Positions 1 to 64,000 of a DNA stretch of 64,000 bases are shown here, piece by piece. The translations under genes and the position numbers were made by a program. Position 1 is the first letter of the stretch; each line of letters starts with the position of its first letter. Below the pieces are notes generated by a model that saw only the letters and a list, made by a program, of their open reading frames with translations, did not search any database and was not told the origin of the DNA. The stretch covers positions 186,001 through 250,000 of the forward strand of contig CP087206.1 in the NCBI GenBank assembly GCA_020912385.1, read 5' to 3'. The stretch is from Neofusicoccum parvum (lineage: Eukaryota; Ascomycota; Dothideomycetes; Botryosphaeriales; Botryosphaeriaceae).

Positions 1-257
1 GCGTGGACACGTCTGCGGACCCCGACGCGTTCAAGTGGAAGGTGCACGTGGAGCACTGCTTCGAGTACCTACGTCAAGGCATTTCCTGCGGCGGAGACCT
101 GATCATCGAAGGCAACAGCCCGATCAAAGTCGGCAAAGGGCACGCGACATCAGTGACGGGGTGGGGGGTGGAGCACGAATGCATAGATTTCGACCGACTA
201 CGCCGCTTCCAGATCGACCAGGAAGCCAAGTACAACCAGACCTGGCAGGCCGTGTAG
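1..257 (+). CDS. UstYa/DUF3328-family oxidase, C-terminal part (5' end outside window)
   Basis: The frame is open from the window edge to a TAG at 255-257, so this is the 3' end of a longer gene. The visible part holds the second half of the UstYa (DUF3328) signature. It has an HVEHC motif followed by FEYLRQ and a Cys-Gly-Gly-Asp turn. A further GWGVEHEC-DFDRLRRF block matches the conserved C-terminal His/Cys region of the family. UstYa-family proteins are membrane-tethered oxidases that crosslink or otherwise oxidise peptide cores in ustiloxin-, phomopsin- and asperipin-type pathways. The upstream HxxHC motif and transmembrane anchor lie outside the window. A second UstYa-like gene at 1206-2079 and a repeat precursor at 5074-5967 support a RiPP tailoring role. 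The family call is firm; the substrate is inferred. Confidence 0.85.
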   Translation, partial: VDTSADPDAFKWKVHVEHCFEYLRQGISCGGDLIIEGNSPIKVGKGHATSVTGWGVEHECIDFDRLRRFQIDQEAKYNQTWQAV

Positions 258-329
258 AACAAATCCATAGACACGAATTATCTCTCTAGAACAAAATCTC
301 AATTCCCGCATCACACTTTACAATAAACC

Positions 330-950
330 CTAAAAACCATACACCCCCAAATCCCCCTCCATCCCCCCCCTCACCCACACCGCGCCCTCCACGCCCCCAA
401 ACACCCGCAGCGCCCTCACGCCGCGATCCTCGAACCCCAGCCGCCTGAACACGCCCTTGGAGCCCTCGTTCGCGGGGTCGAACAGGCCCAGCACGTCGCG
501 CACGCCCCTCTCCTCCTCCGCCCACGCCAGCAGGCCCCGCGCCGCCTCGGTCGCGTAGCCCCGACGCGTCTGGGCGGGCAGGATCGCGAAGCCCAGGTCC
601 GGCGCGGCGTAGGCGTTGGGCGGCTCGCCGCGCATGAGCGACACGGTGCCGATGGGCGTGCTGGCGGCGAGGAGCGTGGGGAAGTCGGAGGTGGTGGGTG
701 GGTTGGCGGGCTTGCGGCTGACGAGCAGCGTGCCGTAGCCGTTGCGGGCGTGCTCGGCGCGGAAGCGGTTGGTGAGGAGGGCCTCAGCGGCGGCGCGGGT
801 GGTGATGGAGGTGGGTTTGCCGCCGATGGAGGCGATGAAGGCGGGGGTGTTGTAGAGGGTGACGAGGAAGTCGCAGTGGGCGGGGTTGGAGGGTTGGAAG
901 TAGGAGAGGTAGAGGCGCGGGGTGGAGATGTGGAAGTTGGGGTCCGTCAT
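330..950 (-). CDS. GNAT-family N-acetyltransferase (RimJ/RimL-like)
   Basis: A single-exon 206-aa protein; the start is the first Met after an in-frame leader that looks non-coding. The N-terminus has the ISTPRLYL-type opening of Acetyltransf_3 proteins. The acetyl-CoA site is visible as LPAQTRRGYATEA, followed by ARGLLAWA and the ANEGSKGVFRRLGF region that forms the end of a GNAT fold. The predicted reaction is transfer of acetyl from acetyl-CoA to an amine. The gene lies between two UstYa-like genes, so it could N-acetylate a peptide product, but it could equally be an unrelated neighbour. No signal peptide is seen, so a cytosolic location is expected, unlike the secretory-pathway enzymes around it. 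Confidence 0.8.
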   Translation of the reverse strand: MTDPNFHISTPRLYLSYFQPSNPAHCDFLVTLYNTPAFIASIGGKPTSITTRAAAEALLTNRFRAEHARNGYGTLLVSRKPANPPTTSDFPTLLAASTPIGTVSLMRGEPPNAYAAPDLGFAILPAQTRRGYATEAARGLLAWAEEERGVRDVLGLFDPANEGSKGVFRRLGFEDRGVRALRVFGGVEGAVWVRGGMEGDLGVYGF

Positions 951-1205
951 TGTGTCTGAGGCTGGTTGTTTTGCTTTGTGGGGGGCTGCTGGAGGCGGAG
1001 TGGCTTTTGGGGGTGGGAGCTGGGTCCGGGGAAGGATGGTGTATTTATGTAGCGGGCATGGCTCGCCTGAGTCATGCGGTGGCACAGTTACCCGGAGGGG
1101 CATCTCTCAACGATAAGGTTGCATGAACTTTGGGGCCAGAACACATCAATTTGCTTGCTCTCTCAACTCTACGCTACAGGACACAGCCAGCAGAAACAAG
1201 AACCC

Positions 1206-2079
1206 TCAATCCTCGTGCTCCTCGTTGTCGAAGTGGTTCCGGTGGCCCGGGGTGTGGGTGACCTTCCCGCCCGTGTAGCCAGACCCATGCACCTTGTCCG
1301 AACGGTGCTCGTACGCCCAGCTGAACACCTTCTCGAAGTCGCGGCATTGGTGGGTAGCGCCCATGCCGTTGATGCCAACCTTGGTCAGCGGCTCAAAGGT
1401 GGTGTCGCCGGCGCACATGATGGCCTGGCGGATGTAATCCAGGCAGTGGTCGCGGTGGAACACGATTTCCTCGGCGGACATCTCGGTGATGCCCTCGGGG
1501 TAGTATGCAAAGCGGAGGAAGTTCAGGCAGTGTAGCTGGTGGAACATCGACACCCCGTACACCTTCGCCGTGTCCGGCGAGTTTGGAGCTGGGAGCGATG
1601 CGGGCAGGTTCGCCGTGAACTCGTTGGGGATCTCCACAATGCCGTCGCCCGGAGGAGACAGTCGCTGCCACATCTCGTCCGTTGCGTTTGACGGCGCCCC
1701 GCCGTAGTACGAGTGCGGCTGGAACGTCACGCGGCTGCTGTAGAGCACTGCGCTTTGTTAGAGATATCTCGGCGGGGGATATTGAAGTATGCTTACGATC
1801 GGGCTCGAAATGGTCTGTCTCAGGCGTTGTGTCGCAACGGAGGCTCTTGAGAAGCACCAGGACGTGGCCCCAGACAGAGAGCCCGCCGATGAACAAGAGG
1901 ACATTGAATGCAAGTGCTGCCACCCTCCAGTTCAGCCAGCGGCCAGTCTTCTTGGGGCTCTTGAAGCCGCGCTCGCCGTCGAGAAGGAATTGCTTGTCCT
2001 CGTCCATCGTACTTGACGACGCGCTTGACAGCTGTTCTTCCGACGAGAGACGGGCCTGTTGAGTCTTGAACTTGTACAT
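1206..2079 (-). CDS. UstYa/DUF3328-family membrane oxidase
   Basis: Two exons (2079-1797 and 1747-1206) joined across a 49-nt GT-AG intron with a CTAAC branch site give 274 aa. A cytosolic N-terminus of about 50 residues is followed by one transmembrane segment near residues 53-78. The lumenal domain holds the two family motifs, HQLHC at 164-168 followed by a YPEG turn, and HRDHC at 192-196 followed by LDYIRQAIMC. A third His/Cys block, HQCRDF, lies at about 227. In ustiloxin, phomopsin and related pathways such proteins perform oxidative macrocyclisation of a Kex2-released peptide. The gene is divergent from the prolyl hydroxylase at 2744 with 664 bp between them, so the two may share a promoter region. 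The family assignment is strong; the reaction is inferred. Confidence 0.9.
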
Positions 2080-2743
2080 GGTGATGCGGGGGTGCCAAAG
2101 AGAATCGAGTGTGCAGGAGAAACGGTGGTTCTGAGGGCGAGGGGAAAGGCAGAGCAAGCGCAGCTCAAGAATGCAGCGTCCCGAAATAGATGCTTATCGC
2201 CATCGCGCGCACTGTCGGGCTGGCCGAAAAGGTGCCATGGCCGCTCAAACGACCCAACAGCGCTCACAAGCCTATAGACGCCCAAGTAGGAAAGTGAGAC
2301 AAAAACCCGGGCCGAACGAGCGATCTGGTAGGAAGCAAGATGCAAGCAGGCCCATGCTAGCGCTGACGGAGGATTTGGGAACGGACCGCGCAAGCGATTC
2401 GTGGAGAGCGCCTGGCCGGACTACCCCATGCGGTAGGATGCTCGCCAGCGCCACCGCCCCTAAGCCCCCAGCTCACGGTCCGCCGCTGCAATCCTTCAGC
2501 CCCACACCGTTGATCTCGCGCGCACTGGCGCCGTCAGCAGAGTCCCTGCGTCTGCAAGTGGCTTGCGAAGGGGCCGTGGTGCTGGTGCATGCCCGCTTTT
2601 ATGCTCAGATGTGCATGGCGGGGTGCAAGACCAGAGATATCAGTGAGCACTCCGCGGCTGTCGCAGCACCCCGCACCGTGCACTCAACATCCCACTTCCT
2701 CATTCCACCTCTCTCGGTGTATTGCTCCAAGTCAATTGTCACA
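2080..2743. promoter_or_regulatory. Shared upstream region of divergent UstYa-like and prolyl hydroxylase genes
   Basis: These 664 bp separate the start codons of two divergently transcribed genes. Open frames here are extensions of the neighbouring exons and show no family features. I could not single out a confident TATA box or factor site. Joint regulation is an inference from the head-to-head arrangement. Confidence 0.45.
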
Positions 2744-3649
2744 ATGGCCACTTCAACGCCTCCTCCCACCGCCGCAAAGTCGTCGTCCAAGCTCACGACG
2801 GCGGCAATGCTGCTCCCTCTGCTTCCATTTGGCTTTCTGCAATGGCAGAACATCAGCTCCAAATTCGGGCTGGGCAACGTCGACATCTCAATGCCGTCCT
2901 TCTCGCACGCACCAGCCAGCAACGCCACGCGCTTCGAGACCATGGCAGCGCAGTACGCGGCAGGCTGCCCGGCGCACACATTCAAGACGCACATCTTCTC
3001 GACCGACCCGCTCATCATCTACGTCGAAGACTACCTCAGCAAACCCGAAACCGAGTACCTGCTCGACCTGGCGGTGCCGTACTACCGGCAGTCGCCGGTG
3101 TCCAAGGGCTACCAGCTGGAAGCGTACGACCGCGAGATCCGGTCGTCGATGTCGGCGGTGGTGCCGGACGACCCGGTGGTGTCGTGCATCGAGGCGCGGT
3201 CGGTCGAGTTCCAGGGCTACATGCCGACCGCGCACCTGGAGGACATCCAGGTGGTCAAGTACGGCGTCAGCGACCACTTCCGCCCGCACTTCGACTGGTT
3301 CGAGGGCATGGCCAACCCGCGCCTCTCGACCTTCTTCGTCTACCTGGCGTGCGACGACGAGAGCGGCCCCGACGGCGCCGCGTGCGAGGGCGGCGCCACC
3401 CAGTTCCCGCACTACGAGGGCCGCTTCCCTGCCAGGTGGTGCGAGTTCATCGACTGCGAGGACGACTCCGGCGTCGGCGGCGTGGCGTTCAAGCCTGCGG
3501 TTGGCAACGCGGTGTTCTGGGAGAATCTGTACCCCAATGGCACCGGGCACCCTGGCGTGTGGCATGCGGGGATGCCGGTGAAGAAGGGCAGGAAGGTGGG
3601 GTTGAACATCTTCACCAGGCGGGACAAGTGGGTGCCTGAGCAGTCGTGA
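2744..3649 (+). CDS. Prolyl 4-hydroxylase-type Fe(II)/2-oxoglutarate dioxygenase, membrane-anchored
   Basis: A single-exon 301-aa protein; the start at 2744 is preceded by ACA and opens a Ser/Thr/Pro-rich segment, then a hydrophobic anchor at about 18-33. The P4Hc fold follows. The iron ligands are H182 and D184 in the PHFDW motif and H274 in VWHAG, and K285 in the KKGRKVG strand fits the 2-oxoglutarate carboxylate binder. A Cys-containing insertion (about 204-240) lies between the HxD and distal His. The family hydroxylates prolyl residues in the secretory pathway. It lies 1.4 kb upstream of a repeat precursor whose core segment carries a conserved Pro two residues before Tyr. It could therefore act on the precursor, although a housekeeping role is not excluded. 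Confidence 0.88.
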   Translation: MATSTPPPTAAKSSSKLTTAAMLLPLLPFGFLQWQNISSKFGLGNVDISMPSFSHAPASNATRFETMAAQYAAGCPAHTFKTHIFSTDPLIIYVEDYLSKPETEYLLDLAVPYYRQSPVSKGYQLEAYDREIRSSMSAVVPDDPVVSCIEARSVEFQGYMPTAHLEDIQVVKYGVSDHFRPHFDWFEGMANPRLSTFFVYLACDDESGPDGAACEGGATQFPHYEGRFPARWCEFIDCEDDSGVGGVAFKPAVGNAVFWENLYPNGTGHPGVWHAGMPVKKGRKVGLNIFTRRDKWVPEQS

Positions 3650-4907
3650 TGGATTTCGAGACGTAGTCATGTGCAGAATTACAGTGTTGCGGGATAGAAT
3701 CAATTGAAATGGCTTTTTTTTTTCTCTACAATTGCAATCAGTTGAACACTTGGTGACTACCCGGAGGACGAACGCCTGCCGTTGTCAAAAGCGCGCAACA
3801 ATGGCATGAGCTTCAATGCCCTAGCGCAGTCTGCATAATTCGCTGCGAGATGGAATTCCCGCATCGCCTTCACAATTCGCTCTCGCGTCCCCGCGCTATC
3901 GAACGGCCCTCTCACCGGCCATAACGGACGCGACGGCAGGGGCGGGGCCACGCTCTCCGCGTGGCTGTTTTTGGGGGCCGCATGCCTGCCACTAAAATGT
4001 TGGTTACTTCTTATCGCCAGCAAGCATCTTTAGTGCATCTTAGATCTTGAGCCGCGTCTCCAAGCGCCCGGGGGCGTCAGCTATGGCGCCGCCGGGGCTT
4101 TACCACGGCCCTGGAGGATTCGGCCCCCAAACAGCTGCATGCGTCATGCACGCAAGGAGGCTGGCCGGCCGGCGCAAGCCAGCACATGCTGCCGTCCAGC
4201 CACAGCATCACCCCCGCGAGTCGCGTGCCTGAACTGCTCTAGGAGACGACCCGCCGCGCTGTGGGGCGCCAATTTAGCTGCGGTGCTCGAAGGATCTCAC
4301 TCAGCGCTTCTGGCCTAGCGACCAACCAGCCAATCGGAGCCCGACTTATCCATTTCCCGTTTCGGTAATAAATGATCACTCTATTGTGGCGGTATGCGTG
4401 GCTAGTCTTCCACCGCTCCACCGTCCTCCTGTCGCCAGCAAAGACGGCCATGAATAGAAAGATCAGCACCCAGGGATGGCCGGTGTGCACGACCGCAAGT
4501 CAGCTTACCTCCGCAAAGTGCTGCACATCGTGCTCCGCGCGTGGCCCGGTGCACAAGGCATGGACCAATGTTTCACCCGGTGTTGGTAATATCTCGGACC
4601 CGTTCGTCTACGCCCAATGCGGCAACATGAGTTCACAGAACCAGGTGTGCCATCGCGGAAGGAAGCCCACTGCCAGCCACCCAACACATCCACGCCATTC
4701 GATTCGTGTCTGATGCAACACCGACGCTCCGGCCGGACATGAACCTGGCCGTCTACCATCGGCCGCATTGGATTAGGAAGGTGAGACAGCTATCAACGTC
4801 GAAGTCTGGATCGTCAGTCAATCGGAGGCCCGGGGTGAATGCCGCGAGTGTGAGCAGCACGGTGACTGGACAACGACAACCGAGCCGCCAGCCCTGAAGC
4901 CGAGAAA
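3650..4907. other. Intergenic region upstream of the RiPP precursor
   Basis: About 1.26 kb with no convincing gene. A T-rich run at 3713-3723 probably belongs to the 3' region of the hydroxylase gene. Short open frames on both strands show no family features or consistent codon bias. The segment should contain the distal promoter of the precursor. Confidence 0.5.
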
Positions 4908-4914
4908 TATAAAA
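4908..4914 (+). promoter_or_regulatory. TATA box of the RiPP precursor gene
   Basis: TATAAAA lies 166 bp before the precursor ATG. The sequence between them contains no ATG and includes a clear 5'-UTR intron, as expected for a strong, correctly placed promoter of a secreted peptide gene. Confidence 0.6.
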
Positions 4915-4986
4915 CCACCACAAGCACCAACTCGAAAGACCATCACACCACCATCCAGCAGTCCTCCCTTCACCCGAACCACAACC

Positions 4987-5042
4987 GTGAGCAAACCAAC
5001 CCCACCTCCTCCTCTACCACCGCCACTAACCCCACCCCACAG
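4987..5042 (+). other. Probable 5'-UTR intron of the precursor gene
   Basis: A GTGAGC donor at 4987, a CACTAAC branch site and a CCCCACAG acceptor ending at 5042 define a 56-nt intron in the CA-rich leader. It lies wholly before the ATG at 5074 and does not change the protein. Confidence 0.55.
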
Positions 5043-5073
5043 CACCCCCAAACAAGCCCACCCCGCCACCACA

Positions 5074-5967
5074 ATGAAGTTCACCACCGCCACCCTCAGC
5101 GCCCTCACCGCGCTCCCCCTCCTCACCTCCGCCGCCGCCATCGGCAACCCCGTCATCGAGATCGAGAAGCGCGAGCCCGCCGAGGCCGCCCCCGCCTACG
5201 TCTGGGCCTCCTCGGCCAAGGACAAGAAGCGCGACGCCGACCCGGCCGAGGCCGCTCCCGCCTACGTCTGGGCTTCTTCCGCCAAGGAGAAGCGCGAGGC
5301 CAATGAGGCGGCGCCCGCTTATGTGTGGGCGTCGTCGGCGAAGGAGAAGAGGGATGCCAACGAGGCTGCTCCCGCGTACGTCTGGGCGTCTTCGGCTAAG
5401 GAGAAGAGGGATGCCAATGAGGCTGCTCCCGCCTACGTCTGGGCCTCCTCCGCGAAGGAGAAGAGGGATGCCAACGAGGCCGCTCCGGCCTACGTTTGGG
5501 CTTCGTCTGCTAAGGAAAAGCGTGACGCCAACGAGGCTGCTCCCGCTTATGTGTGGGCTTCGTCCGCCAAGGAGAAGCGCGACGCCAATGAGGCTGCCCC
5601 CGCCTACGTTTGGGCTTCCTCCGCGAAGGCGAAGCGCGAGGCCGAGCCGGCCGAGGAGGCACCCGCCTACGTATGGGCCTCCTCTGCCAAGGAGAAGCGC
5701 GACGCCAACGAGGCTGCTCCCGCTTATGTGTGGGCTTCTTCTGCCAAGGAGAAGCGTGATGCCAACGAGGCCGCTCCCGCGTACGTCTGGGCTTCATCCG
5801 CCAAGGCGAAGCGTGAGGCCGAGCCGGCCGAGGAGGCGCCCGCGTACGTCTGGGCCTCGTCGGCCAAGGAGAAGAAGCGCGAGGCTGAGGCTGCTGAGGC
5901 TGCCCCGGCGTACGTCTGGGCGTCGTCTGCGAAGGCCAAGCGCGAGGCGGTTGAGAACAAGCAGTAG
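5074..5967 (+). CDS. Kex2-processed repeat precursor of a dikaritin-type RiPP (13 core copies)
   Basis: A single coding exon of 297 aa. A signal peptide of about 21-24 residues is followed by 13 tandem units separated by KR (or KKR) Kex2 sites. The segment APAYVWASSAK is identical in all 13 units at protein level, although the codons differ widely (for example TAC/TAT, GTC/GTG/GTT/GTA). Spacers after KR are DANEA, EANEA, EAEPAEE, DADPAEA or EAEAAEA types. The stretch between KR and Tyr is always 8 or 10 residues, rich in X-Ala and X-Pro pairs. This resembles the Kex2 plus dipeptidyl-aminopeptidase processing known for alpha-factor precursors. Neighbouring UstYa-like genes and a tyrosinase point to a cyclic-peptide RiPP. 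A pheromone or signalling-peptide precursor is the main alternative, but there is no Cys and no alpha-factor-like core. Confidence 0.9.
   Translation: MKFTTATLSALTALPLLTSAAAIGNPVIEIEKREPAEAAPAYVWASSAKDKKRDADPAEAAPAYVWASSAKEKREANEAAPAYVWASSAKEKRDANEAAPAYVWASSAKEKRDANEAAPAYVWASSAKEKRDANEAAPAYVWASSAKEKRDANEAAPAYVWASSAKEKRDANEAAPAYVWASSAKAKREAEPAEEAPAYVWASSAKEKRDANEAAPAYVWASSAKEKRDANEAAPAYVWASSAKAKREAEPAEEAPAYVWASSAKEKKREAEAAEAAPAYVWASSAKAKREAVENKQ
5148..5943 (+). repeat. Coding tandem repeat, 13 units of 57-66 nt
   Basis: The repeat array of the precursor. Most units are 57 nt (19 codons); units with a longer EAEP, DADP or EAEA spacer are 63-66 nt. Third-codon positions differ between units, so the amino acid sequence is conserved beyond what recent DNA duplication alone would give. 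Confidence 0.9.
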
Positions 5968-6201
5968 ATGGGCTGTATGGATGGGTTTGGGAATGTCGAA
6001 AATGGGGGGTTGGATGGGTTGGGCGGAGGGGTGGAGCGGACGACTTGGATGTAGAATGATTGCAATGGGAGATCACTGAACGCTGTTTGTTTGTGTAAAT
6101 GTGCGTGATTGATGGTTTACTGATATTTGCAAATACAATTAGACAGCTAAAGCTTCAAGACATTACAGTAACTGAGTTCCTCCTGCCTCCGCACTGCTGG
6201 T

Positions 6202-7590
6202 TTACTCGTACATGTAGCAGAAGGGACCGGTGGTCGTGTCCAGCAGCTCTCCAAGCTTGAACGTGGTGTCCGGAGCGACGTAACCAACATTCAGGACATC
6301 TTCGATAGTGCCGTTGCGGTGAGGTTCGAACAGGTCGTTCATGGTATATGGACCAGAGACCGCGCTAGCGCCGGCAGTGCGGGTCTCGGGGTCCTGCATC
6401 TGCCACATCCACCACACGCGGTCGATGTTGGCGTGGTGGGTGAAGAATGCCTGGTGATATTAGCACAAGAACGATGTATGTAAGAAAGACGGGGTACTTA
6501 CAGGGTCGCCAGGCGAGACGTACAAGTCACGGCCAGGGTCACCACCGAGGGAGAAGTGGCCGCCACCGTGCACACCGAGCTGATCAGTGTTGGGGTAGCC
6601 CTGCATGACAAACTCGAAGGTATAGATATCCTGGGGCTCGGTGAGCAGCGTGAGGACGCTGGACTCATTGGCAAAGCGCTGGTTGGAGTCGTCGGTCAAG
6701 CTGCGCTTGAGGCAGCGCGGGTTGTACTCGAACTTGTACGACGAGTTGTCGCTCTTGCCGTTCAGTATGCTCAGGCCGTCCGGGCCCAGGTTGACCGACA
6801 TGTTGACGAAGGGGCCAGACATCACGCAGCCGCCGCCGGTGCCGGGCGTCAGGTACGTTGGGTAGTCGGTGTCGCCGTTGACAATGATTTGGTCCGTGGA
6901 AGAGTAGTTCAGAAGAACACCGTCGCCAGAGAGGGATGTGGCACTGCCGTCGAACAGGGGGGATTTGGCCAGGCCGGTCTTTGCGGTCTTGGTCCAGTCC
7001 CAGTACGGCTGTGCGCCGGTGTAGTTGCACTCGTTGCGCAGGGCCTGCTCATATTCCCACGTGAACCAGCGATGCCAGCCAAGGAATTGGGCCTGTAATT
7101 GGTCAATGATGCGCCGTCAGCGGAAGACTTTGCCATGCACATACATTGAAATGAATGTAGTTCGTCTGGTTGATGTGCGCGGCAACCCAGTCATCGTACC
7201 GGGTCTTTGCACCGGGTGCAAGCGCGGACGGTGTCTTGGGCTCCGACTTCTGGAGACACAGGACGGCGTCGGTGTACGCGATCCTCTCCTCCGACGTCAA
7301 GTCGCCCCTGGCAGCCCCGTGTTAGCCTCCGCCCTAGTCGATCAGGAAAGCTTGACCTACCAGTACTTGCGGACCGTCACGTTGTCTTTGGTGCATCCAT
7401 TGGTGGAGTTCGAGCCGATCCTGGACTTGGCAACGGCGAGGGCGCTGTCAGAAATTTGCTCAAGTGTGGCGTTGGCCAGGTTCAGGAGCTTGGTCGACGG
7501 CTGCTCGGTAGCGGCTTTGAGAAGTGGGCCGGCTTCCACGGTGGCACCTGCAAGAAGCAGGGCGACATTGAGTAGCTGAGTTAGCTGCAT
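6202..7590 (-). CDS. Secreted tyrosinase (type-3 copper oxidase) of the RiPP cluster
   Basis: Four exons: 7590-7361, 7307-7145, 7092-6502 and 6450-6202, with three introns of 51-53 nt, give 410 aa. A signal peptide occupies about residues 1-20. Copper site A is seen as H121 (VAAH), H129 (YIHF) and H138 (FLGWHRWF). Copper site B is H306 and H310 (HGGGHF) plus the HHANIDR motif at 333-339. The family oxidises phenols such as Tyr to catechol or quinone. Tyrosinase homologues accompany UstYa genes in ustiloxin- and phomopsin-type clusters. The gene is tail-to-tail with the precursor, whose core has one Tyr, an obvious candidate substrate. All expected copper ligands are present, so the enzyme looks functional. 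Confidence 0.9.
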
Positions 7591-9595
7591 GATGAACGAT
7601 TGGGATTCTGTCAACGAACGACTGAAGGAGGGACGAGCGGCGCACAGAGCGAAACAAACTCCACGAGGGGGGAATGAAACGTTTCTTAAGATCTCTGAGA
7701 AAAGCACAGGTGCAAGAACCAACGTCCGACAACGGCTCCCGGTGATTCTGTCAGTCAGACCCACTGCATTGTCGCCTTGAGGCTGCTGAATCGTAGGAAT
7801 CTTCGTCGAAGGTGAGGCTAAGCAATGGGACGCCGGCTGTGGTTCTTAGGCAACCTGTATAGGGAGTTCGTGATTCGCCGATCTGCACAGCCAAGCCACC
7901 AGGTCTGCCTAGTTGTCGGCGCTCGAGTCACAATACGACACCACCGTAGCAAGTCAAAATTTAAGGGTGCGATCGGGCCCGTATTGATAGGTTCGTTTTG
8001 CCGACCTAATCGGTACTCGGGTTCGCTTTGCTCAAGACATGACGCAATAGGAAACGCAGTCAGAGTACGCGGCTCAGTGCCTGAGGCTTCGTCAGCCATC
8101 TATATAGTGGGCATATAGCTCGCGTCCCTGCAATAGTTACACAGCCTACTTTTCTTCTTTTTGATCGTCCTCACTGACTTCCTAGGCCGGTCAAACCCAA
8201 CAAACGCGAAGCTCGGGACCCATTCGCGACGCCCGCTCTGATTGGTCCACAGCGGTTATCGGCTGCAGAGGAGATCTCAAACAAATTTCGACACGACCGC
8301 TACCTTGGCGTCTTCGGTATCTTCCTTTCCAGAGGCAACTGGCTGTTTGCACTTCAAGCAGTTGATCCGAGGTCGCACGGCAGCAATACCTCGGCCACCA
8401 GCGGGTGGGCGACAGAGGCCTTCTGTGGAGAGTTCGGCTGACGCAAGTAAGGCCATCCATTGCTTTTTTTCCCATCTCACAACCATTTCACACATGAAAT
8501 GCGACGTCATCAGATTAACTCAATTGAGAGCAACTAGCGATTCTCGTCCAGAAAAACGAGGTCTTCGGTGTCGGGCTGCCAGCAGCTGACCCCATTCCCG
8601 ATGCTATGGTGGATAGAACTTGCAGGCAAACCCCGTCAGGCCAATCGCGGAGAATAAACTTCAGGAAATAGATCGGCACGACTGCAGATGTACGCATCTG
8701 ATTACGCAACACAGTCTCAGACATAAATTCAATGTCAACAGCTTTCTCTGCAAAGTAGTTGAACGCGCGTTTGACGATACTTGGGTGCATGGAGGTGGTG
8801 CTATCAAGCATCAGTTGCAGATCTCGCAAAATGAGCGTCGTCAACTGCAAGGGGAAACGCGCCCCGAACTCCGAGATTCTGCGGCACCCGGCCGCCAGCC
8901 ACGTGTACAAACAACGGGATGCCGGGCTTGCTTCCATGGATTAATATGTTCTCGACAAGGAACCACCACGCAAGACTTCCGGCTACCCAACTCTCTTTCG
9001 AGAAATGTGTCCAAACCATTGGCTTCTATGTCAAACAACCGAAGACCGGCAGATCCGTGCTCAAAGTCTCCTGAAAGTCCCCGCTCCTGTCATTGGTTGG
9101 CCTTGGAAAGCCTTTTTCAAGCAAGTCAAGCGTTTTAAGGATGATCATCATCCCAATACCGAACCTACTCAAAATCTATGACTGTAGGATCTGAGTAGTC
9201 GTCGACGGTACTAATCTTCACACACTGATGAATACTCCGTCTATGGTAGTCCTTCTAGACAATCGACTAACATAATGCTTACCTCTCAAAAAGAACAGGA
9301 AAACCATTCAATTGAGCATTAGTCTTAATGGACGTCAAAATGATTGATTGCGAGGGACGGAAGATAATTCATTTATGCATTCTCGATTCAGGTAATGGTA
9401 AATTAAAAGCTAAAAGCTAGCATGAACAGAGCGGCTTCGAGTTTGGCTAAACCAGAGACATGATTTGCTTGACTGAAAACGCAGCCTAAGCTTGCCCTGA
9501 AAGAATGCCACCTCTTCGTGGTTGATTTCTTCGTTCAGACCGTAAAGCAAAAGTTTGAGTCAGGAGCCTATAATATTTGATGCCATCATTAGACA
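7591..9595. other. Intergenic region between the RiPP cluster and the CHAT gene
   Basis: Two kilobases without a gene I can support. A minus-strand stretch at about 8515-9050 has several overlapping open frames with protein-like composition but no recognisable family, so it may be a decayed gene. The rest shows no structure I can name. Confidence 0.45.
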
Positions 9596-12500
9596 TCATT
9601 TCTGCATGAACCATGAACCGTGTAACACGAATGAAGCCCAGTCAAATGGAGCTCGTGTATCTGGACGTTTCTTGAGCCTGCAAATGGCTGCCTGGACGAC
9701 ACGGGCAAGGTCAACATTTAAACAGTCTCGAGACTTCTCCCTTGTGAGAGCATTGTTGAAAGCAGTTGTGAACGCTGCAGCTGTGTCCACTTTTACTTTC
9801 CACAGTGTTCCTGTGATGGAGGAAGCACCAGCGCAGAGGAGTGAAGTTGTAATTCCCAACGGCTCGTCTCCCTGGGAGTGGGACTCTGACGCTGACGCGC
9901 ATGCCATGAGCATCACATTGGAAGCCCTGATTCTGGTCTTGAACATATCCAGCGCTGTGAAGCGTGGTGATACTGTTGTTCCAGAGTCGTCGGCTTCCGG
10001 CGCAAGCACCAACCCTTGATGCAGCATGTTCTCCTGCTCGAAGTCACAGTGACCGAAAAAGTACACAAAGTCTGCGTCGAAAGCCTGGGAGACGGATGAT
10101 AGCGAAGCTTCGTTTCCGAATAGGGAAGACGATCCCGGGTTTTTAGTGGCGATCTTGCGGATAGATGAGTATATTTGGTCTCGCGTGGCTCTCTCCGATG
10201 CTCCGAAAGCCCCGGATTCCGTCTCTTCAAATACCGCAATGAAGGACCGGCCGATATCTGTAGCCGTACGCTGTCGATAAAGTTGTCTAGAGGCACAATG
10301 TTCGAGCGTCGTCATGCTGCTGGTGTATACAATCGGATTCCGTTCGATGAGGCTTGTGTCCGAGTTCTCGTCAATGATGGCTGCATGAAGTGGCATGCCA
10401 TGCAGCACCCCGGCCGGACAGAATACAAGCAAGTCACCATCGTTTGTCTCCTGGACAACTTCTTGCACATACTTAAACAGCTTTCGCAATGCTGCAATCG
10501 GGTTGTGAGGTGGGGCGTTGTCGGCGGTCTTGTTCTCGGGCATTTCATCCTCTTCCAATGGATGATTCTTTCGGCCCTCTTGCCGCAGGTAGGTTTTCTT
10601 CCACTCTGTGGCGTCTTCGACCGTCAGACCAATTGCTACCTTTTTGACTTCAGACTCGGAGACAATCAAGCAATGAATATGACCGTTAATGGCCACCCAA
10701 TCGACAAATACGACTCTGCTCTGGCCTTCGGCAGCCCTCCGTTTACCCAGATCCCGAAGACCGGAGACCGAAACGGGCTGGCCTTCTCGCAGATCTAGCA
10801 CCTTTTGTAGGATAGGCTTGGCCCGCATCTTCTTCCGGAGCGCATCGAGTTGCTTCTGCAGGTAAATCTTCTCCGAAGACTGCGCCTCTCCAATACTCTC
10901 AAGCAGACTTCGTTCCTGGTCCATCTGCTCGCGGAGCTCTGGGTGCTGGTCTATCTCGGAAACAAGGTCTGCCGGAAGGTTGACACCCAGCGCGAGCATG
11001 TCCGAGACGCTTCGGGCTTTCGACCTCTGGATCCAATTCCACGTGTTTTCATAATCTTCGACATGGTTATGCACTTGAATTGCCACGTCATATACGGCCT
11101 GTGCATTGTCGTCCCTCCGCAGCGCTTGCTTGGCAAGCACAGCCCGCTCTGGCTTCAGCGCTGCCATGTCACACCGCTCAATTGTCGCCAGCGTCTCAGC
11201 TTCCTCGACGTATTTCAACGTCATTTGCATCGGCGATGTGGTGCTCAATCCGAACCATGTCTTCACAAGAACACCCTGTTGAAGACCTCTGTACCAGAGC
11301 AGCATGAGGAGTCGCGTGATCATCTGCTCAGACCCAAAATTGCCAGTGCCTTTCAGAAGGCCTTTTGCTTCCTCGTAGCTGCTGGCAGCTTTTTCGAAGT
11401 CGTCCGATCGTGATGGCTTGCCGTTGAATTGCCAGATGGAGTCGTAGCAAAGAGCTATGCTCTGCTTCGCCAGAGACATGTTGAACTTATGCCCGACATC
11501 ACGGAACATAACAAACGTTTTCTCGTGGAGCTCCAGTGACTCTTGCATGAGCTTCAGCTTGTCTTCCTGGATGGCGGAAAGATGCGACTCGTTGAACAGC
11601 AGACGCGCCTCGGTCTGGAGTGCGTTGATGGTCCAGAGGCTGGCTTGGGATTTATCCAAATGCTTGGTGGCAGAGTGGATAGCCTCCAGGCAAGGTTCTA
11701 TCAGACTTCTCGTCTCTTTGATTGGGCGCAGGTTCCAGTGGATCAGGTAGAGATTCGAGATGTGCGATAACCGCAGGACTTCATTGCCCCGATCCTGGAG
11801 AGAAGCTGTGTTCTTAATCATTCCTTCAGCCTTCTCGATCTCTCCGCGAAGCGCTGAAAGCTCTGATTCGTGATCCAATACCTCGGTCCCTCCCTGTAAG
11901 CGCTGGTAGAATGGGTCGAGTCCAAGAAGGATGACCATCCGCCGAGGTAGAACCTCGGGACGTCGACCAAGGCATGCCATAGCACTTGCTGTGTCGCCGA
12001 TCTTAGTGTATGCCTCATACAACTTCATCAATGTGTCGGCGATCAGGAACGGTGCTTCCATGTCGGACATATCGGCATACATTTTCTCGAGAACCTCGAG
12101 ACCCTTGCCAACGTTGGCACCGCTCTGCTGCCAGCGGGTGAAGTTGAGGTTCGTCTGGGAAACCCAGTCAAAGTTGTTCTTGCAGATGTCCTTGAAGCGC
12201 AGCAGCTCTGAATCGATCTCAACCAAGGTTTCTTCTTCCAGTCTTCCAAATTCGTGCATCTGGAGTTGGGCATATGCGCGAAGAGCGTCAATTGCCCCAG
12301 TCCAGTAGCCGACTTCTTCCATGCTCTTCTTAATTCCAAGTAGCTCCTCCCCAGCCTTCTGTGTGGAGGTCTTCGGAATCCGCTTTTCGAGAAGCTTGGC
12401 ACGGACGGACAGAATGCCGTAGGCATGGCCTACACTGCCGTAAATTTTGCTGGCCTCCTCCATATGCCCAACCCACTCGTCGCTGGTACTCGTCTCTTGA

Positions 12501-13242
12501 AGACACTCTGCGTACTCGATGATTGTTTCGGCGCGAACGAGATCGGGGACGTCGGGATGGTTCATGATTTCTCGGAGTAGCTTTTGTTTCGTGGCATGAT
12601 CGGTCTCGTCTGTATTCGTTCCGTGACCTGCGATACGAGCCACTCGAAGAGCCTCCGCATAGCGTTCTTCCTTAATCAGGAAACCGAATATCTCAAGGAT
12701 GATGGATGGCTCTAATGCCAGCACAGTTACATTTGGCATGTATCCGTATACGGTACGGAGGGCGCAGAGAGTGTGGTAGAGCACGGTAATGGACACCTAA
12801 ATTAAATGGTCAGATCATGAGTATTAAATGCTAACGCTGGCTTACTCACGGCTCTCTTGTTATATTGCTCAATAGCTCTGCCTTCGATCTGTTCATGGAA
12901 TATTCGTTGAAGGGTGTCTATCGAACTCCCGAATTTGACTTCACCAATCACAGTGACCGTGGCCTTGAGCATATCGTATAGAGCGACGCAGATTTTGTCG
13001 GCGTCTTGATGATCGAGAAGCTTTGAAAGCTCCTCGAGCTTCTCACGAGAGTCCCCGATGAGTCCTTGCTCTACCTTCATGGAAGCATACTCCAGAATAA
13101 GGAAACAGTCCTTTTGATCTGAAGCTGCAAGCTTTTCGTACAGTACTGCGGCTTTGTTGTAGAAGCCGAGGTCACGGAGGCGCTGCGCCTCGTGAATTTC
13201 GGCACGTCTTGGATCTGTCGACATTTCCACGTTACTCTGCAA
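9596..13242 (-). CDS. Helical-repeat (TPR-like) protein with C-terminal CHAT caspase-like protease domain
   Basis: Two exons (13242-12850 and 12796-9596) joined across a 53-nt intron give 1197 aa; a start at 13224 is an alternative. The first 800 or so residues are helical and TPR-like, with repeated YxxA, LxxA and WxxA patterns. The C-terminal third is a CHAT domain. The catalytic His lies in VYFFGHCDF and the catalytic Cys in NVMLMACAS, followed by the GITTSLLCAGASSITGTLWKV block typical of CHAT. CHAT proteins are caspase/separase-related peptidases. TPR-CHAT proteins act in prokaryotic CRISPR-associated and gasdermin defence, and fungal CHAT proteins occur near cell-death effectors. It is divergent from the gene at 13565. 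Protease activity is inferred from an intact dyad. Confidence 0.85.
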
Positions 13243-13564
13243 TGTATTCAGGCGAACAAAAACTTGTGGGAGATATTTGTCTAAAAAGAATGGAAAGCGG
13301 GGAGCTCGGAGGGCTTCGGAATTGTGTGATGAACAGCATCTCAGCCGCAGCTGAACGGTATCTCGCCAAGTGCTTCAGCCATGTACTATGGCTGCATGTC
13401 TCCAAGCTCATTCGAGATATGTTCTGTGTAGTCACACGGGCATTCCTCAGCTGCTTCAGCCACTTGGTGCTATCTCGTAGATAACTGACACCATTGGGTG
13501 GGTAAGTGGCTATCCTTGTCCTGCCAAGCACTCAGAAGAGGATAGTAACAGCCACAAACCCGAA
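13243..13564. promoter_or_regulatory. Bidirectional promoter region of the CHAT pair
   Basis: Only 322 bp separate the start codons of the divergent CHAT gene and its partner, so the two probably share control elements. No TATA box or known operator stands out. Confidence 0.5.
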
Positions 13565-14642
13565 ATGGACAGCCTAGGCCAGTCTGAAATACGAGAAGGT
13601 TTTGTGGCAGCAGGCTATTTACTTAGGACATTTGCAACCAAAACTTGCTCGGCAAGCGCTTTACACGATTCAAACATGAATGGCCAAACAACAACATGCG
13701 CAGATGCAGAGGAAATCCACAGCAACGAGCAGTATTCCAGGGTAACGGAGCTCGAGCTGGACACCACAGATCTGAAACTCAGTGCAAAAGCGCCCAAGGA
13801 CATCACCGAGGCCGCACACCGTGCCGTTCGCAACAGCGTCCATCGTTGGCGCACGTCCGGCGATGTTATCCACCTGTCGCATGGGACGTTCCAAGGCAAA
13901 CCTGCAACGCTCATCGTGTTTAACTTCCGTTTCATGTTTGAATCCAAGAGCTCGAACCGCTTCTCCAGAGGTGAGATTCGGCTGAACTTCCTCCCCGCGG
14001 ATGGCGAAGATGGGTCTTGGCCGACCGTCAGACAATTTGGACCGCGCCTCATCCACAGCATGGTGACCCTTGCGGAGGTCACATCTACTGGCAGTCTTAC
14101 ATCTATGGCATCGGCTTCGGCAGGTCCAACTCCGTTTCAAATTGGGGTTGAAGCCACCAAAGAGAAATCTGTCACGTTCCCGAAGGAATACCGGACGGAG
14201 GTCATCGGAGAGTCATGGACCAGTGACGAAGCAGACGAGGAGGGCTGTGAAGAAGATGATGCTGTTAATTGGACATTGACGGAGAACAAGAGGCAAGCCG
14301 ATGGCATCCCGCGAGAGTTTCGGGCGGCGGTGGTTGTCCAGAAAGACGCTCCAACATTTATGGCCACCGTGCAGATCAGAGCAAAGACCAGTTCGGGACT
14401 GACGCTCTTCGGATGGCCATGGTCTCGACCGAGTCCACTTCTCTTCAAGGAGGATGTGTCGTTCGGGAACGGACCGGAGACAAACATCTTTGATGAGATG
14501 CAGGAACGTCATTGGCTTGAGCTTATCGGGATTGACCGGCCTTATTCGGTAAGTTATTGAATATATTGATACGGCAGTAGTAGTACTGACAATACTTCAG
14601 AGAGTCCGAGCTACTCAAAGGCATGCCGAGAAGGAGGTGTAA
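13565..14642 (+). CDS. Unrecognised beta-rich protein divergent from the CHAT protease
   Basis: Two exons (13565-14548 and 14601-14642) joined across a 52-nt intron give 341 aa; a start at Met38 (13676) is possible. I do not recognise the family. Most of the chain alternates short hydrophobic strands with polar turns. Examples are DVIHLSHGTF followed by PATLIVFNFRFMFE, and later FRAAVVVQK and FMATVQIRAKTSSG. An acidic linker lies near residues 215-235 and a Trp/Pro patch (FGWPWSRPSP) near the C-terminus. No signal peptide is evident. The head-to-head position suggests it may be a substrate, regulator or effector of the CHAT protease. A pore-forming or gasdermin-like role is only a hypothesis. 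Confidence 0.7.
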
Positions 14643-15382
14643 AAAGTTGGGCGTAGGTGGCTCTACGTATGATTTCAGGCCCGAAACTCATATACTTGAA
14701 GCATAATTTTGTGTCAGAGATTCCCATCAGGAGCTTTCTAGGCGTAGATGTGCGTTTTCGTCCTTGATTCAGAAATTGCTCAGCTTAGATAAGGGAGGTT
14801 GATTCGCAACAGTAGTACTTGGACTCATGAGATTCAAAGTCCCAGCCGACGGCAAGCGCGGCTATGCTCTCGATACGCGAAGTTATGTAGGAAGGTTAAG
14901 ACTCTATCATGAAAATATAGCACAGGATTTGAGACGCTTGCGTTGGCCGAATGCATTGGCTCTCCATCATCGCGAGTTGTCACTGGCTATGGGAATGCTG
15001 ATGAAAGTTGCTCCAACGTAGACTACAACTTTTTTTTGTTCAAGACACGCTCCAATCAAATCCACACTTCCCATCTTCTGATTGGTTGCTTTATTACGCA
15101 ATGCAGTTCTCTTCACCTATGGAGAGCACCCAGGTACGATGGTTACCAGTGTAAGGATGAGAAGAAGCTGCAAGGGATGTCTGGGCGGAACAGATGCAAC
15201 AGGAATGCGTGGAAACAGAAGACAGTCTAGCTGAGCTTCTTGTTTTCATTATGGAGAAATAAAGAACTTTGGAATCAATCTCATTTATCCATGATCTGAT
15301 ATTACAACTCCTCCGTTTTGGGGTCTCATAAGTTCCAAAGAAGATAGATGTTGTATGTCAAGACTACCTTGCTGCACCACAT
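14643..15382. other. Intergenic region
   Basis: 740 bp between convergent genes. AT-rich stretches fit 3' untranslated and terminator sequence of both neighbours. No gene or repeat is apparent. Confidence 0.5.
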
Positions 15383-16216
15383 TCACATTTTCCCAACCGC
15401 TTGCTTGACAATCTCATCTGCAGATGCATCCAGAATGCCTGCATCTACTAGACTTTGGAATCGGTCCTTCCAGAACTCCCATCTCTCCAACGTGAACCCT
15501 TCGCCGCCCTCCCACAAGCCTTCCTGTGCATGCAAGTATCTAACCCCACGATCAGGAACATCGTCGGCCTTTCGCAGGGCATCGCTCGCATACAAGGCCC
15601 ATTGCGCCGCCGCAACAACATCGATAAGCAGCATCTTCCGTCGTTCATCATCGTTGAGCGGCCTTCGGCTTCCACCGTCGTAGCTCTCGGGCGGGCTCTC
15701 GAGTACCCCCTTGAATTCCGACCACGCCAAAGACTTAACCTTAACGCTAGGCCTGAACGGTGAGGACAGGAGCTTCGCCGAAAAAGCGTTGAAGTGGGAA
15801 TACTGCTCTGCAGCACCATGGAGACCGATGTCGGCGTTCTGCTGGGCGGGCTTCCCCAAATTACCTTCTCTTGAAGACCAGAGAGAGCCATGGCGGTCTC
15901 TCCAGTCCGAAGGGAACTCATTTATCCACTTCGAAAGACCCGGGTCATCTGTTGCGTTGTCGTGCTTTGCTTGTATGGCGAGAACAACCTCAATGATGGT
16001 TTCGTGATGTTGGGGAAGCTCCGCTGCTGCGTCGAACAACAGATTCCAGAGACGCCATGCGGTGTCGTCTTGGCGCTTGAGGTTGCCGGATATGATGTGT
16101 TCGGCTGCAGTTTCCGAAGAGATGTTGCCGGAGAAGAGCTGGTGAAGAGGGTCCGTGTGGACGCGTAATGCGCCGTAGTCGACAGCGATCTTGGACTGAA
16201 ACCAGGACTCGGTCAT
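15383..16216 (-). CDS. DUF3632-like fungal protein
   Basis: A single-exon 277-aa soluble protein. It is mainly helical and Trp-rich, with stretches such as AWRLWNLLFDAA, WRDRHGSLW and VAAAQWALYASDALR. The C-terminal part, LERWEFWKDRFQSLVD, resembles the ending of the fungal DUF3632 family, whose function is unknown. Its length is also in the usual range. No signal peptide or membrane segment is seen. The family link was made by eye and is moderate; no catalytic motif is visible. Confidence 0.7.
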   Translation of the reverse strand: MTESWFQSKIAVDYGALRVHTDPLHQLFSGNISSETAAEHIISGNLKRQDDTAWRLWNLLFDAAAELPQHHETIIEVVLAIQAKHDNATDDPGLSKWINEFPSDWRDRHGSLWSSREGNLGKPAQQNADIGLHGAAEQYSHFNAFSAKLLSSPFRPSVKVKSLAWSEFKGVLESPPESYDGGSRRPLNDDERRKMLLIDVVAAAQWALYASDALRKADDVPDRGVRYLHAQEGLWEGGEGFTLERWEFWKDRFQSLVDAGILDASADEIVKQAVGKM

Positions 16217-17155
16217 GGTGTGGTGATTTGCAAGAATAGTTGTGGGTTTGGAGCGGCAACTAATGGCTTAAAAGGAGGAGTGGATGACAGGTTGCGCTTT
16301 TGCTCGTTTCGAGGCAGCAACCCCCGGTGAGCAGTCAATGTGACGTCACTGCTGCGCCAAGTCTTTTATTTTCAATGCCGAGGAAAGACTTGCCAAGCAA
16401 TGCTGTGCATGCTGACAGTGTGGACTACATCGGGAAATGTGTTGTTCCTCTCAGCGGCGAGGAACCAACAAGTGGGGTCAACTCCGCCACGACGTCATGC
16501 GTTTGTGGACATGATCTGCACACAATGATCGAAGGACAGACATCGACGAGGTTCATTGGTCGACACTAGGCAGAGCCTTTCTCTGCTGCCTGCCGTTCTT
16601 GGCTCAAAGGATTCGATCGAAGTAATCCTCTCCCCAAGGTAGGTCACGCCCACAGTCATACCTACAGCTTCTGATAGGTTGTACTTGCCAGTGCGGCTGT
16701 GGCGTTGCGGGATGCCTTAGAGCCGCATCCTTCTGCAGACGCCGCCCCACACTGAAATGACCAAATGAGCCATGATATACATACGCCTACACTTGAGCTG
16801 AATTCAAGACAACAGCTGCCAAGTAGTTCATAGCCACTCTCATCGCCCCAATGAGCACTACACACCAACTTTGCTAAGAATTGTCGCGAGCACAAAGACT
16901 CAAATCACTTCTCTTCAAGTAATGCCAACACCATTCAATAATCCTCTGATTTATTTTCGGTGAAGGCAACCCTTCGCCGCCAAGATCGTGAGGCCCAGGA
17001 TTCCACCTTCGAAATAATCCATGGGGGCCACCAGTTGTATAAGTAAGGGTCAGAGGACCGGAAGCAACAACATAATCAGATCATTGCATTCACGACTATT
17101 CAAATATCAACATCTTCATCGCCGAATCTATTCATCACTACATTCCAACGCCATC
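16217..17155. other. Intergenic region
   Basis: 940 bp between divergent genes. GTATAAGTA at about 17037 probably serves as the TATA element of the RNase gene, 115 bp before its ATG. No other feature is clear. Confidence 0.45.
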
Positions 17156-17779
17156 ATGAAGGTCGTCCTCTTTACTGCTTCCTTGCTCGTTGCCCACGCT
17201 ATCGCGGCGCCAACCACCTTGACTCGGATTAAGCGGGACATTACAAACGTCCCAGATGCCTTGGTGGACTGCGGTAAGACAAGCCACTCGTTCCCATCTG
17301 TGTAGCAAGAATACTCTCCTGACACTTATATCATAAGATGGCGAGAAATTCAACGACTTCCAAATTCAAGACGCAGCTCAGCAAGGTGTTGATAACACCC
17401 GCGGGCCTGGCGGTCCTCAGCCAGGTGAGATTAGCAGATGCCAATCATTCTCACTGCACCGAAACTGACCCATTCAGGTGGTTATCCCAAAGAGTTTGAG
17501 AACCGCGAGGGGTTTAGCCTTCCGAATTGCCCCAGTGGTGAAGGCACTCTAGCCGAGTTCCCTATCCTAGACAACGGCAAAGTATATGGCGGCGGCAGGC
17601 CCGGTGCCTACAGAGTTATCTATCAGGAAAGGGGTTCTGGTAACGGTCGCTACTGCGGACTAGTCTATCACCCTGTAAGCCGGCATCTTGATTCCTCAAA
17701 GTCTGAGGCGCATTCACTGACTTTACTTCTCCGCGACATCCAGACGGAGGACGATCCCGGCTTCGAACAGTGCTCGTAG
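17156..17779 (+). CDS. Secreted RNase T1/N1-family protein with a substituted catalytic residue
   Basis: Four exons (17156-17273, 17338-17424, 17478-17674, 17744-17779) give 145 aa. A signal peptide (about 1-18) and a short pro-segment ending in a KR dibasic site (26-27) precede the mature domain. The RNase T1 fold is recognisable from YPKEFENREGF, AEFPIL, the VYGGGRPGAYRVIY block and YCGLVYH. By this alignment E95, R114 and H133 match Glu58, Arg77 and His92 of RNase T1. Lys73 replaces His40. Four cysteines (39, 86, 128, 144) could form two disulfides. The family cuts single-stranded RNA after guanosine. With one catalytic residue changed it may be a weaker nuclease or an RNase-fold effector. 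Confidence 0.85.
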
Positions 17780-18305
17780 GATCCAGGTTCAGTGGGATCG
17801 CATAGTAGATCGGAAGACTAAATTCATTTGCATGTAGCAACTGACTTCACTCAATGCCAAATCACAGTCGTTTCACCTTGATTTACAAACACACATTATA
17901 ACCGTGTATATCCCATCCAAGAAAAAACTCGGCAAAACTTTCATCAGGTAATGCTCCAAGAGAGCAGGTGCTGTATTTTTCTAACAGACATCTCTTGATA
18001 GCTACACCACTAGAATTAGGATTCTTGGTTTGGATTATGCAGTGGGATAGCAAAAATGAATATAAGGCAGTAAAAGCATATCAAAACCCATGAGAACGAC
18101 GGCTGTGACAACAGTGCTGGGATTGCGGACTACAAAGGCGAACAAAATCCGGATTGGAAATGCTCTGTGCGATCAACTATTTTGTTACAAACAGTTTTGG
18201 CGTTAGTGAAAGTTGCGCTGGGCCAGACCTTTAAAATCTGATGATGCATATACTTCTCTATCGCTAATACTTGGTAAGATACTTCATGAGCGTGCTTTTT
18301 GGATT
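17780..18305. other. Intergenic region
   Basis: 526 bp of AT-rich sequence between convergent genes with no supported gene. Confidence 0.5.
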
Positions 18306-18928
18306 TCATCCTTGACTCCTCCTAGTACTCATATTCAATTCCATGTAATCGCCAGCGTCATTTTCATCATAGGTTTGAGCGTCGTCAAGCAAGTCCAGTA
18401 CTCCAACGCCACCGGCTGCCACAGCAGCAAATAGACGCACCAACAGATTTGCAGTCGCAACACCGTATCCGTCCATGGCAGCGCTCTGAAGCGTTGCAAA
18501 TGCCCCTCTAGCAAGAACGGGCCCAAAGCTTGCCTGATAAGCTGCAGCTATCGAGCCTTTGTATCGGAAAGCCAATCAGAGACTTAATTATTTGGCAGGT
18601 GCAAGGTTGAAGAACATACCTGATCCAGGGCCCACGGGTGTGAAGCCAACAGCACCCAGCAGCGGGCCGGTGACGATGCTAGGCGCAAAGAATACGACGC
18701 CGCTTGCGACATAGAAGATCGTCTGGAACGGGTGCCTCTTGATCCAGTCCATGATGTCCCGAGGCAAATCCTCCCATTTGATTGCCGATATAGTGGCATC
18801 AACGCTGGCTCCGACCTGGGCGAAGAAACGCTGTGCATCTTGAGCGAGATCTTCCCACGGGACGCTCATGATCACCGTGAAGATGTCCTTGCCAATTCCC
18901 TCAAAGAACTGCTGCACGTCGGTAGTAA

Positions 18929-18933
18929 CCTTA
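18929..18933. repeat. Target-site duplication CCTTA (left copy)
   Basis: Five bases directly before the left LTR, repeated directly after the right LTR at 24165-24169. The 5-bp length is standard for Ty1/copia integration. Confidence 0.9.
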
Positions 18934-19071
18934 TGTTGGAAATCACGTGTACGTTAGTTGCTAGATTAGGTATAGCTTTGAGCTTGAGTATAAGGCGGGC
19001 ACCTCTCCTGCCCCCCTCACCAGCTCATGCCAAGAATCGTACTACATTCTGCACCGCGCTAATTTTCAACA
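18934..19071 (+). repeat. Left LTR (138 bp)
   Basis: Begins TGTTGGAAATC and ends TTTTCAACA. It differs from the right LTR at two sites seen by eye: TG versus TA at position 2, and CTA versus CCA near the end. Both are RIP-type transitions. Confidence 0.92.
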
Positions 19072-19084
19072 GTTATGAGCCCGG
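19072..19084 (+). other. Primer-binding site, initiator tRNA-Met anticodon-arm type
   Basis: GTTATGAGCCCGG directly follows the left LTR. It is complementary to the anticodon arm of eukaryotic initiator tRNA-Met, the half-tRNA primer used by copia elements. Confidence 0.65.
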
Positions 19085-19449
19085 AAGCGCATTAGATGCC
19101 TTCTATTAACGCTACGATCCTCCTAAACCTCTTTTAAGTGGGTTTTTCGCTGTTCTACGGCATCCGGGCAGCACTTTTAGCGTTTCTACCCTCTTTCTCT
19201 CTTAAAGAGCATCACGGAACCTCCGCTTTACTTTATTATCATCAAATAAGAGTCCTTTAATCATCTATCATTGACTGTACACTTCTCTTACTTCATTTAA
19301 GCATCTTTGAACTGTCTGATTAACCTATCTCGACGCTATAAGCTCCTCAAAGACTGTAGTAGTCCTGAAGGGCTTACAGCAATAGGAAGATTAGTATTCA
19401 ATTATCAAAGGACGTGCACAGAAGGCTAACATCTGGGAACTTGTTGATC

Positions 19450-20320
19450 TAGTAAAGCCGACGCTTCCGACGACAGAAACGAAGCCAACCATTCCTTCAA
19501 CTCAGAGTAGGGAAGCACTCGACCTCTATAGAATCAAGCTGAAGGAGTATAAGGAGTAGAAGAGATCTCTCAATGATCTTTCAGACCTCATTAAAGACTC
19601 TGTTACCTCCTATCTTCTTCCAGTCCTTCGCGGAGCCGAGTCCTCCTCTCCCTATCACTACCTAAAGGTCCTAAAGCAGCATATCGCTCCTTCAGATTTC
19701 CTCACGCGCCAGACCCTCGTTCTACAACTCGACGAGTTGAGGAAGCCTCCTAAGCGTCAGAACATTCTCAAGTGGCTTTCTGAGTGGGAGAATCTCGCCC
19801 GTAGGGCGAAGGTCTATGAGTTGCCACACGTGAACGGTAACGACGGTGCCATTGCATTCCTTACTGCATTATCGCACGTCGATTCAGAGTTCACTGTTGG
19901 CCTCATAACCGAGATTCAGAGAAACCCTACTAAGGTCCTTAAGATCACCTACCTAACGGAGCACTATCATCAACGCTACCGTACCCTTGCATTGGTAGAA
20001 GGGAAGTCTGTTTCAGCCTTTACTACTACCTTTCGTGGCGGAGAGCAAGGCAAGACAACTTTAAAGTGTTAATATAGTACCACTTATTAGTACCATGAAT
20101 GCCCTTACCTCAACAAGGACGCACGTCCTTCAGGTTGGATGCTAAGCAAGGAAGTACAAGCGAAGGTCGCTAAAGCCTTAAAGAATCCTCGAATTAAGGC
20201 AACAGTTAATGCTGCTATTTTACGGTACAAGAGCATCAATCCAACTCAGCCTAATACAGATAAGGAGCCAAAGCAGACCTCAAAGCAGACCTCAACCACT
20301 AAGGATGGCGGGTAGGACTC
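19450..20320 (+). pseudogene. Decayed copia gag region
   Basis: The longest open part, 19737-20072, encodes a copia-type Gag core with an LDELRKPP and WLSEWENLAR stretch. Upstream and downstream the same frame continues through TAG and TAA stops. A degenerate zinc-knuckle-like Cys/His region (about 20065-20110) follows, with stop codons where Gln would fit. It is non-functional. Confidence 0.75.
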
Positions 20321-20329
20321 ATCTAACGA

Positions 20330-23300
20330 CTCACGGCACTCCTTAGCTACGGTTATCAGAACAGCTTTCTTAAGCAAGAGCAGTATTGCAGCCACCACTC
20401 TTGAGCAGTTATAGATTCTCGATTCAGGCTCGTCTCATCATGTATACAACCGTCACATGGAGTATCGCTTCACAAAGACTCGTGATACTACTCTAAAGGA
20501 CACCATTACAAGCGGTAACGTCACGCTTCCAGTCACCTGTTTCGGTGACGTTACGGTTAACGCCATAGGACCATAGGGAATTAAGTCTCTTACATTAAGA
20601 GATATTGCTTACGTCCCTACCTTCATGGCCAACCTCATTTCAATTACCAGAGCCAAACGCAAAGGCCTAGACATGGACACTTACCATATGCACCTCCACC
20701 GCAAGGGTCGGACGGTCTATCGCTTCGTAATCCATCAGGATCTGTTCTTCATTAAGCTCAATAAGACAGATCATCCCCAGCAGGATTCAGGCAGTATCAA
20801 GGCAGGTGTAGCTATTCGTATACTTCCTATAGAAACACTGCACACCATCTTTGCCCATGCTGGTAAAAATACTATTCAAGCCCTTCTAGAGGCAACTGAC
20901 GGTATTATAATCCAGGAGGACACTTTATTGCCTCAGTATTATGACACCTACGCTCTAACCAAGGCATACCAATTGGTTTCACGCTCTCCCGCACATGAGG
21001 AGTCACGCAGCAAGCTATTCTTTCGAGCATCAGTCGACATGACTAGTATAATCCAGGCCTTCAACGGTGATCAGTATATCACGCATCTGGAGTGTACTGA
21101 GATCAACTTCACGCTGGCCAAGACCCATGCGCTCAAATTAGAAGTGCTAGACATCATTCTAGACTTCTTACAACTCCTCAAAGTTCGCTTTAATTGCCAA
21201 ACAGCCTTCCTACGCTCTGACGGCGAGAAATCGCTTGGTTATGCATTTAGTCAGGAGCTTAGAAGACGGGGCATTACTTGGGAGACATCATCACCTTACA
21301 CACCTCAGTAGAACGGGAACTCTGAGCAGTCAGGCCATCTCATCATTCTCAAGGCAAGAGCTTTGCGAGTAGGCGCTAACCTACCAGATCGCCTATAGCC
21401 TAAGACTGTCTAAGCGGCAGTATACATCTTCAATCGTACCCCTTCCCGCCGGCTAGGCTGGAGGACTCCATTTGAGTTACTTCATAGGAAGAAGCCCAAT
21501 ATCTCGCATCTACGTGTGTATGGCTGCAAAGCATATGCACTAGATAAGTACATACCTCGCACTGAGAAGCTCAAGGAACGTGCTCTTATAGGCTACCTTA
21601 TGGGATACGATTCCACGAATATTTACCGCATCTGGTTTCCTCCAGAGGATAGAATCATTCGTATATAGGACGTCATCTTTGATGAGAACTCAAGGTACTC
21701 CCCAAACCACATTGAGCACTATTATAAAGTGCCAGAAGTAGAAGAAGAGCCTCACACGCTAGAACGACTAAGAATTCACCTCTCCAACTCAGACACTAAA
21801 GATTCAGAGCTTGAAGGTATTACAACTCCTAATATAAGCGAATCTAAAGGTGAGGGGGTAGGTGCAGATACTACTAAAGGTTAAATGCCCACTCTAATAC
21901 CCACTAAGGATTCATGTGAGTCCTTAACGCCACTACAAGACGAGTCTCCAGGGCTAGAAACCCCTTAAGACTCAGGGGGTGATTCATAACTACCACAACG
22001 GCGTCTTCTACCTGTACAATACGACACCGATCCTCTCGCTACAGCCGAAGTTGGCAACAGGGCACCAAGAGCGGATATGATTTCAGGGTACTTCACACCT
22101 AAAAACATCATTCAAGGCCCTAGAACACGCCATCAACGCAGGGCTCAAGCAGCAGTGATTGAAAACAATAACTAGGACAACCAATCCTACCTCAAGGCCT
22201 TTATAGCGGGCCTCTCTATAAGAGAACCAATGCTAAAGATCCATAAGGACCAACTACCACCACTATCAAGCAACCATTCAGAACTCATAACGCATCCATT
22301 CAAGGATCAGTTTATAGAGGCCATGGATGAGGCTCTCAAGAAAAATGAGCATCAGGAGGTTTGGAAGAGAGTGCCCATTCTCAATACTAGGAAAGCAGGG
22401 AAGCAAGTCATCCCTCTTACCTAGGTCTACACCTATAAATTTAATGAGAAAGGAAACCTCATCAAGTTCAAAGCGCGTATCTATGTCAGAGGAGACCTTT
22501 AGCACACCTATTAGGACACGTACGCCGCTACTCTTGCCTTCAAGATCCTTCGCTTCTTGCTGGCAATCATTTATGTATTTAACCTCGAGATGCGTCAGTA
22601 TAACGTTATTAATGCGTTCCCTCACGTACTATTGGATGAGGAAGTCTATTGCAGTCCGCCTAAGAGCATAAACATTACTTTAGGACTCGTACTTCTTCTC
22701 CTCCGTGCCCTCTACGGTCTTAAGCAGTCACCGGCGCTATGGTAGAAACACTTCTATAAGACGCTCAAGAGCTTAGGACTACGCCCTATTAGAGACGCTC
22801 CATGTCTCTATTTTAATGACTATCTACTGGTTTTCTTCTTTATAGATGATGTTATTGTTGCTTTTAAGAAGAAGGACAAAGTATACGCCAACGCCTTCCA
22901 AGAGAAGCTCTTCAAGGTGTATGAGATACGAGTAATGGGAGAAGTACAGTGGTTCCTTACCATAAGGATCGTCCGGGACCGTGAGAAGCGTCAGTTGTAG
23001 CTTTCTTAGGAGTCCTATATCAATGGATTAATCAGTAAGTATAGCGTCAAGGACTACTCTTTCGCAAGAACCCCTCTCCCTACAGATAAGGACATTAGAA
23101 CGAATGATGATCTCGTAACAGCGCAGGAGATTCGTGCCTACTAAAGTATAATCGGCTCTATTAACTTCGCTGCTGTCTGTACAAGGCCTGATATAGCATT
23201 TACCTCCACACGGCTGTCAGAGTATCTTCGTAACCCATCTAAGCGTCATATCCATCTCGCTAAACGTGTCCTCTCTTACCTAGCTAGAACCAAGCATCAT

Positions 23301-23821
23301 AGTATCTACTACCACGGTAACAGCTCTAATGAGAAGAACATCTTCACAATCAGCAGTGACGCGTTATATGCCAATAACGTTAAGACTAGACGAAGTCACT
23401 AAGGGTCACTATTTATATTATATAACTCTCCCATTGACTGGCGTACAACTAAGCAGCTAATAGTCACTATATCAATAATAGAAGCCGAGCTTCTTGCCCT
23501 CTCGGAAACAGCGAGGTAATGCTACTGGTAGAAGCGCCTCTTCAAGCAACTAGACTACAACCCGGGTCATCTCATTCAAGTTCAATGTGACAACAAGCAG
23601 ACCCTACGCCTTATAGAAGAAAATATAGCAAAATTAGCTACCAAGCTTCGCCATATGGACATTTACAGTTACTGGTTGCGTCAGGAGACTCAGGTAGGCA
23701 ATATCCACTTTAAGTGGACCCCCACTGCCAGCATGTTTACTGACGGGCTGACCAAGCCACTCCTAAAGCAGAAGCACCGGACATTCGTTACGCAACTCGG
23801 CCTTCTATCCGTGCCACCGTA
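20330..23821 (+). pseudogene. Decayed copia pol region (protease, integrase, RT, RNase H)
   Basis: The protease active-site DSG is at about 20421. An integrase region runs from about 20600 to 21500; its longest open part is 20625-21311, ending at a TAG inside the conserved Gln-Asn-Gly motif. The reverse transcriptase core lies at about 22420-23050 with the catalytic Asp pair near 22845. The RNase H part shows CDNKQ near 23587. Open segments are broken by at least a dozen stops. Confidence 0.8.
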
Positions 23822-24016
23822 GTGGTGAAGTCTTCTTTCTTTAAGTTACTGCATTTTCCTACAAAGATACTTACCCCTACGCATTAAGCCATCTCTTCTA
23901 CGAAGCGAGATCTCAACACTTGCAGATATTTAGTTATTTTCCTTGTTGCTTAACAATACTATTCAGTCATTATCGTGGACTGCCTAATCAGGCAAAGCGT
24001 CGATTTACCACTCCAC

Positions 24017-24026
24017 GAAGGGGGTG
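24017..24026 (+). other. Polypurine tract of the retrotransposon
   Basis: GAAGGGGGTG immediately precedes the right LTR, the position expected for plus-strand DNA priming. Confidence 0.6.
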
Positions 24027-24164
24027 TATTGGAAATCACGTGTACGTTAGTTGCTAGATTAGGTATAGCTTTGAGCTTGAGTATAAGGCGGGCACCTCTC
24101 CTGCCCCCCTCACCAGCTCATGCCAAGAATCGTACTACATTCTGCACCGCGCCAATTTTCAACA
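24027..24164 (+). repeat. Right LTR (138 bp)
   Basis: Nearly identical to the left LTR, ending TTTTCAACA before the CCTTA duplication at 24165. Its second base is A rather than G, so the terminal TG is TA in this copy. Confidence 0.92.
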
Positions 24165-24169
24165 CCTTA
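24165..24169. repeat. Target-site duplication CCTTA (right copy)
   Basis: Matches 18929-18933. One copy belongs to the original Ifi-6-16 reading frame. Confidence 0.9.
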
Positions 24170-24504
24170 TCGATGTCGAATTCGGATAGAGCGGTGGAGA
24201 TGTCGGCGATGCCGTTGGTGATGAACTGATCAACATCCTTACCGGCCTGCTGGAAGTTGATGTTGCTGAAAGCCTTGTGGAAGTCGGCAGCGGTACGATG
24301 GATGGCATGTCCAGCATCAGCTCCAATTGTGTCGAGATTGTTTGAGGCGAGCTCTCGTTGCGCATCTGCAGCGAATTTGCCGACCGACTTTCCGATGTCC
24401 GCGAAGGTGTTGCAGATGTCGGAGTTCCCGAAGATGCAGTTTGTAGATTCGGCAGCGGCTTGAGCTGCGGCTAGAGAGAGTAGACAGGCGGTTGCGAGCC
24501 TCAT

Positions 24505-25079
24505 CGTGGGAAGTACGGGAGCAAAGCCGGTCGGAACAATAGCTGCTGACTGGTACGAAAGGACGGAAAAAAGACACCTTGCTGCGGTCTCGGTGTGAGC
24601 GGCTGGTGGGTGCCGGATTGAAGGAAAGTCGCTGTTGCGGCGCAGGAAGCGCGCGCGTTTGAGCCCACCGTCTTTGCTGGCACACGCTAGGCCAAATATG
24701 GACTGCCTGACTGCGCGATGGGGCGTCAGTACGGTGAACCAGATCATGCATGAACGTCGAGCCTGCAAACGCCGCAGTTGCCCGACGATTCTGCTCGCTT
24801 CTAAATTCACCCGTACGTATCTACCGCAATCGCGACAATGCAAGAAGAACAACTACGTTTTAAATTCTTACCGTGAATTAAAGAGCCAGAGTGCCAGCCC
24901 ATTGGCTACGAGGGAATTGAGACTCCCGATTCACTACCTAGCATTACCCAAAGCCAAGGCACTCACATATGCGTGTCGCATGTGGTGATGGTTGCGACGG
25001 GACTTTTGCCATGGAGGTCTCGTGCCCTATGGCATGACGCAAGGCAGATATTTTTGGAAGATATTTTTGGAAGATACTT
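24505..25079. other. Intergenic region with a 13-bp tandem duplication
   Basis: Promoter side of the disrupted Ifi-6-16 gene and 5' flank of the HET remnant. ATATTTTTGGAAG occurs twice in tandem at 25048-25073. No N-terminal HET motif is readable here in any frame. Confidence 0.45.
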
Positions 25080-26219
25080 TTGCGATCTTTTGCATGTTTT
25101 GTGGACACACTTCCTGCTACACACCCGATTAGTGCTCACTCAGCTGTCATTGAGCCAGCGCCCCCGCGCGAGCTCGTTGTTGAGCTATTCAAAACTTCTC
25201 GATGGATGAAAGCCACGGATTCACGAGACAGGATTTATGCATTCTTGGATCTTGCAAAGCGGTCTTGCTACAATTTGACCCAGCCTCACCCAGGGAGACG
25301 GCCCCTAGAACCCAGGTATCAACTGGACCTTGAAAATGTCTACTTGGAAGCCAGCTGGTATATCCTGCTCACAGAGCAAGACCTTGGACTACTTTCCTGC
25401 TCGCAGCAAGAGCACACACTGAACGCGAACATGCCATCATGGGTGCCAGATTGGAATTCACCACTTGTAGTAAACAGCTTGACAACGCCACTGCACGAGC
25501 CCAACTGGGGCGCCTCCGGCACCTCATCCTGGGAAGTCCCAGAGTCACAACTATACCAACCGACACTGCCAGTTAGGGGCTGGAAAGTCTCCACCATATC
25601 CGCAGCCGCACGCGGCAAATTCTGCCTCAGCAAAGCCGCACTGATCGCTGTCGACACCCCCGCGATCTACCCGTGGACTCCCGGCAGTGTAACCAGAGTC
25701 GAGGCGCTGTGGCGCACGCTGGTCGCCGACCACGTCGACCGCCAGCACCCGGCCCTCCCACCCCGCGAGCACGACTTCCGGCGGCAGTGGGCGCGGGAGT
25801 GGGACGAGGCACGCAAGAGCTGCGAGCCCAGCCGGATGCCTGCGCCCCAGGACGCCAGGGAGACGCTGCGGCGCTTCCAGGACGCCGAGTCGAAGCTCCA
25901 CATCGGCTTTGGTGGTGTCGAGGACGCGGAGTAGGAGAGTGACTCTGCGAACGAGTTTGGCTTCGTCTTCCGGTATCGCCGGACCAACTACGGCAGAACG
26001 GTTTTCCGGACGGACGCGGGCCAGCTCGGGAACGGGCCTCGGCGGCTCGAGGTCGGTGATCAGGTGTGGGTTTTGGCTGGCGCAAGTGTTCCGTTTGTCC
26101 TTCGTGCGCAGGCTCGTGGGGGGTATCAACTCGTGGGGGAAGCTTATGTGCATGGCATCATGAATGGTGAGGCTCTTGATGCACCCGACGTGAAGTCAGA
26201 ACAAATAGAGCTAGTATAG
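25080..26219 (+). pseudogene. Truncated HET-type (heterokaryon incompatibility) protein remnant
   Basis: A single frame of 380 codons interrupted only by a TAG at 25932-25934. The first part carries DSRDRIYAFLDLA, MPSWVPDWNSP and a Trp-Tyr-rich region typical of sequence downstream of a HET domain. After the stop the frame resumes with GDQVWVLAGASVPFVLR and the GGYQLVGEAYVHGIMNGEAL ending found at the C-terminus of HET proteins. The N-terminal HET domain itself is absent and no start with a convincing upstream exon is seen. HET proteins trigger cell death on non-self recognition; this copy should be inactive. Deliberate use of the 5' fragment alone cannot be excluded. Confidence 0.8.
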
Positions 26220-26643
26220 CTACCTTATAGCTATTATAATCCTATGGCGGACTGGAATTACACAAGCAAGGAGGACTGTAGACGGCGGAAAATTTGGAGC
26301 AGGGGAGGCTGAATTGAGCGGGTTCTAATTGGCTACTTCGATGTCAAAGCGAGAAAGTTTCATGATTCCATTGATTAGAGGAGCTTTAATGAATGGCTTA
26401 TTGAGATATGAATTGATTGCTTCTTTGAACGCCGCTAATATGTATGGTTGAGAAAAAAAGAAAAAAATCCGGAGTCCGAGATACTTGACTATGAAAGATG
26501 AGACGTGTAAACGATGGAAACCATAGTCATCTGGCAGGAGAGTATATACAAGGCCGCACAAACACTCGACTCGAGTGACTTCATTGCCGCGCGCCGCCCG
26601 CGCATTCCTGATTCATCTTCTTCATGCGTCCGCCCATCAGCCC
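26220..26643. other. Intergenic region between convergent genes
   Basis: 424 bp, AT-rich, with an A-rich tract near 26452-26468 suiting 3' ends. No gene is seen. Confidence 0.5.
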
Positions 26644-28380
26644 TTACACGCCGGAGTCCTCCTCCTCGACCTCGTTCTCCTCGGCGTAGGTGGTCCAGGT
26701 CGAGCAGGTCGAGCTCAGGGTGTCGTAGTCGATCAGCGAGTCCTGGATCTCGGTATAGCGCTCGAGGATCTGCAGGGCGAAGCCCTCGGAGGTGTGCCAG
26801 CCGATGTGGCAGTGCATGAGCCAGGCGCCGGGGTTGTCGGTCTCGAAGGCGATGACGAGGTAGCCGGACGAGTCGAGCATGGCGGTGTCGCGGCGCGGCG
26901 GGTTGTCGAGGCTGAGCGTGGTGTCGGAGCTGTAGCTTCCGGTGCCCTGGGCCAGGATGAAGAAGTCGTGGCCGTGGAGATGGATCGGGTGCGGGACCGC
27001 GTTGTCGGTCTCGATGACGAAGAAGTACCACTGGTCGGCGTCGTCGAGCTGGACCACGCCAGAGGTGTCGGTGAAGGTCAGGTTGTCGTTGTAGACCTGG
27101 AGGAGCGTGGGGTCTTCCCACTCGACGTCCATCGAGGTCTCGTTCATGTACCAGCGGAACAGGTTTTCCGAGTTCTGGCCGACGGTGACGGCCTCGGCGA
27201 GCGAGGTGCCCGAGGTGGCGGTCTTGGAGACGTAAGGAACGAGATCGGAGACATCCTCATCCACACACGCGTCGGTGTAGTCATAGGCGGAGGTGGTGGG
27301 CTCGTCGGTAGAGGAGCCGTAGTGGACGATACCCTTGATGTTGTCGGCGTTGTCGTTGTCGGAGCAGGCAGTCTGGGGGATAGCGCGCATCCAGAAGTCA
27401 GAGGCGACGGAGGCCTGGTCGGCAGTGACGACGATGTCGTAGCGCTGGCCCATGCCAATGTCAAGAACGGTGGTCTCGTACGGCACAATGGGGACAAGAT
27501 CCATGGCCATGACGGTCATGGTGTGGTTGTCAATCATGAACTTGAAGTGGGTGTCGACGGCAGCGTTGACCAGGCGCATCCTGTAGCTGGTGCCCTCGGT
27601 GAGGTTGACCTCGAAGCGGGAACCAGTGACGGTGCCAGAGTCGTTGTAGACGTTGGTACCGTTGATCAAGCCGTTGTCGAGCGTGGGTGGGCCGCTGGCC
27701 TGAGCCGAGGCGTACAGCTCGTCGACAGTCTGGTGGTCCCAGTCGTTCAGGAAGATCATTCCAAGGTCTTCGTCGTAGTCGGAGGTGGCCGGGCCATTGA
27801 TGATGATACCTCCGAAGATACCCTCCCAGGCCTGCAGGCCAATGTGGGAGTGGTACCAGGACGAGCCGTACTGGGTGGCCTTCCACTCATAGGTGTAGCT
27901 GTCACCCGGAGCAGTCGGGCACTGCACAATGGAGACAACACCGTCGTTCTGGTTGGTGTAGTTTTGGCGGATGCCGTGCCAGTGGATGGAGGAGCCGTTG
28001 CCGCTGGTGGTCAGGCTGTTGGTGACATGGACCTTGACAGTGTCGCCCCAGTCGGCAAAGATGGTAGGGCCGGGAATGCTTCCGTTTACGGCCATGGCCG
28101 AGCGCGAGATGCCGTCAGGGGAGACAGTGACGTCGGTGAGCTCGAACCAGTACTCGCGGGTGACTCCAGTGTCGGGGCCATCGTTGTAGTAGTCGGTGCT
28201 GACGTCGTAGTCGCACCACTGGGTCCGGGTGGCGGCATCGTTGCCGGAGCAGGTGGACACAGCGCTGGTGGTGGTGGAAGTGGCGGTGGAGTTGGAAGAG
28301 GCAGAGGACGAAGCGGCCTGCGGGGCGGCAGCCGAAAGACCCAGCAGGGCGGAGGCCGCAAGGAGGTTGAAAGCCCTCAT
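26644..28380 (-). CDS. Secreted laccase (multicopper oxidase, ascomycete type)
   Basis: An intronless 578-aa protein with a signal peptide (MRAFNLLAASALLGLSAAA) and a Ser/Thr-rich N-terminus. All four copper-binding motifs are present: HWHG, WYHSH, HPIHLHGHDF and the C-terminal HCHIGWHTSEGF, which carries the type-1 Cys and His ligands. The chain ends in DSGV, the C-terminal plug characteristic of ascomycete laccases that is processed during maturation. The family oxidises phenols with reduction of oxygen to water, acting in lignin, melanin or phenolic detoxification chemistry outside the cell. Many N-glycosylation sequons are visible. Length and motifs are complete, so the enzyme should be active. 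Strong C/G third-position bias suggests high expression. Confidence 0.95.
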   Translation of the reverse strand: MRAFNLLAASALLGLSAAAPQAASSSASSNSTATSTTTSAVSTCSGNDAATRTQWCDYDVSTDYYNDGPDTGVTREYWFELTDVTVSPDGISRSAMAVNGSIPGPTIFADWGDTVKVHVTNSLTTSGNGSSIHWHGIRQNYTNQNDGVVSIVQCPTAPGDSYTYEWKATQYGSSWYHSHIGLQAWEGIFGGIIINGPATSDYDEDLGMIFLNDWDHQTVDELYASAQASGPPTLDNGLINGTNVYNDSGTVTGSRFEVNLTEGTSYRMRLVNAAVDTHFKFMIDNHTMTVMAMDLVPIVPYETTVLDIGMGQRYDIVVTADQASVASDFWMRAIPQTACSDNDNADNIKGIVHYGSSTDEPTTSAYDYTDACVDEDVSDLVPYVSKTATSGTSLAEAVTVGQNSENLFRWYMNETSMDVEWEDPTLLQVYNDNLTFTDTSGVVQLDDADQWYFFVIETDNAVPHPIHLHGHDFFILAQGTGSYSSDTTLSLDNPPRRDTAMLDSSGYLVIAFETDNPGAWLMHCHIGWHTSEGFALQILERYTEIQDSLIDYDTLSSTCSTWTTYAEENEVEEEDSGV

Positions 28381-30226
28381 TGTGGGCGGCGAAGAAGACG
28401 AGAAAGCAACGAGAGAGGGAGGGATCGAACAGAGACCTTCAACGAACGGAAGCCAGTGTTGAGGGAACGAATGAGGGGGAGAAGAGAGCGGAGGTGATGA
28501 TGATGGAGGGAATGGAGGAGTGAGGCACGGCGAGATGGCAAATCTTTTATCGTGAAGCTCAGATGCAGCAATGCATCTGCTACACTGCCCGACGAGGACT
28601 AAGGCATGCCGTATTCGCATGTGCGCGGGAACGCGTGGCGCTGCAGGCGGGCACGAGTGCCCGGTGGGCTGAGAGGGGACGGCTAAGGGCCGGGGCCCTG
28701 GCGCTATGATCTACAGCGGTATGGTGTAGCGGGCGGGCTAGGTAGGGCTAGGGTGGGCACCTTGTAGGAGTCTGATAGATTAGGGTGGCACTGCTGCGTT
28801 AGAGCAGCCAGGTACGGCCGAGGAAGGGACGATAGGGCGGACTGGGCGCACGGGGTGCGGTGATGGGCACTCGCGCCCGCTGCGGCGCATAGGGGCGCAT
28901 AGGGGCGCATGGCGGCGTGCTCCTCTCGCGGCGGCGGAATTTGCAAACGGCCCCAAACGTGCGGCGCTGCGAACCGGGACTGACTCGGGCGCGGCCGATG
29001 ATCTGCGTAGCCGGCGGCGCAACCATTGACGCGGCCTTGGCGGGCTGGCGGTGCGCGCCCTGAACGCGTCAGCAGCGTGCCTGGACAAGCCTCGATCAGT
29101 GTTTGGTTTCCCCGGCCTCGTTGGGGATCTCCTGGAGGAGAGGTCGGCAACAAGCTCCTGCAGCGCGGGCGCTAACGCGACGCGAGGCTTGTGGGCGCGC
29201 ACGCGGCCAACCGCTCCCGCTTCGGGCGTGGCTGGAGAAGCTCGCCCGTCTCGGCAGTGGCTGCCGAGGCGTCACTCTCACCGCGCCAGCCTGTGCCGGC
29301 GCGCGGAGGAGCCGCAACGGTGAGGGCGGAGAATTGGATCGGCGAATCGCGGGCTGCTCGGCGAATTCGCGCGGTGCGGTCTGGCGGCGCTGTGCTCTGT
29401 CGGCCGTTGTCGCTGCTGGCCGACTCAGGCGGCGTCGAGGATAGAGTGCGCTTGGCCTCGGATCCGATTGACAGCTAAGCTCATCATCTTCCCCGGCCGG
29501 CAGGGCTGAGCTAAACTTAGTCGTGGCTTGCTGGCGGTTCCTGGCCGCGTCGTCAGCATCAACCACCAGCTCCCTGTTCGCCCGTGCCAATACGCGAGCG
29601 CACGGAGTGTGGGCATTAATTCGGCACGCCTCCGAGCACCGGTCCGCTCCAAGCCCAGCTCGGGACTGCGTCATGCGAGCCCATCCCCAGCCTGCGCCCG
29701 GCTTACGTCCACCTTGAGCCGCCCGAACGCCTGTTTCAATGTGAGCCCAAGCCCCAGCCCGCGTTTACCGTTTGACTCGTGGCGCGCCGGCTAGGCTGCA
29801 TGTGGCCCATTGCGGGTGGGCCTCGACGCGTTTCTCCCTAGTAGGTGCCTAGTTCGTGGTGGTCCCGCCCGCCTCAGCCGCACTACAACCCGGCAGGGCT
29901 GGCGCAAGTGCCTTCGTGGCACGGAATCCAGAATGCTGCTCCTATTCTCCATGCGCACCGCCGCGTACGCCGAGTCAGCGTGATTGGCTTGTGCGAGCAC
30001 GTCAGGCACGCCAGCGCGCAGCTGTAGAAACCGGCCGACTTACGCACATATTCAGGCTCCCTCTCGCTCCTCTTCTTCACAGCCCTCCATCGACCCAAAT
30101 ATATGAAACGAAGGCCACCCTCTGTCGACATTGAGATCTTCACAGTCCACGAAGCCCATCGTTACTCCTTCCAGAAACTCTACCGCTACGCTCTTTACTT
30201 TTAAACGCACTTTCGTTGTAGCAACC
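28381..30226. other. GC-rich intergenic region with a short tandem repeat
   Basis: 1.85 kb between divergent genes. It is very GC-rich from 28600 to 29900 and has many long open frames on both strands, with biased composition and no family features; I regard these as spurious. A 10-bp unit (AGGGGCGCAT-like) is repeated at about 28884-28910. AAATATATG at about 30098 may be the TATA element of the gene at 30227. Confidence 0.5.
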
Positions 30227-30847
30227 ATGGTGTCGTTCACTACCATCGTCTTGCTTGCCACCAGCAGCATCGCATCTGCCGCTTCTCTGCAATCTCGCGC
30301 CTCCTCCGCTGTCGATTCCACCATGCTTTACGCCTACGGTGCTACTCCCGATTCCGGCATTGGCGGTGTCCGTTTGACCTACGGAGACGGTAAGCAGAGC
30401 ATCCCGCGAACTTGAGCATTTCCGAGCTAACACCGCAACCCAGGAACTGCCTATGTCGGCAACAACCCTCCCTCGAACGTCTCTGTTGCGTCCAACATCA
30501 CCTTCTCCTGGGACTCTTCCTCCAACCCCGTTTCCATCTCTCCCAACTCGTCCAACGTGACCTGGAGCGACAGCCGCTACTTCTACATCAACCCCGAGGA
30601 CTCGGCCTTCGACAGCGTGCAGATCAGCAGCGAAGCGCCATCCGAAAACTACACCGATACCGGCTTCATCTTCTACGGCAACTGGCTGTTCTGGAAGTCC
30701 TCCACCGGAGACCTGCAGTCCAAGTTCTATGCCACTCCCTCCGGCGAGGACGGCGTCTGGACCCTCAAGTGGAACTCCGACAAGACTGACGACGGCGAGA
30801 GCTATCCCATCTCGCTGCGCTCCATTGCGCCCGCATACAACAAATAG
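30227..30847 (+). CDS. Small secreted glycoprotein of unknown function
   Basis: Two exons (30227-30389 and 30444-30847) joined across a 54-nt intron with a GCTAAC branch site give 188 aa. A signal peptide (about 1-18) precedes a beta-rich domain with several N-glycosylation sequons: NVS, NIT, NSS, NVT and NYT. Aromatic strands such as SRYFYINPEDSAF and GFIFYGNWLFWKSST alternate with polar turns, and the end is DDGESYPISLRSIAPAYNK. I do not recognise the family. There is no Cys in the predicted mature part, no transmembrane segment and no GPI signal, so a soluble extracellular or wall-associated protein is likely. Confidence 0.8.
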
Positions 30848-33800
30848 AGGAGGATGACGGAGAAGTGTGGAGATTTCTGGCTTCGGGATTTCCTCTGACC
30901 AGAGCTCTCCGCAAGGATAGGGCGTTCCGGGATCGGACTGAAGGCGTAGGATCGATTGTGCGGCATTTCCTCGTTCACTTGTGTTTTCCTAAAACCCTTC
31001 TCTTTCGTGTTCCTATTATTCAAGTAGCCAAGGATTGAATGACATCTCCCGTTCTCGCGATTTTTCGAACTGCGCCTGTGCTCCATGTCCACGAAGCGGT
31101 AAAGCCATTCGGAACTCATGCATGCCCATTCACCGCGGAGCTCTGACTTGGCAGAGATGCTCCGGATTGCCATTATGGCTCTTCCTGACCGGCATCATCT
31201 TCCGGCCACGCTGATCACTTCCTTCCACTGCTCCTCGCGGCACTGCAGCTCATTTTTCCCGCGCATCAAACACCATCTGTGCTCCAGACGCCCCGCTATC
31301 ACGAGAAGTCCAAGAAGTCCGGTCTTCGCGCTGTGCTTATCCCGAACGAAGCCTTGAATTGGCCGGCACACGCCTTACCGCCATGCAGACGTTGAACGGT
31401 TCCTGGATCGGCCGCCGTGCAATGCCCTCTCGCGGCATGTTTCTCCGGGGAGTCGCTGATCTCTTTCCCCCTTCATCCTCCCACGTGTGCTTCCAGAACC
31501 CGCAGTTTCCCTGCACCGCTCACCGATCCCTTCCGCAAGTCACTCAGGAGACCGTCAATAGTCGCAGCCTTAGTGAATTCGATAGTGCCCATCGACCTGG
31601 CGGTGACAGCCCTGCAGCCCCATATCCCCATCGACCCAGACACTCGCCTCTCGAGGCGCCTGTCTCACATGACTCCCCACGAGACGCCTTCACCCGCGCT
31701 TCTGGAACCACGCTCGTCGGCCGAATTACGGGCGTCCCGCGGCGGCCCTCCGCCCCTGAGCGATATTGCAGCGAACGACCGCCAGGCCGGGGGGGGGGGG
31801 GCGCCGGCAGATTGCAGTATCGCTCGCCCACCGCATGTTCCAAAGCACCACGGGCGTCCGCGTTCGCGTTTCCCTTTGGTTTGCGGAGACTTGGGGGGTT
31901 TGTCGGGATTGACGCAGCGGCGCTGACACGCGCCCGCAGCGGCTGACGCGGCGCTGTGGGTAAACCTGCGCGGGCCGGCCGTGGGCAGATCCCGCGCCCG
32001 TCATCGCGCGTCCGGCAGCACTTTATTGAAACCGTATTCTTATGATAACATCCATTGCGCAGGACCCGCGCACGCCCGCTTGCGCGTTTGACGCATCGCG
32101 GCGGGAGGCTGGCGAGGTTGCCGGGTAGGACCAGGGCGCGGGGCCGTCAGCGACGGGTTGCATCCCGTAGGCGAGCTGTCGGGCCATCCAGTTGAGCCGC
32201 CGCGGCCGGTCGGCGTCGGGCCTTTGCTGCTTGGTTGGCAGGCCAGGGGCCGGTGCGATCGTCCCGACTGCTCTGCGTCCGTGCCGCGTCGGCCGGCTGG
32301 AAGTGGTCGGGTCCCGGGGTGCGTGGGAGGAATCCGTCCGTCGTTGGGCCTGGAGGTGCCCTGCCAAGCGGCCGCCGGAGAAACTACCGCTGCATTGCCG
32401 GAGTCGACGCAGTGGCAGGTGCAATGCTCGTTGTGGCCGTGCGCTGCGCAGCCTCGGTGCCTGTGCCTGTGCCTGTGCTGCGCCGCCGCCGCCGCCTGTG
32501 CATTAAGTTTGCAGCGACATGGGGAACGGCAAGTACCTGCGTAGCATTGACGCATGGAGGGCGAAAAGTTTTGACGGGGCGCCTCGTCATCGCTGCGGAT
32601 GCCTGGCTGTGACAGGAGGTGGCACGGTGGCTAGTTGCGACTTCGGATTGATGCTCGGTTGCTGTGGCTTCGGCGTTATGGCGTGGGTTGCTTCGGACAT
32701 GGCTGGGAGACCGGCGTGGGAGCGATGCTCACGGCTTCGCAAACCCTCCAGCAAGGCCTGCGAAGGTCGAGGACGTCTTTATAAACTGGTGCGCCTGCTT
32801 TACGAACCTCGTGTAAATCGTGCTCGATCTTGCTCGATCTTGCTCATCCCCCAGATCCTTCCCGTCCGAGCATCAAGCCTCGGACTTATCGGCCTGAACC
32901 TATTCTCCGAGCTATTTTCCTACAACTACAGCGCAAATCGCAATCGCTCTACCACACTTCACCCATCACTGTTGGACCGCTATTCATCCAAAATTCGAGT
33001 TTTCCAACCGCAACATTTGCAACGTCCTGTATTGATGGCTCTTTTTACTACTGTCACCCCGTTTCTTTTCGTCTCCTCACGGGGATTGGTTAGGACCAAA
33101 TCGCAGATCACGATTTCGCATCTTTGACAATTGTTGCTGAGTAAAATCTGTCTCCAGAAATATTTGTGTCGACATGGAGATGAGGTGAGGTCGGGCTGAT
33201 TGTCTAGATGTAGATATTTAAGTTCGGCCATGTTTACCGCATTTGGATGAATGCTCGTGCTTCGCCGTGAGGAAGAGCATGCTGACTTCTCGATGAATTC
33301 AGTATTCGCATTGGAACTTACGAAGCAGCAGTGTAGCCTGGTATGTTTCCTTTTGTTCAGACATGAATTGAAGATCAAACTGTAGTATTGCTGAGCGTAA
33401 ATTTGCCCTTCGCTTGCACGTTCGAATGCCTATTTGCTATCATTTACATGAAACGGGAAGGAAAAATACACATTAACGACCATATCAAGTCACAGATGAC
33501 GGTCGTAGTTCTTCTCACAACATCAGAACTACAAAGTCTTAACGAGCGAGCTAACGGCACCTTGCCCCGAATTGGCCGTGATGTTGCAGCAGCATCTCCA
33601 ACACCAAGAACTTGCAAATTCTCTTTCGTAAAACCCCTCAGAAAAGTCTTCCAAAAATCACTCTTGGGACACAGATATTGTCCACTAGTAGTCTTCATAC
33701 AGCGCCTCCACGACCACTGGCTTTCTGGGTGGTGTTGAGGAAGATTTGGCCGGCGTTGGACTCGTTGCGTGTGATTTGGTTCCAGCCAACTTCTTCGTGT

Positions 33801-34399
33801 TATTTTGTCTTGAGTTTTGAGTTCTGCTCTGTCTCCACTGAATTTCGTACCTTTAGAGAAGGAAATATCGACACTAGGTCTACCCTCTCCCTCTGCCTAA
33901 TTGAAATTGGCAAGCAATCAAACCTAGAACCGCCTAGAATTACTAGGTTAATTATTCGGAGGGTTACTACGCACATATTGACATTGATATATGAATGGGT
34001 TAACGTGACGGCAAGGCGATCATCTTTGACGTGAGAAAGTGACGAGATTTCTACAAATCACGGGGGACATCCTCGAATAGTCGTTGTAATCACCTCAAAA
34101 GAGCATGGGAAGTGAGGGTCGAAGCGTAAGGCCTCTAAATGTTAGGTACTGCAACGAGGAGACTCTCTGCTAGCTTTTTCCGACTGCAATTAACCCTATC
34201 CGAGGCTGCACACTAAATTTTGCAAACTAGAACATCTAAGCATGAAATTGACAAAAGCAGCGACGATGCAATTTCTTAGTAGCCCCCAGAACGCCATCTA
34301 ATGAAGTAAAACAACGCTTTTGTATGCCTGGATATCAATGCAATACCCACCATCCACCTGCTTCTTGAGAAGACCAGGTGTCATGCAACAACCGCCATC
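30848..34399. other. Long gene-poor region
   Basis: 3.55 kb without a supported gene. 31400-32800 is GC-rich with spurious open frames in all directions, and includes a run of 13 G at 31789-31801. 32800-34400 becomes AT-richer and shows only short frames. No RNA gene or transposon end was recognised. Confidence 0.5.
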
Positions 34400-36480
34400 T
34401 CACTTTCCATTCTGGGGAATGCGCTCTTGAACACGCTCAAACTGCTCCGAATCATCTGCCTCGCTACCATCATTACTACCAACAACCCTCTCGCTGCCCT
34501 CCGGAGGGAAGCGGCAGCCGATCAGGAGCACAGCTGCACAAATGGCGATAGCCGCGTTGCACACGAACACCAAATCCGGCCTGCCCACCTCCGCCAGCTC
34601 CGAGAAGACGACGCCGAAAAGACTCACTGCAGGACCAACAAGTTAGCACACCAGTTCCAAACGCGGACCAACCTATTCTCCAACAGGGGAAGAAACAGGC
34701 AAGAAACAGTGCCAAACTCACACGTCGACAACGCCGCCACCATCTCCACCAAACTAATCGCACTCAACGCATCCGCCTTCTGCGCGGCCGGACACATCTC
34801 GATCATGACGCTCTTGGCCGCAGCCGCGCTACCCGACGCCAGGGGCAGCAGACTCGCGACGACGAAGACGTGCCAGGAGCGGGCGCACAGGGTGGCCAGG
34901 CCGGTCAGGCAGCCGTCGACGACGAGGCTCCACTTGAGGAAGAACAGGTCGAAGGCGCTGCTCTTGTCGTCGGCGGCCAGCTCCAGCGCCGCCACCGGCG
35001 GCTCCTCGCCGTCCTCCAGCCCCAGCGACACCGCCGCCTCCACGTTCTCGGCCGCCGACACGCGGCGCGCGCGCGCGGCCGAGAGCGCGCCGGGCGGCGG
35101 GAGCGCCGGGGGAGGCGTCGGGTTGTACCATTTGCGGCCGTGCTCGATGATGTGCGGGAAGGCGATGGTGAGGAAGACGCCGCGGATTACGCAGTAGTAG
35201 GACATGAGGATGCCGTTCTGGGCGAGGTGGGCGGGTTAGTTTGGGTTGGGGTGGGGTCAAGGGGGTGGGGCGGTTGCGTACCTCTGTGGTGCCGAATTCG
35301 AACTTGATGGTCGAGAACATTTGGATCAGCGTCGGGATGTAGCCGGTGGCGAGCACGCCGGTGAAGATGCCTGCGAAGAGGAGGGGCACGTTGAAGAGTC
35401 GCTTGACACGGCCGTCCGGGAGACGCCACTTCTGCGGCGCGAGCATCTTGGTGGGTCCGAGGAAACGGGAGAGGCCCTTCTTTTCGCTTTGCTCGTCCTT
35501 GATTTCCTTCGAGGGCGGGACGTACGGCAGGACGAAGAGAGCGTATAGGGTTGCGAAGGCCATGGAGCAAAATGCTATTTCCCAGGGTGCTGTGATGCCG
35601 ATGATGTCGCCGGTGACGCCACCCACTGTTCAAGATTAGCGGATGTATCTTAGAGCTATGCACAGGGACATACTTAGGTAGCCTATCGCGATTCCGAACA
35701 TCATGGCGCCTTGAAGCTTACCAAAGACGGCGGTGCGGTCGCTGGAGGGGACAAGTTCGGAGATAAAGGTGTTAAGAACGAGCCTATCACATTATTAATC
35801 CAGCCCGAAGATTTGGCCCAAGTGACTCACATATATCCAGCAGGGCCGCCGAGGAGACAGATGAGCTGGGTCGTCTGAATGATTATGAGTCCATTCTTTG
35901 CGCCAATTATGACTGTGAGGAGGTGAGCGCAGGACTTGACGTCGTTTCGGCAGTTCAGCGTACCTCCAATAGTTTGACAGCACAGGCGGATGCAGGGCCA
36001 GAAAGTCTGCTGGGTCATAGCAAACCTAGGCCCGAATTTTTTGATGACCCATCCGGTAAGTAGAAGGTTCAAAACACCTGTTCGCATGCATTTAGCAAGG
36101 GCCGGACTGGCGCGGTGACCAACAAAGCTTACCGACAATGGTGGTCGAGGTGCCGACAAGCGTGACCTGGCGAGCGGTTTCGGCCTCGATTGCGTGGACT
36201 GCACAGCGATCGTGGCCCGGCGGTGGATGGTCGTGGGTCTTGTAGTACTCGTCGCAGGTCATGAGGCGGAAGGCGTAGAGCATGCTGCATGCAGTCAGTA
36301 ACGGTTTGGGTGGCGGGCCTGGTTGACTCACGGCACCTGGGTGAAGGACAGCGACATGCTGACTATGAAGCCGCACATCAAGATCCTCGCGACGACCCAT
36401 TTGCTCTGCTTCTCGGCGGGCTGTGGTTGCGGCTGCTGGCTGCCCGCCAGAAGCGGCGTGGTTTCAGAGTGCACAGCCAT
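34400..36480 (-). CDS. Major facilitator superfamily transporter
   Basis: Eight exons: 36480-36332, 36284-36133, 36077-35964, 35912-35831, 35783-35674, 35625-35282, 35217-34722 and 34626-34400. They sum to 1674 nt (557 aa) with consistent phases. The N-terminus is cytosolic and polar (TTPLLAGSQQP), followed by a transmembrane segment, a Cys-containing first loop (CDEYYKTH) and further hydrophobic helices. Recognisable pieces are LLLTGWVIKKFGPR, QLICLLGGPAGYM, SSDRTAVFGKLQGAMMFG and the loop between the two halves. A Pro/Ala/Arg-rich insertion lies near the middle of the second half. The opening and PSSDR-FG segment resemble fungal SLC46/TetA-like MFS proteins. The substrate cannot be told from sequence. 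Confidence 0.85.
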
Positions 36481-37470
36481 GGCGCCGGATCGAGGGTGCT
36501 CCAGGCTCGTTTCGAGAGGTGCGAGGGGAACGGTGAAAGTGTAAGAATCAGCGCGGGGCGTGCGAGGGCATGGATGGCGCAAACTGGGCGTCGGCTGTCG
36601 TGCGCCCCGGCCCGGCAAAAGATAAGCAACGAAAAGCTTCGCCGTCGGACCACCGCGCGGCTCGGCTATGTTGCTGCTTTGGTCGCGCTGCTCGATACGA
36701 GCCCGCTCCGCAGCGAGGCCCAGCGGTGTCGGAGCCGCCGGGCATGGGGGAGGGCGCTGCTCATTCGAGCAGACACTGAGGCTCCAAGGGCCAGTCCTCG
36801 ATGCATTGCTGCATCCGGGCTAACGCAAAATCTTCAAATTGCCTGTTGTGGAAGTGTCTGCCCTCTTCGTGGCAGGAGTGGGCCCCGCCGACAGCTGTCA
36901 TGGATCCACTTTCCAGCATTGCCTTGCCAAATACATGAGAACGTCTCTTGCGCCTCTGCTATAGTGGACTGCTTGAAGTTTGCGCCAGCTGGGCCGTGTC
37001 ATGTGAAAGAAAGAAAAAAAAAAAGAACAAAGGGCGGCAGCGATTCTGCCGATAAGCGCTTGTCTAGCCATCTTATCGCTCCCTTCGCGCCTGCCATTCG
37101 CGGGGTTTTGCGGCGCCCCGCACTTCGGAGCTTCGGAGCGTTGAGGTCTGATGACCCTCCAACCCACCCTTGCTACCGCCTCAGTCCATCCTGTGTCGTG
37201 CGGCGCGTCTTCTCTGAGGGGTCGGTTAATTTGGACGAAGAGTTCGGAAGATCTGTAAAGTCTCCGGAACTAACCCTAAGCTGTGCCCGTAAGATGGCCA
37301 ACGGAATGGTGCTATCCACTTTGATGACTCACATAGCACGCACGGCCGCTACGCAGCGTTGAGCTACTTTTGACGCCCGCCGGAAAAGTTCCCTCCCAGA
37401 ACGACCGCAGAGGCCATCGACAGCCGCAGAGCCTACATGCCGACCGACAAACCCCCCAAGCCCTACCTTG
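36481..37470. other. Intergenic region
   Basis: 990 bp of promoter sequence upstream of the MFS gene and of the small gene at 37471. A short A-rich run lies at 37010-37030. Open frames overlap each other and look spurious. Confidence 0.45.
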
Positions 37471-37752
37471 ATGCCACCCAGATCGCCCGGCGCATCCTCC
37501 TCCTCCTCCGCTCCCTCTGCATCAACAGCCTCCGCATCATCCAAGACGACCCGTCGCGAAGCCGCCTCCATGGTCTCCGTCTACGGTCTACCAGCACGCC
37601 CGCTGACTTCCCCCAACCTGGCCACAGGCATCTTTCGCGCCCTCACCAGCACTACCCTCTCGTTCCTGGCCACCGCCGCCGCCGCTGTCGCCATCGGCAC
37701 CATCACCGCGCAGCCCCGAGCGCAGCATCCTCGCCAGGTCGTTCGAGAGTGA
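37471..37752 (+). CDS. Possible small single-span membrane protein
   Basis: A 93-aa open frame with a Ser/Ala-rich basic N-terminus that could be a mitochondrial targeting sequence. A hydrophobic span follows (about 56-78, including LSFLATAAAAVAIGTI) and a short polar tail. Third positions are strongly C-biased, as in expressed genes of this genome. A second open frame on the same strand from 37437 overlaps it and cannot be excluded as the real one. No family was recognised. A small mitochondrial membrane protein is a guess from composition only. Confidence 0.4.
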   Translation: MPPRSPGASSSSSAPSASTASASSKTTRREAASMVSVYGLPARPLTSPNLATGIFRALTSTTLSFLATAAAAVAIGTITAQPRAQHPRQVVRE

Positions 37753-38407
37753 AGAGTGCCATCGTTGGTGGATTTTAAGAAAGGCCGCTTCGGAGACGAG
37801 TGACCGCTTTGTGCGGGTTAGGCATTTGTTTATCGATCAGGGTGAGGAATTGAGACGGTGCATCGAGAAGGCACCACGGCGCAAGGTGTTTCTCGTTTAG
37901 AAGGTATTTCCATACGGAGCAAGCAGCAGCGGCACTTTCAAATTCCGCCCGCAGGAGTCACTGTTCAGAACATGATTCATTAGCAATGGCGCGATAGAAG
38001 ATTCCCCCAGTTTCGTGGCAGAGCTGGGCGCACACTGGTAAGTATGTACATACACTTGAAGTTTTTGCTCGACCCCATACCCTATGCGCATCGACCATGA
38101 CAGCTGAACTCAACAATCAATATTGAAATCACACTGCAGCAGTAGAATTAAGACCTTCAATCACGCCTGTTCAATCCACCAGTGTCCGTAGATATCGATG
38201 GCATCACCGCGCCTTATGCACTGATCGGCAAAGGTTAAAATCAACGAAGCATCAAAAAAGGCTGCGCTGGAGCCTATCATTTCCCCATCCTTCGGTTTGC
38301 CTCTTGGCTGGGCTGAAAAGCAAATCTTGTATTCTGGGCAAACCGAAGTTTCTGTACCGCAGGTCTGGGTCGCAATCGACGCCGGGAATGTCGTTATGTC
38401 TTGGCTC
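37753..38407. other. Intergenic region
   Basis: 655 bp without a supported gene; AT-rich toward the middle. Confidence 0.45.
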
Positions 38408-38767
38408 TCAACTTAGCTCAAGCTCATACCACTTTTGGACCGAACACCACATGCTCACCCCTACTAGTCTTGCTCTTCGAATTTCAGAATCAAAAACGAC
38501 ATCCTGCCTAACGGGAAGAGGACAACTCTGTTTCTTGAAGTTGATGAAGAGGTCCTGGTTGTTACCTTTCACGTAAATGATCGCCATCCCCCACGAAAAG
38601 TTCAGGACTAGCGCCCTTCCCGGCCCACACCTTGTTTTCACCAGGCACGCAGCCCTGAAAGGTCTTTCAGTGGATTCCGTCTCCTTTTGTCGATATTCGC
38701 TTTCAATTCTGGTCATGCCAAGGGCGATCAAGTAGATCCAAGCAAGTGCTTTTGTATGCTTGGTCAT
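38408..38767 (-). CDS. Possible small secreted protein
   Basis: A 119-aa open frame starting with a signal-peptide-like stretch (about 6-20, ALAWIYLIALGMTRI), then a basic, Arg/Lys-rich mature part with four Cys. No known family or intron is apparent. The 3' end is close to further minus-strand open frames (38797-39354) of uncertain status. Codon use is not clearly biased, so this may be spurious or a fast-evolving secreted protein. Confidence 0.35.
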   Translation of the reverse strand: MTKHTKALAWIYLIALGMTRIESEYRQKETESTERPFRAACLVKTRCGPGRALVLNFSWGMAIIYVKGNNQDLFINFKKQSCPLPVRQDVVFDSEIRRARLVGVSMWCSVQKWYELELS

Positions 38768-39449
38768 GTTGGTGGCCTTGGGTATGCTTGAGGCATTCAT
38801 TCGAAACCATCAGGAGCCAGGAATTGAAACACGGAATGTAATCTGTAAGCTCTAGAGAACTTCATCTGAGGCAATAACTTGTCTTTTGATGACAATTTAG
38901 GTCTTTCTTTCCGAGTGACAAAATTAGCGTTGTACTTACCACTCCTACTACACGTCGAGTTTTGACTGCCAAGACTTGTACGATCGGCAGCTGGGGAAGT
39001 AATTCCAATAGTTTGGCCCCGGAAGCTCTCTTCCCGCGCGGAAAGGACCCAGCCAGGTCGCCCCTGTTGGCTCCAAAAGCTCTTTTGTGCACGACCCATC
39101 ACTAAACGATCACTACCATAGGTCGGGCTGGTATCATGATGTGGCTGCATCTCGTCATGCTGGACTGCTACACTACGAGATGGTTTTGGATCCCGTCCAG
39201 CTGCTACGAAAATCATGCCTCGAAAGAGATAATACCAAATTGCCTGAATACATTCGCCATCGTTGAATTGAATTGTTCCATAACACACTTGTGAGCTTGA
39301 GGTAGGATGTTCGTTCTTTTTCCATGGAGCTTCTGAAGTATAAAGCCAGGGCAAATTCTTGAAACCTGCTCAATCGTTCTCAACAAGCATCTTTGACTGC
39401 ACGAATCGATACTCGCTCGTTCGATCCGAAACAACAAGATCTTGTCATC
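38768..39449. other. Intergenic region
   Basis: A 185-codon minus-strand open frame (39354-38797) occupies most of it but has no recognisable feature or signal peptide. I treat it as unsupported. The right end must hold the promoter of the gene at 39450. Confidence 0.4.
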
Positions 39450-41101
39450 ATGCATAGCTATATGCTCGCGTCCCTTGCGGGAATCATCACCCCGGCCGTG
39501 GCTCTCAGCCTTCCGCCTCTGATTCCAACCATCCCTGGCGTCACCGAGCCGCTTGCGAGCAATGCGCCACCGCTGCCAATTCTGCAGCTCCCAACTTCAC
39601 CCATCGCGAGCCCGCCATTCTCCCCCAGCAACATCAAGCCGAAGAAGATTGGCTACTTCTGGACCGGCGCTGGTGACAAGGTCCATGCAGGTCAGGCTTT
39701 CCCAGTCTCTTTCTTGTTCCGTTCTCTTGCTGACAACCGATAGACTTCTTGGCAACCTACAGTCTGGATGACGACACTTTCGGTGAACTGATCTATATTA
39801 CCGACGTTCCCACCAGCGGCAACGACCCCCACCATCTTGGTCCTTCCTTGGACGGCAAGACTCTGATCGGAGGCGGACTTCTTTCGCTGTTGAAGACTCA
39901 GGTGCGTTAGTAGCATACAACCCAGGCCACATGTAGCTGACTCTCGATAGGACACTGCTTACTACTTCGATACTTCCAACCCGTACGCACCGAAGTTCCT
40001 GAAGAGCAACCGCGGCATCCTTGGCTCGATCACTGACGAGATCCGCGCTAAGCCTGATGGGTGAGTATATGCGTGCTTTGCTGAAATTTTGCCTGCTCAC
40101 AATAACCAGTGGCTTCTTCATCACGTACATGGGCTCTGCCGTGGGCACCTCTCCCGGCCGCCTCGTCGAGACGGACGCAGACTTCAACATCATTCACGAA
40201 TGGCCCGAAGACGTCGAGGGCACGCTGAACATCCTGGGCGAGCAGTTCAGCCCTCACGGTCTCAGCATTGACTGGGAGAAGGACATCCTCCTGACCTCGG
40301 ACTTCGTGGTGCCGCTCAGCATTCTGAAGCCGTCTCTCGAGATCCAGCGCGCCAACACCTTGAGGCTGTGGACCCTCTCAAGCCGCAAGATCATCAGCAC
40401 CATCACTATTCCCAACGTAAGTATCTCAAGCCCGGTCAAGTGTCGGATGGAAGCTGACATGGTGGAACGTAGGGCGGAGGCATCCAGGACATCAAGTTCA
40501 TCCCCGGCAATTCCGAAAGCGCCGCTCTCGCCACGGCCGTGCATCTCGGCCAAGTCTGGATTATCTACCCCTTCCGCAAGGACGCCAACGGCAACCAAGG
40601 TGTTGCCGAGCTCCTCTACGACCTCGGCCCCAAGGCACGTGATACCATTGCTATCTAGTAAGTGTCCTCAATCCATCCATCCCACTCAGGAAGCTAACCT
40701 CGTGGACCAGCTCCGACATCACGCAAGACGGCAAGCACGCCTACTTCACCCTGACCACCGCCAACCACGTCGCCGCGCTCGACATCAGCGACCTCTCCAA
40801 CGTCAAGCGCCTCGACGACCCGGATGAGGACCAGCCGCTCATCGGCCCGCACTACATCAAGGTCACCCCCGACCAGAAGCACATCGTCGTCACCGACTAC
40901 TTCGTGCAGACGGGCGAGATCGGCCTCATCAACACGCCCGCCGACTTCAAGGCCCAGTACATTGACATCTTGGACGATGGCGCCATCTCGTTCAACAGGT
41001 CGATCGACTTCAGCAGAGACTTTGAGAACAGGGGTGGCGCTAAGCCGCATTCGGCTGTGGTCTTTGACCTTACGGACCCGGAGAACCCGTACTACTACTA
41101 G
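39450..41101 (+). CDS. Secreted SBP56 (selenium-binding protein)-like beta-propeller protein
   Basis: Six exons: 39450-39690, 39744-39901, 39951-40060, 40110-40416, 40473-40657 and 40711-41101, giving 463 aa. A signal peptide covers about residues 1-21 and is followed by a Pro-rich segment. The propeller contains DFLATYSLD, NDPHHLGPSLDGKTLIGGG, the WPEDVEGTLNILGEQFSPHG block, QDIKFIPG and AYFTLTTANHVAALD. The order and His-rich HHLG motif match SBP56 proteins, whose characterised members include methanethiol oxidases with a metal-bound active site. A start at an upstream Met (39393) is possible but would bury the signal peptide. The secretory signal is unusual for the family, which is generally cytosolic. 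The function is not assigned. Confidence 0.8.
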
Positions 41102-41346
41102 ATGTTGTCCTGTAGGCACAGTTGCAGAAGTTTCTCGGCACCCGATTCATAGAGGTTAATGGAGTGTACATGAAGCTTGATGGGCGGAATTAATGGCGGA
41201 CGGCAAATTGGTTTCTTCAAGTGTGGGGCTCAGGTTCGGTAACAGCACTAATTGAACATTAGTCATGAAATATGCAATGAGTAAGACTCTCAGACAAAAC
41301 AATTTACTCCTGGCTCTGCAATATGCTATAGTGTACTACGGCCTTC

Positions 41347-43648
41347 TTAAACAATCACGAGTAGCACGACAGTGCTCACCACCAACAGCCAAACTACTTC
41401 ACCGCCCTTCAGTATCACCTCAGCCCCATCAGCACTCGAAACTGCCGTCGTCGTGCCGCCGTTGCCATTTTCGGTTGCTTTTCTACTCTCTGTCGCAGTC
41501 TGTTTCGCTCCGGTCTTTGTTTGCGTATCTTCCGTATTCGATGCGGTTCCGCTCGCAGTTTCGTCCAATCGGTTTGAGATTGTCTCTCCGAGTGTACTTC
41601 CCGTTGCTGGTAGGCTTGCCTTACTACCATCCCCGATTGCCTCTGTGACCCCGCCTGCACCCGTTTGCGCAACACCCACCTCCCCGTCACTCAATGTCGC
41701 CGTCTCCCCAGGTCTGAAAGTCTCTCCACTGAGAACTATAGTACTTTCTCCACCGACGTTAACATCCTGTCCTTCCACCGTAGCAACAGCACTTGTGGTC
41801 GGCAACATCATCGTACTCTCATCCACCACCAACTTTGTAGCACCTGAGAGGTCCGTTTGAACTTCGACGACCTTCCCACTGCTCAACGTAACGCTCCCTC
41901 TTAACACCACCGTCTGTCCATTGACCACAACACCTCCACTCCCACCACCAGCCTCAGCCACCACCACTCCAGCAATAGTCGCCAAGGGTTTCTCCGTCTC
42001 ACTTCTTACCGTCGGCAGAGCCGCCGTGCCCCCATCCACGACCACTTCCGTTCCCCCAGCCGCATCCGTGGCAACCTCCACCACGCGCCCACCGCTCAGC
42101 GTAGCAACCTCACCAAGCCCCACCATCTGTCCACCGAACACAGCACCCCCACCCATCCCCGCCACCACCACTCCCGCCACCGTTGCCAAGGGACCCACAG
42201 CACCGCTCGCGGCAGCCGGCAGCGTCGCCGTCGCCGCTGCAGGCCCAGACGCTGCCGCTGCCGTACTCGCCACACCCAGCTGCGTCGTCTCCTCGTCGCC
42301 GGTGAGGGCCTGGGAGGAAGGGCTGCCGGAGACGGAGACGCCGATGACAGTGGGCGGTTGGGGCTGCGACGGGGCAGTGGTGTGGGATTCGATGGCGCTG
42401 GGAGCGCGGCTAGCGGCGAGGAGGGAGAGGGCGGCGCCGAGGACGTTGAATGTTGTGGATGGGGCGTGCGTGGGGTTCTGGGTGGAAGGGAGGGTGGTGA
42501 TAGCGGCGTCGGGTTGGGTGTGCGGGGCGAGAGAGGAAGCGGTGGATGGAGTGTCTGGTGGTGAGGCGGTTGGCTGCTGGGTGTGAGGCGAGTCGGGCGA
42601 TGGGGCTGGTTGGGGAGAGGAGGAGCTTGTGAACAAAACGCTGCTCAGTGTCGAGGTCGCGGCAATGGGGATGAGGTTCGCTGTATCTGTAGCATCTACT
42701 GGGGGAACGTCCTCATGTGATGTCGATGTTATAGTGAGAAACTTGTCAGATGAGAGTCCCGCCATCGGTAAATAAGTTGTCATGGAGATATCTGTCTCCG
42801 GTGGCTGTGGAGGAAATCCCGTACCGCATAGCCTGAGCACGGCATCATCGTTTCCAGGAGGAATACCAGGGATTTCATTATCTTCCGCATGACCATAGAC
42901 ATCGAAAAAATAACCTAGGCCACCGGGGTCTTCCGGATCTGGTGCTGGAGTTGCTGCTCCAAAGGGCTGTGCAGAGATGAAGGGAACATAGGCTCCAGAA
43001 GCGGCCGTAATATACTCGGTGAATGGACCTGTGCTGGTGGACTCCATGTTGGTACTGAGATATGTCTTCGTTCCACGATAAAACCAGGGTGCCCATGAGC
43101 ACACAGAGGCTCCGTCTGACATGATCGTTGGGACTGCCCCCCACCATTGGTATCCAGACGGGTATTGGGTAGACACTTGCGGATACTTAATCTCCGTCAC
43201 GTATGTGGTCCAGTCACCCGAGTTTCCCGTTGGCTCACTGACTGTGACGAGCTCTGTTTTGGTGCCCGCCGAATTGGTTGGCAGTGGAAAATACGTGATG
43301 CCAGAAGGGAGTTCTAGGTAGGATGTGAGAGTTCTCGTGGTATTGGTCCGGTTGTTGATTACGTGGTACTCCACGGCGTGGGTGAATGTATTCACGCTGA
43401 CCCAAAATGGACTTTTTACCCATCCGTACGTTGTGGCGTTTTGAAACAGCCAAGTGCAATTCGGCAGGCATGTCTCTGGTAGTGCAGTTGCTAGTGGCGG
43501 GTTCGCTGTGGTAAGATTGTAGTAGCGAGCTGTAACTATCAGCACCTTAGCCATCGACTGGGGGATTACTAAAGTGCATACTCTGTGATGGTGTGAGTCG
43601 CGCCATTATCCTCGCGACGAGAAGACTCAGTAGTAGTAAAATGAACAT
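41347..43648 (-). CDS. Cell-surface protein with Ser/Thr/Pro-rich stalk and internal repeats, GPI-like C-terminus
   Basis: Two exons (43648-43582 and 43529-41347) joined across a 52-nt intron give 749 aa. The first exon encodes a hydrophobic signal sequence (MFILLLLSLLVARI). The ectodomain (about 25-260) has many Asn-Xaa-Thr sequons, Trp-rich strands and Cys residues (ETCLPNCTW, ASVCSW, LRLCGTG). A Pro/Ser/Thr-rich stalk follows. From about residue 450 there are three imperfect repeats built on a LATVAGVVV...GGQ...ATLSGG..VEV pattern, a design common in fungal wall proteins. The C-terminus is a Ser/Ala/Gly region and a hydrophobic tail (VVWLLVVSTVVLLVIV) that suits GPI attachment or a membrane anchor. 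No enzyme domain was recognised. Confidence 0.8.
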
Positions 43649-44414
43649 AGCAACACAGGAAGCTAGACTCCAAACAAATTTCAAGACGATAATATCGCTG
43701 CTACACTCCCGGGCTGCAAAACTGAACTCAAGAAAGTATTTATGCAAAGATTCTGACCGGCCAACTCATCTCGATTTGTGCTTTTGAGGCATTGCGCTCT
43801 AGAAATAGGCCATGTAGCGTTACACAGTCATTCAGAATAGCAAAAGGCACAAGGCTGCGCCACAGCATGTTACCGTCGCACACGCTTCACTAGTGCTGAT
43901 TTTGTTCCTTCTTTTAGTCTTCTGTTGGATATCACGTGTTTCAAGGTCTCCTTATATCACACCACGTAGCTTAGCCACAATCACTCGTATAAGAGGCAAG
44001 CGGGTCACCCACCCTCTTCCTCTTCATGCCAATCATCAATGGATCATCGTTGTTCATCAACATACCAACATCTTCACACATATCAGCTCAAGGCAGCAAT
44101 TGAACATGCCCCGTTGTGTTGCCTCGGCCAGCCAACGTAGCCAATTGGGCGTCAGAGCATTGACGCTGCGGTGGGTCGAGAAATTTCGCATTTAGTATCC
44201 CACATCCACGCAACCAAGTGCGTAAATGAAAGAGGCTGAAGTGAAATGAAACATGTGTGAAACAGCTCAGATGTTTGCCTAATTTAGATACTGGCAGCTT
44301 TCTGACGGCGAATGGATTGCAAAAGCTGAGAATTTCTTGCCTATATGGGGGCGTACAGTATAGCCACTACCGGCTCGTCATTTCAGGACCAATGAGTGTT
44401 GTGTCACAAACCCG
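43649..44414. other. Intergenic region
   Basis: 766 bp, AT-rich, with short frames only. It holds the promoter of the surface-protein gene and the 3' flank of the aldo/keto reductase. Confidence 0.5.
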
Positions 44415-45521
44415 TCAGCCATCCGCCAGGTGCTGAATAGCCGGGTGGGTCCGACTGCCAACAACCTCGAAGCTCGCCAGGATACCGTCGATCTCCCGCA
44501 ACTCCTCTTTGGCCAGATCCACCCCGCGCGAATTCTCCGCAACTCGCTCGGCCGAGGTAGCTCCCGGAATTGGAATGATGACAGGCATATCAGGACGGTT
44601 GGACAGCGCCTGAACCCAATTGATGGCGAGCTGCGCCGGCGTGCAATTCTTCGTCGTGGCGAATTTTTCGAGAGCTCGGACCAGCTGCAGGTTGACCTCG
44701 AAGTTCTCGGGCTGGAAGCGTGGGGACGTCTTACGGAAATCATGCTCGGGGATGTCGTCGAAAGACTTGATTTGACCGGTCAGGATACCCGAGCCGATGG
44801 GAGAGTATCTGAAGGATTAGTTTCAGCAACTCAGCGGTGGTCATAAGTATTGGGAGAAGAAGCCGGAACAACTGACGCTACGATGGGGATGTCCAGCTCC
44901 TTGCAGGCCTCAGTTATACCATTGGTGAGTGGGTCCGTCTGCCAGAGTGACAGCTCGACTTCCACCGCCGCGATCTTGGTAATGCGCGCAGCTTCTCTGA
45001 TGGTGTTTGCGTTGACCTCACTCAGTGCAACGCCACCAATCTTACCTTCCTTTACCAGTTCCGCAAGCGCCTTCAAAGTCTGCTCCAGTGGGACCTTCGG
45101 ATCTCTGCGCGCTGGTTCAAAGATGTCGATTTTCCCTTTCCCTCCCAGCATCGCCAGAGAGTTCTCAACGCTCTTGCGCACACCTTCGGGGCTGCTGTCT
45201 GGGGTCATGTCGTGCCCAAAGCAACCTTTGATGCTGAGAACCACCTTGGTCGCGTCGTCCGGATACTTTTCGTAGTACTTCTTGAGAAGGGTCAGGGAGT
45301 TGTTTTGTGGAGGCCCATAGAACTCTCCGCCGTTCCAGAAATTACAGCCGCCGGCGAGGGCTGCGCGCATGGCTCCGAACGCCTGCTCTTCGGAGGGTGG
45401 AGAGGCTCTCCACGTGAGACCTTATAATTTCAGCGGAGCCGCATTGCGTATGTGATAAAATAACGGTACCCATCAGGCCGTAGCCGATGCTTCCTACTTC
45501 TTTGCCGTTTAAAGTCGGCAT
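44415..45521 (-). CDS. Aldo/keto reductase, pyridoxal-reductase-like
   Basis: Three exons: 45521-45470, 45420-44877 and 44808-44415, giving 329 aa. The N-terminus has VGSIGYGLMGLTWR. The active-site region is NFWNGGEFYG, the form seen in pyridoxal reductases where Trp-Asn stands near the usual Asp-Thr pair and the catalytic Tyr is kept. The barrel continues with VVLSIKGCFG, GKIGGVALSEVNANT, AYSPIGSGILTGQIK and the NADP-binding PIPGATSAERV segment. The family reduces pyridoxal or other aldehydes with NADPH in the cytosol. Frames and phases are consistent throughout and no lesion is seen. The substrate is not certain. Confidence 0.87.
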
Positions 45522-46333
45522 GATCTGGAGTGTCGTCGAGAAGTTTTGTTTGCTCTGTAAAGTAGATCCCACAGTAGAGATTGGTACTGTAACTGGGAAT
45601 TCTATGAAGCTTTTATACACATCGCATGAGCTGAGTGTAGTGCTGCCGTCACGGACTTTACCGCAAGCCCGGTGCTTAACCCCGTACGGCTTCGCTGGCT
45701 ATGCGTGCATGCGGCAACCACCGCAAGGGCTAATGTATGAAGTCATAGAAATCCTACTTCACTGCTCAAGATACTATAAAAAAAGTTGAGTGCATATAGT
45801 TCACCACAGCTGCCTGTTCTCATGTGCGTCACCTGCTTGTCTTCATCACACTAGTTCCTTGGCCCCACAATCCCCCGCCTCGCGAGTCTTCTTGGCGTAT
45901 AGCCTAAGCAGATAGCATTGCTTTGTAAGTCTAGCCATGTATTTCCCCCGCGCAGCGTTCGGCGATAATGCACGTCAAATAAAGATTTGAACATTTAAGA
46001 ACAGTCATCCGATCTTTTACTGGCAGCGCATGAACGGAAAAAAGTTTCATTTTTCTCATATGTCTGCCAATCGTGTCCTCACTAGCGTGCATACAAATAA
46101 GCATAGAGTTCGATTGTGCAGTAGAAGGCGGGTTTTGGAGCTTATTTTCTAGATTGCCTTACTACAAACGGCAACAAAAGCTAGCCTGGTTCGGCCTCTC
46201 CCTTCCGTTCTCTCACCGATAAGATAATTGAGAATGAGAGGACTCTTGTGTCGGTTTCTCCCTCAAGAATTTCTTAGGCTTTTCGATCATATCCTCCTTT
46301 TGTGCGTGCATTTTGACTGCAGTGGTTTGCCGC
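45522..46333. other. Intergenic region
   Basis: 812 bp of AT-rich sequence with no supported gene, upstream of both the reductase and the decayed GMC gene. Confidence 0.5.
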
Positions 46334-47107
46334 ATGGGCGCCGGAGTTAACGGTCTTACACCGGGAAACACCTACGACTTCGTTGTAATTGGTGGCGGCA
46401 CCTCTGGTCTTGTCGTGGCTAATCGCCTGTCCGAAATCTCCGGCGCCTAAATACTTGTTATCGAGGCCGGAGACTCGGTGCTGCACCATGTAAATTCGAT
46501 TTATTCGGAGACGCCCGACTTGAGCCGTTCAAGTAGACCTATTCAATTGTACCACAAATTTATGCAGACCGCCGAGTTGAGCCCATTCTCTCTGCCAAAG
46601 GAATTAGTGTTTCAAGTCTGATCAATCGTGCTTGCTACGTATATGGATGGGGAGAACTATTCGAGCTGAACACACCAGGGTACGTCTATACACGCGCCGA
46701 AAAGGGTCAGATGGACGCCTGGGAAGAAGCAGGGAATGAACGATGGAACTGAAAACAATTTATCTATTTTACAGAAAGAGCTTGTATATTCTATTCCCGA
46801 ATGAAAAGGCAGCTCAGAGGCGGCGCATCATACGAACCATCCTTCCACGACTTTAATGGCCCGCGACTCCATGCGTTTCTCCTCCGCTGACCGCTCTGCC
46901 TTCCCATCCATTAATTTACGCTTCTGGTAATTCCCCTACAACGTCCTGATGTAGGTCACGGCGGCTCATTTCCTGCCGAAACCATAAACGGGGACCGCCC
47001 CACTTAGCGGGCTCGTCGCGGCCGAGGGAACTCCAGGCCTAGAAGTCGTGCCGGCGGATGTGAGTAAGGTAGTTAGAGGGGAATTTCCGGACTTCTTACC
47101 ACCCGGT
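46334..47107 (+). pseudogene. Decayed GMC oxidoreductase
   Basis: Starts with an in-frame ATG and a clear FAD-binding Rossmann motif, YDFVVIGGGTSGLVVANRLSE. A TAA at 46448-46450 follows, just before the ILVIEAGD strand that normally completes the motif. Downstream the same frame gives GMC-like fragments broken by several more stops, and the C-terminal substrate and His motifs are missing. The segment ends without a recognisable terminus, so the 3' limit is approximate. The TAA could derive from CAA by a RIP-type change, but ordinary decay is equally possible. An intact, different GMC gene is at 57451. Confidence 0.75.
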
Positions 47108-47879
47108 TAGCACGGTGATGATGCTGCCACGGGATAAGATGGTGGTAAACCTGTGGTGCAGGGCTTGGGACCGGGAATTTATGGAGGGTGGATGCGAGTT
47201 TGGTAACGTCTCAGACGGATGGATGTACGAGTATTACGGTGCATGCCGCGGCGGAAAGGTGTAGTGTAGTGATTTGATTAAAGAGGACTTGAGTCTTATT
47301 AGGTGATGAAAAGAGTGAAATTACGACTACCGTCTTATGCCAAAGAGAATGGGTCATGGATACCTTTTGCGCTCTCGCAGTCTCAAAAATGTAATCACGA
47401 GAGATCGGCCGAGCGTTCACGTGAGTGACCCCTCTTTTCTTATACGAAAAAACTCCAAGAGATGGACCCGCCAACAGTGGCAACACTGCGGTCAGTGGAT
47501 CGTTTGTGCAGTTTAGCAACTCGGCAGTATGCATTCGTACTATTGCATACTTCTTATTCCCTTTACCTTATTTTCACCAGGCAGGTCCTTATGTGCTATT
47601 TTTAGCGCTTCTGTAATTCCAAGCAAAGTCATATCACCATCAATTTCAAATATCAAAAGACCCCTTTCATTATCACGTCCAAATACTGGAAAAATATATG
47701 GCTGATTGAAACACATGTTACCTGTCCAGGTATATGTACAAAATCAGCATACAATTTGGGTTGACAAACAGTCAATAAAATCGTTATCAGCATTGCTTTG
47801 CTGAAAAGTCGAACCAAAGACGCTGAATAGACGGAAATTCCCACTTCATGATACTATCCAGTTCCTCTGTATCAAGTTC
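47108..47879. other. Intergenic region
   Basis: 772 bp, AT-rich; no gene recognised. Confidence 0.5.
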
Positions 47880-48597
47880 CTAGTCCGAAAAATAGTTGTA
47901 CTCATCGGAATTGTCATAAGAAAACTTGCGTTGGACGCCGAGATTCACGACGAAAAGCCATTTGATCTTGCCGAGCATCATCTGCAGTTGAACATTGCTC
48001 GGTAATTTGTCCAGCCTCAACTTCCGATCAGGACTCAGCCCATCTATCCGCCTCTCTTTAGTCGTGACCTTGGCGCGGTAGTTCGAAGCCCCAAGATGTG
48101 TCGCTTCAGGAAGATAGAGGTGCACCGGTCTACCCCAACGAGAGGGCAGCCTTGCAACTAGAGCAGAATGGCCTATGATGTCAATAGAACACTTAAATGC
48201 AGAGATGGAAACTCATACCTTTCATCTGCTCAACATCCACGACTTCGAACATTTCTTTACGAACATCATACTTGAGAACTTTAACCGAAAAGCTAAAGAG
48301 TCGACATCTGTAGTGAGACGAAGTCCCATCTCCGGGGAAGTCTCTTTCGGCTTGAATCCACTGCGGCTTCTCGGAGAACTCTTGGGATGAAGACAAGTAG
48401 TTAGAAGAGTAGGTAACTGTTGAGTTGTTTCGCTTCAAATCGTTCTCGAGTTTTTGGATTTGTGCTTGTTGGATTTGAGCAAGCTTTTGCAGCTGTCTTG
48501 CTACATCAAAAGGATCACCACAAAAGCCTTCTGAAAGGTCTAATACCAACAAGCTGTCGATCTGTTTCCCTGTGGGCTCCATATTTGAAGCTAACAA
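47880..48597 (-). CDS. Hypothetical protein with coiled-coil-like N-terminal region
   Basis: Two exons (48597-48219 and 48172-47880) joined across a 46-nt intron give 223 aa; Met6 (48582) is an alternative start. Residues about 26-55 are heptad-like and Gln/Leu-rich (VARQLQKLAQIQQAQIQKLE), consistent with a short coiled coil. The C-terminal half mixes strands and basic residues (KVTTKERRIDGLSPDRKLR, WLFVVNLGVQRKF) and ends in an acidic-aromatic tail. No signal peptide, membrane span or known domain is visible. Its neighbours, a GMC pseudogene and a patatin, give no clue. The splice sites and frame support expression of a real protein, but the function is unknown. Confidence 0.65.
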
Positions 48598-49428
48598 ATG
48601 ATGGAAGTATGGATCAAGACAAAAATTGCTAGGTGTGACAGGGGAGAGAAAGGAGAGATCGATATATCGGTGCAGGATGGTTAGGTTTATATGACACGCA
48701 GTAATCCTCCAACCAATAAACTCGGGTCTGTTTGTCTGCCCCGGCTGCGGCTGCGCATCAGCTGCGGTAAGCCCGAGGCATTGTCATATGGTACCACAGC
48801 GTCGCACCAGCCTGGGCAGCCAGTTTTTAATGGCCGGCACCCCTCCCACATGACCAGACGGCATATGCCGTGTCAGTCACCAATACCCGGTTCAAACAAT
48901 CTTATTAAGTTGGCCTTGTCCTACCTCGGGGGAGCCAGCAGTTTGCTGAAGTAGACTCGTCGTACCGCTTTCATGGGTGGCGCTGACCAGATGACACGAC
49001 CGCATGCGTCATCTGCAAGAAAAACGATCAGCCACGGGGCCTCGAAAACGAGCAATGCTGTGTAAAATCTGCCTGGATCCTACTCTTGTCCTCCTTGACT
49101 GGGATTTACTGCATAGCCTCTTCCGAAATGTCGCTTCCTCATCTCGAGACAAGGGTACAGCCTTGCAGCCTGCTGCAGAGTTTCCTGGGGTTCTTCGACC
49201 CCGCTGATGTTCGTTGCCTCTTAAATGAAGTGGGCTGAGCCCGAGCCTAGGGGAAAAGGCTGCACTAGAGAGGCCGCGCACCCAACTTCTTGCTGCTCAT
49301 TCGACGGGGCATCTTTCAAGTCGATCAATCGAACTCACCCAGATTAAATTTGCAAAGTCAAGCAGATGAGTGGTCAGATTTCCACTGACGGCTTGTGGTT
49401 TCGAGCCCACAAGTACGAGGTGCTCTGA
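48598..49428. other. Intergenic region between divergent genes
   Basis: 831 bp with no convincing gene; it serves as promoter space for the hypothetical gene and the patatin gene. Confidence 0.5.
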
Positions 49429-51089
49429 ATGGCAGACGATTCCCAAGATTGCTGGCAGAAGAGGCCAATTCTGGCTTTCGGTACGTATATACTGTAACCT
49501 CAGAAGCTACAGATCTGACTTATATGCCTAAATGCTGACCTCAGATAGATGGAGGAGGGATCAAAGGGTATGCAAGCCTCTTGATCCTCCAAGAACTCAT
49601 GAGAGAAATCGCAATGGCCGAGATAAACCACGATACGCCTCATCGCTCAAGCTTTCAGATCGTTGACAGTGCGGCACTTGTCGACGAGGACAGAGATTCA
49701 AATCACTCATCAACATCGCAATGTGAACTGGAAGGGTTTTTCCCTTGCCACTACTTTGATTACATGTTCGGTACAAGCACAGGCGGGTAAGTAGAGACTG
49801 GGCTTACATTTAGAAATGTACTGACTTAAACAGCTTGAATGCCATAATGCTCAGCCGCTTTCGAATGCGCGTTGAGGAATGCATTGAAGTGTTCCCTGGG
49901 TTTGCGAAAGACATTTTCAAAAATCCAGCATCCCATGCCCGGAGATTCTTTAGAGCCTATTCTCACAAATATGACCCTGGACAACTAGAGACCGCAGTCA
50001 AAGACATTGTTAAAAGCCGTTCACCAAGCGGAAATTGCGATCCTAGATTCAAGAAGTATTCATCGCCCGAGGATCTTTGTCGAACGTAAGTCGTTGATTA
50101 AGCAACATCGACCTATTCGTATGACTTACGAAGCACGTAGGGTGGTCATTGCAAATCAAATATCTCCAAGGAGTGGAACAGAGCAAACATATCTGTTCCG
50201 GACTTACCACCATCTTGAGAGACCTAGAAGTGGAGGGGAACCAACTCGTCGCACCAACCGCGGTCGTGCACATGATCATCATATCTGGAAGATATCTAGG
50301 GCTACCACTGCTGCACCTACATACTTCCCCGAAATGGAAATCGGAGAAAATGTCTACATTGATGGAGCTTCAGGGAATAACAATCCGGCCAACGAGGCGT
50401 ATACGGAGGTGGCGGCGAAAGACGGCTACATGCAACAAGAACCTCCAAAGACCAGAATCCATTGTTTGGTCAGTATAGGGACGGGGAAAAAGCCGGAGCC
50501 GCGCGAAAGAACTCGAATCATGGCCGAGAAACGCCAGTCTTCGCGTGGTGGTCTGCTCTTGAAGATCAAACCTGTGCAAAAGGTAGTTGATACTCTCGGC
50601 CGCCTCATTGGCCGAGCTATTGATACGGAGAACGCTCATCACCAAGTCAAAGAGATGATCAAAACAACAGGCGATCAACCATACTTCCGTTGGAATCCTG
50701 GGCCAGGAGTTGGAATCCTCAAGCTGGACGAGTGGAAGCAAGGGAAATCGCCTAAAAGCCTGAGCACCAAAGAGATTATCGATCGAGAAACCGAAACATT
50801 CTTAGAAATTCCTGAGACTCGAGCGCAACTTTTAAAGTGTGCAGCGTGTCTCGTCGAGCTACGAAGGGCCCGGATCAAGCAAGACCCGACGAGATGGAAG
50901 CGATGGACACGATGCAACAGCATCCGCTGTGATATTTGCGATAAGGTGGCAGATAATGTGTTCGACATGGAATCTCACATCAAAAAGGATCATCCGGGTT
51001 GGCGTGGCCTCGAAGAGGGTAAAATTATGGATGCTATCTTGCGGCACTGGGATGAAGTGCTTCCCACAGTCAAAGGAGGGCCATTCTGA
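49429..51089 (+). CDS. Patatin-like phospholipase with C-terminal C2H2 zinc finger
   Basis: Four exons (49429-49480, 49549-49786, 49834-50085, 50141-51089) give 496 aa. The anion hole DGGGIKG is at 18-24. The nucleophile motif GTSTG places the catalytic Ser at 94, and the partner Asp is D255 in DGASGNNNP, so the Ser-Asp dyad is complete. The family hydrolyses acyl ester bonds of membrane lipids. After the catalytic domain come a basic helical region and a C2H2 finger, C444-x2-C447-x12-H460-x4-H465. Patatins occur as effector domains of fungal NLR-like proteins and in plant and bacterial defence; a stand-alone form with a finger is less usual. No signal peptide is seen, so it should act inside the cell. 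Confidence 0.88.
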
Positions 51090-51253
51090 CATGGCTTGCC
51101 TTTCATCTTCTTCTATGTTACAATGTGGAATGACTTTCTTTCCGTACCAGTTAGATGTAATGATATTATCCTCTAATTGCCGAGTGTACTTCCATCCAAT
51201 TCTCTCTAATACGAAAGATCTTCCACGGTGTGTAGGCAATCGCAACTCCAACT

Positions 51254-53301
51254 TCAATGCTCGTCCGCCTCCAACACCTCCTGAATCCTCTGACTTGGCA
51301 GCCACTTCTCCGCCGGAATAACCCACCACGACACCAGCGCAAAAACCGTCACAATCGCCATAATCACCGGCGCGTAATTTAGATTCTCCCCACTCACGGG
51401 GAACACGTATGGCGAGAACAGCACCGCAACGACCCAGCCATTCCACAGCACGGCCACGACCTGGAACGGCTTGCTCCACCTGCCCAGGCTCCAGCGCGGC
51501 TTCGGGAAAGTCTTTGGGGTGAGAAGCAGGCGGCCGAGGCAGATGAGGCCGTAGGCGGCGGCGGACGGCACGCCGGCGGCGGAGACGAGCGAGGTGAAGG
51601 CGACGCCGGACGGCAGAATGCTGCAGGTGACGACGGCGGCGACGCCCCAGACGACGAGGACAGCGTTTTTGGGCTGCCCGTCGTCGACGCGCGCGACCCA
51701 GGTGGAGTAGGGGAGGACGCCGTCGCGGGCGATGGCGAAGACGAGGCGTGAGGCGGCGATGATGGCGATGGCGGTGTTCTGGTGGGGCGCGGGCGGGTTA
51801 GTTGGAGCGGGTGGGGCGGACTGCAGGCGGGGATACGTACAAACCAGAGGGCGATGACGCAGACGATGTTCATGATGATGTGGCCGCCTTTTCCGAGGAC
51901 GACGGCGTAGAGCGGGACGAATGGTTGGGCGCCGCCGAAGGAGAAGAGCGTGTCGGCGTCGGGCTGTTCTACCGGTGAGCTGGGTCTATGTGAGGATCTG
52001 GGGATATCGGAATTACCACACAGAATAAGAACAGGATCACCACTACAAATCCTCCGAGCCCACTGACGACCGTACTCCAGAAGATGCCTCTGGCAGCTGA
52101 CACGGAGGCATTCTTTGTCTCCTCTGCAACGTGACCAGACGCGTCGAAGCCGATCAGGATTCCAGCGGTGGCGAGGTAAGATAGACACCAGTTCCAGCCT
52201 GCGGGAGCACCCGTTCCGTTGTACGTCGTCATGAAAGCATCGTGAGTGGAGCGGAACCCGTACGTGTTTTTTGTTCCGATTGGGAGCCAGATCAGGTTCA
52301 TGACGAAGTCCAGGATGACGGTGGCAGAGGAAGCATAGAACACCCACCGGAAGTAGCGAGCTAACAAAATTTGTTAGAGATGCAAAGATGGATCAGCGGA
52401 GAAGCTCACGAGGCAGTAGATTGGCAATGGCGGCGATGGCAAGCATGGTTTCTGTGCAGATCCATTGCACGGCTCGAAACTTGACACTTGAGGCATCGGA
52501 GGGGAAGTCCACGTTGAAGACGACAATTTCCTGGGGAACGGTCAACATACTTGAAGGTGAGAGATGAACACTATTGGCTTACAGAAAGCATGTAGTTGAC
52601 CGCAGCTTGGGTATTGCCTGCACAATGTTTAGTAAGGCCAGAGAAATGGTTGAAGGCAGCTCACTTGCACAGAAGGTGGTCCACGCCGTCGTACTCCACC
52701 AGGCGACAACAAAGCCAAAGAGTCGACCGAACCGAGGACCTCCGGCTTCGGCGGCCCATAGGTAGATGGAGCCCGCGAGTGGCAGTGAGGAACATGTTTC
52801 GGCAATGACAGCGGCAGTGATGAAAGTGAAGACACAGGTCACGATAAAGCTCGTCCTGTAAACATGTGCATTAGCGGCGGAGCGGGTTAAACTATTTGCA
52901 GGCATCAAACCAGTAGGCAAGATTTCCACCTGCGGCAATACCGGTACTAAAAGTTACGCGCACACCACCAATGAAGTACAATGCGGCTGTGGGGTGTTAG
53001 GTACGCTATGCAGACGGGGCGTAGAGCATACCAAAGGTAGTGGCGAAGTTGTGGAAGAGATTGTAGGTTCGATGAAGCACCTGGTTGGGTCAGGACGCGG
53101 CTCTGGGGTTTTCTTGGTGGCGTGACTGTACCGGCTTGTACCCCAGGTGACGCTACAGTGCAGTCAGCATCGCAGATCAGAGCCAGCGCAATGGCAGCGA
53201 CGTACAAGAATCTCCGCATCCTTGGTATTGAGCTCTGGCTCTTCCTCGCCGATTGGCTCGTCACCCCGCTTCTGCGCCAAGCCGGTGTCTTGCAGCGACA
53301 T
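51254..53301 (-). CDS. APC-superfamily amino acid/choline-type permease
   Basis: Ten exons: 53301-53206, 53152-53132, 53080-53032, 52986-52911, 52855-52665, 52617-52583, 52530-52410, 52360-52017, 51963-51841 and 51778-51254. They give 526 aa with all phases matching; one exon is only 21 nt. A polar cytosolic N-terminus leads to RHLGYKPVLHRTYNLFHNFAT, the entry to the first helix of fungal GABA/choline-type permeases. Family hallmarks follow: GNLAYW, AETCSSLPLAGSIYLWAAEAGG, GFDASGHVAEETKNASVSAARGI and ASRLVFAIARDGVLPYS. About 12 transmembrane helices are expected in the plasma membrane. The donor sites of introns 4 and 8 are weaker than consensus. The substrate is unknown. Confidence 0.85.
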
Positions 53302-53804
53302 TGTGGGGTCGCGGGCGGAAAGCTTGTCGGAGTGCTGCTGGTGGCCTGCGTGCTCTGGCTTACTGATATGTCTCGCTGCAGCTGCGAATAGGCGCAATAT
53401 GGCTGTGAATGGAGAGGGCAGCACGTCATTGGGGGAGGGTGCACGTCATCGACGAATTTTGCAGCGGTCCGGTCGCGTCTTCGGCTGCACCACCACAACT
53501 CGGCAAGCCTGCGATCTCGGAGTCCAATCACAACACCCAGATATACAAATCCGCTCTCGACTGCGTGCGCATCCAGCACTCACCGACAAATGGCTGGACG
53601 GCCATGGCGAGGAACAGGAAAGGCGCGTCGTGCCAGTCGCGCCTGCACACGTTGCGCCATTCCCTGCGCTTCGCTCGTGTGCGGCGCCCTCCGCGGCTTC
53701 ACCCATATCACTCCTGAACAGCCTTGTAGACAGATGGAATGATGTCTTCGCCGTGATCGTTCAGCCTCCTCTCCTCACTCACGTGATCCGGTACTGCAGC
53801 GATA
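53302..53804. promoter_or_regulatory. Divergent promoter region of permease and P450 genes
   Basis: 503 bp between the two start codons. Open frames here are low-complexity and unsupported. No specific element was recognised. Confidence 0.45.
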
Positions 53805-55791
53805 ATGGATCTGATCTTTATCCCCACCTACGTGGCAGCCGCTCTCTTCGCAGTCCTTCTCACTGTAAAGGTCAGTCTTCTGTCTTCAGAGTGCAAGACT
53901 ATGAGCTGGAATAACGCTGTTGGATAGGCAATCCAAAGGAAGTACCTCTCACCACTACGGGCTGTCCCCGATGCGAATGTTCTAGCGCCGTTCTCTCGCT
54001 TCTTGTGGGCATTTCCTCAAGAACATTCCGGAAACATCACTCTCGAGCTTCCTCGCCTCCATGAGAAGCTAGGTCAGCGCAGCGTGATTCCAAGCGCTAG
54101 CGCAGATCACTGACACTGTTTCAAGGGCCATTGGTACGCATCGCGCCAAACGAGGTGTCCTACTACTCGCTTGAAGTGTACGACGCTGTGCACAAAGTGC
54201 GGTCCGAGTTCACCAAAGATCCAAGAATCTATGGCGAGTTCGTGCAGGATGGACATCCAGCCCTATTCTCCATCACGTAAGCCCATCTAGCAGCGCGCTT
54301 GCAGAAGCATGCTGACACATGTTTCAAAGTGATCCCGACGAGCATGCAAAGCGCAGAAGACTCATGGGGCAGCTGTTCAATCTGAGCAAAATGGACAACC
54401 TCCGAGAGCTCATGCTTCAGCAAGTAAACGGCTTGGTTCATGCTCTGAGGGTCAAGCGCAACCAGGAAATTGACTTGGTACCCGCATGCCGAGCACTGGA
54501 GGCAGACATCGTCTGTAAGTAAGCCTGGCGGTTGCACTCCAGCTTTTCTGATGAACCAACAGCATCTTTCGGCTTCGGTAGGGCTGTTGGCGCCATCAGC
54601 TCATGGTCCGGAGGAGAGGAACTTGCAATGGTCGCAAAGAACGACGAGAAGGCAACGTGGATGCCAATGGTCGGTGGGAGCTACCCCTTTCTGCAGCGAC
54701 AGCGACTGACACCGTCAACCAGATCAGAAACTTTCCCCGCGTCTGCCTGGCTTGGGAAAGGCTGGAGGATCTGCTCCATACGATCACGGGGTGGCGTACG
54801 ATCTACAGTAGTGCCATGCGGGAATTTGATGAGGTGAGCCCTGTGGTAGCCTAGGGACATCCCGCATGCTAAGCCTCTTAGTGGTCCGCATCTGGCTTCG
54901 AGGCAAATCAAGCTCAGGAGAAGGAGCAGGCTGCGTCTTTGCCCAACTTCATCCGCGTGATGGTTAGGTCGGGGCTGGCGCCTCAAAGCGCCCTTTCCGA
55001 GGCCAAAGAGATGCTCGGCCCAGGGACGGACACGACGTCCGCGTCTCTCGCCCACATCCTCTGGGCTCTAGCGCACAACCCCCAGTACCAGGACGATCTC
55101 TTCGACGACCTGTCGAGGAACGGGTTCCCGGAGCACATGAGCAGCCTCGAGGCCATTCCCAAGCTAAAAGCGTGCGTGAAGGAGGGAATCAGGTGGGCCG
55201 GAGCGGCGGCGGCGATGCTTCCGCGCGTGACGCCCAAAGACGGTGTGGAGCTGTGCGGAAAGTTCATCCCCGGTGGAGTATGCCGTTCCTGACCGCCCCT
55301 CCGGTGGGTTTGTACTTACGAGGCTCGCAGACGATCCTCAGTTCATCCCCGATCTGGTACCTGCGGGACAAGACCGCGTTCCCCAACCCCGAGGAATACG
55401 ACCCATATCGCTGGCTGACCCCTGACGGGCAAGGCGTCAGCGACGGGTTCCCGCTCAGGGACAAGTACTACATCCCGTTTTCCAAAGGGTCGAATGTTTG
55501 CATCGGCGCACAGTGAGTAGTCGAGATCCTTTGAGCACACGGGCAGCGGTTGGGCTGACTAGCGGTGACTGCAACATCAGCTTCTCGTATTACGAACTGT
55601 ATCTTTCAGTGTCGCAGGTGGTTCGCAATTTCCGCATCCGTCTGCACCCGTCGTCGCAGTCGCGATGCCTGCTGACGTCGATATCGGCGTCGTCAAACAG
55701 GTTCTATCCCGTTCAGCTCCCTCCTCGGCGGGAATGGGTGGCTGCTGTGCCGACGCAGAGGCTCCTTGTGGTTTTGGACGAGAGGGAGTAG
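53805..55791 (+). CDS. Cytochrome P450 monooxygenase
   Basis: Nine exons: 53805-53870, 53928-54072, 54126-54276, 54330-54514, 54563-54669, 54723-54833, 54882-55277, 55331-55512 and 55581-55791, giving 517 aa. Residues 1-22 form the N-terminal membrane anchor. The I-helix has GPGTDTTS (301-308), the K-helix ExxR is E356-R359, and the haem loop FSKGSNVCIG carries the axial Cys444. The PERF-like segment YDPYRW precedes it. The fifth intron uses a GTCGGT donor and a CTGAC branch site; without it the frame would break. P450s insert oxygen into lipids or secondary metabolites at the ER. The divergent permease may be functionally linked. The substrate is not predictable. Confidence 0.87.
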
Positions 55792-57450
55792 GTTCGGGCG
55801 TCGGCGACGGTGAGCGAAATGTGACGCAGGTGGACATGAAGCCAATGGGACGTGCAGCCCTCATAAGTAGTGCCTTTGGTCGCGCCGCCAATGCAACGCA
55901 AAGGATTTGTGGACTTGCAGTCGACGCGTTCCGCTGGTCCGTTTTGGCCGAGTTGATCGCCGAATCTTGTGTGGCCGATGCTCGAATCTCTGATCGCATC
56001 TGTGCATCTCTGGTCAGTCCACCAGATGTCCGATTCAGCTTCCGATTGCAGACAAGCCTCGTGTTCGCTTGGGCAGCAGACTCGTTACGAGTTGTCATAG
56101 TTGGCCGGCTGTATGGGCGGCCGTGGCTCACGTGACGCTTGCCCTTCTTGGGGTTTCGCTTCGAAACACCAGTACGAGGAGCAAGCATACTGTGGCTTTC
56201 GTATTCCCAAAGCCGGAATTCCCGACCTCCCTACTGCGCTGGCCGTCTGCTGTGCCGCAGGAGGGCGAGCAAAGGGGCCCACGGCCTGCTGAAGGCCGGC
56301 GGAGCCCGAGAAAACGCCTTCTCTTGCGGCTGCGACGGCATGACGTCAAGCCAGGCGGACGCTCGCGTGGTGGGCGTGGTGGATGCAGGACGACATAAGG
56401 TTTCGAGGTGATTCTCCCACGGGTCTGCATCTGGCGTGCAGGTGCGGCGTTTCAATGCGCGGGCGGCCTGAGGCCCTGACAGCACGTCAAGAGCACGCGG
56501 GCTGGCAGCGGCTGCCGCAGGACGGCGGACGTGCGCGGGGGGTGCGGTGATGTTTTCGGCAGCGGGCTTCCAGAAAGGCACACAGTCGCGACGCGTTCCC
56601 CTGAGCGCGGGCATGCTTTGGGCAGGCGGGCGGCATGCCATTCGCGCGGAGGCGTCTGGTGGCTTGCCGCCGACTCGATGGGGGTCGCTAGCAGTGGCTG
56701 AGGGCGCAGGTGAAACGGCTCGGCGCCGTGCTGGGGGCGCCGAGTTTTCACGCCTTCGCCCTCGCGCCTCGACGCCGCCAACGCCAGCGCCCGCCGAATC
56801 GCCAGCCCGCAGTCGCTGTCCCCGTCGCGTCGCTCCTCCTGCCGCGCGTTTGCCGTCGCCCGCACAGCGCTGATCCGCCAAGCGAGATCAACGATGACGC
56901 CAGGCGATGCGGGAGGGACGTTGCGCGCTCTCCAGCTCATCTCTTGCACTCGGAAGCGTTGCTATTCCTGGAGCTGATTTTCGCGGCGCACTCGACGTTG
57001 GTCAGCGGTGGATCCGTTCTCCTGACGATCTGCAGCGAATGGGCGCCGCAGGACCCGCCGAGCAGGCCAACCCCGGCTTGTTGCTTCCTTCGCTCAGGCA
57101 CGCCGCCCGGGCCCGCTGCCCACATGCCCATCAGCCGCTGATGCTCGACAGATGCCCACCGGTCTTTGCGCCGCCGCAATAGGCCCGACCGCGAGTGCGC
57201 AATCAGAGCGCCCGCCCGCCAAACAGCCAACAGCATGCCCGGTCCACACTTGACACGAACGTTTGTCTGCAGGGCATGCCGTCATGCAGGCCCGCCTGGG
57301 AGCCGCCTCCCGCTGCCGCCGCTCCGTGGTTTAAGACGCCCTTATCCTCCCCCATCAGCGGTCCCTGTCGCCGTTCCTTGCACACTCTCTTAATTTTTTC
57401 TGTCCTTGGGGTGTGAAGTCCAATCATTCTTTATATTACACTCTTTTAGA
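55792..57450. other. GC-rich intergenic region
   Basis: 1.66 kb between genes on the same strand. 56200-57350 is strongly GC-rich, with overlapping open frames on both strands that share no family features. A pyrimidine-rich, AT-richer leader begins about 57380, and TTTATATTA at 57430 precedes the GMC start codon. Confidence 0.5.
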
Positions 57451-60068
57451 ATGACTCGTTACTACTCTCTGCTGCCGCTCGCGGCTCTCCTCGCTCTTTT
57501 CGAATTCGGAACACAGGCAAGACAGATCAACGATGCCTTACTAGACCAATATGACTATATCAGTACGTCCGCCAGCCAGTCCATGCAGCAGAACAAACAT
57601 GCTAACCTTTCTGTGCAGTCGTCGGTGGAGGTTCGTCCAACCCAGGCACATGACTTCCCGAATGCACTTCTGACAATCCCCCGCAGGCGCCAGTGGCCTC
57701 ACCGTTGCAAACAGACTGACCGAAGACCCCTCGGTGACCGTCCTGGTCCTCGAGGCCGGTCCGGTCGATGAGGATGAAGAGTGGATGCGCGTTCCCTTTT
57801 TCGTCGGGAATGACCCCACGCCCCCGGCCGGTTCGCTGTCCGGACACTTGCAATACGACTGGAACCTTGGAACAGAGGCCCAGACCTACCTTGACGGAAA
57901 GACACGGCACTACCCGCTGGGACGCGGTGTCGGTGGTGGCACTCTCATCAACGGCATGCTGTGGAACAGGGGAAACATCGGCGACTACGATGACTGGGCC
58001 ACACTGATTGGCGATGAAGGATGGAGCTGGCAATCCATGCTCCAATACTTCAAGAGGGTACGCCAAACAGTCACAGGATTCTGGCCCCTGCTAATTGTCC
58101 GAACAGAGCGAGACCTTCTCCGCCGACTTCTCGGCCGAGAATGCTGCGGAGTACCAGATTCACAGCGACCCAGCTGTCCACGGCGTTGCTCAGGGAGGTG
58201 TCAACGTCAGCTACCAGGGTCACTACTACACTGGCACGTCGGCCTTCTACAACGGCCTGAACGAGCTTGGCGTCCCGACTGAGGGCGATCCCAACGCTGG
58301 TGCCACTGCTGGCGCCTCCTTCCTGCCCATGTCCATTGACCCCGAATTGAAGACTCGTGCCGACGCCCGCAGGACCCACTACGACCCCCATGCTTCACGT
58401 GACAACCTCTACATCTCCAGCGGTCAGTTTGTGACCCGTCTCATCTGGGACGACGAGAACTCCGGAAGCAACAACGGTACTGGCGCAGGCAACGGCAGTG
58501 TCCCGACCAACGGCGCCACCCCGGACAACGGAACTGGGTCATCCTCTCCTGTTGGATCCGGCAACCAGACCAACCCGGCCGACCCCACCAACCCGTTCAG
58601 CCCGGTCAGCTCCAGCGTCGACGGTGAATCGAGCGACGGTAATGGCATCAGCAGTGGCAGTGGTAGCGGCAGTGGCAATGGCGCCTCCAACCCGTCTGGC
58701 TCTCCTTGGTCGAACATGACCATTCCCTCTTGGGCCAACGGCACCACCCCTGTTGTTACCATCAACGGTACCAGCGTCAATGGTCAGGGCAGGCACTGGG
58801 GTCTCAAGCTTGATGACGTTGAGGGTGGCCTATCCAACGGTCTTGGCGTATTCAACCTGTTCCCCGTCGGCAACTTGTTTGATTTGCTCAAGAGCTCGGC
58901 TCCGGAGGACTGGGATCCCACTTCGGGCATCGACGTTCACGAAGTGATCACCACTTCCTTCGACTGCAACTGCCAGTCCAACTCCTGCTCGGACAAGTCC
59001 TCGAAGGCGAAGAGGAGTGCGAAGAAGAACAAGAGGCAGTCTCTGCCGAACCTCCGTGTTGCCGGTGTCGAGTATGCTGCTGACTCTGGCTCTGAGCGCC
59101 GTATCATCACTGCCAAGCGCGAGGTCATCCTCGCCGCTGGTGCCGTCCACACTCCCCTGATCCTCCAGCACTCTGGTGTTGGCGAGTCGGATTTCCTGGA
59201 ATCCTTCAACATCGAGACCCGCATTGACCTTCCCGGTGTCGGAAACAACTACCAGGACCACTACATGCTTGCCAGCAACAACCACTTCGGTGCCAACGAC
59301 GATGCCCCCGTCGCCTACGACACCAACACCGATAGCAACCGCGGGCAGTTCTTCGATGAGCACACCGGCCCTTGGACTGCCGGCCCGCCCAACGGCGTTG
59401 CCTTCCCGTCGCTCAAGGACATGACCGACAACTTTACCGCTGTCCTCGACTGGGCCCAGTCCCAAGGCGCCGGCCAGTACCTCATGGACGGCCTCGACGA
59501 GACCCTTGTCACCGGCTACGACCGCCAGAAGGAGCTCCTGCTCGCGGCGCTCAACGACGAGGCGCGCGGCCAGTTCGAGATCCTCAACAACAACGCCGGC
59601 TCGTTCACCTACTCGATCATGAAGCCCTTCTCGCGCGGACAGATCCGCATCCGCAGCGCCGACCCCTTCGACACGCCCGTCATCGACCCGCGCTACGGCA
59701 GCAACCCCGTCGACCTGGCCTACATGATGGAGGCCATGCGCTTCAACCACCGCCTGGTCCACACCAACGCCCTCGCGGCCCTCGACCCCGCCGAGAACTA
59801 CCCCACGGCCGAGCAGGTCGCGGACGACGGCCGCCTGCTCACCCTCATCAAGGGCGGCCTCTTCACCGAGTACCACCCCACCGGCACGACGTCCATGCTG
59901 CCGCTCAACGAGGGCGGCGTCGTCGACGCCTCGCTGACGGTGTACGGCACGCAGAACCTGCGCGTCGTCGACTCGGGCGTCATGCCGCTGATCCCGGCCG
60001 CGCACCTGCAGGCGTGCGTGTACGGCGTGGCGGAGAAGGCGGCCGATCTGATCAGGGGGGCGAACTAA
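57451..60068 (+). CDS. Secreted GMC oxidoreductase with a large low-complexity insertion
   Basis: Four exons: 57451-57562, 57619-57630 (a 12-nt micro-exon), 57687-58057 and 58107-60068, giving 818 aa. A signal peptide covers about 1-22. The FAD site is completed across the micro-exon as YIIVGGGASGLTVANRL with VLVLEAG. The GMC signature HYPLGRGVGGGTLINGM and the second signature EVILAAGAVHTPLILQ are present. The C-terminal catalytic region has TEYHPTGTTSML and PAAHLQACVYG. Family members oxidise alcohols or sugars and reduce oxygen to hydrogen peroxide. Residues about 282-478 are an unusual insertion rich in Ser, Gly, Asn and Thr that ends in a basic stretch with two KR dibasic sites. It accounts for the excess over the usual 600 residues. 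Confidence 0.9.
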
Positions 60069-62755
60069 TGCCGCGGCCGCGAACGCTTTTTCCTTTCGTA
60101 CATCGGTGTTCCTGTTTGAATAGAGTTAGTTCTGTGTACACCAACCCAATGTATAATTCACGCTCATTTTTCGCCACAAGTCCGCCAGCCAGCCATTCGT
60201 TTCTTTCTCGCGTCCGACCGCGTTCCCTTCTCGCGCTTTCTCGGCGGATAGGTTTTAATAAGAGTGCTTCGATCGCGCACGCCTCCTACGCGGCCATACC
60301 TCGTGCCCGGCAGACGTGACATGGCGGCCACGGTGCCGCGGAGCCAACACGCGAGCACGCGTCGTCCAAACAAGCTCGGCCGCCACCGTGCGTGGGTTAG
60401 ACTGCTCTTTTAGCCGCCGCGTGTGCAACGTCTCCTCGTGAAACCTTCGCGCCCCAATCTCGCTCTGGCACGGGGTGGCGCTTGGGTGCGGGTGCGGGTG
60501 TGCGGGCGGCGGGTCGGGGATGCGCGGCGGGGGTCCTGCTGGGATGGAGCGCCTGGGTTCTGGTCTGCTTGGGCGAGTGGGAGGGACGTGGCCCCCGAAA
60601 GCGTTAATTCATGGAAGGACTTCGCCGGATGGTGCGGAAGATCTAGCCACCTAAACCGTGGGCCGGCTGCACTGGAGTTGCGTAGGGGAGGGGCGGCTTT
60701 TCTGCTGGCGGGGTGGGGTTTGCGTTTGGAGGATTGGCTGGCTGGTGGGCTGAGCAGTGATTGGAAGGGTTTCTGCTCCGGGATATTTGGCGAGCGCTTC
60801 TCGTGATGGGGGAGGGGGGTTGGTGGGTGCGAGACGGGGCGCGAGCTTTGCCCGGCGGGGGTGATGGCCTTGTCCGTGGGCCGTGGCGTTAGGCATGGTC
60901 TTGTATTGCAGTGGAAATCATACATGAAATGCTAAAGATATGTTTACATCTTGGCAGGAGGGCTGTATACCGGGTTGGTTGGAAGGACGAGGGTTCTGGG
61001 ACTGGGAGTTCTGAGTTTCATGCATTACTTATCGTTGGCTAGGCAAGACTGAAGCTTCCAAGAGCAAGACCCCAGAATTCGAGTACGGAGTGATGAAGTA
61101 TTGGATATTACTGCATGTAATATTTGTTGACAGATTATTGGGCTGTTCCCATCTAGCGTGAAGTCCGACAGAACGATACACAGTCAGAACTTTGATCGCC
61201 GACATGATGCCAGGATCTGAATATGTAAACCTTGTACTATACGCTATCGGTATAGGCTGAAGTATTTAATACATAAGGCTTTCACTTTTCTCCTTGTGCA
61301 TCATAGTCATGCTGCTGTAGTAACTTCTCAACCTCGTGGGCTTTGTCCTCAACACTAGTTCCATCCGCCCCGCAGGCCAGTCTCTCGTTTATTCCGGTAT
61401 TATCATGGAGATACTTAAACAGCGTTGACAGGTTGTCCCCTTTCGAACTGCCGCGTGGCTGTTAGTCCACAGCATTCTTCAAGGCCCCACAAAGCATGAC
61501 TGACCTGGTATCTGGCTCAAAAACATCATTGCGATGCTCTTCTGCAACAGCAGACTTGTTGGGCCTGAAGAGTGGATTTCTGTGTGATCAATATAAGCAC
61601 TGCATCACGAGATAAGGAGCAGGTTCATTATCTCTGGACTCACATTACAGCCTTTCGGTGAAGATATGATGTCGAACGAGTGTTCGGAAGGGTTGTCTGA
61701 GTACAATCCGCACAGGTTTGAGCACTGCAGAGATTGCAGGCTGGGTGCAATGAAAACATTTGAGGGCCGTAGCCACAGGCGCAGCAGTAGTACGCTCTCT
61801 CTCGGCACTCCGGGGAAATCATTGCAGCAATGGTTTGGCAGCTTCTTGCGATCAGAGGTTGGGAAAGAACAAGTAAAGACAAGGCGTCGTTGGCATTTCT
61901 ATCCTACAGAACTCGCAATCACAGACGGCGGTTTTATTATCAACTGCCGGCAAGACGGCACGAGGCGTTCTTCGTAAAACATTTCTTGAACATAGGTCTA
62001 TTTTCTTCAACATTGGAGTTCATGTTGATCAAATGGGTGCAGAGAGGTCCGAACAGTGGTTTCGGACTCTTCCAACAAATGCGCCTGGTGGGGATCTGCC
62101 TTGGGGCGCGTGAGCATCTTAAGATAATTATGGAGAGACAGCATTGATCGCTTGGGGTCGTGGCCATTTTGGCTCAACATGGGCCGATATCGATAGAGCG
62201 GCTCGTCCCTCTGGCGAGCCCGTTTCGAGAGATGTTGAAGTAATTCTGATTGGTGGAGGACTACACGAACCTGTGGGGGCGCATCTCCAGGCAGCATCCT
62301 ACGTCATCTGCCGCTGCACGCCTCGACCCGTTTCATGTCCCAGAAGACCCGGTTCTGCATCACGAGCACCTTGGCCTGCAGATTCCAGGCGCCCCTTTTC
62401 CCTGCATGACGAATTGCTGTGCCCCGTTTGTACGATGCGAGCTACACCTGAGGCACTGCTCGTGGAAACTGCTCGTGCGTGCTGATGCGCTTTGATCGCG
62501 ACGTGCCGCCCCCTGGCAACAACGCGTGTTTCGCGATCTTGCAATAATTCGCCATTGGCCAAAGCCACCCCCAGAGCCGCTCACCGCAAGACGTCTGAGA
62601 GAGATAAGGCTGATCTGGCGCCACCTCCGCATTTCGGGGCGGCACTTTAAATCCTGTCTTTGCAGCGAGATTCTGCAGTGTGGGAGCATGCATACCCCAA
62701 CCTCTGCTTCGCAGCGCCCTTCATCCGACCTCCGACCTCAACACAGCTTCCTGCC
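60069..62755. other. Intergenic region
   Basis: 2.7 kb without a supported gene. 60300-60900 is GC-rich with spurious frames. 60900-62300 is AT-richer with scattered short frames on both strands and nothing recognisable. The last few hundred bases are promoter for the gene at 62756. Confidence 0.5.
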
Positions 62756-64000
62756 ATGAGCCACGACTCGACCCTCAACAGTTTGCACCGGAACCCGTCT
62801 GCCAGGAAGCGCCTGTGGCAATCAGTCACACAGCAAAATGGATCCCAACCAACAAAGCGGGGGCGCAAGGCATTGGAATGGCCGAAGAAGAAGGAGCGTT
62901 ACTTGTACCTGGTGGTTACCGAGACATCCGTGCCGATCGATAGGATCCCGTGCCTCCTCTGGGACGAGGCTTTCAAGCCGACGTAAGCATTGGCATGCTC
63001 TCACTCCAGATGCGCTGGCTCACGCTTGTAGACCTTACCAGTGCAGAGAGAAATTCAAGAAGCTCTCCGGGGGCACGACTCCGGATGAACATCGCCTCAA
63101 GAACACGGCCAAGACCGCAACTACCCTAGAAAACAAAAAAGCTTTCCTGAGAAAACAGTGCAAAAAATGGCTGAAGCGGGAGAATGGGTCAAGATCCGAG
63201 CTGCCCGTAAATGAGGAGACCCCAAGCCTCTGCTCATCACCCTCCGAAACTCCTCCGGCCACTGCATCATCCCAGGGAACTCCGAGTGACTTCACCGAGC
63301 CTGACTGGGTCCTTTTCTCCCCTGCATCTTACGACTCACTGCACTTCTCGTTCGACGGAACAGTCCAGGCTACGTCCAATGTTCCCGACCCCGCATACTC
63401 CAAGAATCCATCCGAACCGTCAGAATCATGGAGGCAAGAGATGGAAAAGATCCAGGAGAGATATCCGGCCGGCTTCTTCGATTACCTGAAAGCAAGAGCC
63501 TCCATTTCGTTTCGAAGCGTCCGCGATTCCCATGGGACGGCATACACAAGGTGGTCAGGGAGCTCATCTCGTCGCCCTTCGGCAACCCCACAGGATCTTT
63601 CCACCGACGCTGAAACATTCAGCTTTGAGCCTGAGTTGATGGAACTCTTGAGAGCTGTGGACCGGCAGAAGGATCCAAAGTACCCAGAAGCTTTGCGGAA
63701 AGCCCTCTCGGGCGAAACTGCAAGGACAACAACGGGTGAGACACCGCTCCACATTGCTGCAGCACATGGAAACGTGCTTGCTTGCCAAGTCTTGCTTGAT
63801 CTCGGCGCCGATGTATACGCTCGAAATATATCTGACGAAGAGCCTCCCACGTACGCCCGCAGGGAACTCAGGCACGTGGAAAACCCATCAAACGAACTCT
63901 TTTGCGCCGTCCACAGGTGCACCGACATGATCAAGGCTGCACCACATCACAACGAATACCAGAACTCGAGGGCTCCCAAATCCCAGAAGAGGAATTCACT
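62756..64000 (+). CDS. Clr5-like protein with an ankyrin repeat (3' end outside window)
   Basis: Two exons (62756-62982 and 63032 onward) joined across a 49-nt intron; the frame stays open to the window edge, giving over 395 aa. The N-terminal region (about 35-85) contains LEWPKKKERYLYL and AFKPTPYQCREKFKKL. This resembles the fungal Clr5 domain, a short helical module found at the N-terminus of many ankyrin-type and other regulatory proteins. A long Ser/Pro-rich linker follows. One clear ankyrin repeat, TGETPLHIAAAHGNV followed by LLDLGADVYARN, starts near 63735. More repeats would be expected downstream but are not visible before the edge. No signal peptide is seen, so nuclear or cytosolic scaffolding is plausible. 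Confidence 0.75.

Follow-up and report, generated by a model that had tools for sequence, protein, structure and literature searches.

A candidate dikaritin-type RiPP gene cluster of Neofusicoccum parvum, with a YVW-repeat precursor and a prolyl 4-hydroxylase gene beside a UstYa gene

The window is the whole analysed stretch of Neofusicoccum parvum DNA, 64,000 nucleotides in length (contig CP087206.1, positions 186,001 to 250,000, forward strand). Seven genes span the region from about 2.3 kb left of the window to position 7590: three UstYa/DUF3328 genes, a GNAT acetyltransferase, a prolyl 4-hydroxylase (P4H), a Kex2-repeat precursor and a tyrosinase. Positions are those of the window; C1 coordinates are given for genes reaching beyond its left edge.

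C1:183732-184615, outside the window, about 2.3 kb upstream of its left edge: UstYa-A (PF11807, 1.2e-24).
1..257, plus strand: last exon of UstYa-B, whole gene C1:185384-186257; 3 hand-placed exons, 254 aa, HQLHC...HVEHC (PF11807, 6.2e-31).
330..950, minus strand: GNAT acetyltransferase, single frame (PF13302, 2.8e-18).
1206..2079, minus strand: UstYa-C; hand-placed exons 1797-2079 and 1206-1747, 274 aa, HQLHC...HRDHC (PF11807, 3.5e-34).
2080..2743, no strand: intergenic region of 664 bp, flanked by the UstYa-C and P4H genes, which point away from each other.
2744..3649, plus strand: P4H-type 2OG-Fe(II) oxygenase, single frame (2OG-FeII_Oxy_3, PF13640, 1.3e-8).
5074..5967, plus strand: Kex2-repeat precursor, single frame, 297 aa; leader 5074-5172, 13 units 5173-5943, tail.
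6202..7590, minus strand: tyrosinase; hand-placed exons 7361-7590, 7145-7307, 6502-7092 and 6202-6450, 410 aa (PF00264, 3.5e-59).

Pfam and the gene models place each gene of the preliminary description where it had been reported, and the right end at 7590 is correct. Genes had also been suspected beyond the left edge; the cut UstYa-B gene indeed starts at C1:185384, and UstYa-A is the third gene of its type.

UstYa proteins form a large fungal enzyme family with few known reactions. UstYa-A, UstYa-B and UstYa-C lie within 4.4 kb, and all three carry the HxxHC...HxxHC motif pair. UstYa-C has one predicted membrane helix and HRDHC as the second motif. The counterpart in Neofusicoccum ribis, the nearest named relative, is 99% identical; relatives in Macrophomina and Lasiodiplodia show 83% identity. 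A sequence search with UstYa-C alone as the query gave no related solved structure at E <= 1. The model of the N. ribis counterpart, built with 29 of 67 hits aligned, has a mean pLDDT of 65 and resembles no PDB fold at E <= 0.001, and it gives no basis for a mechanism.

The tyrosinase has a hydrophobic N-terminus, and the histidines of both its copper sites align with those of catechol oxidase 4j3p. It alone, of the 26 genomic tyrosinase matches listed, has a listed UstYa match no more than 100 kb away. The chance of finding a tyrosinase near a UstYa gene in this genome is about 0.09 (estimated 17 genes) and that of finding a P4H there about 0.03 (5 genes), so that such nearness, taken alone, is only modestly unlikely. 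HxD...H ligands and the 2OG-binding Lys are present in the P4H, whose predicted structure matches that of an algal P4H with a bound Ser-Pro peptide (E 1.6e-13). Motifs and predicted fold thus indicate the prolyl 4-hydroxylase type, and proline would be its likely substrate. An earlier label of membrane protein is weak, the N-terminal stretch being only mildly hydrophobic (Kyte-Doolittle 1.23); the enzyme may enter the secretory pathway. The GNAT protein is without strong N-terminal hydrophobicity; position in the cluster is the one point in favour of its membership and of a possible N-acetylation role. Both enzymes had been proposed as additional tailoring enzymes: the proposal gains independent support from other fungi for the hydroxylase, and nothing beyond that position for the acetyltransferase.

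Twenty-two flanking ORFs, a subset of those present, were scanned with Pfam; no methyltransferase, no peptidase above the cut-off and no secretory transporter occurred among them. The same ORFs include a mitochondrial carrier, their sole transporter, and a CHAT protein whose Peptidase_C50 match stays below the threshold; both are unlikely cluster genes.

The precursor has no Pfam family match. It shows the features of KEPs: a signal-peptide-like leader of 33 aa (judged by eye), and repeats split by KR sites, which bound 13 copies of the core YVWASSAK. All 13 cores are the same in protein, and all 13 differ in DNA. Variation within the 8-codon core affects 0 of 16 first and second codon positions versus 6 of 8 third positions (Fisher p = 2e-4). 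The repeat is not regarded as a product of chance, because Tandem Repeats Finder scores reach 754 and codon variation is confined to third positions. Such conservation despite DNA drift also speaks against a decayed cluster without product, a reading in favour of which stands the lack of a methyltransferase, an above-cut-off peptidase and a secretory transporter among the 22 flanking ORFs scanned. Frames are open, metal-ligand motifs are present in the gene models, and UstYa-C keeps its relatives at 83% in Macrophomina and Lasiodiplodia; decay is considered extremely improbable.

All 13 units contain YVWAS, which fits YVW[G/A][G/S], predicted as a conserved KEP motif (motif 4) in Pezizomycotina (Le Marquer 2019, PMC6339444, in the portion available). 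The core had been called unfamiliar; a motif that it fits was already predicted, although no described product was found in the literature searched. Genome-wide, YVW[G/A] sites number 221 versus 216 for the control; among the first 100 places, those listed, the precursor's 13 form the sole tandem series (by eye). A search for precursor relatives gave none at E <= 0.001 among 7994 scored candidates, weak evidence of absence for a repetitive query.

Trimming in silico in the style of Kex2, Kex1 and Ste13 converts 13/13 units to 15-mers with one proline retained, for example NEAAPAYVWASSAKE. Tyr is preceded by 6 residues in all 13 trimmed units; before trimming it is preceded by 8 (9 units) or 10 (4 units). 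When the six distinct spacers were shuffled, a common start after trimming arose in 154 of 20000 trials. Ste13-type trimming halts ahead of the proline in every unit. The arrangement, KR and then EA/DA and X-P dipeptides, corresponds to the Kex2/Ste13 layout of alpha-pheromones, a signature that in Ascomycota is reported as generally restricted to these pheromones (PMC6339444, same portion). Together with the success of the trimming, this would suit an unmodified, alpha-pheromone-like secreted signal peptide with unrelated oxidases as neighbours. That reading is judged highly unlikely, as the precursor is adjoined by three UstYa genes and by a tyrosinase that is alone among the listed genomic matches in lying near a UstYa. 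The core moreover contains Tyr and lacks cysteine; Tyr occurs in 65.6% of DUF3328-linked KEP repeats versus 38.2% of others, according to the part of PMC7329392 available. An alpha-pheromone pattern gave 0 matches in the genome, which is uninformative either way, the pheromone gene not having been located.

Relatives of P4H and UstYa-C occur on a presumably shared contig, recognised by equal contig size, in 7 cases, with Sordariomycetes, Eurotiomycetes, Leotiomycetes and Dothideomycetes represented among them. All 7 are among the 42 best UstYa rows, with 0 in the other 25. A length-jitter control gave a mean of 0.07 and a maximum of 3 in 2000 trials, versus the 7 observed. Locus tags are consecutive in 2 of the 7 (F5Y19DRAFT_445822/445823 and V490_05223/05224); three of the shared contigs exceed 1 Mb, where a shared contig does not equal adjacency. 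Distances of P4H and UstYa-C correlate weakly over nine pairs, one of which joins two Lasiodiplodia species and some of which include incomplete gene models (Spearman 0.32; 820 of 5000 permutations as high). No report of DUF3328 together with "prolyl 4-hydroxylase" was found in the literature searched. On these genome comparisons, the pairing of P4H with UstYa-C recurs in distantly related fungi; this is the new point of the locus. With no precursor relative among the 7994 candidates, a link of the YVW core to the pair in other fungi would be conjectural.

Within the same RiPP cluster, the P4H might not tailor the final product, and might instead mark or stabilise the precursor, or serve another secreted protein alongside UstYa-C. 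A product starting at Tyr, as in ustiloxin (YAIG), would leave the proline outside, and 40 of 47 P4H rows are without an equal-sized UstYa contig, though many of their contigs are short. Recurrence of the pair in four fungal classes and the halt of trimming ahead of proline in 13/13 units argue against this alternative, which is rated unlikely. A further point against it is that both partners of an N. parvum-labelled pair lack a metal-site residue, as if decayed jointly; yet the similar N. ribis-labelled UstYa P0077 keeps both motifs. The idea that a copy on C13 is an independent second P4H/UstYa association was dropped; the copy looks like a duplicate of this pair that has degenerated near a telomere.

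Dikaritin clusters have five features (Ding et al., as quoted in the available text of PMC12048977), among them a leader with repeated cores, a tyrosinase, multiple DUF3328 genes, a methyltransferase and a transporter or peptidase. Present here are the precursor with leader and repeated cores, the tyrosinase adjoining it and three UstYa genes. Dikaritins are further marked by a macrocycle between side chains of the core, which is proposed here. The available text of PMC6514808 gives ustQ, ustYa and ustYb as jointly essential for the first ustiloxin intermediate. The original dikaritin-type reading stands on precursor, UstYa genes and tyrosinase, with a less unfamiliar core and a weaker GNAT. 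As judged from gene content, a dikaritin-type RiPP cluster, with the recurrent P4H/UstYa pair as a new variant feature, is well supported; the compact cluster probably yields a secreted, oxidatively modified peptide.

The proposed pathway is as follows. The signal-peptide-like leader would take the precursor into the secretory pathway, where the P4H would hydroxylate the single proline of each ...APAYVWASSAK... unit. UstYa oxidases and tyrosinase would oxidatively join the Tyr of YVW to a nearby side chain, most likely the Trp two residues on. In ustiloxin and phomopsin, Tyr and Ile are likewise joined at an i,i+2 spacing. Kex2 would cleave after KR, a Kex1-type carboxypeptidase would remove K/R, and a Ste13-type dipeptidyl peptidase would remove X-A/X-P, giving 13 near-identical 15-mers, possibly shortened further. 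A dikaritin-type cluster with P4H, UstYa and tyrosinase acting on a YVW repeat is, as a whole account, fairly likely. Genes, motifs, repeat structure and the recurrence of the P4H/UstYa-C pair are observed; the entry of P4H into the secretory pathway, the sequence in which the steps occur, the hydroxyproline, the Tyr-Trp link and any N-acetylation by the GNAT are inferred. A separate dikaritin subfamily in four Ascomycota classes, in which a UstYa clade with HRDHC as second motif and a P4H would form a conserved two-oxidase module, the P4H producing hydroxyproline and the UstYa/tyrosinase set a Tyr-Trp bridge in YVW, is possible but doubtful; no precedent for UstYa-type fungal RiPPs with both was found in the literature searched. 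If true, proline hydroxylation and possibly Tyr-Trp cross-links would be added to fungal RiPP chemistry, and P4H would be a second handle when mining such clusters. The UstYa clade travelling with a P4H is a concrete pairing open to test, and from the YVW core a peptide can be predicted and its masses calculated. For NEAAPAYVWASSAKE the calculated [M+H]+ is 1593.754 unmodified, 1591.739 with one cross-link (-2H), 1609.749 with hydroxyproline, 1607.734 with cross-link and hydroxyproline, and 1649.744 with an acetyl group in addition.

The ustiloxin B cluster of Aspergillus flavus (ustA, ustYa, ustYb, ustQ) is alike in its Kex2-repeat precursor, at least two UstYa-type oxidases and tyrosinase, and in a Tyr with its cross-link partner two positions on, published for ustiloxin in the text available and proposed here. 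It differs in its core (YAIG versus YVWASS), in the P4H and GNAT found here, and in P450, flavin mono-oxygenase and PLP enzyme types, absent among the flanking ORFs scanned. The phomopsin cluster (phomA, phomQ, phomM, five DUF3328 genes) shares repeats, tyrosinase and several DUF3328 genes, but has the core YVI instead of YVW; the P4H is present here, and no methyltransferase among the ORFs scanned. The asperipin-2a cluster (aprA, aprY, aprR, aprT) is likewise small, without methyltransferase, with a UstYa-type enzyme and a repeat precursor; unlike it, the present locus has a tyrosinase and three UstYa genes, and the ORFs scanned include neither a reductase nor a secretory transporter. KEP motif 4 differs in belonging to a predicted secreted peptide for which the available portion of PMC6339444 gives no enzymes or product. 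Lichen RiPP clan R2 is similar in having DUF3328 genes near GNAT acetyltransferases, but no repeat precursor was found there and "hydroxylase" is absent from the main text, as far as the text of PMC12048977 is available. Biarylitides, which are bacterial and P450-made, differ in enzymes, kingdom and precursor, and by the published text available are alike in cross-linked aromatic residues and a very short core. The cross-link spacing of biarylitides is i,i+2.

The cluster is probably of the dikaritin type, which is a known class. Three of the five original dikaritin features were found here (a repeat precursor, a tyrosinase and multiple DUF3328 genes), and the cluster is therefore called dikaritin-type. 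The window, C1:186001-250000, comes from an assembly that measures 44 Mb in 18 contigs. Introns of the gene models are predicted, hand-placed from splice signals and family continuity. The preliminary description suspected an extension past the left window edge, and UstYa-A and the start of UstYa-B were found there. The gene order is as follows.

C1:183732-184615, minus strand: UstYa-A, leftmost cluster gene, before the window
C1:185384-186257 (last exon at window 1-257), plus strand: UstYa-B, second
Between UstYa-B and UstYa-C, minus strand: GNAT acetyltransferase, third
Between GNAT and P4H, minus strand: UstYa-C, fourth
Between UstYa-C and precursor, plus strand: P4H (prolyl 4-hydroxylase-type), fifth
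Between P4H and tyrosinase, plus strand: precursor, sixth
Right end at window 7590, minus strand: tyrosinase, last

Flanking the cluster, the next genes found encode a HET-domain protein and two glycosidases, of families 92 and 71, on the left, and a CHAT-domain protein on the right. The HET-domain gene (L024:5706-7496) lies directly left of the cluster, the CHAT-domain gene at window 9596-12742. In fungi, HET-domain and CHAT-domain proteins are associated with self/non-self or cell-death responses.

The precursor is one frame of 297 aa. Its signal-peptide-like leader is followed by 13 units bounded by KR, each carrying one YVWASSAK. All 13 cores encode the same peptide sequence, and each does so with a different DNA sequence. 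Variable codon positions number 0/16 at first and second positions and 6/8 at third positions (Fisher p 2e-4). This pattern is the mark of selection on the peptide. The spacer preceding Tyr has 8 residues in nine units and 10 in four. Trimming in silico stripped the N-terminus of X-A and X-P dipeptides, by the Ste13 rule given in PMC6339444, and the C-terminus of K/R. Trimmed units are exactly 15 residues long with 6 before Tyr (13/13); a common start arose in 154 of 20000 trials in which the six distinct spacers were shuffled within their variable part. Predicted peptides are [N/A]E[A/E]APAYVWASSAK plus one of E, A or D, with a single proline retained. By analogy with ustiloxin, further trimming towards Tyr is possible.

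Tyr of YVW would be cross-linked to Trp at i,i+2. Ustiloxin and phomopsin carry Tyr-X-Ile, with Tyr and Ile linked (PMC7329392 and PMC6514808); the present precursor carries Tyr-X-Trp in the same i,i+2 placement. Trp is inferred as the partner of Tyr; a different cross-link, or none, is possible.

HxxHC...HxxHC is present in UstYa-A, -B and -C alike, with one strongly hydrophobic stretch near each N-terminus (1.97, 1.60 and 1.96, respectively; Kyte-Doolittle). UstYa-A and -B are the closest pair (36% over 249 aa, 150 bits), followed by -B and -C (35% over 156 aa, 77 bits) and -A and -C (27%, 55 bits). Among named relatives, UstYa-C is closest to a protein from Neofusicoccum ribis (99% identical), then to ones from Macrophomina and Lasiodiplodia (83%), which places the source in Neofusicoccum or very near it. 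UstYa-C is a member of a well-defined group, taken as the best 42 of 67 relatives with the boundary after row P0089 (195 bits; next row 131). HRDHC is the second motif in 39/42 rows of the group and in 0/25 outside; both motifs occur in 38/42.

P4H possesses the HxD, distal His and Lys ligands, and its predicted model matches an algal prolyl 4-hydroxylase. By simple patterns, and with many rows partial, PH[FY]D occurs in 31 and the distal motif in 35 of 47 relatives. These 47 were compared with the 67 UstYa-C relatives, matched on the size of the longest contig bearing each. Exactly equal sizes were obtained for seven pairs: Apodospora, Rhypophila, Microdochium, Aspergillus clavatus, Pseudogymnoascus VKM F-3557, an N. 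parvum-labelled contig and one metagenome contig. Named pairs represent Sordariomycetes (three), Eurotiomycetes, Leotiomycetes and Dothideomycetes. All seven fall inside the UstYa-C group (7/42 vs 0/25 outside); the jittered-length control gave a mean of 0.07 pairs, maximum 3 (2000 trials). Contigs of 86, 29, 21 and 6 kb show nearness of the two genes, those of 3.6, 2.9 and 1.0 Mb show only that both are on one contig. Source names have consecutive locus tags in 2/7 pairs. The N. parvum rows bear names of a Xylariaceae genome, so these look transferred by annotation. P4H and UstYa-C distances over nine pairs correlate weakly and are not counted as evidence. The recurrent pairing argues that P4H belongs to the cluster.

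A degenerate head-to-head UstYa-C-like/P4H-like copy is located at L033:899-3276 (C13:1991899-1994276), 16-19 kb from the TTAGGG telomere array of C13, adjoining frames that by eye are retroelement-like (reverse-transcriptase-like). Its P4H match stops short of the distal His, at query residue 200; its UstYa frame has no His at the start of the second motif. In the N. parvum-labelled pair, P4H is without the HxD aspartate and UstYa without the same His. By eye, the two pairs look like counterparts. Joint decay of both partners would be consistent with a shared function, but the N. ribis-labelled UstYa row P0077, similar in sequence, retains both motifs.

The closest PDB match of the tyrosinase is catechol oxidase 4j3p of Aspergillus oryzae (7.3e-108, histidines aligned). 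Among the matches listed in the genome (at least 26 tyrosinase; at least 23 UstYa, forming at least 12 loci), it is the only tyrosinase ≤100 kb from a UstYa; the chance probability of one such neighbour is ~0.09. GNAT could acetylate the peptide N-terminus, a modification reported in bacterial RiPPs and considered for lichens (PMC12048977). Its sequence has no signal peptide, and its membership of the cluster is rated near even.

Of 7878 predicted KEPs (Kex2-processed repeat proteins), 22% are encoded near DUF3328 genes, and tyrosinase genes also accumulate near KEP genes when DUF3328 genes are present (PMC7329392). The preliminary description did not recognise the core as a described product. 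AYVWAS was not found in the literature searched; the core motif has already been published as a prediction (PMC6339444). In the same literature, with most subscription journals outside its scope, YVW together with Kex2 and repeat occurred only in PMC6339444, and no paper combined three or more of YVWGS, YVWGG, YVWAG, YVWAS, 'fungal' and 'precursor'. DUF3328 together with 'prolyl 4-hydroxylase' was likewise not found there.

A second Kex2-repeat-like frame, L035:7076-7363 (C10:223076-223363), has three copies of the core AWGGDLNAIDF; a UstYa match (C10:221473-222018) is ~1 kb away. A third repeat-precursor-like frame, L036:2564-3073, minus strand (C11:82564-83073), has eight copies of PQVRFVF and lies near two UstYa matches, C11:84062 and 86477. 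By eye, window 19560-21311 holds fragments of a Copia-like retroelement kind, and the two frames there gave no Pfam match at E ≤ 0.001. A multicopper oxidase (laccase-type) is located at window 26647-28710 and a GMC oxidoreductase at window 58095-60065.
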